From Polyangiaceae bacterium (lineage in GTDB: Bacteria > Myxococcota_A > Polyangia > Polyangiales > Polyangiaceae), in NCBI GenBank assembly GCA_947475525.1, contig CANJMI010000003.1, positions 124,001 through 188,000 on the forward strand: a stretch of 64,000 bases of DNA, in the 5' to 3' direction. Every line of letters starts with the position of its first letter. Within the stretch, counting starts at the first letter, position 1. Position numbers and translations under genes: made by a program. This document shows, piece after piece, positions 1 through 64,000 of this stretch. Below the pieces are notes generated by a model. It worked only from the letters and a program-made list of their open reading frames with translations. It searched no databases and was not told the origin of the DNA.

Positions 1-128
1 AACGTCGGCTTCATCCGACAACGCTAGGTCAAACCGGCCGGCCGGCCTATATAAAAGCTTCGAAACTCTCGTTATTTGTCAGCATTGCAATTTTACATCT
101 CTGCGCGATCGGGCCCGCTGGCGGAAGT

Positions 129-620
129 TTGCGCGCGGTCTTCAGCATGTGCGGGCTCGGTCCAAACGCGTTGGGGCCATCGTGGCGATGCTCGACGAGG
201 GGCACGTTCGAGCTCCCGCTGCATCGGCGGGGGTGGGGCTCGTTCCTGAAGCTCTTCGGTGGTCTTGCGGTGGCGGTGGCGGTGGCGCTGACCTCCTATT
301 TCATTCGCGCCAAAGAGGTCGATCCACGCTTCGGATTGTGTGTAGGCAGCCTCTTTGCGGCCGTGGCGAGTCAGTATGTCGTCGCGTCGGTGTTGCCTGA
401 GTCGCCTACGTTCACGTTGGCCGACCGCCTTCATCTCGTGGCGTTCGCGGTCGTACTCATAGGCATCGTCCAAAGCGCGGTCGCCTTGCACTATCTGAGT
501 CGAGACACCGAAGAGGACGAGCGACTCGTTCAGCGCCTGGACCGTGTCACGTTCGCGCTGGTGACGACCCTGTGGCTCGGCGTGTCCGCTCTCCTGGTCT
601 ATCAAGCGCGTGCCTCTTGA
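129..620 (+). CDS. Pentameric ligand-gated channel-like membrane domain, extracellular part missing
   Basis: The 163-residue product has four hydrophobic helices at about residues 39-59, 66-88, 100-122 and 139-159. Helix 2 carries VDPRFGL and is followed by LPESPTFTLAD, which matches the M2 and M2-M3 loop layout of prokaryotic pentameric ligand-gated channels such as GLIC; LHRRGW sits where the pre-M1 segment should be. These proteins normally have about 200 residues of beta-sandwich ligand-binding domain before M1, and none is visible here. The TTG start is only a formal choice: the frame is open to the left edge of the window, but translation of bases 3-128 does not look like a channel domain. 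It could be a decayed gene, a membrane-domain-only protein, or a gene joined to foreign DNA. Confidence 0.5.
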   Translation: MRAVFSMCGLGPNALGPSWRCSTRGTFELPLHRRGWGSFLKLFGGLAVAVAVALTSYFIRAKEVDPRFGLCVGSLFAAVASQYVVASVLPESPTFTLADRLHLVAFAVVLIGIVQSAVALHYLSRDTEEDERLVQRLDRVTFALVTTLWLGVSALLVYQARAS

Positions 621-794
621 GCACCGACCACGGTACTTCGCCCTCCGTTGGCCCGCCTTCGCTCGAAAAACCGTCCAGCCGCAAGCGACTTCGCCTCGCG
701 ATTCGGGAATAACCCCTCGAACGCCGTGTTCAATGGCGCGAGCCGCCGAGCCGGTGGCTCCCGACCCGATGGAGCGCGATCTTTGTCGAATCAA

Positions 795-822
795 TTGACA
801 CCGATCCCAACCCAACTAGATT
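795..822 (+). promoter_or_regulatory. Sigma70-like promoter for the ABC (gld-like) cluster
   Basis: TTGACA at 795-800, a 16-base spacer and TAGATT at 817-822 form a good housekeeping-type promoter. It is the only one I see in the 300-base gap 621-922, which otherwise holds no convincing gene. Its position argues against a start at 821 for the ABC ATPase and for one further downstream. Confidence 0.5.
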
Positions 823-922
823 GCGCACGCCCAAGGGGAGGAGCTACTCCCGCCCAATGGCGCGTATGGGGGCCTCGGCTTTCGCCGGCCTCGATGGAGA
901 ATATTCCTTGTCCAGCGATGTG

Positions 923-2083
923 ATGATTGAAGCCACGGGGCTGACGAAGCGATACGGCGCCTATCGGGCGCTCGACCGCGTCAGCTTTGAGATCCGCAAG
1001 GGTGAAGTCGTTGGTTTTCTCGGCCCGAACGGCGCCGGAAAGTCGACGACGATGCGCATCCTTACCTGTTATCTGTCCGCCTCCGGCGGCAGCGCGAAGG
1101 TGCACGGTTTCGACGTGTTCGACGAGCCGCTCGCGGTGCGCGAGAAGATCGGCTACCTGCCGCAGCGCGCTCAGATGTACGGCGAAATGAGCGTTTGGGA
1201 GTACCTAAGCTTTGTCGCCGATGTTCGTCGAATTGACGCGAGCTCTTTCAAAAAGCGCATGCGCAACATCGTCGAGGTCTGCGGCCTCGGTACCGTGCTC
1301 GGCAAAGATATCCGCCAGCTCTCGCACGGCTACCGCCAGCGCGTCGGCCTCGGTCAGGCGCTGATCCACAACCCGCCGATCCTGATCCTCGACGAGCCGA
1401 CCAGCGACCTCGACCCGAATGAAAAGGCTGAGGTTCTCGCGTACATCAAGGAAATCGGGAAAGATCGCACCGTCATCCTCTCGACACACAACCTCGCCGA
1501 GGTCGAAGAGGCTTGCGCTCGCGCGATCATCATCTCGAAGGGGCGCGTCGTTGCCGACGGCGCGATCGACGAGGTTCGGGCCCGCGGTGGACGCGTGCGC
1601 TACAACGTGATGATCGACGAGAAAAATGGCCTTCGCGGGCCGGCTCCGTCGAGCGACGAGGTCAAGGCTGCGTTCGAGAAACTCGACGGCGTTCTCTCGT
1701 CGAAAGAGCTCCCGACCGACGACCGCGCCCACGGCCTCACGCTCCTCGGCGTCCACAGCGCCGACCTCCGCGCCGACATCTTCAAGCTGTGCGTCGACAA
1801 AGGCTGGGTCTTGCTCGAAATGGGCCGTGACATCCAGAAGCTCGAGGACGTGTTCAAGTCCCTCACCAAAGGCGATGAGAACGCCGATCGGCTGCGCGCG
1901 ACCCCGGCCGCCGTTGACGAAGACGAATCCGACGACGAGGCGGACGACGAGGAGTCGGACGAGTCGGACGACGAGGCTGCCGAGGTGCCAGAAAAATCGG
2001 ATAAGCCCGATGACGCCAAAGGTGCCAAGGATGACGACGCCGACGCCGACAAGAAGGCCTCGAGCGCCAAGGAAGGGAACTGA
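923..2083 (+). CDS. ABC transporter ATP-binding protein, GldA/CcmA type, with acidic tail
   Basis: This is the ATPase that should power the membrane proteins encoded next, in a complex like the GldA/F/G system linked to gliding and export in Bacteroidetes and myxobacteria. Walker A GPNGAGKST is at residues 34-42. The ABC signature LSHGYRQR and Walker B ILILDEPT follow, and the switch histidine is in STHNL. After about residue 330 comes a low-complexity tail rich in Asp and Glu, which is not usual for the family. The ATG at 923 gives the typical N-terminus MIEATGLTKRYG. A TTG at 908, 7 bases after GGAGA (896-900), is an alternative start. The stop is 3 bases before the permease gene. Confidence 0.85.
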   Translation: MIEATGLTKRYGAYRALDRVSFEIRKGEVVGFLGPNGAGKSTTMRILTCYLSASGGSAKVHGFDVFDEPLAVREKIGYLPQRAQMYGEMSVWEYLSFVADVRRIDASSFKKRMRNIVEVCGLGTVLGKDIRQLSHGYRQRVGLGQALIHNPPILILDEPTSDLDPNEKAEVLAYIKEIGKDRTVILSTHNLAEVEEACARAIIISKGRVVADGAIDEVRARGGRVRYNVMIDEKNGLRGPAPSSDEVKAAFEKLDGVLSSKELPTDDRAHGLTLLGVHSADLRADIFKLCVDKGWVLLEMGRDIQKLEDVFKSLTKGDENADRLRATPAAVDEDESDDEADDEESDESDDEAAEVPEKSDKPDDAKGAKDDDADADKKASSAKEGN

Positions 2084-2086
2084 GCC

Positions 2087-2827
2087 ATGAGCACGACCCT
2101 GAGCATCGCGAAGCGAGAATTTCGCTCCTACTTCGACTCCCCGGTGGCCTACGTGGTCATCTGCCTCAGCCTTTTCGGCCTCGGCGGCGTCTTCTTCAAT
2201 TATCACGGCGGCTTTTGGCAAGCGAACCGCGCCAGCCTCGAGCAGCTCTTCGTGCAAATCCCCCGCGCGCTCTCGTCGATCGTGGTGCCCGTCATCACGA
2301 TGCGTCTCCTCGCGGAGGAGAAGCGCAGCGGCACCCTCGAGATGCTGATCACCCTTCCGGTCAAGGATTCCGAGGTCATCCTCGGGAAGTTCTTCGGCGC
2401 TTGGGGCCTCGTTCTCGTGCTCCTCGGCGCGACCGCCCTCTACCCGTTGTTCATGTTCAAGGCGCCTTGGAATCTCGGTGCTCTCGACTCGGGTCCGGTG
2501 ATTGCCGGCTACTTCGGCCTCGCGCTCTACAGCGCCGCCGCCGTCTCGATAGGCCTCCTCATCTCGGCGTTGACCGAGAGCCAAATCATCGCGTTTTTCG
2601 TGACCTTCGTCGTGCTGTTCTTCCTGCACGTCGTCGGCGCGGGCGCGGTCCTCTCGATGCTGCCCCAGAAGGCCGAGTACCTGCTCACCTTCATCAGCTT
2701 CGATACCCGACTCTCTTCGTTCATGCGTGGCCTCATCAACACGCGCGACGTCATCTTCTTCGTGTCGATCACCTTCGGCTCGCTCGTGGGCTCGTTCTGG
2801 GCACTCGAACGTCGCAAGTGGAACTGA
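2087..2827 (+). CDS. ABC-2 type permease, GldF-like
   Basis: The 246-residue integral membrane protein has about six hydrophobic segments. Its N-terminus, KREFRSYFDSPVAYVV, and the cytoplasmic stretch MRLLAEEKRSGTLEMLITLP are hallmarks of GldF/NosY-like ABC-2 permeases, where the EEKRSGT segment lies next to the coupling helix. It should form the membrane pore for the ATPase encoded immediately upstream. The gene starts 3 bases after the ATPase stop and ends 10 bases before the GldG-like gene. The substrate is unknown; in this arrangement the cargo is generally uncharacterised. Confidence 0.85.
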   Translation: MSTTLSIAKREFRSYFDSPVAYVVICLSLFGLGGVFFNYHGGFWQANRASLEQLFVQIPRALSSIVVPVITMRLLAEEKRSGTLEMLITLPVKDSEVILGKFFGAWGLVLVLLGATALYPLFMFKAPWNLGALDSGPVIAGYFGLALYSAAAVSIGLLISALTESQIIAFFVTFVVLFFLHVVGAGAVLSMLPQKAEYLLTFISFDTRLSSFMRGLINTRDVIFFVSITFGSLVGSFWALERRKWN

Positions 2828-2837
2828 GGTAGCACCC

Positions 2838-4715
2838 ATGGAACGCAAACAACGTGCAGCCAGGCTTTCGGGCGTCTACCTCGCGGTGGTCGCAATCGCG
2901 ATCGCCCTCGTCAACGTCATCGGCTGGAACCTCAACAAGCGCGTCGACGTCACTAAAAACGAGCGATTCACCTTGTCGAAGGGCTCGGCCAACCTCGTCT
3001 CGAAGGGCCTGAAGGAAAACTTCAGCATCAAGCTCTACGTGACCAAGGGCCTGCCGACCCTCGATCTCTTCGTCGATGATTTGACCAACTTGCTCGGGGA
3101 GTACGAACGCGCTTCCGGCGGAAAACTCACCTACCAGGTGATCGAGCCGAAGACCGACGAGCAAAAAGAAGAGGCGAAGGCCCACTGCGCGAGCGGTGGC
3201 TGCCAGCCCCTTCAAATGCAGCCGTTCGGCGAAGGCAGCGAGCAAGCCGATCAAGCCACGATCACCCAGGGCTACATGGGCGTCGTGTTGGAGTACGGCT
3301 CCGAGGAAGACACGATCCCCGTGCTTTCGCCCGAGAACACCCAGGGCCTCGAGTTCTGGATCACGAACAAAGTGCGCCAGCTTCGCGACAAGGTCGACGA
3401 CAGCTCGCCGCGTATCGGACTCGTGAAGAAGGAAGGCATCACGATCAACGACGAGAACCTCGTTCCCGGCGGTCGTGGAGCCGGTCCGAACATGAAGGGG
3501 ATCCTCTCGCAGCACTTCCCCTTCTACAAGTTCGAGGATGTCGATCTCGATGGCGGTAAAAAGGCCGTCGACGAGAAGATGAGCGGCGTCATCATGATGC
3601 AGGCCGACAAGGACTGGACGGACGCCGAGCTCGCTCGCGTCGATGAGTTCCTGATGCGGGGCGACAAGTCGCTGCTCGTCATCTCGGGCGCGGTCAACAT
3701 GAAGGCCGCCGATCCGTCGATGAAGGGCGAGCTGAACCTCCGCAACTTGGACAAGCTCGTCGACGCCTACGGCATCGAGATGAAGAAGGAAGCGATCTTC
3801 GAGTGGGGCCAGAGCGTGCGCTTGCCGATGCAGGACGCGGGCTCGGGCCGCCAGCAGTGGATCGTGTTCCCCGGCGTCTTGACGCTGACGAACACGCCTG
3901 AATTCGACGAGAAAAACCAGCCTATCGACAGCTCGTTCACCGGATTCTTCCGCATGGAGCAGCTCGGCATCGGGTTCCCGTCGCCGCTGATTGGCCATCC
4001 GGAGAAGCAGCCTCAGGCCAAACTAAAGACCGTGCTCAGGACGACCGAGAACGCCTCGGTCGACGGCGACAGCCCGGTCGATTTCGGAATGAAGCTTTCC
4101 TGGCCCCAAGAGGGCAAAGGCGCGCGCGCGCAGCATGACATCGCGATTGAAGTCTCCGGCATCTTGAAGAGCGCGTTCTCGGCCAAGAAGCCCGAAGGGT
4201 TCACCGGGGACATCCCAGGCGAATCGAAGGCTCCGAGCCGCGTCCTCGTCATCGCGGCCGGGCAGTTTCTCGCGAATCCGTTCGCACGTGCGGGCAACGC
4301 CCCGCCGATGCCGCCGCAAATGGCGATGATGGGTCCGGTCGGCGGCGACCGAAACCTCCAGTCGATTGCCCAGGTCTACGCGCAGGCGACCTACGTCACC
4401 AACGCGATCCTCGGCTTCAAGAACCTGCTCGACTGGATCTCCAACGACACCGACCTCATCGCGACGAGCGCCAAGCTCACGAGCGATCCGCAGCTCACTT
4501 ACGGTGATGTCGCGAAGCCCAAGTTCGATCCCACCAAGGACGACGAGAAGGCCGCCCAGAAGCGCAACGAAGAGTGGCGTGACGAGCGGCGTGCCCTGCA
4601 GAACAAGATCAGCTCGACGCTCACGTTGCTTCCGCCGATCCTGTTCATGTTGTTCGGCATTGCCCGATGGCGCCGGCGTGAGGCGAACCGCGCCAACGTG
4701 AAGCTCGCAGCCTGA
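2838..4715 (+). CDS. GldG-like ABC accessory protein
   Basis: The 625-residue protein has one N-terminal membrane anchor (about residues 12-32), a long soluble region and a C-terminal membrane helix near residues 598-615 followed by RWRRRE. The start of the soluble part, DVTKNERFTLS.GS, and the overall plan fit the GldG/ABC-auxiliary family, whose soluble domain resembles IFT52-type folds and is thought to sit in the periplasm as part of the transporter. The ATG at 2838 is chosen because GAGGT lies 7 bases upstream; a longer reading from 2727 would overlap the permease gene. It is the third gene of the cluster. Confidence 0.82.
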   Translation: MERKQRAARLSGVYLAVVAIAIALVNVIGWNLNKRVDVTKNERFTLSKGSANLVSKGLKENFSIKLYVTKGLPTLDLFVDDLTNLLGEYERASGGKLTYQVIEPKTDEQKEEAKAHCASGGCQPLQMQPFGEGSEQADQATITQGYMGVVLEYGSEEDTIPVLSPENTQGLEFWITNKVRQLRDKVDDSSPRIGLVKKEGITINDENLVPGGRGAGPNMKGILSQHFPFYKFEDVDLDGGKKAVDEKMSGVIMMQADKDWTDAELARVDEFLMRGDKSLLVISGAVNMKAADPSMKGELNLRNLDKLVDAYGIEMKKEAIFEWGQSVRLPMQDAGSGRQQWIVFPGVLTLTNTPEFDEKNQPIDSSFTGFFRMEQLGIGFPSPLIGHPEKQPQAKLKTVLRTTENASVDGDSPVDFGMKLSWPQEGKGARAQHDIAIEVSGILKSAFSAKKPEGFTGDIPGESKAPSRVLVIAAGQFLANPFARAGNAPPMPPQMAMMGPVGGDRNLQSIAQVYAQATYVTNAILGFKNLLDWISNDTDLIATSAKLTSDPQLTYGDVAKPKFDPTKDDEKAAQKRNEEWRDERRALQNKISSTLTLLPPILFMLFGIARWRRREANRANVKLAA

Positions 4716-4728
4716 AGAGAACGACGAG

Positions 4729-5856
4729 ATGAAAACCGAGCAAAAACTGGTCGTTTCCGGCGTCGCGTTGCTCGCCCTCCTGGGCGGATACGTCATGACC
4801 CGCCAGGGCAAAGAGAAAGACACGAAGGCCCACATGGCCTCCGTCGCGAAGAACCTTCCGAAGGTCGGCGTGGCGAAAGAACAGGGCGAGAAGGTCACCA
4901 AGCTCGTCGTGAAGAGCAAGGACCACGATGAGGTCGTGCTCGAGAAGAAGGGCACCGTGTGGCGGCTCTCAAAGCCCCTCGATGCGCTCGCGAGCGCAAG
5001 CAACGTCGACGCGATCTTGAAGAACCTCGAGAAGCTCGAGCTCGGGACGGTGATCGCGGACAACGCGGACGAGAAGACGTTCGAGAAGTACGAGCTCGAC
5101 GAGAAGAATGCGACCCACGTCCAGGTGTTCGCCGGCGACGAGAAGGTCCTCGACGCGTACTTCGGTAAGAGCGGCACGCGTGGACAAATCGCGCGGCTCG
5201 GTGGCAACCCGGCTGTCTACACGGCCAAGGGTTACTCGAGCTTCCTCTTCGCAAAAGAGGTCAAGAGCTGGCGCGATACCGACATCCTCAAGTTCGAGGA
5301 CGGCAACGTCATCGCCATCGAGCTCGACAACAAGTCGGGCAGGTTCAGCTTCACGAAGAACGCGGACAAGTGGTCCGGGGCCTTCTACGGGCGCGACGCG
5401 AAGACCGGCGCGGTGGCGGAAAAGGCCTCCAAGTGGGAGCGCTTCGACGAAGCCAAAGTCAAAGACCTCCTCACGGCGTTCAAGAACTTGAAGGCGAGCG
5501 ATTTCGCCAAACAGGGTGCCGATACCGGCATCGACAAGGCCGCCGAAGAGGGCGGCGTTCTCAAGGTGAAATTCAAGGATGGCAACGGTGACGTTGTCCT
5601 CAAGGTCGGCAAAAAGCAGGAAGCCGACAACCGCTACCTCGTCAAGGAGGGCGGCGATGGGACCATTTTCGTGATCTCCAGTTATTCGGCGGCGTTGGCC
5701 GTCGGTGACGTGGAGAAGTTCTCGAAGCCCGATCCGAATGCCAAGGGCAAGGACGCGAAAGACGGCAAGGATGCCGCGGGTGATGCGCCCGATATGCCCG
5801 AGATGCCCGGAATGCCCGGCATGCCGAGCATGCCCGACATGGGCGGGATGGAATGA
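4729..5856 (+). CDS. DUF4340 domain protein, membrane-anchored
   Basis: The 375-residue protein starts with MKTEQKLVVSGVALLALLGGY, a single signal anchor. The body, with repeated segments such as VWRLSKPLDALAS and FGKSGTRGQIARLGG, fits the DUF4340 family, whose genes usually sit right after gldG-like genes. The protein probably contacts the transporter from the periplasmic side, but no biochemical role is established. The C-terminus is a Met/Pro/Gly repeat (MPEMPGMPGMPSMPDM) that is unusual and may be flexible or metal-binding. The gene starts 13 bases after gldG and looks like the last member of the cluster. Confidence 0.8.
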   Translation: MKTEQKLVVSGVALLALLGGYVMTRQGKEKDTKAHMASVAKNLPKVGVAKEQGEKVTKLVVKSKDHDEVVLEKKGTVWRLSKPLDALASASNVDAILKNLEKLELGTVIADNADEKTFEKYELDEKNATHVQVFAGDEKVLDAYFGKSGTRGQIARLGGNPAVYTAKGYSSFLFAKEVKSWRDTDILKFEDGNVIAIELDNKSGRFSFTKNADKWSGAFYGRDAKTGAVAEKASKWERFDEAKVKDLLTAFKNLKASDFAKQGADTGIDKAAEEGGVLKVKFKDGNGDVVLKVGKKQEADNRYLVKEGGDGTIFVISSYSAALAVGDVEKFSKPDPNAKGKDAKDGKDAAGDAPDMPEMPGMPGMPSMPDMGGME

Positions 5857-5941
5857 CGCCGCGTCGCGTTCGGCCCTTCGGCTGACGCGCGCATCGCGGT
5901 GAGCTTGTCGCCGCGGGCGTGCAGTGTCATGCCCCGGCGTC

Positions 5942-8383
5942 ATGCGTGCGAGCTACAACTGGCTGCGTTCTCTCGTCCCTGGACTCAACGCGTCGGCGCG
6001 TGACGTCGCGGAGCGGCTGACCCGCTCGGGGCTCGAGGTCGAAGACATCGTCGAGTACGGAGCCGCGTCCCTCCACGTCGTCGTGGCGGAAGTGAAGCAG
6101 GTCGCTCCGCACCCGAAGCACGAGAAGCTCACGCTCGTGACCGTGGACCGCGGCGGCGTCGAACAGACGGTCGTGTGCGGCGCGCCAAACGTACCGGCAC
6201 CCGGTCGAAAAGTGGTGCTCGCCCCGCTTGGAGTGACTTTGCCCGCGGTCGGCATGACGATCGCTGCGCGCTCGGTTGGAGGCGTGCCAAGTGAAGGCAT
6301 GCTGTGCTCGGAGAATGAGCTCGGGCTCGTCTCGGGTGGGGGTAAAGGCGAAGGCATCATCGTGTTCCCCGAAGGCTTCGACGCCCGGCCGGGGACGCCG
6401 CTCGCGAAGGCGATACCCGCGACGCACGACGTGATCTTCGAGCTGGGCGTCACGCCGAATCGTCCGGACGCGCTCGGCCACGTCGGCATCGCGCGGGAGC
6501 TGGCCGCTCTCTTCGAGCTGCCTTTCGCCGCGCCGCCGAGTGATGCGCCGGCGCGCGTCTCCTCCGGTGCGCGCATCGAAGCGCTCGCCAGCGTGGTCGT
6601 CGAGGATACCGAGCGCTGTCCGCACTATGCCGCGGCCCTGCTCGTCGAGGTCAAGGTCGGCCCTTCACCTGCGTGGCTTCGGTACCGTCTTGAGAGCCTT
6701 GGCGTAAGATCGGTATCGAACGTCGTCGATGTGACGAATCTCGTCCTCCTCGAGTACTGCCAGCCGATGCACGCGTTCGATCTCGACAAGCTTCCCGGCG
6801 GGCGGATCGTCGTGCGACGTGCCCGACCCGACGAGAAGCTCGTCACGTTGGATGGCGTGGAGCGCGCGCTCGATCCGGATGATTTGCTGATCACGGACGG
6901 GGAGCGAGGCGTGGCGCTCGCGGGGGTCATGGGTGGCTCGAACAGCGAGATCGGCGAAGGCACCAAACGGGTGCTCCTCGAGTGCGCGCACTTTACGGCG
7001 CGGGGGATCCGGCGCTCGTCGCGGCGCCATGGACTTCACACCGAGGCGAGCCATCGCTTCGAGCGCGGTTGCGATCCCGAGCCTATCGCCGAAGTGCTCG
7101 CGCACGCGGCGGCCATGATGACGCGGCTCTGCGGCGCCTCCGCGGTGAAGGGCAGCATTTTCGCTGGGGTTCCACTCGCGGCGAGTCCCATCGTTCGCTA
7201 CCGCCATGTGCGCGCGACCGGGGTGCTCGGCTTCGAGGTGCCGCTCGATGAAGCGAGTCGCATCCTCTCGCGGCTCGGGTGTGAGGTGCAGCGTCTTTCC
7301 GGGGACGAGCTGCTCGTCACGACGCCGAGTTTTCGGCCTGACCTCACGCGCGAGGAGGACCTGATCGAGGAGGTCATGCGGGTACACGGAATCGATTCGG
7401 TTCCGGTGGTCGCGCGCGCCGTCGTGCCGAAGGCGGGTCGCTCGACGCCGACGTTGGAGCTCCGCGTTCGGCGTGCGGCCGCAGCGCTCGGTTTGAGCGA
7501 AGCGTTGACGTTCGGTTTCACGAATGCCGCGGCGCTCGCCGCGATTGGGGCAGAGACCCCGGTGGTCACGCTCAAGAACCCGCTCACCGAAGATCGCAAC
7601 GTGATGCGCACGAGTCTCTTGCCGGGGCTCTTCGATGCGCTCTCGCGGTCCCGTCGGCATGGGGTACGTGACGTCCGATTGTTCACGGTTGGCCGGATTT
7701 TCCTGCCCTCTAAGAATGGCGACGTCCTCCCCGTCGAGCGGCTCATGTTCGCGGCGGTCCTCGCGGGGAGCCGCCCGACGGCGCTCGGGAGAGGCGATGC
7801 GCAAGACGTCTACGATGCCAAGGGGCTCGCGCTCGAGCTTGTGGAACGCGTCACGAGCTTGCCTGTCACCGTCCTGCCTGGCGGGGCGGCCCACTTGCAT
7901 CCGCGAGGTGCGGGCTCGGTCGTCGTCGACGGTCGCGAAGTCGGGCGCCTCGGCCCCGTGCATCCCGACGTCATCGAGAAGCTCGACCTCGACGGTGACT
8001 GCCTGGTCGTCGAGCTCGACCTGTCCGTCCTCGGTGAGTTCACCGGCGGCGTGTCTCAGTTCCGCGCGATCGCGCAGCTTCCCGCAGTCACGCGCGACCT
8101 CGCTCTCGTCGTGCACGAGGATGTGGCCGCCGGCGCGTTGTCGGCGTCGATTCGTGAGTCGGCCGGGGTGTTGTGCGAGTCCGTCGAGCTCTTCGATCTC
8201 TACCGCGGCAAAGGCCTTCCCGAGGAGCACAAGAGCCTCGCGTACCGCGTCGTGTTTCGCGATCCGAAAGCGACGAGCGCTCCCGACCAAGCGCGCACCT
8301 TGACCGACGCCGAGGTGGATGGATGCACGCGGGTTGTGATCGAGGCCTTGAAGGAGCGGCACGGCGCTGTCGTCCGCGGGTGA
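5942..8383 (+). CDS. pheT: Phenylalanine--tRNA ligase beta subunit
   Basis: PheT forms the alpha2-beta2 enzyme that charges tRNA-Phe in the cytoplasm. The 813-residue length is normal. The order is a tRNA-binding domain (about 44-155, with VVCGAPNV), the B3/B4 editing region with HTEASHRFERGCDP, the B5 domain, the core fold and a C-terminal anticodon-binding domain (LPAVTRDLALV). The ATG at 5942 gives the standard N-terminus MRASYNWLRSLVP; a GTG at 5924 would add six residues. The partner pheS, normally just upstream, is not in the window, so the alpha subunit must be encoded elsewhere. The stop overlaps the start of the crotonase gene. Confidence 0.95.
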   Translation: MRASYNWLRSLVPGLNASARDVAERLTRSGLEVEDIVEYGAASLHVVVAEVKQVAPHPKHEKLTLVTVDRGGVEQTVVCGAPNVPAPGRKVVLAPLGVTLPAVGMTIAARSVGGVPSEGMLCSENELGLVSGGGKGEGIIVFPEGFDARPGTPLAKAIPATHDVIFELGVTPNRPDALGHVGIARELAALFELPFAAPPSDAPARVSSGARIEALASVVVEDTERCPHYAAALLVEVKVGPSPAWLRYRLESLGVRSVSNVVDVTNLVLLEYCQPMHAFDLDKLPGGRIVVRRARPDEKLVTLDGVERALDPDDLLITDGERGVALAGVMGGSNSEIGEGTKRVLLECAHFTARGIRRSSRRHGLHTEASHRFERGCDPEPIAEVLAHAAAMMTRLCGASAVKGSIFAGVPLAASPIVRYRHVRATGVLGFEVPLDEASRILSRLGCEVQRLSGDELLVTTPSFRPDLTREEDLIEEVMRVHGIDSVPVVARAVVPKAGRSTPTLELRVRRAAAALGLSEALTFGFTNAAALAAIGAETPVVTLKNPLTEDRNVMRTSLLPGLFDALSRSRRHGVRDVRLFTVGRIFLPSKNGDVLPVERLMFAAVLAGSRPTALGRGDAQDVYDAKGLALELVERVTSLPVTVLPGGAAHLHPRGAGSVVVDGREVGRLGPVHPDVIEKLDLDGDCLVVELDLSVLGEFTGGVSQFRAIAQLPAVTRDLALVVHEDVAAGALSASIRESAGVLCESVELFDLYRGKGLPEEHKSLAYRVVFRDPKATSAPDQARTLTDAEVDGCTRVVIEALKERHGAVVRG

Positions 8384-9189
8384 GTGATTCCGGCGCATCG
8401 GACACGGTGCGGTACGAGCGTGATGGCGCCATTGCCATCGTCACGATCGTGCGACGAGAGCGCATGAATGCGGTGGATCGCGCGACCGCCGAGGCCCTCG
8501 CGGCAGCCTTCCGCGCGTTCGATGCCGAGCCGTCTTTGTCGGTGGCCGTGCTGACGGGTGACGGCGGAACGTTCTGTGCGGGCGCCGATCTCAAGGCGTT
8601 GGCGGGAGGCTTCGGCAATCGCGCGGAGGCTTCAGGAGACGCCCCGATGGGTCCAACACGCATGCTCCTCGGCAAGCCCGTCATCGCGGCCGTGGAGGGT
8701 TACGCCGTCGCGGGTGGGCTCGAGCTCGCCGCTTGGTGCGACCTTCGCGTGGCCGCTCGCAACGCGACGTTCGGCGTCGCCTGTCGGCGTTGGGGCGTGC
8801 CCTTGATCGACGGCGGTACGGTGCGGCTCTCGCGGTTGCTCGGTATGAGCCGCGCGCTCGATCTCATTTTGACGGGCCGTGACGTTTCGGCCGAGGAAGC
8901 CCACGCCATGGGTCTCGTGAATCGGATTTGCCAGGAAGGTGAAGCCCTTGCGGTGGCTCTCGAGCTTGCTCGCACCCTCGCCGCGCACCCGCAAACGTGC
9001 CTGCGCAGCGACCGCTTGTCGGTCTACGAGCAGGGCAACATGGCGCTCTCCTGTGCGCTCGCAAACGAGTTCGAGCGAGGGCTGAGCGCGCTGTCATCGC
9101 CCGAGCTTGCGCATGGGCTCGAGGCTTTCACGGCCAGACATTCGCGCGCATCGTTGGCGCCGGTGATCGCACCTACCCTGCAAAAATAG
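8380..9189 (+). CDS. Enoyl-CoA hydratase/isomerase (crotonase) family protein
   Basis: The 269-residue crotonase-fold protein has the oxyanion-hole segments TFCAGADLKAL and EGYAVAGGLELA. The first catalytic Glu of crotonase (Glu144, in GGLEL) is kept. The second (Glu164) is replaced: FGQPE becomes FGVAC, followed by RRWGVPLIDGGTVRL. That pattern marks a recognisable subfamily annotated as enoyl-CoA hydratase but probably with different chemistry. The GTG at 8380 overlaps the pheT stop as GTGA, so the two genes are likely translationally coupled, although their functions are unrelated. The 3' end overlaps the convergent small membrane protein gene by 17 bases. Confidence 0.8.
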   Translation: MSDSGASDTVRYERDGAIAIVTIVRRERMNAVDRATAEALAAAFRAFDAEPSLSVAVLTGDGGTFCAGADLKALAGGFGNRAEASGDAPMGPTRMLLGKPVIAAVEGYAVAGGLELAAWCDLRVAARNATFGVACRRWGVPLIDGGTVRLSRLLGMSRALDLILTGRDVSAEEAHAMGLVNRICQEGEALAVALELARTLAAHPQTCLRSDRLSVYEQGNMALSCALANEFERGLSALSSPELAHGLEAFTARHSRASLAPVIAPTLQK

Positions 9190-9487
9190 CCGAAAATAGC
9201 GCGAGGGTGACGAGGACCGCAGGCAACGACGCTATCACGAGGCCGCTCGCGACAAGCTCGAGCCGCGAGCGTCCGCGTTTCGCGAAGAACGCGCCGACCA
9301 TGACGAAGGTGCCGATTGCGACCGACCAAGGCACAAGCCATCCAGCGACGGCGAGACGTTCGCGCGCGTCGGGTGGCAGGTTCCGCGCGAGTAAGTCGGG
9401 CCGAATCCACAGGTGAAACGCGAACGCGCCCCCGATGATCGAGAGTTGCGACAGCGCGAGCACGGCAAGGGGGGTGTGACGGTTCAT
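9173..9487 (-). CDS. Small hypothetical membrane protein
   Basis: The 104-residue protein has three hydrophobic segments at about residues 6-28, 47-68 and 80-102. The sequence between the first two contains WIRPDLLARNLPPDARERL. I do not recognise the family. It starts at an ATG, is transcribed towards the crotonase gene and overlaps its last 17 bases. It is divergent from the flavoprotein oxidase gene, sharing a 74-base upstream region. Its composition and codon use match its surroundings, which supports a real gene, but nothing indicates its role. Confidence 0.6.
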   Translation of the reverse strand: MNRHTPLAVLALSQLSIIGGAFAFHLWIRPDLLARNLPPDARERLAVAGWLVPWSVAIGTFVMVGAFFAKRGRSRLELVASGLVIASLPAVLVTLALFSAIFAG

Positions 9488-9561
9488 CGGCGGTACACCG
9501 CGGCGGCTCGAAAGCGCGCATCGCGAGGGCCCGCGATGCGGAGGCAGGCTATAACCTTCTT

Positions 9562-11022
9562 ATGGCGGATGCGCGGCGAATTGACGAGGGGTCCGCGCTC
9601 CTTCGTGCGCCTTATCCTCGCGCATCGGCGGCGGCGCTCGACCGCGTGAAAGTCGAGCTCTCTCGGGCGCTCGGTGATTCGAAGCTTCGCGTCGATGAGG
9701 ATGCCCTTTTCGCCTTCGCGGGGGACGAGTCCGATCAAGCACCCGTGCTTCCCGATATCGCGGTGCTCGCTGCGACCCCCGAAGACATCGCCGAGACGCT
9801 GCGCATCGCGACCGCTTACGGGGTTCCGGTGACGCCGCGCGGGGCGGGAACAGGCAAGTCCGGCGGTGCGGTGCCGGTCTGCGGTGGCATCGTCCTCTCG
9901 GTCATTGGGATGAACGCCCTCGAGGAGATTGACGCGAGCGAGCAGCTTGCGGTCGTCGGTCCGGGGATGATCCTCGCCGACCTCCACGCGGCGGTCGAAC
10001 GTGAAGGGCTCTTCTATCCGCCCGACCCGAACTCGCTGAAGACGTGTGCGATCGGCGGAAATATCGCGGAAAATGCAGGTGGACCGCGCGCTTTCAAATA
10101 CGGCGTTACGCGCGATTACGTACTCGGGCTCGAGGTCGTGGCCGCGGACGGCACGCCGATGACGATCGGCCGTCGCACGAGGAAAGGCGTCACGGGCTAT
10201 GACCTCGCTTCGTTGCTCGTCGGCAGCGAAGGAACGCTCGCGGTGACCACCCGCGCGACGCTGCGTCTCATCCGCAAACCCGAGGCACTGGCGACGCTGC
10301 TCGGCCTTTTTCCGAGCGTCGATCACACGATGCGCGCCGTCGAAGCGATCGTTGCCGCCGGTCTCGCTGCGCGGTGCCTCGAAGTGCTCGACGAGACGTG
10401 CGTAGTCGGCATTCGCGAAGAGGGGGTTTCGCTCGATGCACGCGCGGCCGCGCTCCTGATAGTCGAGGTCGATGGGGACTCGGCGAGCGTCGACCGCCAG
10501 CTGCAAGACGTCGGGCAACGCGCCATGGACGCGGGCGCCGTGGAGGTCCTCGTGGCACAGGATGCGGCTCAACGCGATCGCCTCTGGGAGGCCCGTCGAA
10601 AGCTCAGCTACGTCACCAAGCGGATGGCGCGCTGGAAGATTTCCGAAGACGTGGTGGTGCCCCGCATGCGGCTCGCTGCACTCGTCCAGGACGTCCGCGC
10701 GATAGGCGAGCGCGTTGGCGTAAGGACGCTTTGCTACGGACATGCCGGTGACGGCAACCTCCACGTGAATTTTCTCTGGGATGACCCCGAGGACGTCGTG
10801 AAGGTCGAGCGTGCACTCGAGGCTCTCTTTCGTTCGGTCATCGCGATGCGCGGGACCCTCACCGGTGAGCACGGGGTCGGCAGCTCCAAGGCTCCGTATC
10901 TTGCGCTCGAGCAGAGCGGCTATGTCATCGCGCTTCAGGAGCGAATCAAGGCGGCGTTTGATCCGAAAGGCATCTTGAACCCCGGAAAGATCTTCCCGCG
11001 GCGCGGCCACGGAAGCTGCTAG
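9562..11022 (+). CDS. FAD-linked oxidase, GlcD/D-2-hydroxyacid dehydrogenase type
   Basis: The 486-residue flavoprotein of the vanillyl-alcohol oxidase fold probably oxidises a D-2-hydroxyacid such as D-lactate, glycolate or 2-hydroxyglutarate. The FAD-binding domain (about 60-240) shows TPRGAGTGKSGGAVP, CAIGGNIAENAGG and LLVGSEGTL. The C-terminal cap has YGHAGDGNLHVNF with likely metal/substrate-binding histidines, and ends GEHGVGSSKAPYL...DPKGILNPGKIF. The substrate cannot be decided from sequence. A TATAAC hexamer at 9550-9555 lies only 6 bases before the ATG and there is no ribosome-binding site, so the transcript may be leaderless. The gene ends 11 bases before ruvC. Confidence 0.88.
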   Translation: MADARRIDEGSALLRAPYPRASAAALDRVKVELSRALGDSKLRVDEDALFAFAGDESDQAPVLPDIAVLAATPEDIAETLRIATAYGVPVTPRGAGTGKSGGAVPVCGGIVLSVIGMNALEEIDASEQLAVVGPGMILADLHAAVEREGLFYPPDPNSLKTCAIGGNIAENAGGPRAFKYGVTRDYVLGLEVVAADGTPMTIGRRTRKGVTGYDLASLLVGSEGTLAVTTRATLRLIRKPEALATLLGLFPSVDHTMRAVEAIVAAGLAARCLEVLDETCVVGIREEGVSLDARAAALLIVEVDGDSASVDRQLQDVGQRAMDAGAVEVLVAQDAAQRDRLWEARRKLSYVTKRMARWKISEDVVVPRMRLAALVQDVRAIGERVGVRTLCYGHAGDGNLHVNFLWDDPEDVVKVERALEALFRSVIAMRGTLTGEHGVGSSKAPYLALEQSGYVIALQERIKAAFDPKGILNPGKIFPRRGHGSC

Positions 11023-11033
11023 CTTCCCGCGCG

Positions 11034-11522
11034 ATGCGAGTGATTGGCATCGATCCGGGAACGCGCCTCTGCGGTTGGGGAATCGTGGAGCGCAATGGCT
11101 CCAGGCTCACGCATGTTGCGCACGGCACGTTTCGTCTGGGCACAGGTGAGCTTGCCGATCGCCTCGTCTCGCTTGAGCGCGAGCTCACCGCGGTGCTCGT
11201 GGCCTACACGCCGGAGGCTGGCTCAATCGAGTCGATGTTCTTTGCAAAAAATGCGCAGAGCGCTTTGAAGCTCGCTCACGCCCGTGGCGTCGCGATGATG
11301 GTGCTCCGTCGTGCTGGGCTTGTCATCGCCGAGTACCCACCCGCTCGAGTGAAGAGTGCGGTCGTCGGGTCCGGCCAAGCCGACAAGAACCAGGTCGGTC
11401 GCGTGGTGTCGATGATGCTCGGGCTCTCGGACCTGCCACAAGAAGACGCCGCCGATGCGCTTGCGGTCGCGATCACGCACACAAGCGCGCTCAGCTTCGC
11501 GGCCGCGCTGAAACGCAGCTAA
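11034..11522 (+). CDS. ruvC: Crossover junction endodeoxyribonuclease RuvC
   Basis: RuvC resolves Holliday junctions during recombination, normally together with RuvAB. The 162-residue length is typical. The acidic active site is readable: Asp7 in GIDPGT, Glu in GSIESMFF and the Asp pair in QEDAADALAVA. The basic segment YPPARVKSAVVGSGQADKNQV matches the DNA-contacting region. Neither ruvA nor ruvB lies nearby. TAGCTT at 11020-11025 is 8 bases before the ATG, with no clear ribosome-binding site. The gene is 11 bases behind the oxidase and converges on the molybdopterin oxidoreductase. Confidence 0.95.
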   Translation: MRVIGIDPGTRLCGWGIVERNGSRLTHVAHGTFRLGTGELADRLVSLERELTAVLVAYTPEAGSIESMFFAKNAQSALKLAHARGVAMMVLRRAGLVIAEYPPARVKSAVVGSGQADKNQVGRVVSMMLGLSDLPQEDAADALAVAITHTSALSFAAALKRS

Positions 11523-11538
11523 TTGCGGGGTTTTTACG

Positions 11539-13467
11539 TCACGCGTCGCGTCCAACGAGGCGCACTCGTTCTTCGTAGAGGGCGCCGCCTTCGCCGAGGT
11601 CGGTCAGCCTGGCTGCGATGATCGCGTTCGCGGCGGAGCCGTCCCGGTAGTGTCCGCCTTTGGGGACGAGGGCGACGTCGCGGCGCTGCTTCGCGTCATG
11701 AATCACCGTTACTTTGAGGCGTCCAACGCGCGACTCGAGCCAGCCGAGCCCGCCATTGGCGATCCCAACTGCCGCGCTTGGATGAACCGTCACGTCGAGC
11801 AGTTTCGGCGGCGCCTTCGCCCATTGAGACGATTGGGATTTGGGCGTCGAGAGCGACAATAGCCACAGCGGGAACTCGCGATCCCCCTCGGCGAAGTCGG
11901 ATGGCCCGTCGCTGATCAGGTGCACCTTGGCGTCCGGCGTCGCAAACCTTCGTCCTTCGAAAAGTACGGGAGCCGCGAGCGGATTGCGCACGGCTTTTTC
12001 CTCTAGCGTCGCGAGCGTTACGCCTTGGTCGCGGAGTCCTTGGCCTACGAGTCGCTCTTTGAGTTCACGCGCGGTGCCTTGCGGATACTCGTGCTGGCCG
12101 ACGTGCACGGCGAGCGCCTGGAAGATCTCGAGGTCGCTCTTCACGCCGTCCGGTGACGGGACGACAGGCAGTGTCGCGCCAAGGTAATGGTGGCCGTACG
12201 CTCCCACCAGATCGTCCGCTTCGAGCAGCGTATTGACTGGCAAAACCACGTGGGCGACGCTCGCGGTATCGCTTAGCCATCGGTCGACGACGACGACGAG
12301 CTCGCGGCTGAGGAGCGCCTCGGCAATGCGACCCGACTCGGGGAGCATCGCGACGGGGTTGCCGGCGGTGATCCAGACTGCACGGATCTCCGGGGAGCTG
12401 GCGGCGAGAAGCTCTTGTGCGAACAGGGGCTCGCAGATCGTCCGCGGCGGAGCGAGTCCCCGCAAGAGAGAGCCGAACGCGCGCCGTCGCCGGAAGTAGA
12501 AGGAGACGCCGGCACCCGGGATGCCGATGTTGCCCGTCACCGCCGCGAGTGCGTCGAGAGCGCGAACGATCGCGCCCCCGTTCGTACGTCGCGCCATGCC
12601 CCAGCCCACGAGGATGGTCGTGGGTCCATCGTGGAGGCGCTGCGCGAGATCGACCGCAGCTTCTAGCGTGACGTCCGCATCGCGGCACCAAGCTGCGAGG
12701 GAGTTGCGCGATGCGAGTGTTCGCAGCTCCGCGAGGCCTTGGCAATACGTCGCGGCGTCGGGCGCGACCCATCCTTTCTCGAAAACGACCTGTAATACGG
12801 CCATCGCCAATGAAAAATCACCGCCAGGCCGCGGCTGCACGAACGCGTCGCAGAGCTCGGCGCTTCGATTGTGAACACAATCGATCATCACGAGCGACGC
12901 CCCGTTTTCTTTGGCGCGCTTGAGCACGGGGATCGTGTGCGGGCTCGAGGTCGCCACGTTCTTGCCCCAGAGGATGACGTGCCGCGCGCGTTCGAGTTCC
13001 GACAGATCGCTCGAGTCGCTGACACCGAAGTCCGCTTCTTGTGCGGCTTCACCGGCGCCGGAACAAATGTCGCCGCGCTTGACCGCGGTTGGGCCGAACT
13101 GCTCGAAGAACAGGTCGCTCGCTTGTGCCGCGAGGACTCCGAGCGTCCCGCCGCTGCGGTAGTGCAGGATCGCGGACGGGCCTGACTCGGCTCGAATTGC
13201 GAGCAGCCGCTCCGCGATGAACCGGAGCGCTTCGTCCCAACTTACGGGCTCGAGCCGCCCCTCTCGTCGCAGCAACGGCGTCGTTAGGCGATCGGGGGCG
13301 TACTGGCTTCGAAGGAACTGATTCGTTCGAAAACACAGGAATCCCTGCGTCACCGAGTGGTCCTTGTCCCCGCGGAGCGCGACGACACGTCCACCGTCGA
13401 TCGTGGCCTCGATGGAGCAGGCGTCGGGGCAATCTCGATTGCAGAGAGTTCTGCGAATTTCCACCAT
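11539..13467 (-). CDS. Molybdopterin-dependent oxidoreductase with N-terminal [4Fe-4S] cluster
   Basis: The 642-residue enzyme belongs to the DMSO-reductase (MopB/BisC) superfamily. The N-terminus has CNRDCPDAC plus a later Cys in GFLCFRTN, the ligands for one [4Fe-4S] cluster. Then come the molybdopterin-binding regions, with [12 protein letters not shown] near the metal, [12 protein letters not shown] and [11 protein letters not shown], and the C-terminal dinucleotide-binding domain. There is no Tat signal, so it should be cytoplasmic. No electron-transfer subunit is encoded next to it, and the substrate is unknown. The ATG at 13467 gives [14 protein letters not shown]; a longer reading to 13860 would run through the divergent B12 gene and is rejected. 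Confidence 0.88.
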
Positions 13468-13497
13468 CGAGCGCAAGAGGCTACACTCGGCTTTGCC

Positions 13498-13905
13498 ATG
13501 AGCGAACAGAAGATCCGAGTGCTGATCGCGAAGCCGGGCCTCGACGGCCACGACCGAGGAGCGAAGGTCGTGGCCCGGGCGCTGCGCGACGCGGGCTTCG
13601 AAGTTATCTACACGGGCCTGCACCAGACGCCCGAGATGATCGCGATCGCGGCCATTCAAGAGGACGTCGACTGCGTCGGGTTGTCGATCATGTCGGGCGC
13701 CCACAACACGCTCTTCCCGGCGGTGATCGATGCCCTCCGCGCGAAGGGTGTCGACGACATGCTCGTGTTCGGGGGCGGCATCATCCCCGAAGACGACATT
13801 CCGCGTCTGCAAGCCGCCGGCGTGCGGGGCGTGTTCACCCCGGGCACCCCCCTCGCCCAAATCATCGACTGGGTCCGTGAGAACGTCCGTCCCCCGACGG
13901 GCTGA
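13498..13905 (+). CDS. Cobalamin-binding subunit of an acyl-CoA mutase (methylmalonyl-CoA mutase small domain)
   Basis: The 135-residue stand-alone B12-binding domain contains the cobalamin signature DGHDRG (the D-x-H-x-x-G box, whose His ligates cobalt), followed by the classic Rossmann-like pattern [18 protein letters not shown] and GVFTPGTP. In split mutases this chain pairs with a large catalytic chain to interconvert methylmalonyl-, isobutyryl- or related acyl-CoAs. No large subunit is in the window. The ATG at 13498 is preceded by TACACT (13482-13487) without a ribosome-binding site. It is divergent from the molybdopterin oxidoreductase across 30 bases and precedes the dcw cluster. Confidence 0.9.
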
Positions 13906-14021
13906 TCCACTTCATCCCACAACGGTCCGAACTAGCTGAAATTCCATCTGCGTTCAGGTAGTGAAACGTATGTGGATGCGGGTAGGCCGCTGACGTCATC
14001 CCTTGGAAATCATACGAAGTA

Positions 14022-14050
14022 TTGACAGTTTAGCGACCGATACGTAGCGT
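14022..14050 (+). promoter_or_regulatory. Candidate promoter of the dcw cluster
   Basis: TTGACA at 14022-14027 is followed after 17 bases by TAGCGT at 14045-14050. The -35 is perfect and the -10 is weak (3 of 6). It lies 55 bases before the mraZ GTG, with TGGG repeats just downstream. A second possible -10, CATAAT, is at 14085-14090. Confidence 0.4.
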
Positions 14051-14075
14051 GGGCCGGTTCGTGGGACGTAGTGGT
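14050..14075 (+). promoter_or_regulatory. Candidate MraZ-binding boxes
   Basis: TGGG at 14050-14053, TGGG at 14062-14065 and TGGT at 14072-14075 are direct repeats spaced 12 and 10 bases. MraZ proteins bind upstream of their own gene at TGGG-type direct repeats about one helical turn apart, so this is a likely autoregulatory site. The spacing is not perfectly regular and the third copy is imperfect. Confidence 0.4.
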
Positions 14076-14104
14076 ATACAGTCCCATAATCGAGGCAAGA
14101 CTAC

Positions 14105-14554
14105 GTGTTCCGCGGGCACTACGAGCACACGATCGACGGGAAAGGGCGCACCAGCTTGCCGGCGCGCTTTCGTCACGTGCTGCCGCCGGCCGGTGATCTG
14201 CGTCTGGTGATCGCCAAGTCGATTCGCGACGCGTGCCTCGATGTCTGGCCAATGGCCGCGTGGGAAGAGCTCGAAACGAAGGTCGCGCGGTTCAATCGCT
14301 GGGATCGAGACATCGTGCTGTTTCGACGGCGCTATCTCTCCGCCGCGGTCGAGGCTGAGCTCGATGCCAACGGTCGCTTGTTGATTCCGCAAGCGATGAG
14401 GGAGTTCGCCGTGCTCGAGAAGGACGTCCTCTGGGCCGGCGTCGGCACGACGATGGAGCTGTGGGCGAAGGCGCGATGGGAGAGCTCTCTCGAGTTGCCG
14501 GAAGCCGACCTCGCGCGGTGGACCGACGCCATCGCGGAGAAGCTGGACGCATGA
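14105..14554 (+). CDS. mraZ: Transcriptional regulator MraZ
   Basis: MraZ binds the promoter of the division and cell wall cluster and controls it. The 149-residue protein has two AbrB-like halves: FRGHYEHTIDGKGRTSLPARFR near the N-terminus and the second copy around ELDANGRLLIPQAMREF. Its DNA-binding arginines (DGKGR and NGR) are both present. The start is a GTG. It is the first gene of the dcw cluster and overlaps rsmH by ATGA. TGGG repeats lie 30-55 bases upstream. Confidence 0.95.
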   Translation: MFRGHYEHTIDGKGRTSLPARFRHVLPPAGDLRLVIAKSIRDACLDVWPMAAWEELETKVARFNRWDRDIVLFRRRYLSAAVEAELDANGRLLIPQAMREFAVLEKDVLWAGVGTTMELWAKARWESSLELPEADLARWTDAIAEKLDA

Positions 14555-15480
14555 ACGTCGTCAACGTTGTACCGATGAGCCACTCTATGCCCTATCCGCC
14601 TGCGGACGAGCCCCATGTCTCCGTCATGGCGCGCGAGGTTGTGCGACTCCTTCAGCCTTCCGGAGGAGTTTTTCTCGACGTCACGCTTGGCGCGGCAGGG
14701 CACAGCGTGGCCTTGCTCGAAGCAGGTGCCGCGAGCGTCATCGGACTCGACCGTGATCCGCGCGCCCTCGAGCTTGCACGTGCGCGGCTCGAGCCTTTCG
14801 GCGAACGCGCCCTAACCCGCCACTCGAGCTTCTCGAAGTTCGGCGAGGTGCTCGAGTTGCTGGGAATCGACAAGGTGGATGGCATTCTCGCCGACCTCGG
14901 AGTGAGCTCGATGCAGCTTAACGAGGCCCACCGCGGCATGAGTTTTCGTGCCGAGGGTCCCCTCGACATGCGCATGGACACGACGCGTGGTGAGACCGCG
15001 ATCGAGCTCATCACCCGATTGGATGACGACGAACTGACCGAGACCATCGGCCGGCTTGGCGAAGAGCGCCGCGCCCGACGCGTGGCACGCTGCATCAGGC
15101 AGGAACTCGAAGCCGGCAAGCTCGCGACGACCCTTGATCTGCGCCGCGCCGTTGTCCGAGCGGTGGGTCCGGCACGCATCAACGGAGTCGACCCTGCGAC
15201 GAAGACGTTTCAGGCCCTGCGAATGGCGGTAAACCGCGAACTATTCGAGCTCGAGGCACTTCTCAATCTCGCGGCTGAGCGCATCCGTCCGGGTGGCCGA
15301 TTCGCGGTGTTGAGCTTCCACTCCCTCGAAGACCGCATGGTCAAACGCGCGATGCAGAATCCGGTTTGGGAGCCCTTGAGCCGCAAGCCCCTCGTTGCCG
15401 AGGAGGATGAACTCGCCGAAAATCCGCGCGCTCGCAGCGCGAAATTGCGGGTCGCCCGGCGTGCCGAGGGTGTGCCGTGA
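14551..15480 (+). CDS. rsmH: 16S rRNA (cytosine1402-N4)-methyltransferase
   Basis: RsmH (MraW) methylates C1402 of 16S rRNA using S-adenosylmethionine. The 309-residue protein shows HVSVMAREVVRLL at the start, the SAM-binding stretch FLDVTLGAAGHS and GLDRDP, DLGVSSMQL, and near the end the diagnostic FHSLEDRMVK. The ATG at 14551 overlaps the mraZ stop (ATGA); longer readings from 14461 only extend into mraZ. Position two in the cluster is the usual one for rsmH. Confidence 0.96.
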   Translation: MNVVNVVPMSHSMPYPPADEPHVSVMAREVVRLLQPSGGVFLDVTLGAAGHSVALLEAGAASVIGLDRDPRALELARARLEPFGERALTRHSSFSKFGEVLELLGIDKVDGILADLGVSSMQLNEAHRGMSFRAEGPLDMRMDTTRGETAIELITRLDDDELTETIGRLGEERRARRVARCIRQELEAGKLATTLDLRRAVVRAVGPARINGVDPATKTFQALRMAVNRELFELEALLNLAAERIRPGGRFAVLSFHSLEDRMVKRAMQNPVWEPLSRKPLVAEEDELAENPRARSAKLRVARRAEGVP

Positions 15481-15809
15481 ATCAGCGCCGGTTCCTTCTC
15501 TTGTGGTGCCTCGCCGTCGCGGCTTCGTCGTCGGCGTTCATCGTGCACCTCGCGCTCCGCGGCAAAATTGTCGACGTTGGGTTTCGTCTCGGCACGGGCC
15601 GTGCGGAACAGGCCCATCTGCGTGAGGTCAAGCGCGTCCTCGAGCTCGAGGCGACGAGCTACCAGACGCCGAAGCGCGTCGAGTTGGTCGCGCGCACGCT
15701 GCTCGGGATGACGCCGCCTCCCCCCGAGAAGGTGATTGCCATCAAGCTCGATGCGCCGCGCACCGCCCCACGGGGCCCGGTCGTGGCGAACAAGGAACCG
15801 ACTCCGTGA
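15477..15809 (+). CDS. ftsL: Cell division protein FtsL (bitopic)
   Basis: The 110-residue protein has a short cytoplasmic start, one membrane helix (about 6-28) and a periplasmic segment with heptad-like leucines (LREVKRVLELEA) as in FtsL, which joins FtsB and FtsQ to recruit FtsW and FtsI. The family is poorly conserved, so the call rests on topology, size and position between rsmH and ftsI. The tail after residue 80 is Pro-rich. The GTG start overlaps rsmH by 4 bases and the stop overlaps ftsI by 4. Confidence 0.8.
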   Translation: MNQRRFLLLWCLAVAASSSAFIVHLALRGKIVDVGFRLGTGRAEQAHLREVKRVLELEATSYQTPKRVELVARTLLGMTPPPPEKVIAIKLDAPRTAPRGPVVANKEPTP

Positions 15810-17890
15810 AGAACATCGACCCGGCGCGTCGGCGAGGGATCCGCATTCGTGCGGGGATCCTTTGTGCGGTCCTCGGGCTCGGGCTCGGAGTCGTGTTGAA
15901 CGGCGCGTGGGACATCGAGGTCGCGGACGGCGACGCCTGGCGCACCCTCGCGGAGAAGCAGCGCATGCGCAGGCTGCGCGTCGCACCGAAGCGCGGCACG
16001 GTCTACGATCGCGCGGGGACGGCTCTCGCGATCAGCGTCGAGGTCCCAAGCATCTCCATCGATGCGGTCGAAGTCCTCCGTGGAATCGACACGAAGACGG
16101 CGCCGGGTCGCCTGGAGGCCGTGGCTGCGCGAATCGCTGAGGCACTCCAAATGGACGCTACGGAAGTTGCGGACAAATTGCGTCGCGGCAAGCGTTTTGC
16201 TTGGCTCAAGCGCCGCGTGACCGCAAAAGAAGTCGATGCCGTCCGCGAGCTCGGTGACTCGAATCAGCGGCTCCCTATCCATGGGCTCAGCGTCGAAGGC
16301 GAAGGTCGCCGGTTCTACCCGCACCGCGAGCTTGCGGCCCCGCTCCTCGGTTTCGTGTCGCCGGATGGCCAAGGCCGTGAAGGCGTCGAGCTCTCTCTCG
16401 ATGAGCAGCTTCGTGGCCGCGTAGAGGAGATCCGGGGACTCCGCGACCGCGCCGGCCGGCTAATTTTTTCCGAGGGGATTCAGGACGACGCCGCCCTTGC
16501 GGGGCATGACATCTTCCTGTCGATCGATCAAAGCATCCAGTTCATCGCCGAGCGCGAACTCGATGCGGCGCTGAAGACGCACGAGGCGAAGTCCGGCTCG
16601 ATCATCGTCGTCGATCCGCGGACCGGTGAGGTCCTCGCTATGGCGAGCGCACCGGGCTTCAATCCGAACGACTACAACCTTGCCGATCCGAGCACGCTTC
16701 GCAATCACGGCATCGGTGATGTGTTCGAGCCCGGCTCGACGATGAAAATGTTCACCATGGCCGCCGCCTTGTCGGCCAACAGCGTGAAGCCCGATGAGCC
16801 CATCTATTGTGAAGATGGGCACATGCCGATCGACAACGTCGTCATCCACGACACGCACGTCAGCAAGTGGCTTACGCCGACACAAATCCTGCAGGTGTCG
16901 TCGAACATCGGCATCGCCAAGATCGCGCTCGGCCTCGGCGAGGAGAAGCTCTACCAGGCCTTCCGCCGCTTTGGCTTCGGTGAGAATTCCGGCTTGGCGC
17001 TGTCAGGGGTCGCGAATGGAGTCCTTCGTCCGCGCTCTCGTTCATGGGTTCCAGTCGAGACGGCCGCCGCCGCGTTCGGGCAGGGCGTCAGCGTGACGAA
17101 CTTGCAGATGGCGATGGCGGCGGCTGCCCTCGCGAACCAGGGGCGCCTCCTCGAACCTCTCCTGATCTCGAAGGTGACAGACGCATCGGGTTTGGTTCTC
17201 TCGGAGGCGACTCCGCAGGTGCGGCGCCAAGTCGTCTCGCCCCGAGTCGCACGAATGATGGCCGAGATGTTGAGCTCCGTCACCGAGGGTGAAGGCACCG
17301 GTATCGAGGCCGCGATCCCGGGATTTCGCGTCGCCGGCAAGACGGCAACCGCCCAGAAGATCGATCCGGCCACGGGTCGTTACAACGACATCAATTACGT
17401 GACCTCGTTCGTTGGGTTCGTCCCGGCCGAACGACCGCGCATCGTGGTCAGCGTCGTCATCGACGAGCCGAGCGCCGGGGCGAACTCCGGTGGGTCGGTG
17501 GCCGCGCCGGTATTTCGCCGCGTCGCGGAACTCACCTTGCAGTACCTCGGAGTGCGGCCCGATGGGACCCGAGCCGTCAAGCTGACGGACGTGGCCGAGT
17601 ACGCGAAGGTCGATGACCCCGCGAAGGCGGCCCACGCTGTCTTCGACGCGAAGCGGGCGGAGCGCGAGCCGAACGAGGCCAAGCCCGAGGCCGATCTCCG
17701 CGGGCGCGAGAGCGTGAAAGTTCCAAGTGTCGAGGGGTTGCCGGTGCGCTCGGCGATGCAGACTGTCTTCGAAAAAGGACTCGTTCCAGTGATCGAGGGT
17801 ACCGGTCGCCTCGTGCGCACCGAGCCCGCCATCGGCACGCGCGTAGCGAAGGGGTCGAAGCTCGTGCTCGTGTTCGAGCCTTCGATGTGA
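15806..17890 (+). CDS. ftsI: Division transpeptidase FtsI (PBP3 family) with C-terminal PASTA domain
   Basis: FtsI cross-links septal peptidoglycan. The 694-residue protein has an N-terminal anchor (about 14-34), the dimer domain with RGTVYDRAG and GFVSPDGQGREGVELS, and the transpeptidase domain. The active-site Ser is in GSTMK (about residue 312), the second motif is SSN, and the third is KTAT where KTG is more usual. After about residue 630 comes one PASTA module (VKVPSVEGLPVRSAMQ), known from Gram-positive PBP2x and from some Deltaproteobacteria, which may bind peptidoglycan. The start overlaps ftsL by 4 bases. The gap to murE is 6 bases. Confidence 0.95.
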   Translation: MKNIDPARRRGIRIRAGILCAVLGLGLGVVLNGAWDIEVADGDAWRTLAEKQRMRRLRVAPKRGTVYDRAGTALAISVEVPSISIDAVEVLRGIDTKTAPGRLEAVAARIAEALQMDATEVADKLRRGKRFAWLKRRVTAKEVDAVRELGDSNQRLPIHGLSVEGEGRRFYPHRELAAPLLGFVSPDGQGREGVELSLDEQLRGRVEEIRGLRDRAGRLIFSEGIQDDAALAGHDIFLSIDQSIQFIAERELDAALKTHEAKSGSIIVVDPRTGEVLAMASAPGFNPNDYNLADPSTLRNHGIGDVFEPGSTMKMFTMAAALSANSVKPDEPIYCEDGHMPIDNVVIHDTHVSKWLTPTQILQVSSNIGIAKIALGLGEEKLYQAFRRFGFGENSGLALSGVANGVLRPRSRSWVPVETAAAAFGQGVSVTNLQMAMAAAALANQGRLLEPLLISKVTDASGLVLSEATPQVRRQVVSPRVARMMAEMLSSVTEGEGTGIEAAIPGFRVAGKTATAQKIDPATGRYNDINYVTSFVGFVPAERPRIVVSVVIDEPSAGANSGGSVAAPVFRRVAELTLQYLGVRPDGTRAVKLTDVAEYAKVDDPAKAAHAVFDAKRAEREPNEAKPEADLRGRESVKVPSVEGLPVRSAMQTVFEKGLVPVIEGTGRLVRTEPAIGTRVAKGSKLVLVFEPSM

Positions 17891-17896
17891 ACGGCG

Positions 17897-19447
17897 ATGA
17901 GCATCGAGCCAAGCCTTGAATCTTTGCCCGCGCGGTCTTCGCCCGCAGGTGGCGTGCGCCTTTCTGTGCTTGCTGAGGCTCTCGGAGCCACGTGCAGCCT
18001 GGGCCAGAATCCCCTCGTCACGGATGTGGAACAAAACTCCGGAAGGATTGTACCCGGCGCGCTTTTCGCCGCGATGCGCGGGTCGCGGGTCGACGGTGCT
18101 GGCTTCGCGCCGTTCGCCGTCGAGCGCGGGGCCGTGGCCGTACTCTGTGAGGCGGGACGGGCGGGCGAGCTCGCGCACCTCGGCGTGCCGATTCTCGATG
18201 TAGCCGACCTCCGCAAAGCTCTCGCAAAGGCGGCCGCGTTCGTGCACGGCGAGCCGACCGCAGCGCTGAAGGTCGTGGGTATTACCGGCACCAACGGCAA
18301 GACGACGGTGGCGCACCTTGTCGAGGCTGGGCTCGAAGCGTGCGGAGCCGTCACGGGCATCGTGGGTACGCTCGGGCACCGCCTGCGAGGGCGTGCATTG
18401 GGCGATGGGCACACGAGCCCCGAAGCGGATGAACTCCAGCGAATTGCCTCGCGTATGCGCGAGGGTGGCGCCTCCCACCTCGTGATGGAGGTCTCGTCGA
18501 TAGCCCTTGCCGTCGATCGTGTGGCGGAGGTGGCGTTCGATGTCGCAGCGTTCACCAATCTAACCCAGGATCACCTCGACTTTCATGGGACGATGGCGGA
18601 GTACGCGGCCGCGAAGGACCGACTCTTTTTCGATTGGCAACCAAGGGTCAGCGTCATCAACGTCGATGACCCACACGGTGAATCGCTTGCGCGTCGCCTG
18701 AAGGACGCCGGTCGCCACACCCTCACCGTCTCGGCGCGGACGATGTCGCGCGCGGATCTGCACCCGAGGGAGCTTGCGTATTCGACCGCGGGAACGCGGC
18801 TCGTGTTGTCCGACGGTACTGCGTTTGAGTCTCCCCTCGTCGGAGCGCACAACGCGTCGAACCTGCTCGTTGCGATCGGCATCGCGCGCGGCCTCGGTCT
18901 CGATTCGCGCGCCACGGCGGGCATCGGCGCGATGCCGACGGTGGCAGGTCGCCTCGAGCGGTGCGACGTCCCCGGGCGCGACGACATCGTCGTGGTTGTC
19001 GATTATGCCCACACGCCGGATGCGCTCGTACGCGTGCTCGATAGTGTGCGGGGCCTGACGACCGGCAAGCTTTGGTGCGTGTTTGGCTGTGGCGGCGACC
19101 GCGATGGGGCCAAGCGCGCCCCCATGGGTGAGGCCGTGGCGCGTGCGGCCGACGTGGCTGTGGTGACGAACGACAATCCTCGCGGCGAAGAGCCCGAAGC
19201 CATCGCCCGCGCAATCCGTGTTGGTCTCGAGCGTGGAGGGGCGCGGGGGCGTTACGAGGTCGAGCTCGACCGTGCCCGTGCGATTGAGTTCGCGGTCGCT
19301 CGCGCACGTCCCGGAGACGTCGTCATCGTGGCTGGCAAGGGTCACGAGCCTTATCAAATCATCGGCGGCACGACCTACGAGTTCGACGATCGGATCGAGG
19401 TGCGACATGCGCTCACGCGTCGCCGAGAACGCGGAGGAGTCGGCTGA
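17897..19447 (+). CDS. murE: UDP-MurNAc-tripeptide synthetase, meso-diaminopimelate type
   Basis: MurE adds the third amino acid to UDP-MurNAc-L-Ala-D-Glu using ATP in the cytoplasm. The 516-residue protein has the Mur ligase ATP site VVGITGTNGKTT, the central motif NLTQDHLDFHG with the carbamylated Lys region AAKDRLFF, VVDYAHTPDAL, and the substrate motif DNPR, which marks meso-diaminopimelate use. A Gram-negative type peptidoglycan is therefore expected. The ATG at 17897 is 6 bases after ftsI. The stop overlaps murF by one base (TGATG). Confidence 0.96.
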   Translation: MSIEPSLESLPARSSPAGGVRLSVLAEALGATCSLGQNPLVTDVEQNSGRIVPGALFAAMRGSRVDGAGFAPFAVERGAVAVLCEAGRAGELAHLGVPILDVADLRKALAKAAAFVHGEPTAALKVVGITGTNGKTTVAHLVEAGLEACGAVTGIVGTLGHRLRGRALGDGHTSPEADELQRIASRMREGGASHLVMEVSSIALAVDRVAEVAFDVAAFTNLTQDHLDFHGTMAEYAAAKDRLFFDWQPRVSVINVDDPHGESLARRLKDAGRHTLTVSARTMSRADLHPRELAYSTAGTRLVLSDGTAFESPLVGAHNASNLLVAIGIARGLGLDSRATAGIGAMPTVAGRLERCDVPGRDDIVVVVDYAHTPDALVRVLDSVRGLTTGKLWCVFGCGGDRDGAKRAPMGEAVARAADVAVVTNDNPRGEEPEAIARAIRVGLERGGARGRYEVELDRARAIEFAVARARPGDVVIVAGKGHEPYQIIGGTTYEFDDRIEVRHALTRRRERGGVG

Positions 19448-20949
19448 TGGCGACCCCCATTCCGCTGAATCATGCGTGTTTTTCGCTGAATGCGCTCCTC
19501 CGGGCGACTCGGGGTGGACTGCGTGGTCCCGTCTTGGACTCCGCACTCGAAGTGCGAGGCGTCAGCACCGACTCGCGCTCGGTGGGGCCGGGGGAGCTCT
19601 TCGTTGCGCTCCACGGAGAGCGCTTCGACGGCCATGACCATCTTGAGGCGGTCGCCGCGCGCGGGGCCGTGATTGCGCTCGTCGAGCGCGATGTGCGCGT
19701 CCCCGGGCTTACGGTGCTGGTGGTCGAGTCGACGCTCGAGGCTCTCGGTCGGCTCGCCGCTCATCATCTCGAGCGTTGGCGTCGGTCGGGGAAAAAGAAG
19801 GTCGTCGCGCTCACGGGCTCGGCGGGCAAGACCACCACCAAGCGTGCCATCGCGGCGCTCCTCGAAGCGCAAGCTCCGGGCAAGGTGCTCGTGACGGCGG
19901 GGAATCTGAACAACCTCGTCGGCGTTCCAATGACGATCCTATCGGTGACCGACGCGACGGACATTCTCGTCCTCGAGATGGGAACGAACGCACCCGGCGA
20001 GATAGCGGCACTCGCGCACATGGCACGGCCCGACGTTGGCTTGGTGACGTTGATCGCCAGCGCACACTCCGAGGGTCTCGGCGGTCTTGAAGGCATCGCG
20101 AAGGAAAAAACTGCCATGTTCCGCGAGCTCGCTCCCGGAGCTACCGCCATCGGAAACACGGACGATCCGCGAGTGTCGCTGGGACTTGCCGCGTCGCGCG
20201 CGGGTGAGCGAATCGCCTACGGAATGGGACCCGAAGCCGACTACCGCATCGTGCGTCGCGAGGCGCTCGGCATCGCTTGCCAGTTGCTCGAAGTGCGTCG
20301 CCCGGATGGCTCCGTGGTGGTCTTCTCCACGCCTTTGCTCGGCGAGGCAGGAGCCCTGGCGACGGTCGCCGGTCTTGCCGCCGCAGCGTGCGCGTCGCCG
20401 GGCAGCCCTGACACCCGGGAAGTTATCGAGGCGGCGCTCGGCGTGCTCTCGTCACTCGAAGAAGGCCCCGGTCGCTTGCAGGCCCGCGAGCTCCAAAGCG
20501 GCATCGTGGTGCTCGATGACAGCTACAACGCGAACCCCGCGTCGTGCCGTGCGTCGATCGATACCGCGCGCGAGCTTGCCGCCGCGCTCGGGCGTCCACT
20601 CGTGCTGGTCTTGGGCGAAATGCGAGAGCTCGGAGCGGATCGCGAGTCGGCGCACCGGTCGCTCGGTGAGTGGGCGGCCGACAGCGGAGCGCGGCTCCTC
20701 ATTACCGTTGGGCCCGAAGCCGAGCGGACGGCTGCACGAGCGTCCGAACGAGGCCAAGCGACGCGTCACGCGGACACCTCCGCCCGCGCCGCGGTCGTCG
20801 CGACCGAAGTCGTCGAATCGAAGGATTTCGTCCTCGTCAAAGGCTCTCGCGGCGTGCGAACCGAGCTTGTGATCGACGCCCTCGCCGCCCTCGCCGCCGT
20901 TGCGCCCTCGGGCCTCCACGGTGCACCGCCTTCGGGAGCCTCCGCGTGA
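19447..20949 (+). CDS. murF: UDP-MurNAc-tripeptide--D-Ala-D-Ala ligase
   Basis: MurF adds D-Ala-D-Ala to complete the pentapeptide. The 500-residue protein contains [20 protein letters not shown] at the N-terminus, the ATP site [32 protein letters not shown] and the C-terminal [11 protein letters not shown], all standard for MurF. The dipeptide supplier ddl is not in the window. It starts inside the murE stop (one base shared) and overlaps mraY by GTGA. Confidence 0.96.
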
Positions 20950-22076
20950 TCTACGAGCTCTTCTACCCTCTGAAGCACCACTACGCCTGGCTCAGCTGGC
21001 TCAACGTGCTGCGCTACATCCCCTTCCGCACCATCATGGCGACCCTCACTGCCATGATGCTGACGTTCATGCTCGCGCCGTGGTTTATCCGCGAGCTGCA
21101 GAAGAAGCAGATAGGCCAAGTCGTCCGAAGCGACGGCCCCGAAAGTCACCGCATCAAAGCGGGGACGCCGACGATGGGCGGCGCGCTCATCCTCTTGTCG
21201 CTCCTCATCCCAACGGTGCTCTGGGCCGACCTCCGCAACCCCTTCGTCCTCGCGACGACCGCGGTGACCGCAGGTTACGGCGTCATCGGATACCTCGACG
21301 ATTACCTCAAGATCAAGCTGAAGAACTCAACGGGTCTTCCGGGTCGCTACAAGCTCCTCGGGCAGGTGTTGATCGGCGGCTCGGCCATCTATTACACGTT
21401 CGTTCTCGAGAACAAGCTGCCCGCCGATTGGTTCGAGATCCGCACCCGCTTGGCGATTCCGTTCGTCTCGTTCTCGCGCTTCTCTCCCGAACTTCCGCTC
21501 GGTGTCTACATCGTCTTTGCGGTGTTCGTGGTGGTCGGCACGTCGAACGCGGTCAACCTCACCGACGGCTTGGACGGGCTCGCTATTGGACCCGTCATGA
21601 CCAACGCCGCGACCTACCTCGTGTGGGCGTACGTCACCGGCGCGACCATCGGAAAGTTCGTGCTCGCGAGCTACCTCGACGTTCCCCGCATCGCGTCGGT
21701 CGGCGAGCTGGCGGTGTACTGCGGGGCCGTGCTGGGGGCCGGCATCGGGTTCCTTTGGTACAACACGTATCCAGCGCAAGTGTTCATGGGCGACGTGGGT
21801 TCGCTCGCGCTCGGGGGCGGTCTCGGCATGCTCGCCATCTTCACGAAAAACGAGCTCTTGAGCGTGCTGCTCGGAGGCATTTTCGTCGTCGAAACGCTGA
21901 GCGTCATGATCCAGGTGGGTTACTTCAAGGCGACCGGGAAGCGCATCTTCCTCATGGCGCCAATTCATCATCACTTCGAAAAGAAGGGCTGGGCGGAACC
22001 GAAGATCATCGTGCGCTTTTGGATCGTATCGATCCTCTTGGCGCTCGTGAGCCTCGCGTCGCTCAAGGTGCGCTGA
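20946..22076 (+). CDS. mraY: Phospho-N-acetylmuramoyl-pentapeptide-transferase
   Basis: MraY moves the phospho-MurNAc-pentapeptide onto undecaprenyl phosphate at the inner membrane to make lipid I. The 376-residue protein has about ten membrane helices. Signatures are KAGTPTMGG, the Asp pair in [17 protein letters not shown] with the catalytic Asp, [12 protein letters not shown] and the cytoplasmic APIHHHFE loop. The GTG at 20946 overlaps the murF stop as GTGA and gives the usual N-terminus ([18 protein letters not shown]). A longer reading from 20670 is a shadow of murF. Confidence 0.96.
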
Positions 22077-23434
22077 TGTTACTCGCGGGCAAAAAGGTGG
22101 CCGTCGTGGGTCTCGGCGCGAGCGGCATCTCCGCGGCGCGGCTCTGTGCAAAGCTTGGCGCTTCGGTGGTCGGCATGGACGAGGCCCCGATCGACACGCT
22201 CCATGCTTGCGGGCCGCTCGGGTCCATCACGGGTATCGACGTGCGCTCCACCGAGTTTCGCTCGGAGTCATTCCTCGGATTCGACCTCGTGGTCGTTTCA
22301 CCTGGCGTCCCCGACTTCGAGTCGCTGCGCCGCGCGACTGCCGCGGGGGTCGAAGTGATAGGCGAGCTCGAGCTCGCGTTTCGCAGTCTTGCGACCCCAA
22401 TTGCGCTTGTCGGTGGCACCAACGGCAAGAGCACGACGAGCGCGCTTGTGGCCGCGATCTTCGAGGCGGCGGGCAAGCGTGTTTTCCTCGGCGGAAATTT
22501 TGGAACCCCTCTCAGCGATGCCGTCGGCGGGGCCTACGACGTCCATGTCGTCGAGATCTCGAGCTTTCAAGCAGAGCGCGTCCCCACGCTTCGTGCGCGT
22601 GCTCACGCGTTGCTCAACGTCACCGACGACCACCTCGATCGCTACGCGAGCTTCGGCGATTACGCGGACGCGAAGGGCAACCCCTTCGTCACGATGACCG
22701 GCGAGGACGTTGCCGTCGTCCCCCATGGTGACCTGCTCTGCGAGAAACAGGCCCGCCGCGGCCACGCTTCCAGGGTCACGTTCGGCATCGATGAAAACCT
22801 CGCGACCGTTGCTCCCCATGGAGACCGTCTCGTTCATCGCGGCAGCGGCCTCGAGGTCGCGCGGAGTTCTTTCCGTTTGGCGGGGACGCACAATCTCGCC
22901 AACGCGTGCGCTGCCATCGGCGTCGTTGGCGCGTTCGACCTCGGTACGCTCGCCGAGGCCCGGGTTCACATCGAGCATGCGTTTTCGTCCTTCGAGGGCC
23001 TCGGGCATCGCTGCTCCCTCGTCGCCGAGCTGGATGGCGTGCGCTATTACGACGATTCGAAAGGCACGAACGTCGGGGCGTCCGTGGCTGCGCTCGTCGG
23101 TCTCGTTGAGCCGAAGGCCGTGCTGATTGCCGGAGGGCGCGACAAACACGGTGCCTACGAGCCTCTCGTCGACGCGCTACGAGCGAAAGGCCGGGCCCTG
23201 GTCGTCATCGGTGAAGCCGCCGAGCGCATCGCTCTGGCCGCAAAAGGTGCGCTGCGCGTCGAACACGCCGCGTCGATCGATGACGCGGTGCGCATCGCTC
23301 GTGGGTTGGCCGCTCCCGGGGACGCCGTCCTCTTGAGCCCCGCCTGCTCGAGCTTCGATATGTTTGCCAACTACAAGGAGCGGGGCGATGCGTTCGTCGC
23401 TGCCGTTCGAAGTTTTCGGGGGAATCACGCATGA
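22076..23434 (+). CDS. murD: UDP-N-acetylmuramoylalanine--D-glutamate ligase
   Basis: MurD adds D-Glu to UDP-MurNAc-L-Ala. The 452-residue protein starts with the nucleotide-binding VAVVGLGASGISAARL, followed by the ATP loop LVGGTNGKSTT, EISSFQAE, NVTDDHLDRY, YDDSKGTNVGA and the C-terminal SPACSSFDMFANYKERG. The ATG shares one base with the mraY stop. A much longer in-frame reading from 20900 runs through mraY in the wrong frame and is not a fusion. The stop overlaps ftsW by ATGA. Confidence 0.96.
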   Translation: MLLAGKKVAVVGLGASGISAARLCAKLGASVVGMDEAPIDTLHACGPLGSITGIDVRSTEFRSESFLGFDLVVVSPGVPDFESLRRATAAGVEVIGELELAFRSLATPIALVGGTNGKSTTSALVAAIFEAAGKRVFLGGNFGTPLSDAVGGAYDVHVVEISSFQAERVPTLRARAHALLNVTDDHLDRYASFGDYADAKGNPFVTMTGEDVAVVPHGDLLCEKQARRGHASRVTFGIDENLATVAPHGDRLVHRGSGLEVARSSFRLAGTHNLANACAAIGVVGAFDLGTLAEARVHIEHAFSSFEGLGHRCSLVAELDGVRYYDDSKGTNVGASVAALVGLVEPKAVLIAGGRDKHGAYEPLVDALRAKGRALVVIGEAAERIALAAKGALRVEHAASIDDAVRIARGLAAPGDAVLLSPACSSFDMFANYKERGDAFVAAVRSFRGNHA

Positions 23435-24702
23435 GCGTCGAAGGCATCGATGACGTCGGGACGCCTTCTGTGCGTCCGAATTCGGGGCCGCACACTCGCT
23501 GGTTTCGCGCGCGCTCTCTCTTGCAGCGGAGCCGGGTTGGGCCGGTCGACAACGTCCTCGCCGCCGCCGTCATTGCGCTGATCGGTTTTGGGCTCGTGAT
23601 GGTCTACAGCGCAAGCACCTATGAAGCGACGGTGCGCTTCCACGATCCAGAACACTACGTGAAGCGGCAGGCGGTCTACGCGATAGCTGGCCTCGCAACG
23701 ATGTGGCTCGCGAGTCGGTTTGACTATCGTTACGTCAAGCCGTTTACCTACCCGATCCTCATCCTCGTCATCGGTCTGCTCGTGCTGACGATCGTCGGTT
23801 TCGGCCACAAGGCCGGCAACGCCTTTCGGTGGATCACGGTCGGTCCGATTCACATCCAGCCCTCGGAGATGGCGAAGGTCGCGCTCGTCCTGTGGCTCGC
23901 CTATTCGCTGTCGAAAAAGGCCGACAAGGTGACGGGGTTTTGGATCGGCTTCGTGCCGCACCTCGTGGTGCTCGGCATCCTGATGGCGCTCTGCCTCAAG
24001 CAACCGGACTTCGGCAGCGCGTTCGTGCTCGCGATGCTGACCTTCGCGCTGATGTTCATCGCGGGGGTGCGCGTGCCGCACATCATCGTCAGCGGCGCGG
24101 CCTTCGCGGCTGCCGCCGTCGTCCTCGTCAAATTGTCGCCGTACCGCATGCAGCGCTGGATGGCCTTCTCCGACATGGACGCGCACCGCAGCACGCTCGC
24201 GTACCAACCTTTCCAATCGGTCATGAGCTTCGGCTCGGGCGGCGTCTTCGGCCTCGGCCTCGGCCGCGGCTACCAAGTGCTGTACTTGCCCGAGGCGCAC
24301 ACCGACTTTATTGCCGCGATCATCGGCGAGGAGCTCGGTTTTGTCGGCGTCGCGGGCGTCGCGGCGACCTTCGGTATCGTGGTTTGGCGAGGGATCAAGG
24401 TCGCGCTGGAGGCCGAGGATGACTACGGGAGCTACATCGCCTTCGGGCTCTCGATCCTCCTCGGCGCACAGGTGCTTCTGAACCTCGCGGTGTCGATGGC
24501 GATCATGCCGACCAAGGGCCTGACGCTCCCGTTCATCAGCTACGGTGGCTCATCGCTGCTCGTAAGTGCAGCCTCGATTGGTCTCTTGCTCAGCATCAGT
24601 CGCCGACGCTCGAAGGAGGGCGCCCAGCCGACCATCGAGGCGAAGGGCCCAACGCAAAGCGCTTCCGCGGTCGTGGCGCACGCCGCAGAGGAGGCGGCGT
24701 GA
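23431..24702 (+). CDS. ftsW: Septal peptidoglycan polymerase FtsW (SEDS family)
   Basis: FtsW polymerises lipid II into glycan strands at the septum together with FtsI. The 423-residue protein has ten predicted membrane helices. The SEDS features are VMVYSAST, WITVGPIHIQPSEMAKVALVL, LKQPDFGSA, and the late motifs FISYGGSSL and LPEAHTDFIAAIIGEELG. About 40 extra cytoplasmic residues precede the first helix, and a short tail follows the last. The start overlaps murD and the stop overlaps murG, each by 4 bases. Confidence 0.96.
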   Translation: MSVEGIDDVGTPSVRPNSGPHTRWFRARSLLQRSRVGPVDNVLAAAVIALIGFGLVMVYSASTYEATVRFHDPEHYVKRQAVYAIAGLATMWLASRFDYRYVKPFTYPILILVIGLLVLTIVGFGHKAGNAFRWITVGPIHIQPSEMAKVALVLWLAYSLSKKADKVTGFWIGFVPHLVVLGILMALCLKQPDFGSAFVLAMLTFALMFIAGVRVPHIIVSGAAFAAAAVVLVKLSPYRMQRWMAFSDMDAHRSTLAYQPFQSVMSFGSGGVFGLGLGRGYQVLYLPEAHTDFIAAIIGEELGFVGVAGVAATFGIVVWRGIKVALEAEDDYGSYIAFGLSILLGAQVLLNLAVSMAIMPTKGLTLPFISYGGSSLLVSAASIGLLLSISRRRSKEGAQPTIEAKGPTQSASAVVAHAAEEAA

Positions 24703-25823
24703 CGCGCGTGCTCGTCGCAGGTGGTGGCACGGGGGGACATGTTTTTCCTATGCTCGCGGTGGCCGATGCGCTGCGCGCCGAAGAGCCCGCCGTCGAGGTC
24801 ACCTTCGTTGGGACGGGCCGCGGCATCGAGTCGCGCGTGGTTCCGGAGGCCGGCGGGCGCCTCGAACTTCTCGACGTACTCCCGCTGCGCGGTCATGGCG
24901 TCGGAGGCTTTCTCCGCGGCGCTGTCCGCGCGGTTACCGTGCTGCCGCGCGCGCGCGCACTCGTCAAACGACTCGATCCACACGTCGTGTTCTCGGTTGG
25001 CGGTTACGCGGCGGGGCCCGTGACTCTCGCTGCGCGAAGCGTGGGTGTACCCGTCACGCTCCTCGAGCCGAATGCCGTCTGGGGTTTCACGAATAAACTT
25101 TTGCAGCCGTTCGTGCAGCGCATCTACGGCGGGTTTCCCGAGACCGTGGATGGCCTTGGCGCGCGTGCGCTCTGGACTGGAGTGCCGTTGCGAAAAAAGT
25201 TCGCGCCGTCGTCTTACCAAGCCACGAGCGGCGCTGTTCGGGTCTTCGTCATGGGGGGCAGCCTTGGTGCGCTTGCCCTCAACGAGGCCGTGCCCCGCGC
25301 GCTCGGGCGTTACGCGGGCTCACGGAAGCTTGTGGTCGTCCATCAAACTGGGCGCGACAAGGATGCGGCCGTCAGGGCCCTCTACGCCGAGCTTGGTATC
25401 GCAGCCGAGGTCGTGCCGTTCATCGATGACGTGGCGACGGAACTCGCGCGGGCGGACCTGGTCGTCGAGCGCTCTGGCGCGGGAGCTACAGCGGAGCTCT
25501 CGGCCGTCGGGCGGGCTTCGGTGCTCGTGCCGTTCCCCTACGCGGCGGATGACCATCAACGCTTCAATGCCGAGTCGCTTGCGAAAAGTGGGGCTGCGGT
25601 TTGCGTGGTCCAAGTGGAAGCGACGGTCGAGCGGCTTACCGCGGAGCTCTCTCGCTTGATAGACGACCAGGCCCTCCGCGAGGCGATGGCCTTGCGAGCC
25701 CGTGAGCGCGGGCGTCCGGATGCATCCGCGACGATTGCCAGTGATTTGCTTGAGATCGCGCACGCTTCCGGGCGACGCCTCGGCCAGAATTCGAATCGTT
25801 TGAGTGAGGTGCGCCAGCCATGA
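24699..25823 (+). CDS. murG: UDP-GlcNAc:lipid I GlcNAc-transferase
   Basis: MurG converts lipid I to lipid II on the inner face of the membrane. The 374-residue GT28 enzyme starts with LVAGGGTGGHVFP, has GGYAAGP, a second glycine-rich loop VMGGSLGALALN, and the UDP-GlcNAc site near RSGAGATAELSAVGR and PFPYAADDHQ. In the common family form this last region reads RAGA..., so Ser replaces Ala next to the Arg, a mild deviation. The GTG start overlaps ftsW by GTGA, and the stop overlaps murC by ATGA. Confidence 0.95.
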   Translation: MTRVLVAGGGTGGHVFPMLAVADALRAEEPAVEVTFVGTGRGIESRVVPEAGGRLELLDVLPLRGHGVGGFLRGAVRAVTVLPRARALVKRLDPHVVFSVGGYAAGPVTLAARSVGVPVTLLEPNAVWGFTNKLLQPFVQRIYGGFPETVDGLGARALWTGVPLRKKFAPSSYQATSGAVRVFVMGGSLGALALNEAVPRALGRYAGSRKLVVVHQTGRDKDAAVRALYAELGIAAEVVPFIDDVATELARADLVVERSGAGATAELSAVGRASVLVPFPYAADDHQRFNAESLAKSGAAVCVVQVEATVERLTAELSRLIDDQALREAMALRARERGRPDASATIASDLLEIAHASGRRLGQNSNRLSEVRQP

Positions 25824-27244
25824 TGTTTCGAGGACGCGTGCGGCAACTCCACTTCGTCGGCATCGGCGGAGTGGGCATGAGCGGGATGGCTGAGATCTTG
25901 AGGTCACTCGACTTTGAAGTGTCGGGTTCGGATGTGCGCGCGGGCTCGACGACCAAGCGCCTCGAGTCGCTCGGCCTGCGCGTCGACATCGGGCATCGCG
26001 CCGAGAACGTGCACGGCGCGGACGTGGTCATTCGCTCGAGCGCGATCCAGCTCGATAACCCCGAACTCGACGAGGCCCGCGAGCTTGGCATCCCCGTCAT
26101 CGGACGCGCGGAGATGCTCGCCGAACTCATGCGGGTCAAGTACGGCGTCGCCATCGCGGGGTCGCACGGCAAGACCACGACGACCTCGCTCGTGGCGACG
26201 GTGCTCCGTGCGGCGGGGCTCGACCCCACGGTGACGGTCGGTGGAAAAATGGCGGCCCTTGGATCGAACGCGCGGCTCGGTGGAGGCGATCTGATGGTGG
26301 CCGAAGCGGACGAGAGCGACGGGACCTTCCTCTGGCTGAACCCGACGATCGCGATCGTGACCAACATCGATCCCGAGCATCTCGACTACTGGGGCACCTA
26401 CGAGAAGCTGACCGCGGCGTTCCTTGAGTTTTGCAATCGCGTGCCGTTCTACGGCGTCAGTGTTTTGTGCCTCGATCACCCGAGCGTGCAGGAGATGTTG
26501 CCGAGCATCCGAGGGCGCTACGTCACTTACGGCATGTCCCCTCAGGCCGACTATTCGGCGCGAGGCGTCCGCTACCGTGGCCTGACGACGGCGTTCAATG
26601 CCTACCGTCGCGGTGAGCCGCTCGGCGGGTTTTCGATCAACATGCCGGGACAGCACAACGTGTTGAACGCGCTGGCTGCGATTGCGGCGGCGGATGAACT
26701 CGCGGTGCCGCTCGACGTCACGAAGCAGGCGCTTGCCACCTTCGACGGCGTCGGTCGCCGGTTCACGTTGGTAGGTGAGGTCGGCGGAGTGAAGCTCGTT
26801 GACGACTACGGTCATCACCCGGCGGAGGTCCGCGCAACGCTCGACGCTGCCCGTGGCGCTTTTCCGGCGGAGCAGCATCGCATCGTCGTCGCATTTCAAC
26901 CTCACCGCTACTCGCGCACCGAGCATCTCTTCGAGGAGTTCACCAGCGCGTTCAATCAAGCCGACCTGCTCTTCGTCACCGACATCTACGCCGCCGGTGA
27001 GAAGCCGATCGAAGGCATCACATCGAAGAAGCTCGTCGAAGCGATTCGGAAGCATGGCCACAAGGGTGCGCGTTACGTCGGCGACAAGGCTGAGATCCCA
27101 GCGAGGCTCGTCGAGAAGCTTCGCGCGGGTGACGTCGTCATTGCGCTCGGCGCGGGCGACATCAACCGATCCCTTGAGCGCATCGCCGAGCTCCTCCGCG
27201 AGAACCCGCCGCCCCCGGCCGAGCCCGCACGGGTGCCTGAATGA
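25820..27244 (+). CDS. murC: UDP-N-acetylmuramate--L-alanine ligase
   Basis: MurC adds L-Ala to UDP-MurNAc, the first peptide step. The 474-residue protein has the N-terminal HFVGIGGVGMSGMAEIL, the ATP loop AGSHGKTTTTSL, AEADESDGTFL, NIDPEHLDYWG and the C-terminal VDDYGHHPAEV and FQPHRYSRT. It starts with ATGATG overlapping murG. In most dcw clusters murB follows murC and ddl precedes ftsQ; here ftsQ comes directly, overlapping by ATGA. Confidence 0.96.
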   Translation: MMFRGRVRQLHFVGIGGVGMSGMAEILRSLDFEVSGSDVRAGSTTKRLESLGLRVDIGHRAENVHGADVVIRSSAIQLDNPELDEARELGIPVIGRAEMLAELMRVKYGVAIAGSHGKTTTTSLVATVLRAAGLDPTVTVGGKMAALGSNARLGGGDLMVAEADESDGTFLWLNPTIAIVTNIDPEHLDYWGTYEKLTAAFLEFCNRVPFYGVSVLCLDHPSVQEMLPSIRGRYVTYGMSPQADYSARGVRYRGLTTAFNAYRRGEPLGGFSINMPGQHNVLNALAAIAAADELAVPLDVTKQALATFDGVGRRFTLVGEVGGVKLVDDYGHHPAEVRATLDAARGAFPAEQHRIVVAFQPHRYSRTEHLFEEFTSAFNQADLLFVTDIYAAGEKPIEGITSKKLVEAIRKHGHKGARYVGDKAEIPARLVEKLRAGDVVIALGAGDINRSLERIAELLRENPPPPAEPARVPE

Positions 27245-28239
27245 AGCCCGCCATGCCTCCGCCGCTCCCCGCGAACCGCCGCACAACGCCGCCGCCCGCC
27301 CCCGAGTCCGCGCCGCCCTCCAAGCGTGCCCTGCGACCTGGGGCCACTGCCGAGCCGACCGCGCCGCCCGCATCGCGACGCAAGCCTTCCGCGAAAGGTG
27401 CTCCGGCATCCGCACCGAACCCGCCACGGCGAAAGTCGGGAGCGTGGCTTCAGAAGCTGCAATTCGTCACGGGCCTTTCGGTGGTGATTGCAGCGTCCGT
27501 GCTCGTGGCTTGGGGGCTCCGCAGCTACTTGCACAAGAGCCCGCGATTCGCCGTAGCCAACATCGCGGTCGAAGGCGTTCAGCGTCTCTCGAGCCAACGG
27601 GTCGCGCGAGCCGCTGGGGTAGCGACTGGCAACAACATCTTCGACATCGATGAAGACTCGTCTGCAGCAAGGGTCAAATCCGATCCGTGGGTCGAGTCGG
27701 TAAAGGTTCGGAAAGAGCTTCCGGACACGCTTCACATTCAGGTCGTCGAGCGCGACCCGCGCCTACTCGCGGGCATCGCGGGAAAGCTCTTTCTCGTCGA
27801 TGCGAAAGGGTTCGTCTTCAAAGAAGCCGAGCCTGGAGATCCGATCGATTTTCCGGTCGTGACCGGTCTCAGCGCGGATGAATTGGCGCAAGATCCCGAG
27901 GCTGTCACGCGACGGTTGCGGGCGGCACTCGAGCTTCTCGCGGACCTCGATCAGGAACGCATCGCCGAGCGCTTTCCGATTCAGGAACTCCACCTAGACG
28001 AGGTCGGCAACCTCACCGTGGTCGCCGGAGCAGAGGGAATGTCTCTCGTTTTCGGCGCGCCTCCGTACCGCGCCAAGGTGACCAAAGCGGTGCGGATTTT
28101 CGCCGAGCTTCGGGGTCGTCAGGCCAAGGCCGACGTGCTTTTTCTCGACAATCGCTCGCATCCTGAGCGGGTGGTTGTCCGACTGCGTAACGAGCGAGCC
28201 GTCGCCAAAGCTGACGTCGAACCAAAGGAGAGTCCATGA
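27241..28239 (+). CDS. ftsQ: Cell division protein FtsQ
   Basis: FtsQ is a bitopic division protein that links early and late divisome parts through FtsB and FtsL. The 332-residue protein has a long Pro/Ala-rich cytoplasmic start of about 70 residues, one membrane helix (about 77-98), then a POTRA domain (FAVANIAVEGVQRLSS... GNNIFDIDEDSS) and the FtsQ beta domain (IQVVERDPRLLAGI). The length fits a family with extended cytoplasmic tails. The start overlaps murC and the stop overlaps ftsA, both by 4 bases. Confidence 0.9.
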   Translation: MKPAMPPPLPANRRTTPPPAPESAPPSKRALRPGATAEPTAPPASRRKPSAKGAPASAPNPPRRKSGAWLQKLQFVTGLSVVIAASVLVAWGLRSYLHKSPRFAVANIAVEGVQRLSSQRVARAAGVATGNNIFDIDEDSSAARVKSDPWVESVKVRKELPDTLHIQVVERDPRLLAGIAGKLFLVDAKGFVFKEAEPGDPIDFPVVTGLSADELAQDPEAVTRRLRAALELLADLDQERIAERFPIQELHLDEVGNLTVVAGAEGMSLVFGAPPYRAKVTKAVRIFAELRGRQAKADVLFLDNRSHPERVVVRLRNERAVAKADVEPKESP

Positions 28240-29561
28240 ATCGTCCAAAACTTGGCCAAGCTTCTCTCCATATGAAAGGGTCCAGCCCATCGTCCATGAG
28301 CGGATCAGTTAGCGAAATTGTCGTCGGGCTCGACATCGGTACGACCAAGGTCGCGGCCGTGGTCGCTGAGGTCGATGCGGATGGCGTCACCATTTTGGGC
28401 GTCGGTAACGTCCCGTGCCGAGGCCTGCGCAAGGGCGTCGTGTCGAACATCGATTGGACGACCCGCGCGATCGCGGAAGCCCTCGATGCGGCGCAGACGA
28501 TGGCCGGCGTCGAGATTCGCACCGTTTACGCAGGCGTAAGCGGGAGCCACATTCGCTGCACCGTCTCGGACGGTATCGCCGCGATCACGGGCGGCGAGGT
28601 CTCCGCGGACGACGTCGAGCGGGTCCTCGAAGGTGCCCGCGCGGTGCCGGTCGACGCGGACCGTCAGATTGTCCACGTGCTCCCGCGTGAATTCACCGTC
28701 GACAACCAGGACGGCATCCGCGACCCGATCGGCATGAGCGGCGTGCGTCTCGGTGCCCGCGTGAACCTGATTACCGCAGCCACCTCGCCTGTGCAGAACC
28801 TGGTGCGCTGCGCCGAAAAGTGCGGACTCACCGTGGCTGACGTCGTGCTCGAACCCTTCGCGAGCGCCGAGGCCGTTCTCTCCGACGACGAAAAGGAAAT
28901 CGGTGTTGCGGTGATCGACATCGGCGGCGGCACGACCGACTTGCTCCTCTACGTGGACGGCGGCATTGGCCACGTCAGCGTGATTCCGGTTGGCGGCAAC
29001 AACGTCACGCAGGACATCTCTGCGGGCCTTCGGACACCCCTCGCCGAGGCCGAGCGCCTCAAGCGCAGCGTCGGCTGTGCGCTCGGTCGCATGGTCGCCG
29101 ACGACGAAGAGATCGAGGTCCCGGGTGTCGGCGGTCATCCTTCGCGCACCGCGCAGCGTCGCCTACTCAGCGACATCATCGAGCCGCGCATCGAGGAAAT
29201 TTTCGCTGTGATCCGAACGCGGATTGAAGACACGGGTCTTCTCGAGCAACTCTCGGCCGGTGTCGTCCTCACGGGCGGCGCGGTGCTGATGGAGGGCATG
29301 ACGGAGTTCGCCGAGGAAATCCTCGGGATGCCGGTGCGCATGGGCACGCCGGTTGGTGTGAAGGGGATCACGGGGCTCGTCGCCGGTCCGCAATTTGCGA
29401 CCGGGGTAGGCCTTGTGCTCTACGGCGCCAACGCGCTCCACGACGCACGGGGACGCGGGGGACTGAAGAAAAAGGAGGCGATCATCGCGATCCCTCCTAT
29501 GAGCGAGAGGCAGCGCCGCCAGACTGGCCGCTTCCTCGATTGGATTAAAGCAGCGTTTTAG
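28236..29561 (+). CDS. ftsA: Cell division protein FtsA
   Basis: FtsA is an actin-like ATPase that tethers FtsZ to the membrane. The 441-residue protein shows IVVGLDIGTTKVAAVVAE, the SHS2 insert with GVSGSHI, VIDIGGGTTDLLLY and VLTGGAVLMEGM. The C-terminus GRFLDWIKAAF is a fitting amphipathic membrane helix. The ATG at 28236 overlaps ftsQ and has AAAGGAGA just upstream; a later ATG gives MSGSVSEIVVGL and would trim about 20 residues. It is 78 bases before ftsZ. Confidence 0.95.
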   Translation: MNRPKLGQASLHMKGSSPSSMSGSVSEIVVGLDIGTTKVAAVVAEVDADGVTILGVGNVPCRGLRKGVVSNIDWTTRAIAEALDAAQTMAGVEIRTVYAGVSGSHIRCTVSDGIAAITGGEVSADDVERVLEGARAVPVDADRQIVHVLPREFTVDNQDGIRDPIGMSGVRLGARVNLITAATSPVQNLVRCAEKCGLTVADVVLEPFASAEAVLSDDEKEIGVAVIDIGGGTTDLLLYVDGGIGHVSVIPVGGNNVTQDISAGLRTPLAEAERLKRSVGCALGRMVADDEEIEVPGVGGHPSRTAQRRLLSDIIEPRIEEIFAVIRTRIEDTGLLEQLSAGVVLTGGAVLMEGMTEFAEEILGMPVRMGTPVGVKGITGLVAGPQFATGVGLVLYGANALHDARGRGGLKKKEAIIAIPPMSERQRRQTGRFLDWIKAAF

Positions 29562-29639
29562 CTGCGAAACCGCGACGAGTCGGGCGAGGCACCCGGCGAG
29601 TCATTAGGCGGAAACAGAACGGATCCCGGGAGAGTATTC

Positions 29640-30950
<1,311 letters not shown>

Positions 30951-30985
30951 CCTGAGCGCCTTCTCGAAGGGCGCGTGACATCGAG

Positions 30986-31005
30986 CGGTGGCCCCCGGGC
31001 CGCCG
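30986..31005. terminator. Candidate bidirectional terminator between ftsZ and the glycosyltransferase
   Basis: CGGTGGCCC and GGGCCGCCG form a 9-pair stem (one G-T pair) in the 59-base gap between two convergent genes. There is no proper T-run on either side, so termination would be weak or Rho-assisted. A second small hairpin with a bulge lies just before it around 30957-30974. Confidence 0.35.
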
Positions 31006-31009
31006 TTCG

Positions 31010-32131
31010 TCATTTTGTCAGCTGAACGATGCCGTCGCGGGTCTGCGCAAGCTCGCGAATCGCTGCGGCGATGGCGACGGCATCGTGTTCGACGCAACGG
31101 ATCGCCGCGTCCTCGGTGGCCCAGCGCGGAATGTCACCGGCCCCGCACGCGACAACGGGAATCCCAAGCGCCCGAGCTTCTCGCACGACCGAAGGGGCCG
31201 CTTCGAGTGCGGACGGATGCACAAGGACGTCGGCTGCGGCCATCGCGGTGAGGGCCTCACGGCGATGGAGCATTCCCGCGAAGCGCACGCGTTGTCCGTG
31301 CTTTTCAGCTCGAGCCTCGAGCGCGTGCCGTGCGGGACCGTCGCCGATCACGACGAGATGCGTCGTCGGGTTTGTTTGCAGTGCGTCGATCGCGAGGTCG
31401 ACGCGTTTCGAGTCGACGAGTCGGCCCACGGCGACCGCGACAAACGCGTTGGCCGGTAGCGGCCACTCCGCGTGCCATCTTGCGCGCGTCTCTCGGCGCA
31501 GGCTGCGCGAGTGCAGCTCCTGTGGGATCTCGAGGGTCGGCGGGTCGACGCGGGCGATGCCCTGAAGTGCCTTCGCTATGGCCGGGTCACGGACGGAGCC
31601 GAGGAGCAATTCGGCAAGCGAATGGGAGGCGAAGTGAAGGGAAGTGGCACGGCGCACGATGCGGGAGACCACCGCATGGCGCAGCGCTTCCGGCATGCCC
31701 ACGAGGAGGCGCACGTCGCCGCCGTGGGCGAACGCATCGACGCGACCCTCGTAGCGCAGTCGGAGCAGCGCCGGCCACACCGTGGGGACGAGCCAGTGGG
31801 CGAGTACGCGGTCGGGTGGGCGCGTGCGCGACTCCGTCAACTCGCGGACCTTCCGTGCGAAGACGCGGCTCGTACCCATCACGTCGAGACTCGCCGCGAG
31901 CGGTGCCGCGACGAATCGCGCCGCCACGCCCGGCATGCCGAAGGCGGTCGTGCCACCGACCCAATGAACCTCGATCCCGCCTCGCTGCTCTACGTGCGGA
32001 GCGCATCCAGGCGCGATGACCTGAACCTCAGCTCCAGCACGGGTGAGGGCGTTCGCTTGCGCCGCGACGAAGTGTCCGCCTGGGTCCCCATCGAAGCGAG
32101 GGTAGGACGTGGTGAGGATGACGACGTGCAC
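31010..32131 (-). CDS. Glycosyltransferase family 4 (GT-B fold)
   Basis: The 373-residue enzyme starts with VVILTTSYPRFDGDPGGHFV, typical of GT4 enzymes that use nucleotide sugars, with the glycine loop GDPGG. The C-terminal half holds VAVGRLVDSKRVDLAIDAL, VVIGDGPARHALEA, VRFAGMLHRREAL and the donor-binding segment HPSALEAAPSVVREARALGIPVVA, with the usual Glu pair. The acceptor is unknown; a role in polysaccharide or lipopolysaccharide synthesis is inferred. The GTG start directly abuts the T-run of the rpsU terminator, leaving no room for a ribosome-binding site. Confidence 0.85.
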   Translation of the reverse strand: MHVVILTTSYPRFDGDPGGHFVAAQANALTRAGAEVQVIAPGCAPHVEQRGGIEVHWVGGTTAFGMPGVAARFVAAPLAASLDVMGTSRVFARKVRELTESRTRPPDRVLAHWLVPTVWPALLRLRYEGRVDAFAHGGDVRLLVGMPEALRHAVVSRIVRRATSLHFASHSLAELLLGSVRDPAIAKALQGIARVDPPTLEIPQELHSRSLRRETRARWHAEWPLPANAFVAVAVGRLVDSKRVDLAIDALQTNPTTHLVVIGDGPARHALEARAEKHGQRVRFAGMLHRREALTAMAAADVLVHPSALEAAPSVVREARALGIPVVACGAGDIPRWATEDAAIRCVEHDAVAIAAAIRELAQTRDGIVQLTK

Positions 32132-32180
32132 AAAAAACGAATCGGCCGAACGCCGGCCACTGTGGACCCCGCGTCGGCCG
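32132..32180 (-). terminator. Intrinsic terminator after rpsU
   Basis: Read on the minus strand, CGGCCGACGC (32180-32171) pairs with GCGTTCGGCCG (32153-32143) with one bulged base, then ATTCG and six T residues (32137-32132). It is the best factor-independent terminator in the window. It ends exactly at the start codon of the glycosyltransferase. Confidence 0.65.
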
Positions 32181-32203
32181 AAATGCCGAAAAACCGGTTG
32201 AAC

Positions 32204-32434
32204 CTATTCGACGACGCGCGCGCGCTTGCGGCGACGACGAGCGGCTTCGGATTCCTTCTTGCGGCGCTTGACCGAAGGCTTCATGTAGTGCCGGCGGCGC
32301 TTCAACTCGCGAAGAATGCCTTCCGTCGCCATCTTGCGCTTCAGGTGCTTGATTGCACGCTCGATCCCGCGATCGCCAACGGCGACCTCGAGCGGCTTGC
32401 AGGTGATGGCTTCGGTGGGGGTGATCTCAGACAC
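32204..32434 (-). CDS. rpsU: 30S ribosomal protein S21
   Basis: S21 helps the 30S subunit select mRNA start sites. The product of about 76 residues contains the family core EVAVGDRGIERAIKHLKRK, followed by GILRELKRRRHYMKPSVKRRKKE and a very basic tail ending RRRRKRARVVE. Two GTG codons, 32434 and 32440, are possible starts after AGAGGA; I chose the inner one. The N-terminal 14 residues before the core are longer than in most S21 proteins. The gene is divergent from the PerR-type regulator and shares its upstream region, including the Per box. Confidence 0.88.
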   Translation of the reverse strand: MSEITPTEAITCKPLEVAVGDRGIERAIKHLKRKMATEGILRELKRRRHYMKPSVKRRKKESEAARRRRKRARVVE

Positions 32435-32527
32435 GGTCACAACGTCCTCTCGGGGGGCGGGGACTATGGCAGAGGGCCTGCCGATGCGCAAGCGCATGCC
32501 GCTCAAGAAATAACAATTTAGAGCAGC

Positions 32528-32556
32528 TTGCAACTAAGAATGATTCTAAGTAAGCT
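32528..32556 (+). promoter_or_regulatory. perR promoter with Per box in the spacer
   Basis: TTGCAA (32528-32533), a 17-base spacer and TAAGCT (32551-32556) look like a promoter. The spacer itself, CTAAGAATGATTCTAAG (32534-32550), is an inverted repeat with 7 of 8 pairs matching around a central G. It differs at one base from the known Per box form TTAGAATNATTCTAA. A bound repressor would block RNA polymerase directly. The site also lies upstream of rpsU on the other strand. Confidence 0.65.
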
Positions 32557-32573
32557 TGGATACGTACCCACCG

Positions 32574-33092
32574 ATGGCTCACCCTCCCGCTCCTCGAGAT
32601 CCCGCGCGGTCAGCCTTTGGGCGAAGGCTCGACGTCGATCCAACGCGCCTGGCCACGATGCGCGAGGCCTTGAGAGTTCGCGGATTGAAGGTGACTCCGC
32701 AGCGGCTCGCGATTTTGGAGGAGCTCGTCGGCGACCCAACGCACCCTACCGCCGCCGACCTCTTCGAGCGACTCCGGCCGAGGCTCCCGTCGATGAGCTT
32801 CGCAACTGTCTACAACACGCTCGCGGTGCTGACGGAGCAAGGGCTCTGTGTCGCGACGTCGCTCGTGGCTGGCGCCGTTCGCTTCGACCCCAACGTCGAG
32901 CCCCACGACCACGCCGTCTGTGACGGTTGCGGGCTCGTTGTCGACGTGATTCTGGAACGAGGGGCGCCGCGTGAGGCAGCGCCGAAGCAGAGGCCCGTGA
33001 GTGGCTTCGCTGTGCGCGTTGTCGAGCGCATCTACCGAGGACTTTGCGTGGGCTGTGCGGCTTCTCAAGAGCTGGCGGCCGACGCGGAATAA
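32574..33092 (+). CDS. perR: Fur-family peroxide-type regulator (PerR-like)
   Basis: The 172-residue regulator has the Fur winged helix (about 25-95, with GLKVTPQRLAILEEL and MSFATVYNTLAVL) and a dimer/metal domain. FDPNVEPHDHAVCDGCG contains the metal-binding His/Asp set and the first Cys pair; the second pair is CVGC, so the structural zinc site is complete. A PerR role rather than Fur is inferred from the Per box upstream and from rubrerythrin downstream. The ATG at 32574 is chosen because a TTG at 32556 lies inside the -10 region. The rubrerythrin gene follows after 16 bases. Confidence 0.8.
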   Translation: MAHPPAPRDPARSAFGRRLDVDPTRLATMREALRVRGLKVTPQRLAILEELVGDPTHPTAADLFERLRPRLPSMSFATVYNTLAVLTEQGLCVATSLVAGAVRFDPNVEPHDHAVCDGCGLVVDVILERGAPREAAPKQRPVSGFAVRVVERIYRGLCVGCAASQELAADAE

Positions 33093-33108
33093 GCAACAGG
33101 AGAGTGAT

Positions 33109-33528
33109 ATGTCGAAGCTCGCAGGAACGAAGACCCACCAAAATCTCAAGGATGCATTTGCCGGCGAATCGCAAGCGAACCGCCGCTACCTCTATTTCGC
33201 GAAGGTCGCCGACGTCGAAGGCTACCCGGAGGTCGCGGGCCTCTTCAAGGACACCGCTGACGGGGAGACCGGCCATGCGCACGGTCACCTCGATTACTTG
33301 AAGCAAGTTGGCGATCCGGCGACCGGCATGCCGATCGGCGCTACGGCTGCAAATCTCACGGCTTCCGTCGCCGGTGAGACGCACGAGTACGAGACCATGT
33401 ACCCCGGCATGGCGAAGACTGCGCGCGACGAAGGTTTCAACGACGTCGCGGAGTGGTTCGAGACGCTGGCGAAGGCCGAGAAGTCGCACGCGGGCCGCTT
33501 TGCCAAGGCCCTGCAGAACCTGGACTGA
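33109..33528 (+). CDS. Rubrerythrin (diiron domain only)
   Basis: Rubrerythrin reduces hydrogen peroxide at a diiron centre. The 139-residue protein is a four-helix ferritin-like domain with the metal ligands in [31 protein letters not shown] and EKSHAGRF. The C-terminal rubredoxin domain of classical rubrerythrin is missing, so electrons must come from a separate carrier, possibly the Fe-S protein encoded next. AGGAGAG lies 4 bases before the ATG, a strong ribosome-binding site. It is co-directional with the PerR gene, 16 bases behind it. Confidence 0.92.
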
Positions 33529-33686
33529 ACCCGAAGTCGGCAAGCTGAAGTCGGGTATCCGAACTTGGGCGCTCGGTCCTCCGGTCACGACGTTCTCGTG
33601 GTCGAACGGGGCCGAGCCTCCGCCTCGGAATTTTACGTGATTCGCGAGGCCGTTTTCGAGCGTTTTCTAATGGGAACGAGTCAAGC

Positions 33687-35006
33687 ATGAGCGTCATCGC
33701 GCGTACTCCCCGAGCTGTACCTGCTTCGTCGCCGAGCGATCCGCGCTACTTCGACGCGACGGACCTCGAAGCCGAGCTGCGTCGGACCTTTCAGGTCTGC
33801 CACGAGTGCCGCATGTGCGTGAACTATTGCGGCTCATTTCCAGAGCTGTTTGCGCGTGTCGACCGCGACATCGATTCGGGGAAGGCCGAAGGCGCGGAAG
33901 CCATCGACGACGCCGACATGCGTGTCGTCAGCGACAAGTGTTGGCAGTGCAAACTTTGCTACGTCAAGTGTCCCTACACGAAGGATGACGGCGCAACCGA
34001 GCTGCTCGATTTTCCACGGTTGATGGCCCGCGAGAAGGCCGCCCGTGCGGCACGGGATGGCGTGTCGTTTGTCGACCAGGTGCTCGGTGAGCCACAGCTC
34101 GTCGGTCGCCTTGGGTCGGGGCCGACGTCGGTCGTCAGCAACTTCGTCCACGCGAGCCGCCTCCTCCGCAAAGTTCAGGAAAAGCTTACCGGCGTGTCGG
34201 CCGAGTTTCCGTTGCCGCGCTTCGCAAGCGAGACCTTCCCGGCGTGGTTCGAGAAACACCAGCCTGCCGCCTCCGCCGGTGAGCGTGGCGAGGTCGTGCT
34301 CTTCGCGACGTGCACGGGCAACTACAACACCCCGCAAATTCCGCGCGCCACGGTTCGGGTACTCGAACACCTCGGCTACCGCGTCTCGCGGGTCGAGGAG
34401 ACCTGCTGCGGCATGCCGAACCTCGACGGTGGCGACGTCACGAGTTTCATCGCGAAGATTCGAGCGAACGTCGCCTTGCTGCTGCCTCACGTGGCCCGCG
34501 GAGCGAAGGTGCTCGTGCCCCAGCCGACGTGCGCCTACACGCTGAAGCGCGAGTGGTATGAGTACGTTGCCGAGGACGATGTGCGCGCCGTCGCTTCCGC
34601 GTCCTTCGACTTGATGGAGTTCATCGAGCAGCATCGACGCAAGCTGGGGCTGCCGGCCGCCGAGGTGGGCCTCGGCCAGGTCGCCTACCATGCTGCGTGC
34701 CATCTTCGGGCCCAAAAGATTGGTTTTCCAGCGGCTCGGGTGCTCGAGAGGGGCTTGCCGGCGACGCAGGTCCAAATCGTCCAGGAATGTTCGGCGGTGG
34801 ATGGCACGTGGGGCATGAAGGCCGAACACTATGAAGAGGGACGCCACTACGCGCAGCGCCTCGTGAGCGCGGTGGAAGCTGCTGAGCCCGACGTCGTCGT
34901 CACCGACTGCAGCCTGTCCGCGATGCGCCTTCAGAAAGAGACCGGTCGCGACGCGATTCACCCTGTACAGGCCCTCGCGAGGGCCTGGGGATTGGAGGAA
35001 ACATGA
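33687..35006 (+). CDS. GlpC/HdrD-like iron-sulfur oxidoreductase
   Basis: The 439-residue cytoplasmic Fe-S protein has two ferredoxin-type [4Fe-4S] motifs, CHECRMCVNYC (about residue 38) and CWQCKLCYVKCP (about 91). Two cysteine-rich domains follow, the first with EETCCGMP and the second with the GlpC-like variant QECSAVDGTWGMK in place of CCG. Such proteins pass electrons to quinones or thiol partners. The set rubrerythrin, this protein and DUF3501 is a recurring gene neighbourhood, so it may feed rubrerythrin, but that is inference. The 158-base gap before it holds only weak hairpins. The stop overlaps the DUF3501 gene by ATGA. Confidence 0.85.
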   Translation: MSVIARTPRAVPASSPSDPRYFDATDLEAELRRTFQVCHECRMCVNYCGSFPELFARVDRDIDSGKAEGAEAIDDADMRVVSDKCWQCKLCYVKCPYTKDDGATELLDFPRLMAREKAARAARDGVSFVDQVLGEPQLVGRLGSGPTSVVSNFVHASRLLRKVQEKLTGVSAEFPLPRFASETFPAWFEKHQPAASAGERGEVVLFATCTGNYNTPQIPRATVRVLEHLGYRVSRVEETCCGMPNLDGGDVTSFIAKIRANVALLLPHVARGAKVLVPQPTCAYTLKREWYEYVAEDDVRAVASASFDLMEFIEQHRRKLGLPAAEVGLGQVAYHAACHLRAQKIGFPAARVLERGLPATQVQIVQECSAVDGTWGMKAEHYEEGRHYAQRLVSAVEAAEPDVVVTDCSLSAMRLQKETGRDAIHPVQALARAWGLEET

Positions 35007-35584
35007 AACCTGTGGAACGTTCGGAGATTTTGCCGCTGGGAGATTACGAGGCGGTGCGTGAGCCGTTTCGCGTCAGGATCATCGAGGAGAAGCGTCGCCG
35101 TCGCGTGGAGCTCGGCACTCACATCTCCGCCATCTTCGAGAACCACGACAGCGTGCTTTTGCAAGTGCAAGAGATGCTGCGAACCGAGCGCATCTCCCGC
35201 GAGGACGCCGTCCAGCACGAGCTCGATACGTACAACGCGCTCATTCCAGGCGCGGACGAACTCTCGCTCACGCTCTTCGTCCAGATCCCCGAGCGTGAGG
35301 AGCGTGACCGCATGTTGGTCGCGCTCGCCGGACTCGAAGAGAGCGTCGCTATCGAAGTCGATGGCGTGGTCGTCTCCGCCAAAGGAGAACCGCGCGATGG
35401 TTCGCGAGCCGATCGCACGACCGCCGTTCACTACTTTCGGTTCTCACTGCCTCCCGGGGTAGCGGAGAAGGTGCGCGCCCGCGACGTTCAACGCGTTCTT
35501 TTGACGGTCAACCACTCGGCCTACACGGTCCGCGCGGAACTTGATCGCGGCTTGGTCGCTGAGCTCGCCTACGACTTGTCGTGA
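35003..35584 (+). CDS. DUF3501 family protein
   Basis: The 193-residue soluble protein of unknown biochemical role matches DUF3501, with LGDYEAVREPFR, RIIEEKRRRRVELGTHIS and IFENHDSVLLQVQEMLRTER. The family is almost always encoded next to a GlpC-like Fe-S protein and rubrerythrin. No metal-binding cysteines are visible. The start overlaps the Fe-S gene and the stop overlaps the thioesterase gene, each by 4 bases, indicating one transcript and coupled translation. Confidence 0.85.
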   Translation: MKPVERSEILPLGDYEAVREPFRVRIIEEKRRRRVELGTHISAIFENHDSVLLQVQEMLRTERISREDAVQHELDTYNALIPGADELSLTLFVQIPEREERDRMLVALAGLEESVAIEVDGVVVSAKGEPRDGSRADRTTAVHYFRFSLPPGVAEKVRARDVQRVLLTVNHSAYTVRAELDRGLVAELAYDLS

Positions 35585-36039
35585 AGACGCTTCTGCGACC
35601 GGTTCGCTTCGAGGAGGTCGACGCCGCGGGCCTCTTGTTTTTCGCCGTCTTCGCCGCGTACGCCCACGAGGCGATGGCGGCGTTGTTCGATGGGCTTGCC
35701 GGTGGGTATCCGGCTCTGATCATGAAGCGCAGGATCGGCTTGCCGGCGGTCGCCATGACGTGTGAGTTTCGGTCGCCGCTCCGTTACGGCGACGTCGCCG
35801 AAATCGCGACCACCGTTGCGCGTCTCGGCAATCGCAGCGTGCAGCTCGAGTATGAATTCCGCCGTCACGCCGATGGTGAAGTGTGCGCGACGATGAGTCA
35901 CACCGCGGTCTGCTCCGACCTCGCGATGGTCGTCTCGTGCGACATGCCCACGGACGTACGCGCCGTCTTGGAATCACACCTCGTGCCGACGCGCCGAGAG
36001 GCCGTCAGCGTTCCGTCGACAGACCCCACCAAAGGATAG
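35581..36039 (+). CDS. Acyl-CoA thioesterase, 4-hydroxybenzoyl-CoA thioesterase family
   Basis: The 152-residue hotdog-fold protein carries RFEEVDAAGLLFFAVFAAYAHEA. The Asp in EVDAAG matches the catalytic Asp of the 4-hydroxybenzoyl-CoA thioesterase/YbgC group. EFRSPLRYGD and the later strand pattern fit the same fold. The acyl substrate is unknown. The GTG start overlaps the DUF3501 stop (GTGA), so it is in the peroxide-response unit; a thioesterase there is not part of the usual neighbourhood. The last 35 bases overlap the convergent hypothetical gene. Confidence 0.82.
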   Translation: MKTLLRPVRFEEVDAAGLLFFAVFAAYAHEAMAALFDGLAGGYPALIMKRRIGLPAVAMTCEFRSPLRYGDVAEIATTVARLGNRSVQLEYEFRRHADGEVCATMSHTAVCSDLAMVVSCDMPTDVRAVLESHLVPTRREAVSVPSTDPTKG

Positions 36040-36604
36040 GCTTGACGGCGCGGCTCACGCTCGGCCAGAGGAGCGGTCCGATGGCCACGCCTGGGCCTAT
36101 CTGACGCAATTCGTCGACCATGTTGCGGAGCGGCCAAGGATTGCCAAGGCCATCGTGTCGCATCAACAAGGTCGGCGCGCCGTCGAGGAGCGAAGGAGCC
36201 ACCTCGCCATGGAATCGCGCGAGCCGCTTACCAAAAACGAGATTCGCTCCAGCGGTCCCGCCGCTCTCGAAGGTCTTGCCGCTCCACGGTGAAAGGTGGC
36301 GCGCCAAAGCGACGATCAGCGGACGCGTAGCCGCGTGGGTCGAAGCGAGGCTTTCGAGTGCGAGGATGCGACCGTGTCCGGTGCCGATCGCCGAGGGGTC
36401 GGCGGGCGTGCCGGTCGCGTAGTAGTCCGCGAGCGCTTCGGGATGGGCACCGATCAGCGTGTCGAGTGAGGCGATCGTGGCCATGGCGCGCGCCCGAGGC
36501 GAGCGACGGTGAGCGTCAGCGGAAGCGGCTTCCATGCGGATGGCGGTCGCACGGACCGGGCGCTGGATCAACGCCCCTGGGCGTCCGGTGAACGCGACTT
36601 TCAT
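36005..36604 (-). CDS. Conserved hypothetical protein
   Basis: The protein is up to 199 residues. The C-terminal 120 residues contain SPWSGKTFESGGTAGANLVFGK, then APSLLDGAPTLLMRHDGLGNP and VDELRQIGPGVAIGPLLW. I recognise this layout (a W-GK-F segment, a DG strand, an R/VDEL-R-x-x-PG-x-x-x-G end) as that of uncharacterised small proteins in actinobacteria and myxobacteria, possibly a lipid-binding barrel, but no function is known. The first 40 residues are Arg-rich and not family-like, so the real start may be the ATG at 36484. It converges on the thioesterase and is divergent from the GGDEF gene. Confidence 0.6.
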   Translation of the reverse strand: MKVAFTGRPGALIQRPVRATAIRMEAASADAHRRSPRARAMATIASLDTLIGAHPEALADYYATGTPADPSAIGTGHGRILALESLASTHAATRPLIVALARHLSPWSGKTFESGGTAGANLVFGKRLARFHGEVAPSLLDGAPTLLMRHDGLGNPWPLRNMVDELRQIGPGVAIGPLLWPSVSRAVKPILWWGLSTER

Positions 36605-36650
36605 CACGTGGGCTGAAGGTGGTACACTTATACAACAAGACGTGGCCTCG

Positions 36651-36668
36651 CTGGGCACAGTGGCCCAG
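36651..36668. promoter_or_regulatory. Inverted repeat upstream of the FHA-GGDEF gene
   Basis: CTGGGC (36651-36656) and GCCCAG (36663-36668) are perfect 6-base arms around ACAGTG, 50 bases before the GGDEF start. Upstream, TACACTTATACA (36622-36633) holds possible -10 sequences. The repeat could be an operator or a leader hairpin. Confidence 0.3.
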
Positions 36669-36718
36669 GACTTCGGCGCACGGTGTACCTGACCGCACGG
36701 GAACTTGCAGAACCGCCG

Positions 36719-37636
36719 ATGAGCCAACGCAGCAAAGACGACATGGAGACGACGCGCGTCTCCAACCTCGACCAACTCAAGGCGGAGCTGAAGAAGCGCT
36801 CGGAGCGTGACCGCGCGTACCTGATCGTCCTGGCCGGCGCGGACGTAGGTAAGATGTTCAAGCTCGCCGACGGAGAAACGACCCTCGGCCGCTCCCACCG
36901 CGCCGACGTTCGGATCGACGACGACAGCATCTCGCGATTCCACGCGAAGCTCACGTTGACCGGGCAGGAGGTCCAAATCGAGGATCTCGGAAGCAGCAAC
37001 GGCACCCTCGTGAACGGCGAGAAGGTCGGGCGCAACGCGCTCACCGATGGCGATAAAATTCGGCTCGGCGAGACGACGATCCTAAAATTTACGTTCCATG
37101 ACCGGCTCGACGAGAGCTTCGTGCAAAAGATGTACGACGCGGCACTTCGCGACCCGATGACCAAGGTCTACAACAAGAAGTACCTGCTCGATCAGCTCGC
37201 TCAGGAAGTGTCGTATTCGCGGCGCCACCGCACCACCCTGACCCTCTTGCTCCTCGATCTCGACCACTTCAAACGGGTCAACGACACCTACGGGCACGTG
37301 GCAGGAGACCACGTGCTGGTTCAGTCCGCGGCGGTCGTGCAAGCCCTTCTCCGCAACGAAGACATTTTCGCTCGGTACGGAGGCGAAGAGTTTTGCATCG
37401 TCCTGCGCGGGATCTCGCTCGCGGATTCGGGACTGATAGCCGAGCGCATCCGCGTGTCGATCGAGGCGCACGTCTTTCGATGCGACGAGACCGAACTCCG
37501 CGTCACGACCAGCATCGGAGTGGCCGCATACGACGGCACGAGCGAGGCGGTCGTGCTCATCGAGGCCGCCGACACGGCGCTTTACGCCGCAAAGGGCGCC
37601 GGTCGAAATCGCGTGATCGTCAAATACGAAACCTGA
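36719..37636 (+). CDS. Diguanylate cyclase with N-terminal FHA domain
   Basis: The 305-residue cytoplasmic protein reads phosphothreonine with an FHA domain (about 45-115: TLGRSHRADV, SISRFHAKL, LGSSNGTLVNG) and makes cyclic di-GMP with a GGDEF domain (about 140-300). The active site is RYGGEEF and the inhibitory site RNED lies 5 residues before it, so product feedback is expected. DLDHFKRVNDTYGH holds the metal-binding Asp. A Ser/Thr kinase substrate probably controls it. The ATG at 36719 is chosen over a GTG at 36683. The next gene starts 6 bases later. Confidence 0.92.
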   Translation: MSQRSKDDMETTRVSNLDQLKAELKKRSERDRAYLIVLAGADVGKMFKLADGETTLGRSHRADVRIDDDSISRFHAKLTLTGQEVQIEDLGSSNGTLVNGEKVGRNALTDGDKIRLGETTILKFTFHDRLDESFVQKMYDAALRDPMTKVYNKKYLLDQLAQEVSYSRRHRTTLTLLLLDLDHFKRVNDTYGHVAGDHVLVQSAAVVQALLRNEDIFARYGGEEFCIVLRGISLADSGLIAERIRVSIEAHVFRCDETELRVTTSIGVAAYDGTSEAVVLIEAADTALYAAKGAGRNRVIVKYET

Positions 37637-37642
37637 GCCGCT

Positions 37643-38587
37643 ATGGAACTCGTCAACGATGACCGCTTGCGTTGGCTGCTCCGTGCGGCCGCGTTTCTCC
37701 ACGAGGCGGGCGCCGAGCCAGTCTCGGGCCTCGTGCTGCCGAATGGCGTGTGTTTTCCCGATGCTTTCGACGCCTCGCATGCTGCCGTGCAACGGTTGAT
37801 GGAACGGGTACTTCAGCACGCGGGTCTCGCCGACGTTGCCGTCGACGTGCAAGTCGTGACGCCCGACGGTCAACGAGCGGGCGGGTGCGAGAGCGGCGGC
37901 TGCTCGGCTCCGGTGCTGAAGGCACTTTCGCGCAGGCGGGTTGTGCCACTCGGCGATCGTCCAGGGTATGCGGTCGCGGTTTCTTCCGGTGAGCTCGGCC
38001 ACAGCACCGGCCTGACGACCGGCCTTGTCCGCGCGGCGAGCATGATTTTCCTTAGCGAGGCAGAGCTCCATGACGAAATCGGCTCCGGCGATCGTGAAGG
38101 CTTCGTGGACGTTGCGGGCGCCTTGCTAGGTTTCGGTGTGCTGCTCGCGAACGGTTCGCACATTGCGCACAAGGGGTGTAGCGGCGTGACCGTGCAGCAG
38201 GCGACGGCACTCTCGGTCGAAGAGTTGGTCGTGGTGCTGGCGGTGACTTGCAAGATTCACGGGTGGTCGCCCAAGGCCGCGAAGGCCGAGCTCGACGTCG
38301 CGCCGCGACGTTCGTTCGACGAGGCGGCGGACTGGGTCGACGCGAACGCGGCAATCGTCGATTGGGTCAAACGTGATCGACGCGCGCTCGATGCCGATAA
38401 GTTCCGGTTTGCGGCATCGGGCGGGTTTCTCTCACGCCTGTTTGGCGGGCCATCGAAGGTGTCCGCAGTTCCGACCGAGGAGGAGCTCGTGCGCGCCGCG
38501 TCGAGCGTCGAGGTCCCACGTGAGCGTTCGGAGAAGGCCCGGCGCATGGCGGCCCTACGGGACTTGGTCGACGAGACGCTCGACTGA
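37643..38587 (+). CDS. Unknown protein downstream of the FHA-GGDEF gene
   Basis: The 314-residue soluble protein is of a family I do not recognise. The first 120 residues include GVCFPDAFDASHAAVQRLME and a Cys pair in CESGGCSAP. The middle has ELGHSTGLTTGLVRAASM and GFGVLLANGSHIAHKGCSG. The C-terminal third is more charged and helical, with LSRLFGG. No signal peptide or membrane segment is seen. It starts 6 bases after the diguanylate cyclase and is very likely in the same transcript, so it may be an effector or regulator linked to that signalling protein. This is inference from position only. Confidence 0.72.
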   Translation: MELVNDDRLRWLLRAAAFLHEAGAEPVSGLVLPNGVCFPDAFDASHAAVQRLMERVLQHAGLADVAVDVQVVTPDGQRAGGCESGGCSAPVLKALSRRRVVPLGDRPGYAVAVSSGELGHSTGLTTGLVRAASMIFLSEAELHDEIGSGDREGFVDVAGALLGFGVLLANGSHIAHKGCSGVTVQQATALSVEELVVVLAVTCKIHGWSPKAAKAELDVAPRRSFDEAADWVDANAAIVDWVKRDRRALDADKFRFAASGGFLSRLFGGPSKVSAVPTEEELVRAASSVEVPRERSEKARRMAALRDLVDETLD

Positions 38588-38606
38588 AGGTAAGTCTCCT
38601 CGCCTG

Positions 38607-39290
38607 ATGACCCAGCCCTCGGCAGAAGCAATGGAGCGCGTGGCGCAGGAAGCGCTCGCGATGGTCGAAGACGGAATGCATCTCGGGCTCGGCACGGGTC
38701 GAGCCGCCGAAGCGTTCATCCGTGCACTTGGCCTGCGCGTCGCGGCGGGCTTTCGCGTTCGATGCGTCACCACCTCGAATCGCTCCGAATTGCTCGCGGC
38801 CTCGCTCGGCATTCCGCTGACGACGATCGATGAACTCCCCGAGCTCGACCTCGCGGTTGATGGTGCCGATGAGTTCACCGGCGAGCTTGACCTCACCAAA
38901 GGTCTTGGCGGAGCGCTTCTACGCGAGCGGGTCGTGGCTGCGGCTGCGCGGCGCTTCGTCGTTCTTGTGACGCCGGAAAAGCGCGTCGAACGCCTCGGCA
39001 CGCGGGCGCCGATCCCGGTCGAGGTTGTTCCATTTGCGGCGAGCACCGCCGAGCGGGCGATGCGGAAACTCAGGGCTCTGCCAGTGCTGCGTCGCACGAC
39101 CGACGGGGCCGTCGTCTACACCGACAACGGGAACGTGGTGATCGACGCGCGCTTCTCGCCACTCGAGCAGCCGCGGACGACGCACGCCGCGCTCCGAGAG
39201 ATCCCGGGCGTCGTCGATACGGGACTGTTCCTCGGCATGGCGCACGTCGTGCTGGTTGGTGGCGAACCCACCGAGCGTCTCGAACGTTGA
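38607..39290 (+). CDS. rpiA: Ribose-5-phosphate isomerase A
   Basis: RpiA interconverts ribose-5-phosphate and ribulose-5-phosphate in the pentose phosphate pathway. The 227-residue protein has the family motifs LGLGTGRAAEAFI, CVTTSNRSELLA, VDGADEFTGELDLTKGLGGALLRE (catalytic Asp and Glu), PVEVVPFA and YTDNGNVVIDARF. In many homologues the phosphate loop reads KGGG; here it is KGLG. The ATG at 38607 is 19 bases after the preceding stop; longer readings are shadows. Confidence 0.93.
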   Translation: MTQPSAEAMERVAQEALAMVEDGMHLGLGTGRAAEAFIRALGLRVAAGFRVRCVTTSNRSELLAASLGIPLTTIDELPELDLAVDGADEFTGELDLTKGLGGALLRERVVAAAARRFVVLVTPEKRVERLGTRAPIPVEVVPFAASTAERAMRKLRALPVLRRTTDGAVVYTDNGNVVIDARFSPLEQPRTTHAALREIPGVVDTGLFLGMAHVVLVGGEPTERLER

Positions 39291-39359
39291 TGACAGTCGC
39301 GTCGTGACAGCTTCGGGCCTTCGCGCTACGAACGATCCCGGGGGGAACGGAGTCGTTCC

Positions 39360-40751
39360 ATGACTGTTGTTGATAAGGCCCTTGCGTTCGCCGCCGAGCA
39401 CATGCCCGAGACCATCGGAGCGCTGAAGGAATTCGCGAGAATTCCGGGCGTTTCTGCAGATCCAGCGCCTAACGCGGAGCTCGCGCGGAGCGCCGAATTC
39501 GCCGCAGATTGGATGAGGCGCGTGGGGCTCGAGGCCGTCGAAATCATCGAGCTGCCCTCCGTGCATCCTTACGTTTACGGCGAGTGGCTTCACGCTCCCG
39601 GGGCGCCGACGATTCTACTCTACGCGCACCACGACGTGCAGCCGCCCGGGCGCCCGGCGTTTTGGAAGTCGCCCCCCTTCGAGCCTGAGGAGCGGGCAGG
39701 GCGCCTCTATGGCCGCGGCGTCGTCGACGACAAGGCCGGCGCGGCGATCCACTTCGCGGCGATCGAGGCCTACCTCGCGAGTGGAGGCCTGCCGCTCAAT
39801 GTGAAGGTGATCATCGATGGCGAGGAGGAGATCGGCTCGGAAAACTTAGGGACGTTCCTCGACCGCTACCGCGAGCGGCTCTCGGCTGACGTCATCGTTC
39901 TCACCGATACGGCGAACCTCTCGGCGGGGTTGCCATCGATTACCTACGGACTCCGCGGCATCGTCGTCGTGATGCTCGAGGTTCAATCGATCGATCATCC
40001 GCTGCATTCGGGGATGTGGGGTGGACCCATCCCCGATCCCGTGATGGCGATGTGCAAGATGCTTGCGACGCTGACCGACGAGAATGGAAACGTCACGATC
40101 GACGGCGTCGGTGACGAGATCGCCGCGCTCGATCCGGTGGTTCGAGAGCGCCTCGCGTCGCTGCCTTACGACGACGCTACGTTCCGGGCTGAAGCGGGCG
40201 TGCTCGATGGCGTCGAGCTCTGCAAAGGCAATGGCGGCAGCACCTACGAGCTGATGTGGCACCGCCCGAGCATCGCCATCAGCGCCCTCGAAGCCGCGCC
40301 GATCAAGGGTGCGTCGAATCAAATTGTGGATTCAGCGCGCGCCCGTATCGGGGTTCGGACCGTGCCGAACATGGAAGGTCGCAAGGTGGCCGAGGCGCTC
40401 TGTGCACATCTTCAGAAGCGCGCTCCCTGGGGCGTGCGGGTGACGACCACGATCGATGGCGCCGGCAACTGGTGGATGACGGATCCGAAAGGGCCGGCGT
40501 TCGAGGCGGCCGAGCGCGCTCTCGCCAAGGGCTTCGGACGCGACCCGGTCTACATCGGTTGCGGCGGCTCGATTCCGTTCGTCGAGCCGTTCGCGCGCGT
40601 GCTCGGTGGCGTGCCCGCGCTTTTGGTCGGTCTCGAGGATCCGCTCTGCAACGCGCACTCGGAGAATGAATCGCTGCTCCTCGCGGACTTCGACAAAGCG
40701 ATCGTCAGCGCGATTCACCTCTACGCGGAGTTGAGCACCCTTCCACGCTGA
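39360..40751 (+). CDS. M20 family dipeptidase
   Basis: The 463-residue zinc peptidase cleaves dipeptides or short peptides. The metal-binding set is visible: LLYAHHDVQP (first His and Asp), GRGVVDDKAG (bridging Asp), DGEEEIGSENL (Glu base and ligand), a later Asp in VLTDT and a C-terminal His in CNAHSENE. The dimerisation domain lies between, with HPLHSGMWGGP. The length fits the CNDP/PepV-like subgroup. There is no signal peptide, so it acts in the cytoplasm. The ATG follows a 69-base gap after rpiA. Confidence 0.92.
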   Translation: MTVVDKALAFAAEHMPETIGALKEFARIPGVSADPAPNAELARSAEFAADWMRRVGLEAVEIIELPSVHPYVYGEWLHAPGAPTILLYAHHDVQPPGRPAFWKSPPFEPEERAGRLYGRGVVDDKAGAAIHFAAIEAYLASGGLPLNVKVIIDGEEEIGSENLGTFLDRYRERLSADVIVLTDTANLSAGLPSITYGLRGIVVVMLEVQSIDHPLHSGMWGGPIPDPVMAMCKMLATLTDENGNVTIDGVGDEIAALDPVVRERLASLPYDDATFRAEAGVLDGVELCKGNGGSTYELMWHRPSIAISALEAAPIKGASNQIVDSARARIGVRTVPNMEGRKVAEALCAHLQKRAPWGVRVTTTIDGAGNWWMTDPKGPAFEAAERALAKGFGRDPVYIGCGGSIPFVEPFARVLGGVPALLVGLEDPLCNAHSENESLLLADFDKAIVSAIHLYAELSTLPR

Positions 40752-40775
40752 GGAGGGCGCCTCGTTGGCGACGGA

Positions 40776-40796
40776 CGGCGGGCCCCGGTCCCGCCG
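40776..40796. terminator. Candidate terminator hairpin between convergent genes
   Basis: CGGCGGG and CCCGCCG form a perfect 7-pair stem around CCCCGGT in the 81-base gap between the dipeptidase and the convergent TPR gene. There is no T-run on either strand. Confidence 0.35.
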
Positions 40797-40832
40797 CGGT
40801 TGGTCAGCCGAAGAGCCAAAAGCAACGCGGCG

Positions 40833-41729
40833 TCAGAACGCGAGTTGGGTCGACGCGCCGTAGTATCCCCAACCGACCTGCGGCACGACGTGCCATCCGC
40901 CCGTCGTCTCGGGGCTCGTCGGGCTCGCTGCCTTGTCCGGCTGTGTGAGAAAGTGCCACAGGAGGCCTCCGCCAGCCGTGGCGAGACCCACACCGAGCAA
41001 GGCGCCGCCGGAGCGCTGCAGCGTCAATCCGGTGTTGCCATCTTGCTGGGCCGCCTGCAGCTCCGCCACGGGCGTACTCGGCGGAGCGGCTCCGCAGTTG
41101 CGGCTCGGGCACAACGCTTCGGCGCTCGAGATCTTGGAGCCGCCAACGCCGAGAAGTACCGCGCCAGTCAAAGCGAGTGCGCCGCCCGTGCCCGTCACCA
41201 CCCACGGCCAGATACCAGGTCCGTCGGTTGAAGGTAGAGCCGTGCCCCCGCCGTCGCTGCCATCCTTGCCGCTTCCGCTTCCGCTTCCGCCGTCGCCATT
41301 GCCGTTTGCACGGGCAGCTTCGGCGGCGGCCTCCGCGTCGCGCTTGTTCTTGACGAGCATCGCGCTCAGGTTTTTGACCTTCTCGACGGTGTCGGGGTCC
41401 GCGGCTGCGCCCTTGCGATCGATGTAGGTTTTGTAGGCGACGATCGCCTTTTCGGTGTCGCCGAGTCGCTCGTACGCGTTGCCGATGTTGATGAAAACCT
41501 CGGGCTTGGTGCAGTCAAACGTGGCCGCATCGAGCCAGGATTGAATCGCGCGATCGTAGAGCGCTTTCGCGAGGTACTGCTTGGCTGCCTGGTGGAGTCC
41601 GCGGGCAGCGTCGAGGTCGGCCTGCGCGGGCGTCTTCGTGCAGGGCTGGTAAGGCGACGTTTGTGCTGCCGCCACACTGGGGGCGGAAGCGAGCAATAAA
41701 GTTAGCGCAAGCGGACGAAGCACGGACAT
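40833..41729 (-). CDS. Secreted TPR protein with membrane segment
   Basis: The 298-residue protein has a signal peptide with cleavage near VAAAQ (residues 1-23), then TPR-like helices (about 45-115, with AAKQYLAKALYDRAIQSWLDAA and FINIGNAYERLGDTEKAIVAYK). A Gly/Ser-rich linker follows, then a hydrophobic segment (about 170-192) and a C-terminal beta-like tail (VVPQVGWGYYGAST). The plan is common in myxobacterial envelope proteins of unknown function. The ATG at 41729 is chosen because the longer reading to 41813 puts a charged region before the signal. It is divergent from the NtrC-type gene. Confidence 0.72.
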   Translation of the reverse strand: MSVLRPLALTLLLASAPSVAAAQTSPYQPCTKTPAQADLDAARGLHQAAKQYLAKALYDRAIQSWLDAATFDCTKPEVFINIGNAYERLGDTEKAIVAYKTYIDRKGAAADPDTVEKVKNLSAMLVKNKRDAEAAAEAARANGNGDGGSGSGSGKDGSDGGGTALPSTDGPGIWPWVVTGTGGALALTGAVLLGVGGSKISSAEALCPSRNCGAAPPSTPVAELQAAQQDGNTGLTLQRSGGALLGVGLATAGGGLLWHFLTQPDKAASPTSPETTGGWHVVPQVGWGYYGASTQLAF

Positions 41730-41737
41730 CAGGGTAT

Positions 41738-41752
41738 GTGCCGAGCGGGCAC
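41738..41752. promoter_or_regulatory. Inverted repeat between TPR gene and NtrC-type gene
   Basis: GTGCC-GAGCG-GGCAC is a perfect 5-base palindrome in the 65-base divergent region. TATAGT (41779-41784) could be the -10 of the regulator gene, 10 bases before its ATG. The palindrome would lie near position -45 of that promoter, a place suited to an operator. Confidence 0.3.
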
Positions 41753-41794
41753 GATACGCAATAAAAATGCGAGGGTGGTATAGTGTCGGCGCCA

Positions 41795-43201
41795 ATGCTC
41801 GGAGGGAAGCCACAGATCCTGGTCGTCGATGATGAGGCGAACCTGCGCCGCGTTCTTTCGGCGCAGCTTTCGCGCGACGGCTACGAGGTCCACACCGCAG
41901 AAGACGGCGAGCGTGCGGCGGCTTTCATCCGCGAGCATCACGTGGACCTCGTCATCAGTGATCTACGGATGCCGAAGATGGGCGGGCTCGAGCTCCTGCG
42001 TTGGGCGCAGCTGGAGGAGCCTAAGCTTCCGGTGATGATCTTGACCGCCTACGCCACCGTCGACACGGCGGTCGAGGCATTGAAGATCGGGGCGGTCGAC
42101 TACATATCGAAGCCCTTCGACCAGGATGAGGTGCGTCGCCTCGTGCGAAAGGCGCTCCAGGTTGGGCAGCTCGCGCACCGCGACGCTTCGCACCCCGGCG
42201 CACGCGGGTTGCCCGACGGGACTCGCTTCGGGATGCTCGGTTCGAGCAAGGCCATCTGTGACCTTTACGTCTTGCTCGACCGCGTTGCGGCGACGCCGAC
42301 GACCGTGCTCGTCACGGGTGAAAGCGGCACCGGAAAAGAGCTCGTCGCCCGCGCACTTCATGAGCACTCGAGCCGCTCCACGCGCCCTTTCATCAAGGTC
42401 AACGCGGCCGCCATTCCTCAAACGCTGATCGAATCCGAGCTTTTTGGTTACGAGCGGGGGGCCTTCACCGGTGCGGTGGGAAGCAAGCCGGGACGCTTCG
42501 AACTCGCGCAGGGCGGCACGCTCTTTCTCGATGAAATAGGCGAGATCCCCCTCGAGATGCAGGTGAAGCTTTTGCGCGTGCTGCAAGAGGGCGAGCTTGA
42601 ACGCGTCGGTGGCGTGAAGACGATTCGCGTCGATGTGCGTCTGATCGCCGCCACGAATCGCGATCTGCGGCGCGAGACGGCGGCGGGGCGTTTTCGAGAG
42701 GACCTTTATTACCGCCTCAACGTCGTGCCGATCGAATTGCCACCGCTACGAGATCGTTCGGGGGACGTCCCCGTGCTCGCTCGTTTCTTCCTCGACAAGT
42801 TCAACGCGCGGCTCGGAAAGCACATCGAAGGGATCGACGAGGATGCCCTCGCGGGTCTCGCTCGCTACCGCTGGCCCGGCAACATTCGCGAGCTTGAGAA
42901 CTTCATCGAGCGCGCCGTGCTTTTCGCGGATGGGGCCCGTATTACGCTGCGCGATCTGCCCACCGAGGTAACCGGTGCGACGCCGTTGCCGCCGGCCCCG
43001 AGCGCCGATTCGGGCAATTTTGGCGAGGGCCTGAAGGAACAAGTACGTGCGGCGATGTCACGCATCGAGCGGGACTTCATCTTACGGGCGCTCGAGCAGA
43101 CCACCGGCAACGTCACTCACGCGGCTCGCCTCCTCAAGATTTCGCGCAAGGGGCTCCAGCTCAAGATGAAGGAACTCGACTTGCGGGAACGTAACGACTG
43201 A
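41795..43201 (+). CDS. Sigma54-dependent response regulator, NtrC type
   Basis: The 468-residue activator has a receiver domain (about 8-120) with the acidic pair in VVDDE, phospho-Asp in VISDLRMP and Lys in YISKPF. The AAA+ domain (about 140-375) has Walker A GESGTGKE, the sigma54-contacting loop GAFTGA, Walker [10 protein letters not shown] and [14 protein letters not shown] Fis-type HTH ([21 protein letters not shown]) ends it. All key residues are intact, so it should be phosphorylated by an unseen kinase and drive sigma54 promoters. The ATG at 41795 is preferred to a GTG at 41783 that lies within TATAGT. It shares one base with the next gene. Confidence 0.93.
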
Positions 43202-44394
43202 TGCGGGGTCGATGGTCTCGCGCCGTTGCCTCCTCGGTCGCACTCGTCGTGTCCTTTGTCGCGGTCGCCTGCAAATCGCCTGAGAAAAACGACTCTCCTG
43301 ATGACGCGCCTCCGCCGTGGGCATCGGCTCCTGCGGGGGCTCCTGAGCGCCCAGGCATGGTGTGGGTGCCCGCTGGTGCATTGCTCGCGGGGACGCCACC
43401 CGGGCGGCTGCCGCGCATTGCCGATCAGGAGTTGCCCGGCGATAAGATGGAACTTCGCGGCTTCTTCATCGACCGTTTCAACTACCCGGGAGAACCTGGC
43501 GCGATCCCCGAGACTGGGCTCACTCAGGCGGCGGCGCGGGCTGCGTGCGACAAACAGGGCAAGCGCCTCTGCACCGAGCTCGAATGGGAGCGGGCCTGCA
43601 AAGGGCCAGACAACCTCACTTACGAGTACGGGGACACGTTCGACGGTGCGACCTGCGGCATGGACTCGGCCGATGCGTTGGCTCCCAACGGGCTCAACAC
43701 GCGCTGCGAGAGCAAGTGGGGCGTGCGCGATCTTCACGGCAGCGCGTGGACGTGGACGTCGAGCGCGTGGGGCCGCGGCACGGACGGCACGAAGGTCTCG
43801 GTTCGCGGTGGCTTTGGAAAAAATGGCGCTCTCGTCGGGCGCTGCGCACATGCCCGCGCGCTGAGTCCGACCGAACGTGACGCGGCGGTGGGCGTTCGCT
43901 GTTGTGCCGGTGAGGTCAACTCGGCCGAAGTGGCGCTCGAGGTGACGCGCAAAACCGAACTCACGTGGAAAGCGGCCTCGGCCGCCGTGGCATTGCAACT
44001 CGAAGCGCTGGCGCCAGATGGACTCAGCAATCAGTCAAAATCCAGCAAATTGCCACCATTTCACGTCGAGCGGACGTGGGTTTGGCGCCCGATCGGCAAC
44101 GAGGAGCTGACCATTGGCGGAGGCTGCGCGAAGCGTGCGAGCGCCGACGTTTGCGGCATTCTCGTCGTTCGGATGAGCGACACCGGGCCGCAGCGACTGG
44201 CGTGGGTTTCGAGTGACGAATGGATAGCCACGGTGGCCCGTCACGAGTCTTCGCGCGGCGTCTACGTCTACGGCGGCGATCAGCTCGGCGCTTACCGAAA
44301 AGCGGTGATGTTCGATTGGGGGACGATCACCGAAGGGCGCAAAGAACGGAAAAAAAACGGAGGTTGGGTGCGCCCGCCCGACAGCCTCCGTTGA
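43201..44394 (+). CDS. FGE-sulfatase-like domain lipoprotein
   Basis: The 397-residue lipoprotein has a signal ending VAVAC (lipobox Cys near residue 24). A formylglycine-enzyme-like domain (about 50-235) follows, with MVWVPAG, FFIDRF, GKRLCTELEWERACKG, DLHGSAWTWTSSAW, VRGGFGKNG and GVRCCAGE. In myxobacteria many such domains are non-enzymatic and sit on surface or signalling proteins. The C-terminal 150 residues match nothing I know. The ATG overlaps the stop of the NtrC-type gene (TGATG), so it is probably co-transcribed and may be a cell-surface partner of that pathway. Confidence 0.8.
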   Translation: MRGRWSRAVASSVALVVSFVAVACKSPEKNDSPDDAPPPWASAPAGAPERPGMVWVPAGALLAGTPPGRLPRIADQELPGDKMELRGFFIDRFNYPGEPGAIPETGLTQAAARAACDKQGKRLCTELEWERACKGPDNLTYEYGDTFDGATCGMDSADALAPNGLNTRCESKWGVRDLHGSAWTWTSSAWGRGTDGTKVSVRGGFGKNGALVGRCAHARALSPTERDAAVGVRCCAGEVNSAEVALEVTRKTELTWKAASAAVALQLEALAPDGLSNQSKSSKLPPFHVERTWVWRPIGNEELTIGGGCAKRASADVCGILVVRMSDTGPQRLAWVSSDEWIATVARHESSRGVYVYGGDQLGAYRKAVMFDWGTITEGRKERKKNGGWVRPPDSLR

Positions 44395-44444
44395 CGGCCT
44401 AGCCTCCGTTGACGGCCTAGCCTCCGTTGACGGCCTAGCCTCCG
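44385..44444. repeat. Tandem repeat, 18-base unit, three full copies
   Basis: The unit CCTCCGTTGACGGCCTAG occurs at 44385-44402, 44403-44420 and 44421-44438, with CCTCCG following. The copies are identical. The array covers the last 10 bases of the FGE-like lipoprotein gene and the stop of the small lipoprotein on the other strand; every copy carries CTA, an in-frame TAG for that gene. Confidence 0.9.
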
Positions 44445-44662
44445 GTGCCGCCGTTGCCCGAGGCTGTAGCGCCCGCGCCTCCGATGCCGCCGTTCCCTCC
44501 GCCGCCGCTCGTCACGGTGACCTCGGCGGTGCTCATTGAGCTGCTCGGAGCGGCCCCCTGTTCGAAGCGCTCCTTGTCCTCCAAGGTGCCTGGGCAGCCT
44601 GCCGCGGTCAGCAGAGCGGCCGTCGCGGCGACGATGGTCGTAAGGGTCGATCCGGGGCGCAT
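44435..44662 (-). CDS. Small Gly-rich lipoprotein
   Basis: The 75-residue protein has a signal peptide with lipobox LTAAGC (Cys about residue 22), an acidic patch LEDKERFEQG, then a Gly/Ala/Thr-rich tail (VTSGGGGNGG and GNGGTGG). The ATG at 44662 is chosen because GGAGAG lies 4 bases upstream; longer readings overlap the preceding gene. It starts 22 bases after the outer-membrane-type gene on the same strand. The TAG stop lies inside the third copy of the 18-base repeat. I do not recognise a function; it looks like a small outer-membrane lipoprotein. Confidence 0.6.
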   Translation of the reverse strand: MRPGSTLTTIVAATAALLTAAGCPGTLEDKERFEQGAAPSSSMSTAEVTVTSGGGGNGGIGGAGATASGNGGTGG

Positions 44663-44684
44663 GGTGCTCTCCATTGGGTGGCGT

Positions 44685-46154
44685 TCAGTAACGGTAGCCG
44701 CCGAGAAGTCGGAGCTCGAGGGTTTCATCGAGTGCACCGCCGGCAACGAACGCGTCACCGACCTCGGGTGCGAATGAAGAGAAAAACCGCGTGTAGTCGA
44801 AGCCAGCTCGCACTTCGATACCCGAGCCGAGTGCGACGGAGGCGTCGATCCCGAGCGCGATACCTTTTACGGAGGCGCCTCGGAACCGGGCGTACACCGT
44901 GTCGTCGATGGGTTCGGGTGCGATCGCACCACCGAGCTGTGGCCCCGGGATGCGATCGGCAGGGGCGCTGCCTCCGAGGGGTGCGAGGTACGAGAAGCGG
45001 GGGATGACGGCAAACATGCCGAACGGCAACCAAGCGTCTGCGCCAACGCGGACGTACTTGTAACGAACGGTCGGCACCTCCAGCTTGATAAGCTCGGCCG
45101 CGGCGTTTGCTGGCAGGAATACGAAGTTGTGGAAGCCATACGCGGCAGACAGGCCGAGCACGATGGGCTGTGCATCCTCGCCGAAGCGCAATCGGTAGCG
45201 CAGGCCGAGGTCGAGGCGGTTCCATGTGCCATCGAATTCGGCGGACTCGCTGCCGTCCGGGTTCTGACTCGTCTTCGATTTGAGGGCGAAGTGGTGCGTG
45301 TAATCGAAGGTCACGCCGATATCACGGACGCCGGTAATTCCGCTTGTCGCGCCGGGATAGATCTCACCTGCGAGGTTCAGCGCGGGCGGACCGAACACGG
45401 CGTAAGGGCGCGTGTTGTTTGCAGAGATCGGGTCCGAGTATTTGAACCAGCGCCCGCCGTCTTGGAATCCAAGGCGCCCAGCCGCAAGCTCGTAACCCGC
45501 GATCCCTGAGCGGAAAGGCGAGTCCGTTTTTTCCTTTTCCGGTTTTTCGGCCTCGCCTTCGCCTTCGCCAGCGTTGCCCCCTGCGTCCGCATCGATCACC
45601 TTTGGTGGCGGAGGGGCAAGCGGCTTTAGCGACTCTTCGAGGGCGTTCTTGATGGCCTTGCGCTGAGCGGCGTCGCTGTTGCCGAGGTTTACGTTCTCGT
45701 CGACCTCCGCGACCTCGGCATCCTTTACGTAGAACACGACGTAGAGGTCGTGGCTCTTTCCGACGAACGTCTCGCGGGCGAGAACGAGGGCATCGGCGCC
45801 GACCTTTGCCATCGCCTTGTTGAGGTTGCGTTGGATCGACTTGCGGGTAAATTTGTTCTGAATCGCCGCACCGAGAGCGGTCGGGAGCCCGCCCTGCCGT
45901 AAGGCCTTGTCGAATTCGGTTGGGTCGAGGATCTCGATGCCGTCAGGTCCCGCCGCTGTGATCTGATCGGCGATCGCGGCTGCGTTTTTACCTTCGACGT
46001 GAACGACGAGCTTTTTCGCTGGCGCCCCTTCGGTTGTGGAGGCGCCGTCGCTCGCGAGAGCGCGTCCTTCGACGACGCAGACGAGCGAGCCCGCCACGCA
46101 TCCGATGCTGACCATTCCCCTGGAGAGCGACGCCCAACGCCCAAGCCGATTCAC
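44685..46154 (-). CDS. Outer-membrane beta-barrel-like protein with N-terminal soluble domain
   Basis: The 489-residue protein has a signal peptide ending near GRALA (about residue 34). A 130-residue soluble domain (KLVVHVEGKNAAAIADQI ... LPTALGAAIQNK) follows, then an acidic linker with GEGEGEAEKPEKEK. The C-terminal region has alternating hydrophobic strands (FDYTHHFALKS, WNRLDLGLRYRLRFG, RAGFDYTRFFSSF) and ends LRLLGGYRY, as in outer-membrane barrels that finish with an aromatic residue. The GTG at 46154 has GGAGTAGGG 8 bases upstream. The function is unknown. It is probably co-transcribed with the small lipoprotein. Confidence 0.68.
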   Translation of the reverse strand: MNRLGRWASLSRGMVSIGCVAGSLVCVVEGRALASDGASTTEGAPAKKLVVHVEGKNAAAIADQITAAGPDGIEILDPTEFDKALRQGGLPTALGAAIQNKFTRKSIQRNLNKAMAKVGADALVLARETFVGKSHDLYVVFYVKDAEVAEVDENVNLGNSDAAQRKAIKNALEESLKPLAPPPPKVIDADAGGNAGEGEGEAEKPEKEKTDSPFRSGIAGYELAAGRLGFQDGGRWFKYSDPISANNTRPYAVFGPPALNLAGEIYPGATSGITGVRDIGVTFDYTHHFALKSKTSQNPDGSESAEFDGTWNRLDLGLRYRLRFGEDAQPIVLGLSAAYGFHNFVFLPANAAAELIKLEVPTVRYKYVRVGADAWLPFGMFAVIPRFSYLAPLGGSAPADRIPGPQLGGAIAPEPIDDTVYARFRGASVKGIALGIDASVALGSGIEVRAGFDYTRFFSSFAPEVGDAFVAGGALDETLELRLLGGYRY

Positions 46155-46263
46155 AGCTCGGACCCTACTCCAAACGTTAGCGAGCGTGCATCGAATCCGA
46201 GGTGCACGCTCATCGTGCCGCACCATTGGCATGGGGCGTGGCGCCACGCGAAACGCTGCTAGG

Positions 46264-46956
46264 ATGTGGGCCGTGCGCCCTCAAGAACAAGCTGCCGTGA
46301 GACGAGGCGCGGCCTTTGCCGTTGTGGCGCTCGCGCGGGAGGAGCTCCGGCGGACGCGGTGGGCTCGATTCGGGTGGGTAGGCATCGCCATTCCAGTGTT
46401 GCTGGTGCTGGGAGGCGTCGTCGGGGATGCCTCGGATACCCGTCCCAATGAGGCGGCGACGCTCCTCGCGAACATCGTGGTGTGGTCGACCTGGGCATGC
46501 GCAGGTCCGATCGCGCTCGGTGCGGCTGGGGCCTTCGAGCCGTCGGCCCGGTCGCGTGGGGTGGGGTGGCTGCTCGTCCTGCGCGATGTTTCTCGCCGCG
46601 CCTGGCTCGGTGCCAGCGCTCTCGCCGCCATGCTCGAGATCGCGTGGCGTCTCGCCGTTCCGTGGGTGCTGCTCGCGCTGTGTCTCGGATGGCACGCTCG
46701 CTCTCGGGCCGTGGCCGTGATGTCCCTTTCGTTGCTTGCCCTCGCGGCGTTCACTGGCGTGCTGCTCGGTGGGGTCGCGACAGTGTGCTCAGCGCTAGCG
46801 GGCGTCCGAGGGCGCACCCTCTTCGCCGTTGTGGTGGTCGTTCCGTGGCTTTTCGCGAAGGCGTATTTCGATTCGCCGCTGTCCGTTCCGGGGCTGCTCC
46901 AGCGCGCATGGGACCTCGTTGCCGCACACAACACCTCGATCGTGGGGCTCGCGTGA
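46264..46956 (+). CDS. Membrane protein, ABC-2 permease-like, of the pseudo-ABC module
   Basis: The 230-residue protein has about six hydrophobic segments (first near 32-52). It starts with a basic cytoplasmic piece containing VVALAREELRRTRWARFGWV, as in ABC-2 permeases, and lacks the EEKRSGT coupling segment of the GldF-like protein at 2087. I do not recognise a closer family. The ATG at 46264 has no good ribosome-binding site; a GTG at 46273 is an alternative. The stop overlaps the next gene by GTGA. Confidence 0.68.
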   Translation: MWAVRPQEQAAVRRGAAFAVVALAREELRRTRWARFGWVGIAIPVLLVLGGVVGDASDTRPNEAATLLANIVVWSTWACAGPIALGAAGAFEPSARSRGVGWLLVLRDVSRRAWLGASALAAMLEIAWRLAVPWVLLALCLGWHARSRAVAVMSLSLLALAAFTGVLLGGVATVCSALAGVRGRTLFAVVVVVPWLFAKAYFDSPLSVPGLLQRAWDLVAAHNTSIVGLA

Positions 46957-47975
46957 GCGACCTCGAATACGCACCGCGTGGTACCGACAGCGTCCGCCTT
47001 GTCGGCGTGCACGCCTCCGATAGCCTAGGCCTCCGCGGTGGCGCAATTGGGCGGCTTCGCGGCGTCGATTGGACATTCGGACCTGGCATCCACGCCGTCG
47101 TGGGCACCGTTGCCGACGGCACCGCGGCCCTCGCAAGCGTTCTCACCGGCGAGCTGCGACCCGAGGTCGGCTCGTGTCTCGTGGACGGCGTATCGCCTTT
47201 CGATTCCCCCGCGTCCCGCCGCCGAATTGGCGCGCTCTTGCCAAAACCAACCCCGCTCGCGGGAAGCGTGGAAGAGCTTGCCCTATTCTGCGCGGGTCGG
47301 GCCGGCTGGGAAGCTCTGCTCGAACGCTTCGATCTTGGCGCCTTGGCATCGCGGCAACTCGCGACGCTTGCTTTGCGGGATGCGCGCGCCGTCGAACTCG
47401 CGCTGGCCTTCGGGACGGTCTCGCCTCGGCTCTTGGTGTTGTTCGAACCGTGGAGTGATGTTCGAGGGATCGACGTGATGGAATTTCGAGAGCTCCTGCT
47501 CGAGCACGCCGCCACGGTTCCGGTCGTCCTGCTCACGAGCTCGCTCGCTTGCGTCGCGCCGCTCACCGAGCACGTTCTCTTCCTCGCGGGTGGCCGGTTT
47601 GCTGCGCTCGACGGCACGGTGGGATGGCTCGCACGCGCGTCGCAGAAACTCAACGTGACGATCGATTGTCGCAGTGGCCTCGCGGTACGAGAGCTCGCAC
47701 ATGCCCTCTCGACGCGGCTACCGCTTGCCCGCGGAGTGAGCTGGGAGCACGTTGACGGGGAAGCTCCGTTCGGCGTCGTCTCGGTCGTGGCCGACGACCT
47801 CGAAGCGGTGGCGCTCACGGTCGCGCAGGTCTGCCAAGAGCTCGCCGTCGAGGTCCGCTCGATCGCGACGCCACCACTCGATCGTGAGGCGCTCCTCAGT
47901 CAGGTTTTACGCGCTCGATTGGATGGCGCAAGCGAGTCTGAAGGTGCCTACGCCTCAACGTTGAGGCCGCGATGA
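46953..47975 (+). CDS. ABC ATPase-like protein without catalytic motifs
   Basis: The 340-residue protein follows the layout of an ABC ATP-binding domain: RLRGVDWTFGPGIHAVVG, SCLVDGVSPFDSPASRRRIGALLP, a helical part, then LLVLFEPWSDVRGIDVMEF, VVLLTSSL and HVLFLAGGRFAALDGT. The key parts are changed. Walker A is GTVADGTAAL with no GK(S/T), the signature LSxGxxQR is LALRDARA, the Walker B Asp is Phe (LFEP) and the switch His is Ser (LTSS). ATP hydrolysis is therefore unlikely. The last 120 residues resemble the C-terminal extension of GldA-type ATPases. The GTG at 46953 overlaps the upstream gene, and the stop overlaps the downstream one, by 4 bases each. Confidence 0.78.
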   Translation: MSDLEYAPRGTDSVRLVGVHASDSLGLRGGAIGRLRGVDWTFGPGIHAVVGTVADGTAALASVLTGELRPEVGSCLVDGVSPFDSPASRRRIGALLPKPTPLAGSVEELALFCAGRAGWEALLERFDLGALASRQLATLALRDARAVELALAFGTVSPRLLVLFEPWSDVRGIDVMEFRELLLEHAATVPVVLLTSSLACVAPLTEHVLFLAGGRFAALDGTVGWLARASQKLNVTIDCRSGLAVRELAHALSTRLPLARGVSWEHVDGEAPFGVVSVVADDLEAVALTVAQVCQELAVEVRSIATPPLDREALLSQVLRARLDGASESEGAYASTLRPR

Positions 47976-48655
47976 TGCGCGCCGCGCGGCTCGGCTTCGC
48001 CCTTGGTTGGTCCCGCCTCCCACCACGGCGCGTGGCGGTTCTCGCGTTGCTGGGTACGCTCGCATCGTCCGGGGTCGCGTTGGCCGTTCGGTCGTCGTCG
48101 CCGCTCGCGGCTCCGAATGTCGTAGCTTCGTTGGTTTTTGGGCTCGTATTGCCGCTTACGGCCTACGGAGCGGTGTCGACCGGATCGGGCTCGACCGATT
48201 TGTCGAGCGCTACATGGCCGGCGGCTCGCCGTGGCTTCTCCCGTCGCCCCGTCGCAATGGGCCTCGCACTCGCGGCTTTTGTCGCCACGCTCGCGGTGGT
48301 GTTTCCGGTGCTGCTCGTCGGTTTTGGTGTCGCTTATCGCGCCACGCCTGGCTTCTCAAAGGACTGCGTGACGAGCGGTGGACTTGTCGCGCTCGGCGCT
48401 GCTGCTTACGTTTCCGCGTTCAGTTTGGCCTCGACGGCGATGCGGCGCGGGCGCGCTCGGAGCTTGCTCTTGTGTCTCGATTTTTTCGTGGGGGCTTTCG
48501 GCTCGGCGTTCAGTCTTCCGTTCCCGCGGGCCCACTTGAGGAGCCTCCTCGGCGGCGAGGCGGTCGCCATGTTGTCGCAGCGTCAGAGCTCCGGCGCACT
48601 GCTCACACTGACGCTGGTCGCGTTCGTGATGGCGCTCGTTCGCCTGCGTCGCTGA
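47972..48655 (+). CDS. Membrane protein, third gene of the pseudo-ABC module
   Basis: The 227-residue protein has about six hydrophobic segments (22-40, 49-70, 93-118, 135-153, 166-184 and 208-223) and short Arg-rich loops such as MRRGRARS and RRGFSRRP. It is permease-like, but the family is not recognised. The ATG overlaps the pseudo-ATPase stop (ATGA), so the three genes should be made together. The 3' end overlaps the convergent TetR gene by 53 bases. Confidence 0.65.
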   Translation: MMRAARLGFALGWSRLPPRRVAVLALLGTLASSGVALAVRSSSPLAAPNVVASLVFGLVLPLTAYGAVSTGSGSTDLSSATWPAARRGFSRRPVAMGLALAAFVATLAVVFPVLLVGFGVAYRATPGFSKDCVTSGGLVALGAAAYVSAFSLASTAMRRGRARSLLLCLDFFVGAFGSAFSLPFPRAHLRSLLGGEAVAMLSQRQSSGALLTLTLVAFVMALVRLRR

Positions 48656-49274
48656 CGCTGTGGCTGCTGCTCGACGAAGGCGGCGTGGGACCGAACATCG
48701 ACAGCATTGCCGCGGCGAGATCGCGTCGCAAGGCCACTGGGCTCTTCTTTAGTCCGACCGCGGCCACGATGAACGGCTCGAAGAGCAGCCAGCCGAGTCC
48801 GAGCGCCATCGCCATCGCCACGGGCGTTCGCGGATCGACGTCGCTGCGGAGCTGTCCCCGCTTTTTCGCATCGCGCGCGATCGCGAGGAGCGCGTCGACG
48901 ACAGGGAAGCGCTGTTGGAGGTCGGCGACATCGCTGCCGTCGAGCAGCGCACGCGCGAGCACACGGAGGTAGCGGCTCTGTCCCAACGCGAGGAGCATGG
49001 TCAGCGGCAAGCTCTCCGGGGGCGAGTCGCCTTTCGCCGGGAACGCGTGGAGCTCACCGCCGAGCATCTCCATCACGGCACGCACGACGCCTTCTTTCGA
49101 ACCGAAATGCCGATGAACGAGGCCATGGTTCACCTGCGCGGCGGCGGCGATGTCGCGGACTGTAATCGCCGACGGCCCGCGCGAAGCGAGGAGGTTCGCG
49201 GCAGCTTCGATGACCGCGCGGCGTACTTCTTCTCGACCTCGCGGCAGCGCCTCCGTGGTCGCTTTGCGCGTCAC
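48603..49274 (-). CDS. TetR family transcriptional regulator
   Basis: The 223-residue regulator has the TetR helix-turn-helix (about 15-62: RRAVIEAAANLLASRG, ITVRDIAAAAQVNHGLVHRHFGSKEGV) and a helical ligand domain. The C-terminal 25 residues are Ser/Arg-rich. The GTG start overlaps the stop of the sulfatase-like gene as GTGA, so it is co-transcribed with it, and the palindromes upstream of that gene are its likely operators. The overlap with the convergent membrane protein gene may add antisense interference. Confidence 0.88.
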   Translation of the reverse strand: MTRKATTEALPRGREEVRRAVIEAAANLLASRGPSAITVRDIAAAAQVNHGLVHRHFGSKEGVVRAVMEMLGGELHAFPAKGDSPPESLPLTMLLALGQSRYLRVLARALLDGSDVADLQQRFPVVDALLAIARDAKKRGQLRSDVDPRTPVAMAMALGLGWLLFEPFIVAAVGLKKSPVALRRDLAAAMLSMFGPTPPSSSSSHSVSDAGERAPSRTRPASV

Positions 49275-50539
49275 GCGAACGGCCGGCCTTCGTCCGCGTA
49301 AGCGGCAGCGGATCGATAGAGATTGACTGCCATAAGGCTCGTCTCGGTCGCCGCGCGCTTGCGGTATATTTCCGCGGTTCGGCGGCCTACGTCGAGGGCC
49401 TCGGGGGACGCCTCGAGGGCGAAGTCGGCCAGGTGGCAGGCGAGCGCATGTTCCCCGCTTTCGGAGAGCGCGACGGCCCGATCGAGCAGCGATGTCACCC
49501 CACCCGAGAGCGCCGCGACTTCGAGCGCGAGTGACTGGCGCGTGGCGGGTTTCAGCTCACTCGGACGGCCACTGTACCAGCCGCCGTAGTAGCGGATGAC
49601 GTTCCGCGCGATGAACTCGGCTTCGTCGTATACGGGCTGCAGCCACGGTGAGGTCGACTGCGGCAACTCGAGCGATCGAACGATGTCAACGTGCGGCGGC
49701 GAACCGGCCTCCATCAGTGCCAGCGTGCGCTCCACGATAAGGTCAAGGTAGTCCGCCGTCTCGATGAGCATCTGGCGAGCAAGCACCGGGTCGTTGATGA
49801 CCGGACCGCCGTGTCCTGGGCAAATCGTTCGCGGCTCGAGCGCCGCCATCGCGCGAAGCCCCCGCGCCCAATCCCACGGGTAACGCTGCGCTTTCTGCGG
49901 ATTGCCCGCGTTCGGTACGCCCCAGATGAGAAGATCTCCCGGGCACAGCACGCCGCGGCTTGGGCAAAAGATCCACGTGTGGTCGTCCGTCTCGCCTTTG
50001 CAATGGTGCAGCTCAAACCGCACGCCGCCTACGTCGAGCGAGAGCACATCGTCGAACAAAAGTGTCGGCGGGTGCTCGGGGAAACCGAAAGTATCGTAGA
50101 GGTCGAGACTCTTCGCCGTGGCGGAGCCATCGAATTGCCGCGCGTTCAACGCCGCGTTGTGTTGCTGCGTGCGCTGGTAGCGTTCGAAACGTTGGATGGT
50201 GTTTCGGTGAGCGATCACCTGCGGCGCCGCCTGGTCGGCGAGCAGGTAGGCCCCGAGTCCGAAGGCGTGATCGACATGCCCGTGCGTGTAAATCGCGGTG
50301 TGGACCTTCGCCTGCGATCGTTGCCGGAGGAGCGCCGCGAGCCCGAGGGAGAGTCGCCGCAAGCCCGTGTCGACGAGCACGAGACCTTCGTCCGTTTCGA
50401 AAGCCGTGACTCCGCTAAAGAGGGACGCAAAATGCGTGCGCTCTGCGACCTCGACGGGGCCGCCCGTCCAGAAGAACTTGGCGTCTTCCGGCCCGCTGCC
50501 GGCAAAACCCTGGAATTGGTCGCGAGGATTGATGCACAT
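49271..50539 (-). CDS. Metallo-beta-lactamase fold hydrolase, alkylsulfatase-like
   Basis: The 422-residue protein has the metal motif THGHVDHAFG (HxHxDH), further ligands in GETDDHTW and CPGDLL, and CPGHGGP. After about residue 300 comes a helical region (YYGGWYSGRPSELKPATRQSL, then AVALSESGEHALACHLADFALEASP) like the dimerisation domain of Bds1/SdsA1-type alkylsulfatases. It may hydrolyse a sulfate ester or related compound. No signal peptide is seen. The ATG at 50539 is preferred; a start at 50602 would lie inside the operator palindrome. The TetR gene follows with a 4-base overlap. Confidence 0.85.
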   Translation of the reverse strand: MCINPRDQFQGFAGSGPEDAKFFWTGGPVEVAERTHFASLFSGVTAFETDEGLVLVDTGLRRLSLGLAALLRQRSQAKVHTAIYTHGHVDHAFGLGAYLLADQAAPQVIAHRNTIQRFERYQRTQQHNAALNARQFDGSATAKSLDLYDTFGFPEHPPTLLFDDVLSLDVGGVRFELHHCKGETDDHTWIFCPSRGVLCPGDLLIWGVPNAGNPQKAQRYPWDWARGLRAMAALEPRTICPGHGGPVINDPVLARQMLIETADYLDLIVERTLALMEAGSPPHVDIVRSLELPQSTSPWLQPVYDEAEFIARNVIRYYGGWYSGRPSELKPATRQSLALEVAALSGGVTSLLDRAVALSESGEHALACHLADFALEASPEALDVGRRTAEIYRKRAATETSLMAVNLYRSAAAYADEGRPFA

Positions 50540-50570
50540 AGGTGGGGTCCGCTTCGCTCGTTGCTGAAGT

Positions 50571-50612
50571 GTAGTTGCTCGACTACGGAACACTGTAGTC
50601 AATCGACTACAG
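50571..50612. promoter_or_regulatory. Two palindromic operators for the TetR/sulfatase operon
   Basis: Site one is GTAGT-6-ACTAC at 50571-50586. Site two is CTGTAGTC-AATC-GACTACAG at 50593-50612, a perfect 8-base inverted repeat. Both share the half-site GTAGT/ACTAC, with centres 24 bases apart. They lie 32-73 bases before the ATG, where TetR operators usually lie, and between the divergence-free gap and the GH57 gene stop. Confidence 0.7.
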
Positions 50613-50674
50613 ACGTCAAGCGTCGGACCTCCGTGCGGGTTTTTTCGGGCGGCCTGCGCCCGAGTACGCGGGCC

Positions 50675-53116
50675 TCAGTGCTTGACGTTCGGGCGCTTGG
50701 CGAGCTCGGAGGAGACGTTGAGCTCGTCGGCAAGGCGGAGGACCCCTTCGCTCGGCTCGAGGCCGTCCCGTAGCGCGTCGCAGAGCAACTCTTGGGCGCG
50801 TTCGAGATCGAGTTCGATCTCGAGCTTGGCGGCGACTTCGAGCAGGCTGAGGGCGGCGCTTAGCGGTGTTGAGCCTCCCGCCCGTTCGACGTCGTCCTCG
50901 CCGGCGGCCACCCTCCGCAGCTGACGCAAGAGCGCCTGCTCCATTTTGAGTCGCGAAGTTTCCGTCGGTATGCGGCAGCCAAACGCCCGCGCTTCGTCGG
51001 CGATTTGGAGCGCGGCGTGGTAGGCGGTGTCTCCAAGCTCCTCGCCGGGCAGCGTGGCTGTGGCATCCTCGAAACGCCGACCGAGAGCGAGCTCGGCCGC
51101 GGCTCGAAGCTCGGCGGGCATCGCCAATCCGGCCTGTCGAAACGATGCGATGGTCGCTTGGCTGTCCCGGAACATCGCCTCGAAGTGCGCCGTGTAGCTG
51201 GCCCTCAGCTCCGCGAAGAGACCTTGGCTAAGGCTCTCGCGATCAGTCGGAAGCACGTGCTCGATTCCGAACGCGTCGGGGCCGAGCTCCTCCTGCGCGA
51301 CCCGCAGGGCCGTGAGCAGGCTGCCGCTCTTCACCGCGGCAACGATGCGCGACTCGCTCTCGCTGAACGCCGCCGCGCCTGGGAAATCCTTGACGAGACA
51401 GTGAAGGTCGAGGCCTCCGAAATGCATCGCGCAGCATGCGAACTCGGCTGTGCGTCCCGTCGCTTCGCTCGTCAGTACGAGGTGGGACAAGCACAGCCGC
51501 ATTCGCCCGCCTTCCTCGTGGCGCTGGTAGGCGACCTCGTAGCGTTGGTTGCCGATGCGGCTCGTCGCGACCCCCTCACTCACGAAGCGTCGCATGCTCA
51601 CGTGTGCGGCGGTTGTTTGTCGGGTCACCCGCGAGCCCCGAACGGCCTCGCGGTAGAGGTCGGCACCGTTGCCGCGTTCCGGGTGGTTGCTGTGCGCCTC
51701 GGCGAGTACTTCGAGGAAACGCGCTTCTGGATCGGGTGCGCCCTCTTCGCGCAGTTGGTCGACGAGCCGACCGGCGTAACGCAGTACTTGCACCGCTTCG
51801 AGTCCCGAGATGTCGCTGAAGAACCATCCGCAACTCGTGTACATCGTCATCGCGCTGCGTTGCTGCTCGAGCAGGGCCAAGAGCCGCGACCGTTTCGCCT
51901 CGGCATGGCGCGGGACACCGTGGCGCTCGAGGAAGACTGCCCGGTTCGTGTGCGGGTCGGAATAAAGGTTCATCGCGTCATCGCGCAGCGCCCACGGATC
52001 GCGGCACAGCTCGCCGCCCGCGGACTCGAAGAACGTGGCGGCTTCGTCGCGCAACACGTCGAGAGCCAGGCGTAAGGGTGTGCGCCAGCGCTGGTCCCAG
52101 CCATGTTTTCCCCCCGTGTGGCAGCCGCAGTCGCGGTACCAGCGACCTACGCCATGCGCGCAACTCCACGAACTACCCCGACCATCGGGACCGAGCGCGA
52201 TGTCCACCTCTTCCGTTGGCGGCGCGTGGTCGAGCCATTCACCGTAATTGGTGATCCAGAAGCCGCGGCGCGGTGCTTCCGTCGTCAGCGCGTACGCGAG
52301 GCAGCGCTCGCCGTGCCGATGATGGTGGCCGTAGCTCTCGCCATCGGTCACCGCGTGGACAAGCGTTCCTGGCCCGCCCGATGCGCGCTCGAGTCGGTCG
52401 ACGAACGCGCGGCTCGAGGTCAGCAATCCCTCGAACGCGATGCCGAGCGACACGGCGCCATCGTAAAAAAATAGCGCCATCGAGCGCCCCGAACCGTCCG
52501 GATGCAGGTAGCGGTAGGGCCGCCCTGGATCGATCCCGTGAACGTCGCGCCAGAGGCCGCCCTCCAAGATGCGTGCGGCCTGTCCCGGTGCGAGGATTGC
52601 GTAGCGCATTCCCTCGTCGATGAGGGCGCCGAGCGTTCGCTTGTCACAGGCGGTTTCAGGCAGCCACATCCCCTCCGCGTCGCGTCCGAACCGATGCCGA
52701 AAATCGGTGAGTCCCCAGCGAATTTGCGTCCGCAGATCGCGCTCGTTCAAAAGCGGCAGGATCGCGTGGTTGTACGCTTGCGCGATCGCATTGCCGTGCC
52801 CCCCGTGCTCGAGAGCGCTCGCGCGGTCGGCGTCGATGACGCGGCGGTAGGTTGCCGGTTCGTGGTCCTCGAGCCAGCTCGCGAGCGTCGGTCCAAAGTT
52901 GAAGCTCATGCGCCGGTAGTTGTCGACGACGCCGAGTACGGCGTTCGCATCGTCGTAGACGCGAGCGAAGCCATTCGGCCGGTAGCACTCGTGGTGGATA
53001 CGCGCGTTCCAATCGTGAAACGGGGCGGCCGAGGGCTCTTGATCGACGAGCCCGGTCCATGGGTTCTCGCGCGGCGGCTGGTAGAAATGGCCGTGGATGA
53101 TCAGCGCGGGTTTCAC
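50675..53116 (-). CDS. Glycoside hydrolase family 57-like protein with DUF3536
   Basis: The 813-residue cytoplasmic protein starts with ALIIHGHFYQPPRENPWTG, which holds the GH57 first motif (H..QP), and has GMWLPETACDKRTL with the Glu typical of this group. HGVGRWYRDCGCHTGG is a distinctive middle segment. The C-terminal half is the helical DUF3536 region. GH57 enzymes act on alpha-glucans (amylase, branching or transferase reactions); the exact reaction is not determined here. The gene is 90 bases from the divergent DUF362 gene. Confidence 0.85.
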   Translation of the reverse strand: MKPALIIHGHFYQPPRENPWTGLVDQEPSAAPFHDWNARIHHECYRPNGFARVYDDANAVLGVVDNYRRMSFNFGPTLASWLEDHEPATYRRVIDADRASALEHGGHGNAIAQAYNHAILPLLNERDLRTQIRWGLTDFRHRFGRDAEGMWLPETACDKRTLGALIDEGMRYAILAPGQAARILEGGLWRDVHGIDPGRPYRYLHPDGSGRSMALFFYDGAVSLGIAFEGLLTSSRAFVDRLERASGGPGTLVHAVTDGESYGHHHRHGERCLAYALTTEAPRRGFWITNYGEWLDHAPPTEEVDIALGPDGRGSSWSCAHGVGRWYRDCGCHTGGKHGWDQRWRTPLRLALDVLRDEAATFFESAGGELCRDPWALRDDAMNLYSDPHTNRAVFLERHGVPRHAEAKRSRLLALLEQQRSAMTMYTSCGWFFSDISGLEAVQVLRYAGRLVDQLREEGAPDPEARFLEVLAEAHSNHPERGNGADLYREAVRGSRVTRQTTAAHVSMRRFVSEGVATSRIGNQRYEVAYQRHEEGGRMRLCLSHLVLTSEATGRTAEFACCAMHFGGLDLHCLVKDFPGAAAFSESESRIVAAVKSGSLLTALRVAQEELGPDAFGIEHVLPTDRESLSQGLFAELRASYTAHFEAMFRDSQATIASFRQAGLAMPAELRAAAELALGRRFEDATATLPGEELGDTAYHAALQIADEARAFGCRIPTETSRLKMEQALLRQLRRVAAGEDDVERAGGSTPLSAALSLLEVAAKLEIELDLERAQELLCDALRDGLEPSEGVLRLADELNVSSELAKRPNVKH

Positions 53117-53206
53117 ACGCGAAGTCTACCAGTCCGGTCCGCCGGCGGGCGACCTCGTGGCGGTGTCAGTCGCGGGGCGCCCGGGAATCGCGTACGCTGT
53201 CGCACA

Positions 53207-54700
53207 ATGAAACCGATTGGCGCGGCCAAGGTCATCATCCGACGGTGCGACAGTTACGACATCGACGCGATCCGCCAGATCGTCCGCGAGGGTCTCGAAG
53301 AGTTGGGGCTGCAGCCGCATGGTCGCACGCTCCTCAAGCCGAACTGCGTGTCCTCTGGGCCGATGTTCCAAAATGCTTACACGAGGCCGGAGTTCTTGGA
53401 AGGCGTACTCCTCGCACTGCAGGATCGCGATGGCGGCATGACCGAGCTCGCAGTCGGAGAGCGCTGCGGCATCACGATTCCCACGCGCACGTCCTTCGAA
53501 GGCGCTGGTTATTACCCCGTTTTCAAGCGCACCGGCGTCAAGCATTACCACTTCGAGGAGGTGCCCCAGGTCGAGATCCCCCTCACTCACGAGGCGCGTC
53601 TTCGCGACTACATCTTCACGCCCGAGCCGGTCGCTCGCGCCGACTTTTTTGTCAATTGCCCGAAGTTCAAGTCGCACCCGTGGACCACGGTGACCTTCGC
53701 GATGAAGAACTACATTGGCATCCAGGACGACCGCCATCGGCTGATCGATCACGATCATCGGTTGAACGAAAAGATCGCCGATCTGCAGCACATCATTCAG
53801 CCGCAGTTCATTGCCATCGACGCCATCACCGCCGGTGCCGGCCGCATGTTGACGCCGATCCCCTTCGACCTCGGCCTGATCATCATGGGCAACAACTCCG
53901 TCGGTTTCGACACCGTTTGCTCGCACATCATCGGGCTCGATCCCGAAACGATCGAACACATTCGCTTCGCGCGTGAGCAGGGCTTTGGGCCGACCGCGCT
54001 CGAGGACATCACGATCACCGGAGACGTCTCGCTCGAGGAGGCGCAGGCCAAGGCTCGCGGGTTTCAGGTGGGCCTCGTGCGGGTCGAGAAGTACTTCGAG
54101 GGCACTCACATCAGCGCGTACGCCGGCCCACCGCCGGAGTTGGAGCGCACGGATTATTGTTGGGGAGGTTGTCCCGGAGCGATCGAAGAGGCCGTCGAGA
54201 TCCTCCGGCTTTTCGACGCGGACTTCGATGAAAAAATCCCGCATATGCACGTCGTTTTCGGCGCGTATGACGGTCCTATCGACGTAAAACCCGGCGAAAA
54301 GGTGGTCTTCATCGGTGACTGCGCGAAGTTCGAAGGCACGCTCGGAGACAAGCTCGTTTCGGTCAAGAGCCTCTACCGCGACCGCGCGACGAAAGATCCG
54401 CACGAGGCCGAACACGACGACATCCTCGCGAAGATTTTTTCGGTGCGCGCGACGTTGCGTGATGCGCGGGACGAGCCGTTCATCCGGCTGGAGGGTTGTC
54501 CTGTGAGCGTGGCGGAGCAGGTACTCGCGCTGGTGATGATCGGCGGCACGAAAAACCCTTACATGTCCGCGAGCGAGGCCATGCGTTTCAACAAGGGCTA
54601 CCTGATGTGGAAGGGCACGATGGCGGCGAAACGGCTCCGCGGCATCCCGTATCAGAAGCATGGGGCGTTCGAAGAACGCGGCGAGTCGGCCCCCGAGTGA
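53207..54700 (+). CDS. DUF362 domain protein
   Basis: The 497-residue protein contains the DUF362 layout: GRTLLKPNCVSSGPM, VGERCGITIPTR, FVNCPKFKSHPWTTVTFAMKNYIG and DAITAGAGRM. It also has DYCWGGCPGAIEEA, where two Cys could bind metal. DUF362 proteins are sometimes fused to ferredoxin domains, but none is present here. The function is unknown. The ATG at 53207 gives MKPIGAAKVIIRRCDSYD; a much longer reading from 52502 is antisense to the GH57 gene and rejected. TACGCT (53193-53198) lies 8 bases upstream. Confidence 0.82.
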   Translation: MKPIGAAKVIIRRCDSYDIDAIRQIVREGLEELGLQPHGRTLLKPNCVSSGPMFQNAYTRPEFLEGVLLALQDRDGGMTELAVGERCGITIPTRTSFEGAGYYPVFKRTGVKHYHFEEVPQVEIPLTHEARLRDYIFTPEPVARADFFVNCPKFKSHPWTTVTFAMKNYIGIQDDRHRLIDHDHRLNEKIADLQHIIQPQFIAIDAITAGAGRMLTPIPFDLGLIIMGNNSVGFDTVCSHIIGLDPETIEHIRFAREQGFGPTALEDITITGDVSLEEAQAKARGFQVGLVRVEKYFEGTHISAYAGPPPELERTDYCWGGCPGAIEEAVEILRLFDADFDEKIPHMHVVFGAYDGPIDVKPGEKVVFIGDCAKFEGTLGDKLVSVKSLYRDRATKDPHEAEHDDILAKIFSVRATLRDARDEPFIRLEGCPVSVAEQVLALVMIGGTKNPYMSASEAMRFNKGYLMWKGTMAAKRLRGIPYQKHGAFEERGESAPE

Positions 54701-54707
54701 GCCCGCT

Positions 54708-55235
54708 GTGCAGCGAATCATCGACGTTTCTGCATCTTCGGTGACGTTGCGCACGCGCGCGACCGGCCTCTTCGCTCGGTTTGCGCACGACCTCGAGATC
54801 GAGGCCCGTGGGTTCAGCGGTTGGGTCGAGGTCGAAGGCGCGAGCACGACCGCGGAGCTTACGTTCCCCGTCGCGGAGCTTCGCGTCGTCGGCGTTTTGC
54901 GAGCTGGACGAGTCGCTCGCAACGTCCTTTCGTCGAAGGACGTCCTCGAGATCGAGCGGAAAGTACGGATGGAGGTGCTCGTCGGCCCCACCGTCATCGT
55001 GAGGTGGAGCGGCGACCTGCTGCGTGGGGAGCTGCGCGTCGTCGCACCGCGAGGCGAGCAGCGCCTCGCCGTCGCGGTCACGGTCGACACGAAGAGCGAC
55101 AGCACACTCGTGGTGCGCGGGCGCATGCGCATCTCACTTAACCGACTTGGCTGCCCCGAGGTCAAGGCACCGTTCGGGGCGTTCAAAGTGGCGGACGATG
55201 TCGATGTCGAGGCCGTCCTCGCGCTCGGTGCGTAA
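54708..55235 (+). CDS. YceI-like beta-barrel protein
   Basis: The 175-residue protein starts RIIDVSASSVTLRTRATGLFARFAHDLEI, close to YceI-type lipocalin-like proteins that bind isoprenoid lipids, with the FAHDLEI segment near the ligand opening. No signal peptide is present, unlike exported YceI. The GTG at 54708 lies 8 bases after the DUF362 stop and is preferred to an ATG at 54660 inside that gene. The two genes are likely co-transcribed. The call rests on the N-terminal pattern and size only. Confidence 0.6.
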   Translation: MQRIIDVSASSVTLRTRATGLFARFAHDLEIEARGFSGWVEVEGASTTAELTFPVAELRVVGVLRAGRVARNVLSSKDVLEIERKVRMEVLVGPTVIVRWSGDLLRGELRVVAPRGEQRLAVAVTVDTKSDSTLVVRGRMRISLNRLGCPEVKAPFGAFKVADDVDVEAVLALGA

Positions 55236-55279
55236 CCGGGCGAGGCGCCTCGACGTCGTCGTGTTTCTCGCTCGCGCTG

Positions 55280-56575
55280 TTAGCGTTTTGCTTTGCCGGA
55301 GCTCGCGGCAGGGGCGGCCGGCAGTTGGTACTTCGGTGGCAGCGGATTGCCGACCGCAGTGACTGTCTTCGCGCGGGCAAGCGCTTGCGTACTCTTGAGT
55401 CCCCGCCCAGCGAAAGCCGCCGTCGCAAGCGCGGCGGGTGCCGTCCGCACGTCGAGCGGATTGCCCGCGGGCACGAGGCTCTCGATGTAAACCGCGCCCG
55501 GGGCCAAGGACAACCCGTGCGCCGTCTGTTCGACGTGGGGAGCCACGCGGCCGTCGGCTCCAACGGTGAAGAAGAACGTGCGCAGTGACTTGCCTTCGCC
55601 GTTGCGCCACTCGCATTCCCAAGCGCCGGGCGTCTTGCCGATGTCGGTCGCCTCGTTGCGCGGCGCGCCCCCCGCGAACGTCAGCGGAAGCTCGAGGTAA
55701 TAGGTGCGAAATAGGATCGAGTCCTTGTCGAGCCGCGGATTGCCCGTCGGATTCGGTGTCTCCGCCTCCGCGACGATCCCTCGACCCGTCGAGACATGGA
55801 CGCCGTCGATCGTCGCGCCGCTGGTGGGTCCGAAGGTCCAGGGCGTCTTCAGGTTGACCGGATTGCCGTCGACGCGGCAGCGCACGTAGCTGTCGCGCGT
55901 TGGATCGTCACCCGAGTAGGCAGGCGCGGCCTGGACGATCACGTCGATGCCGTTGCCGTTCGAGAGGCTGGGGGACTGCCCGGGTTGCAAGTAGCCCGGG
56001 CTCGCGTTGGTGCGCTGGTAGAGGACCGTGCTCGCGAGCTCGCCGTTGCGGTCCGGGTACATCACCGGGTACCAGGGGCGGGTCGTCGCGCCGAGGTCGT
56101 AGCGCGGTGCGGCTCGGACGATCATCGTGTCCGTGCCGAGAAGCGTATTGGCGTCGGTATCGCCATCGATGAAATGCCATTCGAGCTGGTATTCCCCCGG
56201 CTCGCGGAGCTTCAGCTTGCGGTCCGTGCAACGCTCCGCGAAGAGGTGCGGCAGGCCGTTCTTCAGGACCGAGCTGTACATCGAGCGTGTTTCGCAGCGC
56301 ACTTCGCCGAGCGCTTTGCCCTTCTGCTTGAGGATGTAGAGCAACACCGAGCGGTCGGGGAACGACCCCCAAATGCGGTAGGACGCTTGAACCGTCCAGT
56401 CCGACTTCGGGTCCGCGGTTCCGCCCGTATCGGAGACCCCCGACGAATCGATTGTCTGGAACGAAAACGCCTGATCGACGACCGGCGCGTCGGCATGCGC
56501 CTCGCTGGCGGCAAGGATGACTGAGGCGCTCAAGCCCAAAGCGCCAAAGACGGCAGCGTGCGTCGGGATCTTCAT
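55280..56575 (-). CDS. Secreted protein of unknown function
   Basis: The 431-residue protein has a signal peptide (about 1-29, cleavage near AHADA). It contains several Cys (VRCETRSM, AERCTDRK, VRCRVDG, WECEWRNGEGK) that may form disulfides. The body is beta-rich, and the last 90 residues are Ala/Pro-rich, ending in a Lys/Arg tail. It is in the same direction as the GH57 gene but far from it. I do not recognise the family. The ATG at 56575 gives a clean signal sequence. Confidence 0.65.
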   Translation of the reverse strand: MKIPTHAAVFGALGLSASVILAASEAHADAPVVDQAFSFQTIDSSGVSDTGGTADPKSDWTVQASYRIWGSFPDRSVLLYILKQKGKALGEVRCETRSMYSSVLKNGLPHLFAERCTDRKLKLREPGEYQLEWHFIDGDTDANTLLGTDTMIVRAAPRYDLGATTRPWYPVMYPDRNGELASTVLYQRTNASPGYLQPGQSPSLSNGNGIDVIVQAAPAYSGDDPTRDSYVRCRVDGNPVNLKTPWTFGPTSGATIDGVHVSTGRGIVAEAETPNPTGNPRLDKDSILFRTYYLELPLTFAGGAPRNEATDIGKTPGAWECEWRNGEGKSLRTFFFTVGADGRVAPHVEQTAHGLSLAPGAVYIESLVPAGNPLDVRTAPAALATAAFAGRGLKSTQALARAKTVTAVGNPLPPKYQLPAAPAASSGKAKR

Positions 56576-56777
56576 GGCCGGGACGCTAACGGGCTGAGTC
56601 GCGCGTTGCCAAGTGCATTTCGCGTCGAGCCCGTGCTTCGTGTAGCCGCCACGCTTACAGTGCCACCGGAATGCCTTGACGCACGTTGAAGGTGTAAGTC
56701 ATAGACCGCCCGACGCGCGGCCACTTTCGAGCCGCGAACATTTGGCGTCCCGACGGCGCCGCTCAAGGAGTCTCACA

Positions 56778-58376
56778 GTGCGCATATCTTCCAGTGCCGG
56801 TCTGCTGTTTTCTCTCGTTGGATTTGGCGTGAGCGGCTTGCTCGCGTGCGGCGGCGAGGACACCAAAGAGACCGCAACATCGACGACGACCTCCACGACG
56901 GGCACGGGCGGCGCAACGTCGACGACGACCTCCACGATGGGCACCGGCGGCGATACGTCGACGACGACCTCCACGATGGGCACGGGCGGCGCGACGGGCC
57001 AAGGCGGCGCGATGGGCCAAGGCGGCGCGACGGGCCAAGGTGGCGCAGGTGGCGCAGGTGGCGGCGGCGGTAGCGGGCCGGCCGCGTTGAAGGGATTCTT
57101 CTACTGGGGTGACTTCGCCAGCAACGGCCTCAAGGAGCTCGCGCTCTTCGCAGTGCCGGAGGCCATGCACATCCCGACCGCACTCCCCGGCGTCAAACAA
57201 ATCGACGTGTTTTACGAGATCGCGCAGTCGCATGACGGCAAGAAGCTCGCGATGGCCTTGAGCGCCGACGGTGGCAAGCCGAAGGTCTTCGTGGGCAACG
57301 CGGATGGCACCGGCGAGGCGATCGTCGTCGCCGACTTCACGGGTGCGGGCAACGCGACGAACCTCGAATTGTCGAACCTTGCGTGGTCCCCGAACGACAT
57401 GTCGCTTGCCTTCCGCCTCGATGCGGCGACGAACGGGCAGCACTTGGTCCACGTCGTCCCCGCCGACGGTTCGCAGACGACCGCGAAGCTCGTAACGCCG
57501 TCACCGACCGCAGCTCAAGAAGCGAGCCCCTCGCTCACTTGGGCCGACAACACCCACCTCGCGGTGGTCGGAGATTTCGCCGTCGACAACAGCTTGAACC
57601 TCTTTCTCACCGACACGGTGGCCGCAGTCCCGACGCTGACCGCCGTCATCGACGCGAGCATGCTCAACGTCTCGACGAAACTGGTGAAGCCCGGTGTTCA
57701 GACCGGCGCGGACGGGAAACTCTACTTCCTCAGCTCGCACGCCACGGGCAAGACCTACCTCTACGCGGCGGACGCCAACGGCATGAACGTCGGCCTCGTC
57801 GCGGCAGCAGCCTCGGTCAAGAACGGGCAAGTCCAGGCGGAGCTGACCAACTTCGCGCTTTCGCCCGACGCGATGAGCGTGGCATTCGGCGCCAACGAGC
57901 TGCAGAACGGCCTCGTTCAACTGTTCACCGCGCCGCTCGCCGCCCAGACGGCCACGAAGATTACGGCCTTCACGATGCCTCCCGCGATGGGCGGGTCCTC
58001 CGGACCGAGTTCCTCGACCACCAACGCCATCGTGTGGCGCCCCGACGGCATGATGCTCGGCGTGATCGCCGATTGGAAGGTCGCCATGGCCGACGCCGAC
58101 AACGACTACGCCGCGTTCGTCGTTCCGACGACCGGCAACCCGGCGCCCGTGCGTGTCGCGAGTGCGACTCTCCCCACAGCGTCGAAGAACGTCGCCCAGC
58201 TCGCGTTCTCGGGCGACAGCACGTACCTCGCGATCCTTGGCGACCTCGTCGTCAACAACGACACCGAATTCTACTCGACCGTCGATTTTACGACCGCCGA
58301 CCAGCAGCCCGTCGCGATCCGTACGAAGGGCGTCGTCGCGGGCGGTGACATCGAGGGGATCTCGGTACTTCGCTGA
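56778..58376 (+). CDS. Lipoprotein with low-complexity linker and beta-propeller-like domain
   Basis: The 532-residue lipoprotein has a signal ending SGLLAC (Cys about residue 24). A linker of about 70 residues is built from repeats of TSTTTST.GTGGA and then A.GQGG. After that comes a domain of about 440 residues with repeated WSPNDMSLAFRLDA, TWADNTHLAVVGDFAVD and FALSPDAMSVAFGA strands, as in TolB/WD-like propellers. It is likely on the outer surface and binds a partner. The GTG at 56778 has AAGGAG 7 bases upstream; the 102-base longer reading is rejected. Confidence 0.75.
   Translation: MRISSSAGLLFSLVGFGVSGLLACGGEDTKETATSTTTSTTGTGGATSTTTSTMGTGGDTSTTTSTMGTGGATGQGGAMGQGGATGQGGAGGAGGGGGSGPAALKGFFYWGDFASNGLKELALFAVPEAMHIPTALPGVKQIDVFYEIAQSHDGKKLAMALSADGGKPKVFVGNADGTGEAIVVADFTGAGNATNLELSNLAWSPNDMSLAFRLDAATNGQHLVHVVPADGSQTTAKLVTPSPTAAQEASPSLTWADNTHLAVVGDFAVDNSLNLFLTDTVAAVPTLTAVIDASMLNVSTKLVKPGVQTGADGKLYFLSSHATGKTYLYAADANGMNVGLVAAAASVKNGQVQAELTNFALSPDAMSVAFGANELQNGLVQLFTAPLAAQTATKITAFTMPPAMGGSSGPSSSTTNAIVWRPDGMMLGVIADWKVAMADADNDYAAFVVPTTGNPAPVRVASATLPTASKNVAQLAFSGDSTYLAILGDLVVNNDTEFYSTVDFTTADQQPVAIRTKGVVAGGDIEGISVLR
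56881..57053 (+). repeat. In-frame tandem repeats of a lipoprotein linker
   Basis: Three copies of a 39-base unit (56881-56997, beginning CGACGACGACCTCCAC) encode Thr/Ser/Gly peptides. They are followed by about three copies of an 18-base unit built on GGGCCAAGGCGGCGCGA. All stay in frame, so copy number can vary without breaking the gene. Confidence 0.8.
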
Positions 58377-58490
58377 ACGCGGCTTGCGCACGATGTCGCT
58401 CGAGGACGAGGCTCCCGGCCTCCCTCGCGCGGCGGAGGTTGCGGCAGGCGGAAACAAATGCGAACCTTCCTTGACTACTTAAAAAGCATG

Positions 58491-58505
58491 CGCTTCGGGG
58501 AAGCG
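58491..58505 (+). promoter_or_regulatory. Hairpin over the ribosome-binding site of the FHA gene
   Basis: CGCTTC-GGG-GAAGCG is a perfect 6-pair hairpin ending 4 bases before the ATG at 58510. The only Shine-Dalgarno-like string, GGGGAAG, lies within it, so initiation may depend on melting. TTGACT at 58471-58476 could be a -35, but no good -10 follows. Confidence 0.35.
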
Positions 58506-58509
58506 TGTC

Positions 58510-59094
58510 ATGGCTGAGGAAGCAAGACGCACCAACATTCGCGATCTCGAAAAGGATCTGAGGGAACTCGGCCCGGTTCGGTTTCGCCAGAAGTACACGC
58601 GCCCGGCGATTGTCGGCATTGGTCGTGTGGCCGAGGCAGAGGAAGAAGAGAACTTCGCGGGTCGCACGATGCAGGTGCATCTGAGCGACCTGATGGCTCA
58701 GATGGAGGAGCGCGGCGCTCCGCCCTCGTCGCTTGAAGTGGAGACGAGCAGCGTCACCGACCTCCTCTACCTGATCCCGTTCCAGACCTTGCCCGTCCGC
58801 GTCGGCCGGAAAGCCGGCATCAACCACATCGTCGTTCCGGACTACTCGCTCTCAGCCACCCACTGCGAGCTGCGATGGCTCACCCACGATAGCCTCGCCA
58901 TCGCCGATGTCGGCGCCAGCAATCCGATTGTTGTCAACGATCGGAAGCTGAAGCCGAAAGAGCTCGTCGCACTGAAGGGCAACGAGCGCATCGTCCTCGG
59001 CCGCCTGATCTTTCGCTACTACCGCGCCGATAAACTGGATCTGTTAGCGACCGGAACGCCAGCGGACACGATCGCGCCACCAAAGCCTCGATGA
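58510..59094 (+). CDS. FHA domain protein
   Basis: The 194-residue protein has a charged helical N-terminal half (IRDLEKDLREL, VAEAEEEENF) and a C-terminal FHA domain (about 90-175) with the phosphothreonine-binding pattern VRVGRKAGINH, SLSATHCELRW and GASNPIVVNDRKL. The usual NGT is replaced by NDR. It probably binds a phosphorylated target of a Ser/Thr kinase, perhaps the kinase at 59137 that converges on it with a 42-base gap. The ATG at 58510 sits behind a hairpin. Confidence 0.85.
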   Translation: MAEEARRTNIRDLEKDLRELGPVRFRQKYTRPAIVGIGRVAEAEEEENFAGRTMQVHLSDLMAQMEERGAPPSSLEVETSSVTDLLYLIPFQTLPVRVGRKAGINHIVVPDYSLSATHCELRWLTHDSLAIADVGASNPIVVNDRKLKPKELVALKGNERIVLGRLIFRYYRADKLDLLATGTPADTIAPPKPR

Positions 59095-59136
59095 GCCCGC
59101 GCTGAGCAGGAGACGCTGCCGAAGCCGCGGTCCTGA

Positions 59137-60534
59137 CTAAAATCCGCGGTCCGTCGTGCCGCGACTCGTGTTGCCGCCCGAGGTTGTCGCGTGTGAGGTA
59201 CTCGACCCTTGCGGATGCGGGGCGCGCGTGCCGGGCGCGTTCGCCGCAGCAGATGGCGCGGCGGAAGGCATGCTGGAAGGCATGCTGGAAGGCATGCTGG
59301 AAGGCATGCTGGAGACAGGTACGGTCGCCGTGACTGCGGTGGTCGCAATCGCCGCCGCCGCGCTGCCCTGGGCGCCCGAGACATCGACGTTTCGAGTTGG
59401 GCCGGTCAGGAAAAAGTAGGCCCCGGCGCAGCCGAGCACGAGAATGCCCGCGGCGAGGAGCGGGGCCGTCCCGGCCGTTGAGCGCCCCGCTGTATTGCCA
59501 AGCATGGTGGCGTTCATGGCTGTCGGAGATGGCGTGCGCATCCCTCCCGTGACGACCGCTGCAGGCGCGTTGCCGGGGAAGGCTCCACTTTCGCCCGAGC
59601 CCTGGCCGCTTGCGCGAGGGCCGCCCACGCCGGGCACGAGCCCTTCACCCGTCGTCATCATCTCGTCGTAGGCCTCACCGGGGAAGAGCGCCCGCGCGAA
59701 TGTTTGAGCAAGCTCTTTCGCCGAGGCGTGGCGGCCCGTCGCATCGACCGCGAGCGCGCGTGAAAACCAACTGTCGATGGCGGGCAGCAGCTCCGGGCGC
59801 ACCTGGCTCGGCGGCTTGAAGCGCCCATGAGCGATCGCGACGCAAAGTGAACCCAGCGTTTCGGCTTGGAACGGTGCAGATCCCGTGAGGCAGTGGTACG
59901 CGACGACGGTGACGGCCCAGAGGTCGCTGCGGAAGTCGACGGACTCGCCGCTCAGCACCTGCTCTGGGCTCATGTACTCGGGGGTCCCGATCATCGAGCC
60001 GGTCGACGTCATCTTCGAGACCTTGGCCAACCCGGTCTGTTTCGCGATGCCGAAATCGAGCACTTTTAAAAGGAACGGTTCGTCTTCATCGGGCGTGAGG
60101 AAGAGATTGTCGGGTTTGATGTCGCGGTGAATGATGCCGAGTTTGTGCGCGCGGGTGAGCGCCTTGCACGTCTGCGTGACCACCTGCTTGGCGTCGGCGA
60201 AACTCAGCGGTCCGGCGCGCTCGAGGCGGTCTTGGAGACTCTCGCCTTCGAGTAGCTCCATCACGATGTACGGGCGGCCGTCCTGCATCACGCCGTGGTC
60301 GTACGTTTGCACGACATGCGGGCTCTTGATCTGCGCGCAGAGGGCCGCCTCTCGCTTGAAACGCTCGAGGATCATCGGTTCCGTCTTCACCAAGTCGGCG
60401 GAGACGAATTTCACAGCCACGCGCGTATTGAGCGAGAGGTGATCCGCGAGCCAAACTGAACCCATGCCGCCTTCGCCGAGCTGCCTCACAAGGCAGACGT
60501 TCGGCGTGACGTACATTCCTGGGTAAAGGTCCAT
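59137..60534 (-). CDS. Serine/threonine protein kinase, membrane-anchored
   Basis: The 465-residue Hanks-type kinase has GEGGMGSVW (nucleotide loop), VAVKF with the catalytic Lys, HRDIKPDN (catalytic loop), VLDFGIAK (metal-binding DFG) and GTPEYMSPE. A linker rich in Gly and Ser follows, then one membrane helix (about 358-378). The extracellular Ala/Ser/Pro-rich tail includes four MPSS repeats. All catalytic residues are present. No known sensor domain is seen in the tail. The ATG at 60534 gives MDLYPGMYVTPNV, a common start in this group. Confidence 0.93.
   Translation of the reverse strand: MDLYPGMYVTPNVCLVRQLGEGGMGSVWLADHLSLNTRVAVKFVSADLVKTEPMILERFKREAALCAQIKSPHVVQTYDHGVMQDGRPYIVMELLEGESLQDRLERAGPLSFADAKQVVTQTCKALTRAHKLGIIHRDIKPDNLFLTPDEDEPFLLKVLDFGIAKQTGLAKVSKMTSTGSMIGTPEYMSPEQVLSGESVDFRSDLWAVTVVAYHCLTGSAPFQAETLGSLCVAIAHGRFKPPSQVRPELLPAIDSWFSRALAVDATGRHASAKELAQTFARALFPGEAYDEMMTTGEGLVPGVGGPRASGQGSGESGAFPGNAPAAVVTGGMRTPSPTAMNATMLGNTAGRSTAGTAPLLAAGILVLGCAGAYFFLTGPTRNVDVSGAQGSAAAAIATTAVTATVPVSSMPSSMPSSMPSSMPSAAPSAAANAPGTRAPHPQGSSTSHATTSGGNTSRGTTDRGF
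59263..59310 (-). repeat. Tandem repeat, 12-base unit, four copies
   Basis: GGAAGGCATGCT (plus strand) is repeated four times and encodes four MPSS units in the outer tail of the kinase. Each unit is a whole number of codons. Confidence 0.85.
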
Positions 60535-60592
60535 TCTGGAGACTCACTAGCGGGCGCAGGCAAGCCTACACCAATGCACAACCAGGGCGATT

Positions 60593-62365
60593 CTAACGCG
60601 GTGCGTCGCTGACGTCTTCTTTGCGACGGAGCGCGACGAGCCGGCCTTGAAATTGCTGCGCTGTCGTGTCGTCGACGTAGTCGCTATGGCATGAGGCCTT
60701 GCCATCATCGCCGCCGGCGGCACGCTTCGTCTTCGAGGCCAGCCGGTGGATCTCGTCCGGGCTCAGCACCCCGCGTTGTGCGAGAATCGCCTGTTGCTCT
60801 GCGGTGAGCGCCGCCGACTTGGTCGTGTTTTCGCGCTCGAAGCCGTCGGCTTTACCGGAGTCAAACTCGAGCAGTTCCTTGCTGATGCGCACCGAGCACC
60901 AGTCGTGCCCGCACATCGCGCAGAAATCGGTGTCCACGTCGAGATCCTCGTCGTGAAGTGCGCGTGCGAAGTCGGAGTCGAACGCGAGCTCGAAGTGCTT
61001 ATCCCAATTGAGCGCGGCACGCGCCTTCGTGAGGTCGTCATCCCAGTCGCGCGTCCCCGGAATGCCGAGCGCGACGTCGGCCGCGTGGGCGGCGATCTTG
61101 TATGCGACGCACCCTTGCTTGACGTCGTCCTTTTTCGGAAGGCCGACGTGCTCCTTCGGTGTCACGTAGCAGAGCATGCTCGCCCCGTGATAGGCGGCGG
61201 CCGTCGCGCCGATGCAGCTCGTGATGTGATCATACCCCGGAAAAACGTCGGTAACGAGCGGCCCCAAGACGTAGAACGGCGCGCCGTGGCAGAGGCGTCG
61301 CTCGAGCTTCATGTTGAATTCGATCTGGTCGAATGGAACGTGCCCCGGCCCTTCAACCATCACCTGACATCCCATTTTCCACGCCCGCTCGGTGAGCTTG
61401 CCGAGCGTCGCGAGCTCGGCGAGTTGGGCTGGATCACTGGCGTCGGCAAGGCCCCCGGGCCGCAGGCCGTCACCGAGAGAGAAGGAGACGTCGTAGCGTC
61501 GCATTACCGAGCAAATTCGCTCGAATGCAGTGAACATCGGGTTGTTCTTCTTGTGGGTCAGCATCCACTTCGCGAGCAGCGCGCCGCCGCGGGAGACGAC
61601 GCCGATAAGGCGGCTCCTCAGCAGCGGGAGATGTTCGAGCAGTACCCCCGCATGAATCGTGAAGTAATCGACCCCTTGTTCGGCCTGGTGCTCGAGCTCC
61701 GCCAGGATGAGCGCCTCGTCGAGGTCTTCGATCTTTCGGCCGAGGATCATCGAGTAGATCGGCACGGTTCCGATAGGGACGCGGCTCGCCGCGAGGATGG
61801 CTGTGCGGCATGCATCGAGATCACCCCCGGTCGACAGGTCCATCACCGTGTCGGCGCCCCAACGCTCGGCCCATTGGAGCTTGGTGACTTCCTCCTCGGT
61901 CCCGCTCGAAACGGGTGACGCTCCCATGTTGGCGTTGATCTTCGTTCGGCTCGCCCGCCCGATCGCCATCGGCTCGAGGCCCATCGCGAGGTGGCGCCGG
62001 TTCGCGGGAATGATCATCCGACCCGCCGCAACTTCGTCTCGAATTTGTTCGGCGGTCAGGTGCGACTCGCGCGCGGCAACCCGCGTCATCTCCGGGGTCA
62101 CGACTCCGAGCCGCGCAAATTCGAGCTGCGTTATCGGTTCGAATCCCGCGGGCGCTTGCCATCGGCCATCCACGTACGCCCAGTCATCGGGCATGAAGTC
62201 CCAAGCCGTCTTCTCGCTTGGAGCCGGCATTCCCGGCGAATCCGGCGACGAGAAGGCGAGGGGCCCGCCGAGGTTTGCACGATTGGCGAAGGACCCCGGA
62301 TTGGTTCCCTCCGCACGGCTCGACGGGTTTTCGGCTCCGCGCAACGGCAGCGAGTTTGAGCTCAT
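60593..62365 (-). CDS. thiC: Phosphomethylpyrimidine synthase (thiamine biosynthesis)
   Basis: ThiC converts aminoimidazole ribotide to hydroxymethylpyrimidine phosphate in thiamine synthesis, using a radical-SAM [4Fe-4S] cluster. The 590-residue protein has [62 protein letters not shown] and the C-terminal cluster motif [10 protein letters not shown] (CX2CX4C). The ATG at 62365 is preferred to a start at 62431 because of the conserved N-terminal layout. The 93-base upstream gap does not contain the ACCTGA or CTGATCTGGATAAT parts of a TPP riboswitch. Confidence 0.95.
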
Positions 62366-62458
62366 AGTTACGCGATGTAAGCGCCACGGTCGCTTGGGAG
62401 CAAGCGCGACGAGCGAGCGGCGGTCCGGCATTCTTTTGCCGCTGAACGGAGGGGCGCG

Positions 62459-64000
62459 TCAGGGGGCGTCGAGCGCGCAACGGAAGCCGACCGAGACGTA
62501 GGCGGTGACGGGCGGAGCGGCTCTTTCGGCGGCGAGGTCAAGCGAGGGCGCTTCGTCGAGGAAGCTTCCGCCCCGGAGCGTTCGCCAGCGGGGGCCATCG
62601 CTCGAACCTTGCGGGCTTTCGTCGCTGACCCACTCAGCCACGTTGCCGGCGAGATCGACGATCCCTTCCGCGGTGACGTCGCGGCTACGCGAGCCGATGA
62701 CGCAACTTGCGATCTCCGCCGTCGTCGAGACGCAACTCCCATTCAGCCCGAAACACGCGAACGCACATGCGGGGGCCTGGTCGCCCCAAGGATGCCGACG
62801 CTTCGCACCGCGCGTGGCCGCGAGCGTCCACTCGGCAGAGCTTGGCAACCGACGCTGTCGCCAAGCGCAGTAATCTTCGGCGCTCCCGTGACTCACGCAA
62901 TTGATCGGGTGGTCGCTTGCGCCCCGAGTCTGGTTGCAACGCGGCTCCCATGCAGCGGCGAGTTTGTCTGGCGTCAAGGCGTCTCCCGCGTCGGGAACAC
63001 CGAACGCCCGCGCGGAGTCTTCGGTCAGCACGACGCGCGTCGCCTTCTTGCAGCGTCCCGCCATCACGCACTCGAGGTAGGCTCTCGTCGAGACCTCGGC
63101 TCGGTCGATGAAGAACGCGCGTCCGTTCGCTTCTGGCGTGATGCGAAGCATGCCAGCCGGGGGTTCGCGAGATGGCAAGGGTGGTGCGCCTCCCGCGCCG
63201 CCAGAGCCGTCGCTGCCTCCGCCCGCCGCGCCAATTGCCGCGAGGGCTGCCGATGCGCTCGCCGATGCGCTCGCCGATGCGGAGGGCCATGCGCTCGGCA
63301 CCTTCGAACTCTGCGCGAGCGGCATTGCCTTACCGGTACGCGCGCTCGCGCTGGCCGCGCCTTGGCCGCGGTCCACGCGCGACGGGCCGATCGACGACAA
63401 TTGCCAGTAGAGCGCGCCGGCGCCGGCGAGCGATAGCCCCACGAGGAACGGCACGACCGGAACGCGGCCGCCTCCCCCTCGCGCCGTCGTGGCGCTCGAT
63501 TCCACGACGGTCTGCGATGAGCCGTCACGCGGAGAGCCGTCACGCGCGCCGAGCGGTGAAGGCGCGTCGTCGTCGTCGTCGTCGGTGTGCGTATTCTCTG
63601 GTGGAACTGCCGCCGTTGGCGCCGAGCGCCTGCCGTTCAAGAGCGTCGTGGCCTCGCTTTGGCCCGTCGCGGTGGCCTCGAGTTCGATGCCGCTGCGGTG
63701 CACGAACTCGCCGGTATCCGACACGTCAGCGGGCGGACGTTCACCCGACGAGGGCTGCCCGGCCGCGTCTCGAATGGCCCTCCAGAAGGTTCCGACGTCG
63801 GCGAACCTCTCCGCCGGATCGACCGCGAGCGCCTGGGCAAACACGTCTTCGACCGCGTCGTTCGTGGTGACCCCATGGTGGCGTGGTGTCGGTCGCGATG
63901 CGGGATCGGCCGCCGCGATGTAGAGCTGCGTTGCGTCATCGCCATCGAGTGCGCGCTCCCCCGTGAGGAGCTCCACCAAAATCAAGGCGAGCGCGAAAAC
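62459..64000 (-). CDS. Ser/Thr kinase fused to an FGE-sulfatase-like domain (N-terminus beyond the window)
   Basis: The visible part starts inside a Hanks-kinase C-lobe (VFALALILVELLTGERALDGDD, then AVEDVFAQALAVDPAERFADV), so the gene runs past base 64000. A Ser/Asp-rich linker follows, then a membrane helix (VPVVPFLVGLSLAGAGALYW), a Ser-Ala repeat linker and an FGE-like domain (FFIDRAEVSTRAYLECVM, CVSHGSAEDYCAWRQRRLPSSAEW, VDLAGNVAEWVSDESP, RTLRGGSFLDEA, VGFRCA). Kinase-FGE fusions suggest an outer sensor domain. The stop lies 93 bases before the thiC ATG. Confidence 0.85.
   Translation of the reverse strand, partial: VFALALILVELLTGERALDGDDATQLYIAAADPASRPTPRHHGVTTNDAVEDVFAQALAVDPAERFADVGTFWRAIRDAAGQPSSGERPPADVSDTGEFVHRSGIELEATATGQSEATTLLNGRRSAPTAAVPPENTHTDDDDDDAPSPLGARDGSPRDGSSQTVVESSATTARGGGGRVPVVPFLVGLSLAGAGALYWQLSSIGPSRVDRGQGAASASARTGKAMPLAQSSKVPSAWPSASASASASASAALAAIGAAGGGSDGSGGAGGAPPLPSREPPAGMLRITPEANGRAFFIDRAEVSTRAYLECVMAGRCKKATRVVLTEDSARAFGVPDAGDALTPDKLAAAWEPRCNQTRGASDHPINCVSHGSAEDYCAWRQRRLPSSAEWTLAATRGAKRRHPWGDQAPACAFACFGLNGSCVSTTAEIASCVIGSRSRDVTAEGIVDLAGNVAEWVSDESPQGSSDGPRWRTLRGGSFLDEAPSLDLAAERAAPPVTAYVSVGFRCALDAP

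Follow-up and report, generated by a model that had tools for sequence, protein, structure and literature searches.

A family-wide Polyangiaceae operon whose only ABC gene lacks the ATP-site motifs

Why does a family of soil bacteria keep an operon laid out like an ABC exporter when the only ATPase gene in it has lost the motifs of the motor? The question is raised by three overlapping genes in a 64,000-nucleotide stretch of a Polyangiaceae genome (positions 124,001 to 188,000 of contig CANJMI010000003.1, assembly GCA_947475525.1; hereafter the window, in whose coordinates positions are given), where an ATPase-like gene, the pseudo-ABC, lies between genes for two membrane proteins, MP1 and MP2. 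Here we report that the motif loss is family-wide, that the trio is conserved and under purifying selection, and that an intact counterpart is present in sister families. Degenerate ABC sites are, to our knowledge, known only beside a canonical partner; what is new is a family-wide operon whose sole ABC gene is without the ATP-site motifs and which has a live counterpart in sister families. We found no description of this trio family in the open-access literature. The features of the locus are as follows.

46264 to 46956, plus strand: MP1, open reading frame with ATG start, a membrane protein of 230 aa with a predicted ABC-2-type permease fold (NosY-like)
46953 to 46956, plus strand: 4-bp stop/start overlap of MP1 and pseudo-ABC, GTGA, read from the sequence
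46953 to 47975, plus strand: pseudo-ABC ATPase, 340 aa by translation from a GTG start, a degenerate nucleotide-binding domain (NBD) with a small C-terminal alpha/beta domain
47103 to 47126, plus strand: former Walker A, GTVADGTA (Lys to Thr; family consensus GxPEDGT, with a new Asp55)
47367 to 47393, plus strand: former signature motif, LALRDARAV (family consensus LSxxEARAV)
47430 to 47450, plus strand: former Walker B, LLVLFEP (Asp to Phe; Glu-Pro kept)
47535 to 47543, plus strand: former switch (H-loop), TSS (His to Ser)
47634 to 47882, plus strand: C-terminal domain of the pseudo-ABC, approximate bounds, homologous to the C-terminal domain of the intact operon ATPase
47972 to 47975, plus strand: 4-bp stop/start overlap of pseudo-ABC and MP2, ATGA, read from the sequence
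47972 to 48655, plus strand: MP2, open reading frame, a membrane protein of 227 aa and second permease-like subunit

The frames, coordinates and two four-base overlaps had been given by an earlier, sequence-only reading of the window, and checking against the sequence returned all of them unchanged. That reading had also described a Walker A without GK(S/T), a lost signature, Phe for the Walker B Asp and Ser for the switch His, correctly in each case. Where the intact form has GPNGSGKT and YSRGMRQR, the window protein has GTVADGTA and LALRDARAV; its switch region reads LLTSSL, and the Q-loop and A-loop positions are likewise lost, while the catalytic-Glu position and the Pro that follows are preserved (E165, P166). 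Judged from these residues, the pseudo-ABC appears to lack what a functional ABC ATPase needs in Walker A, the signature, the switch His and the Walker B Asp.

The pseudo-ABC nevertheless belongs by descent to the ABC ATPase (NBD) superfamily, with homology above chance. By itself, the window protein scores E=0.0049 against Pfam ABC_tran, short of the curated cut-off, and it is absent from the list returned by a whole-genome search with that model; the same model matches 29 of 38 family members, the best at 1.1e-12. When the pseudo-ABC is compared with intact relatives profile to profile (hhalign), 294 columns align at E=1.1e-34, and the profile of the 38 members finds ABCA7 (7.8e-38) and NosF (2.1e-26) as its best matches among solved ABC proteins. 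The aligned columns run on through the C-terminal domain, whose bounds rest on them and on strands and helices at 221-294 in the model described below. The ABC layout ascribed earlier to the middle gene is thus borne out by profile homology and by an NBD fold.

The fold was modelled with AF2 from a 24-row alignment on a natural fusion of ABC and MP2 (a continuous 564-aa protein in one relative, L038/L156), not on the window protein. The model has a mean pLDDT of 83.5, exceeding 90 over most of the nucleotide-binding domain, and its NBD matches canonical NBDs with Z of about 22-24; the whole fusion aligns full length with ABCA1/ABCA4, at high rmsd. For MP1 the window protein itself was modelled (AF2, pLDDT 75.9). 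Its top structural matches are NosY, ABCA1, CcmB, ABCG25 and PmtCD chains (Z 9.8-13.2), all of one class, led by NosY (7o0z_E, VIA-align) at rmsd 3.6 over 197 aa and Z 13.2, a moderate score by the standard of helical proteins. MP1 is accordingly modelled as an ABC-2-type permease. By sequence, MP1 finds no convincing match among solved structures, and no consistent Pfam family, ABC2_membrane included, was found in 26 MP1 or 28 MP2 sequences. Standard annotation overlooks or misnames the trio, with the pseudo-ABC of the window below the Pfam cut-off and MP1 and MP2 without a family.

Among known systems, NosDFY offers a close comparison. MP1 shares the predicted fold of the permease NosY, both being of the ABC-2 class, and the ATPase NosF can be aligned with the modelled pseudo-NBD, in one alignment through the C-terminal domain as well. 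Unlike NosDFY, the trio has two different permease genes, and NosF, in contrast to the pseudo-ABC, is an active ATPase. Among the genes around the trio, none was recognised in passing as NosD-like or NosL-like.

Whether the altered motifs are peculiar to the window was a check that the sequence-only reading had proposed, and a census of 56 pseudo-ABC homologues and 11 intact ATPases, with 335 columns ranked by conservation, shows the alteration to be family-wide. The Walker A Lys and the switch His are each present in 0/56, the Walker B Asp in 5/56 and the signature Gly in 9/56. The Walker B Glu, by contrast, is kept in 53/56 (rank 2 of 335 columns) and the Pro after it in 56/56. New residues have appeared as well: an Asp directly before the last Gly of the P-loop in 49/56 (rank 9 of 335), where intact relatives have Ser or Ala, a Glu at the signature Met position in 43/56, and an Arg near that position in 51/56. 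Structural glycines, the Glu-Pro pair and the new P-loop Asp are among the best-conserved columns. Because some positions have turned variable while others have gained new conserved residues, the former ATP pocket has not drifted at random. By parsimony, the Walker A Lys and switch His were probably lost before the Walker B Asp, since they are absent everywhere while the Asp survives in some lineages.

The module is widespread in the family and nearly confined to it. Searches with the pseudo-ABC gave matches at E<=1e-8 in 61 of 108 Polyangiaceae genomes, some of the weaker ones being ordinary ABCs. With the MP2 profile (A2) taken as a module-specific marker, 86 of the 108 carry it, one copy each, and MP2 is undetectable by this profile in the other 22. 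Outside the family, one of 75 further genomes of the order gave a match, a weak one, and a class-wide search of 317 genomes added only one weak extra match in G106. Named carriers include Sorangium cellulosum (four strains), Polyangium species, Minicystis rosea and Byssovorax. Both membrane protein genes adjoin the pseudo-ABC on the same strand in 37 of 40 loci, and the remaining three are truncated where a contig stops, so the trio is complete in 37/37 loci whose contigs permit the test; ATGA or GTGA overlaps at both junctions are usual at most homologous loci. A small, very divergent trio-like arrangement in family f5 (L126, G157:C163:74000-84000, 3773-5777) has a weak MP2 match (E=8.7e-15); it may have been transferred or have decayed independently.

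The trio itself forms the conserved core. Upstream of it in the window (41783-46247), three genes encode a sigma-54 response regulator, an FGE-sulfatase-like lipoprotein and a protein of 520 aa that matches nothing in Pfam. Synteny of the regulator and lipoprotein genes extends over many Polyangiaceae loci, Sorangium and Polyangium included, and this shared upstream pair therefore marks one inherited locus. Downstream the gene content varies: in Sorangium/Polyangium-like genomes (L042, L045, L060 and others), MP2 is followed by a protein of about 180 aa that looks YceI-like and had no Pfam match in the one copy tested, in another clade by a receiver-domain protein, and elsewhere by a glutathione-peroxidase-like protein or others. 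A TetR gene in the window (48603-49274, minus strand) was considered as a fourth member and rejected: it converges on MP2, and other loci have these other genes in its place.

Selection on the three genes was estimated by the simple Nei-Gojobori method. Against the nearest relative (G096), dN/dS is 0.33 for MP1, 0.26 for the pseudo-ABC and 0.21 for MP2, at dS of about 1-1.5, the upper value being close to saturation; for the pseudo-ABC it is 0.16-0.28 among Polyangium and 0.3-0.5 among Sorangium. The syntenic neighbours have lower values, 0.064 for the sigma-54 regulator and 0.133 for the FGE-sulfatase-like gene. These estimates point to purifying selection on the trio that is weaker than on its neighbours, a moderate constraint.

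A transporter operon that had become obsolete and was decaying slowly under neutrality would account for dN/dS above that of the neighbours (0.2-0.33 vs 0.06-0.13), for weak codon bias in the window trio, for the lack of the module in some Polyangiaceae genomes and for the strong differences among its most divergent members. Such decay is nonetheless very improbable: across dozens of genera the frames stay open and the gene order and overlaps are maintained, dN/dS lies well under 1, and the new residues have become conserved rather than random. Simple decay was rejected on the recurrent overlaps, dN/dS, motif conservation and trio adjacency. The sequence-only reading had likewise argued against random decay, and had suggested that homologues with intact motifs, together with relaxed selection here, would speak for it. 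Such homologues do exist, though only outside the family and in another operon lineage; selection on the trio is purifying, if weaker than on the neighbours.

In sister families, the best matches of the family profile that also include the C-terminal domain prove to be intact ATPases (GPNGSGKT, YSRGMRQR, LLDEP, STH), each flanked by a membrane protein on either side, with 4-bp overlaps as in the trio (e.g., L106, L108, L109). This operon shares with the trio the permease-ABC-permease order, the overlaps and the C-terminal domain of the ABC protein, and differs in having Walker A, signature, Walker B and switch all intact. Its MP1 and MP2 are longer than those of the trio (about 260-300 aa), and its MP2 in L106 matches Pfam ABC2_membrane_2. 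It lies in another genomic neighbourhood and has a different fourth gene of about 213 aa; no flanking genes are common to the two in six genomes over about 20 kb on each side. The product of this fourth gene (L105:2196-2834, L106:6040-6675 and equivalents) ends in a PP2C-like motif, with a weak, sub-threshold PP2C match in one copy, and none was seen beside the pseudo trio.

The membrane proteins of the two operons match by position. Full-length profile-profile comparison gives E=6.1e-9 for MP1 with MP1 and E=3.1e-4 (prob 39) for MP2 with MP2, the latter weak on its own, whereas the cross-pairs are weaker, at 0.024 and 0.11 (the latter for MP2 with intact MP1). In distribution the pseudo and intact forms all but exclude each other, with the profile of intact MP1 matching 32 of 75 genomes of the order outside the family and one of 108 inside it. 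That one genome, G106, carries the pseudo trio and a separate two-ABC operon, an intact ABC1-MP1-ABC2-MP2 arrangement (L125, G106:C165:34000-44000, 2548-6111) of a type seen in family f3.

In a careful tree of 39 rows, the pseudo clade is monophyletic (100/100) on a long stem of 2.08 changes per column, and it groups with the ATPases of the intact operon and not with the other ABCs of its genome, at a support (94/88) that is below the strong threshold. A first quick tree of 85 rows, in which the pseudo clade had a long branch and stood close to ABCs unrelated to it, is superseded; a tree constrained to the pseudo-plus-intact group has a higher likelihood than that tree (AU p 0.79). Gene order, profiles and tree thus make a good but incomplete case for orthology, and suggest the intact operon as the counterpart of the trio. 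From the position-wise matches of MP1 and MP2, the tree and the near-exclusive distribution, it follows that catalysis was lost once and early, with the operon kept.

A GldA-GldFG-like operon in the same window (923-4715) is, like the trio, of the ABC-2 class, and the motifs of its GldA-like ATPase are intact. That ATPase, at 923, had been offered as a direct comparison; it is indeed intact (Pfam E=2.6e-28), and it is not the closest intact relative. GldA/GldFG was rejected as the parent of the trio, the window GldA (CAN_L191) falling in the outgroup of the tree. GldF gave no significant profile match to MP1 or MP2 in single-sequence controls, which are weak in all cases, and we place weight on the profile-profile comparisons only.

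We favour, with moderate confidence, a history in which the ATPase of an ancient ABC-2-type exporter operon, of the order permease, ATPase, permease, ceased to bind and hydrolyse ATP in the ancestor that the Polyangiaceae share, and was kept as a pseudo-ATPase scaffold. The pseudo-ATPase would dimerise and dock on MP1 and MP2 as a normal nucleotide-binding domain does, and so docked would hold a heteromeric membrane complex together. The pseudo-ABC most likely serves an ABC-2-type membrane complex as a scaffold subunit that does not hydrolyse ATP, and the function of this complex is probably independent of ATP, because the motor residues are lost in every relative examined and yet selection maintains the protein. 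It might run without hydrolysis as, for example, a passive or ligand-gated path, or it might serve in membrane signalling or as an assembly platform.

Degenerate-site ABC pairs depend on the signature of the degenerate half, which completes the ATP site of the partner. Pdr5, TAP and TM287/288 resemble the trio in that one NBD lacks catalytic residues and is kept by selection all the same. Their partner domain is canonical and their degenerate half has a usable signature, whereas the only ABC gene of the trio operon is fully degenerate, its signature lost family-wide. These systems bear on a second explanation, in which the pseudo-ABC would be the dead member of an asymmetric pair and the hydrolysis of ATP would fall to an ATPase whose gene lies elsewhere. 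Asymmetric ABC pairs are common, with these three as precedents, and in Pdr5 a half without the Walker A Lys, Walker B Glu and switch His pairs with a canonical half (PMC7756269). The genome of the window has about 45 ABC genes from which a partner might come, and the related operons of family f3 and G106 have two different ABC genes each. A borrowed motor, which the sequence-only reading had also entertained, is unlikely even so, and less likely than a scaffold because the signature too is lost, which the dead half of known pairs keeps; moreover, no canonical ABC gene adjoins the trio in 40 loci, and in most sister families the intact operon encodes just one ABC protein.

The conserved residues of the former ATP site suggest a third explanation, in which the altered pocket would act as a sensor, binding a nucleotide or another ligand (a cation or basic metabolite) and so gating the MP1-MP2 complex. 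Binding would be through the Asp gained in the P-loop, the Walker B Glu that was retained and the Glu gained in the signature, and strong conservation of acidic residues at three former ATP-site positions is unexpected for a purely passive surface. We regard this as doubtful: the Glu-Pro pair could be retained for folding, and the new signature Glu adjoins the new Arg and may merely form a salt bridge. The version with a non-nucleotide ligand at a putative repurposed acidic site is similarly tentative, as is the gating by that site of an ATP-free ABC-2-type channel or signalling complex. If true, it would be a new use of the ABC fold.

With the scaffold as the preferred reading, Polyangiaceae keep an exporter-like operon whose sole ATPase gene is dead, and sister families keep the live version. 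Together the two operons offer a natural comparison of before and after, in which one may ask what is left for an ABC transporter to do once ATP is not used and which parts of its motor went first.

Further along the window, at 53126-56600, protein identity to the nearest relative (L035, G096:C44, 13600-17400) is 93-100% with hardly any silent changes, following about 50-85% up to roughly 53.1 kb. The jump in identity at about 53.1 kb has the look of a tract that recombined recently, or else of a mixed assembly.
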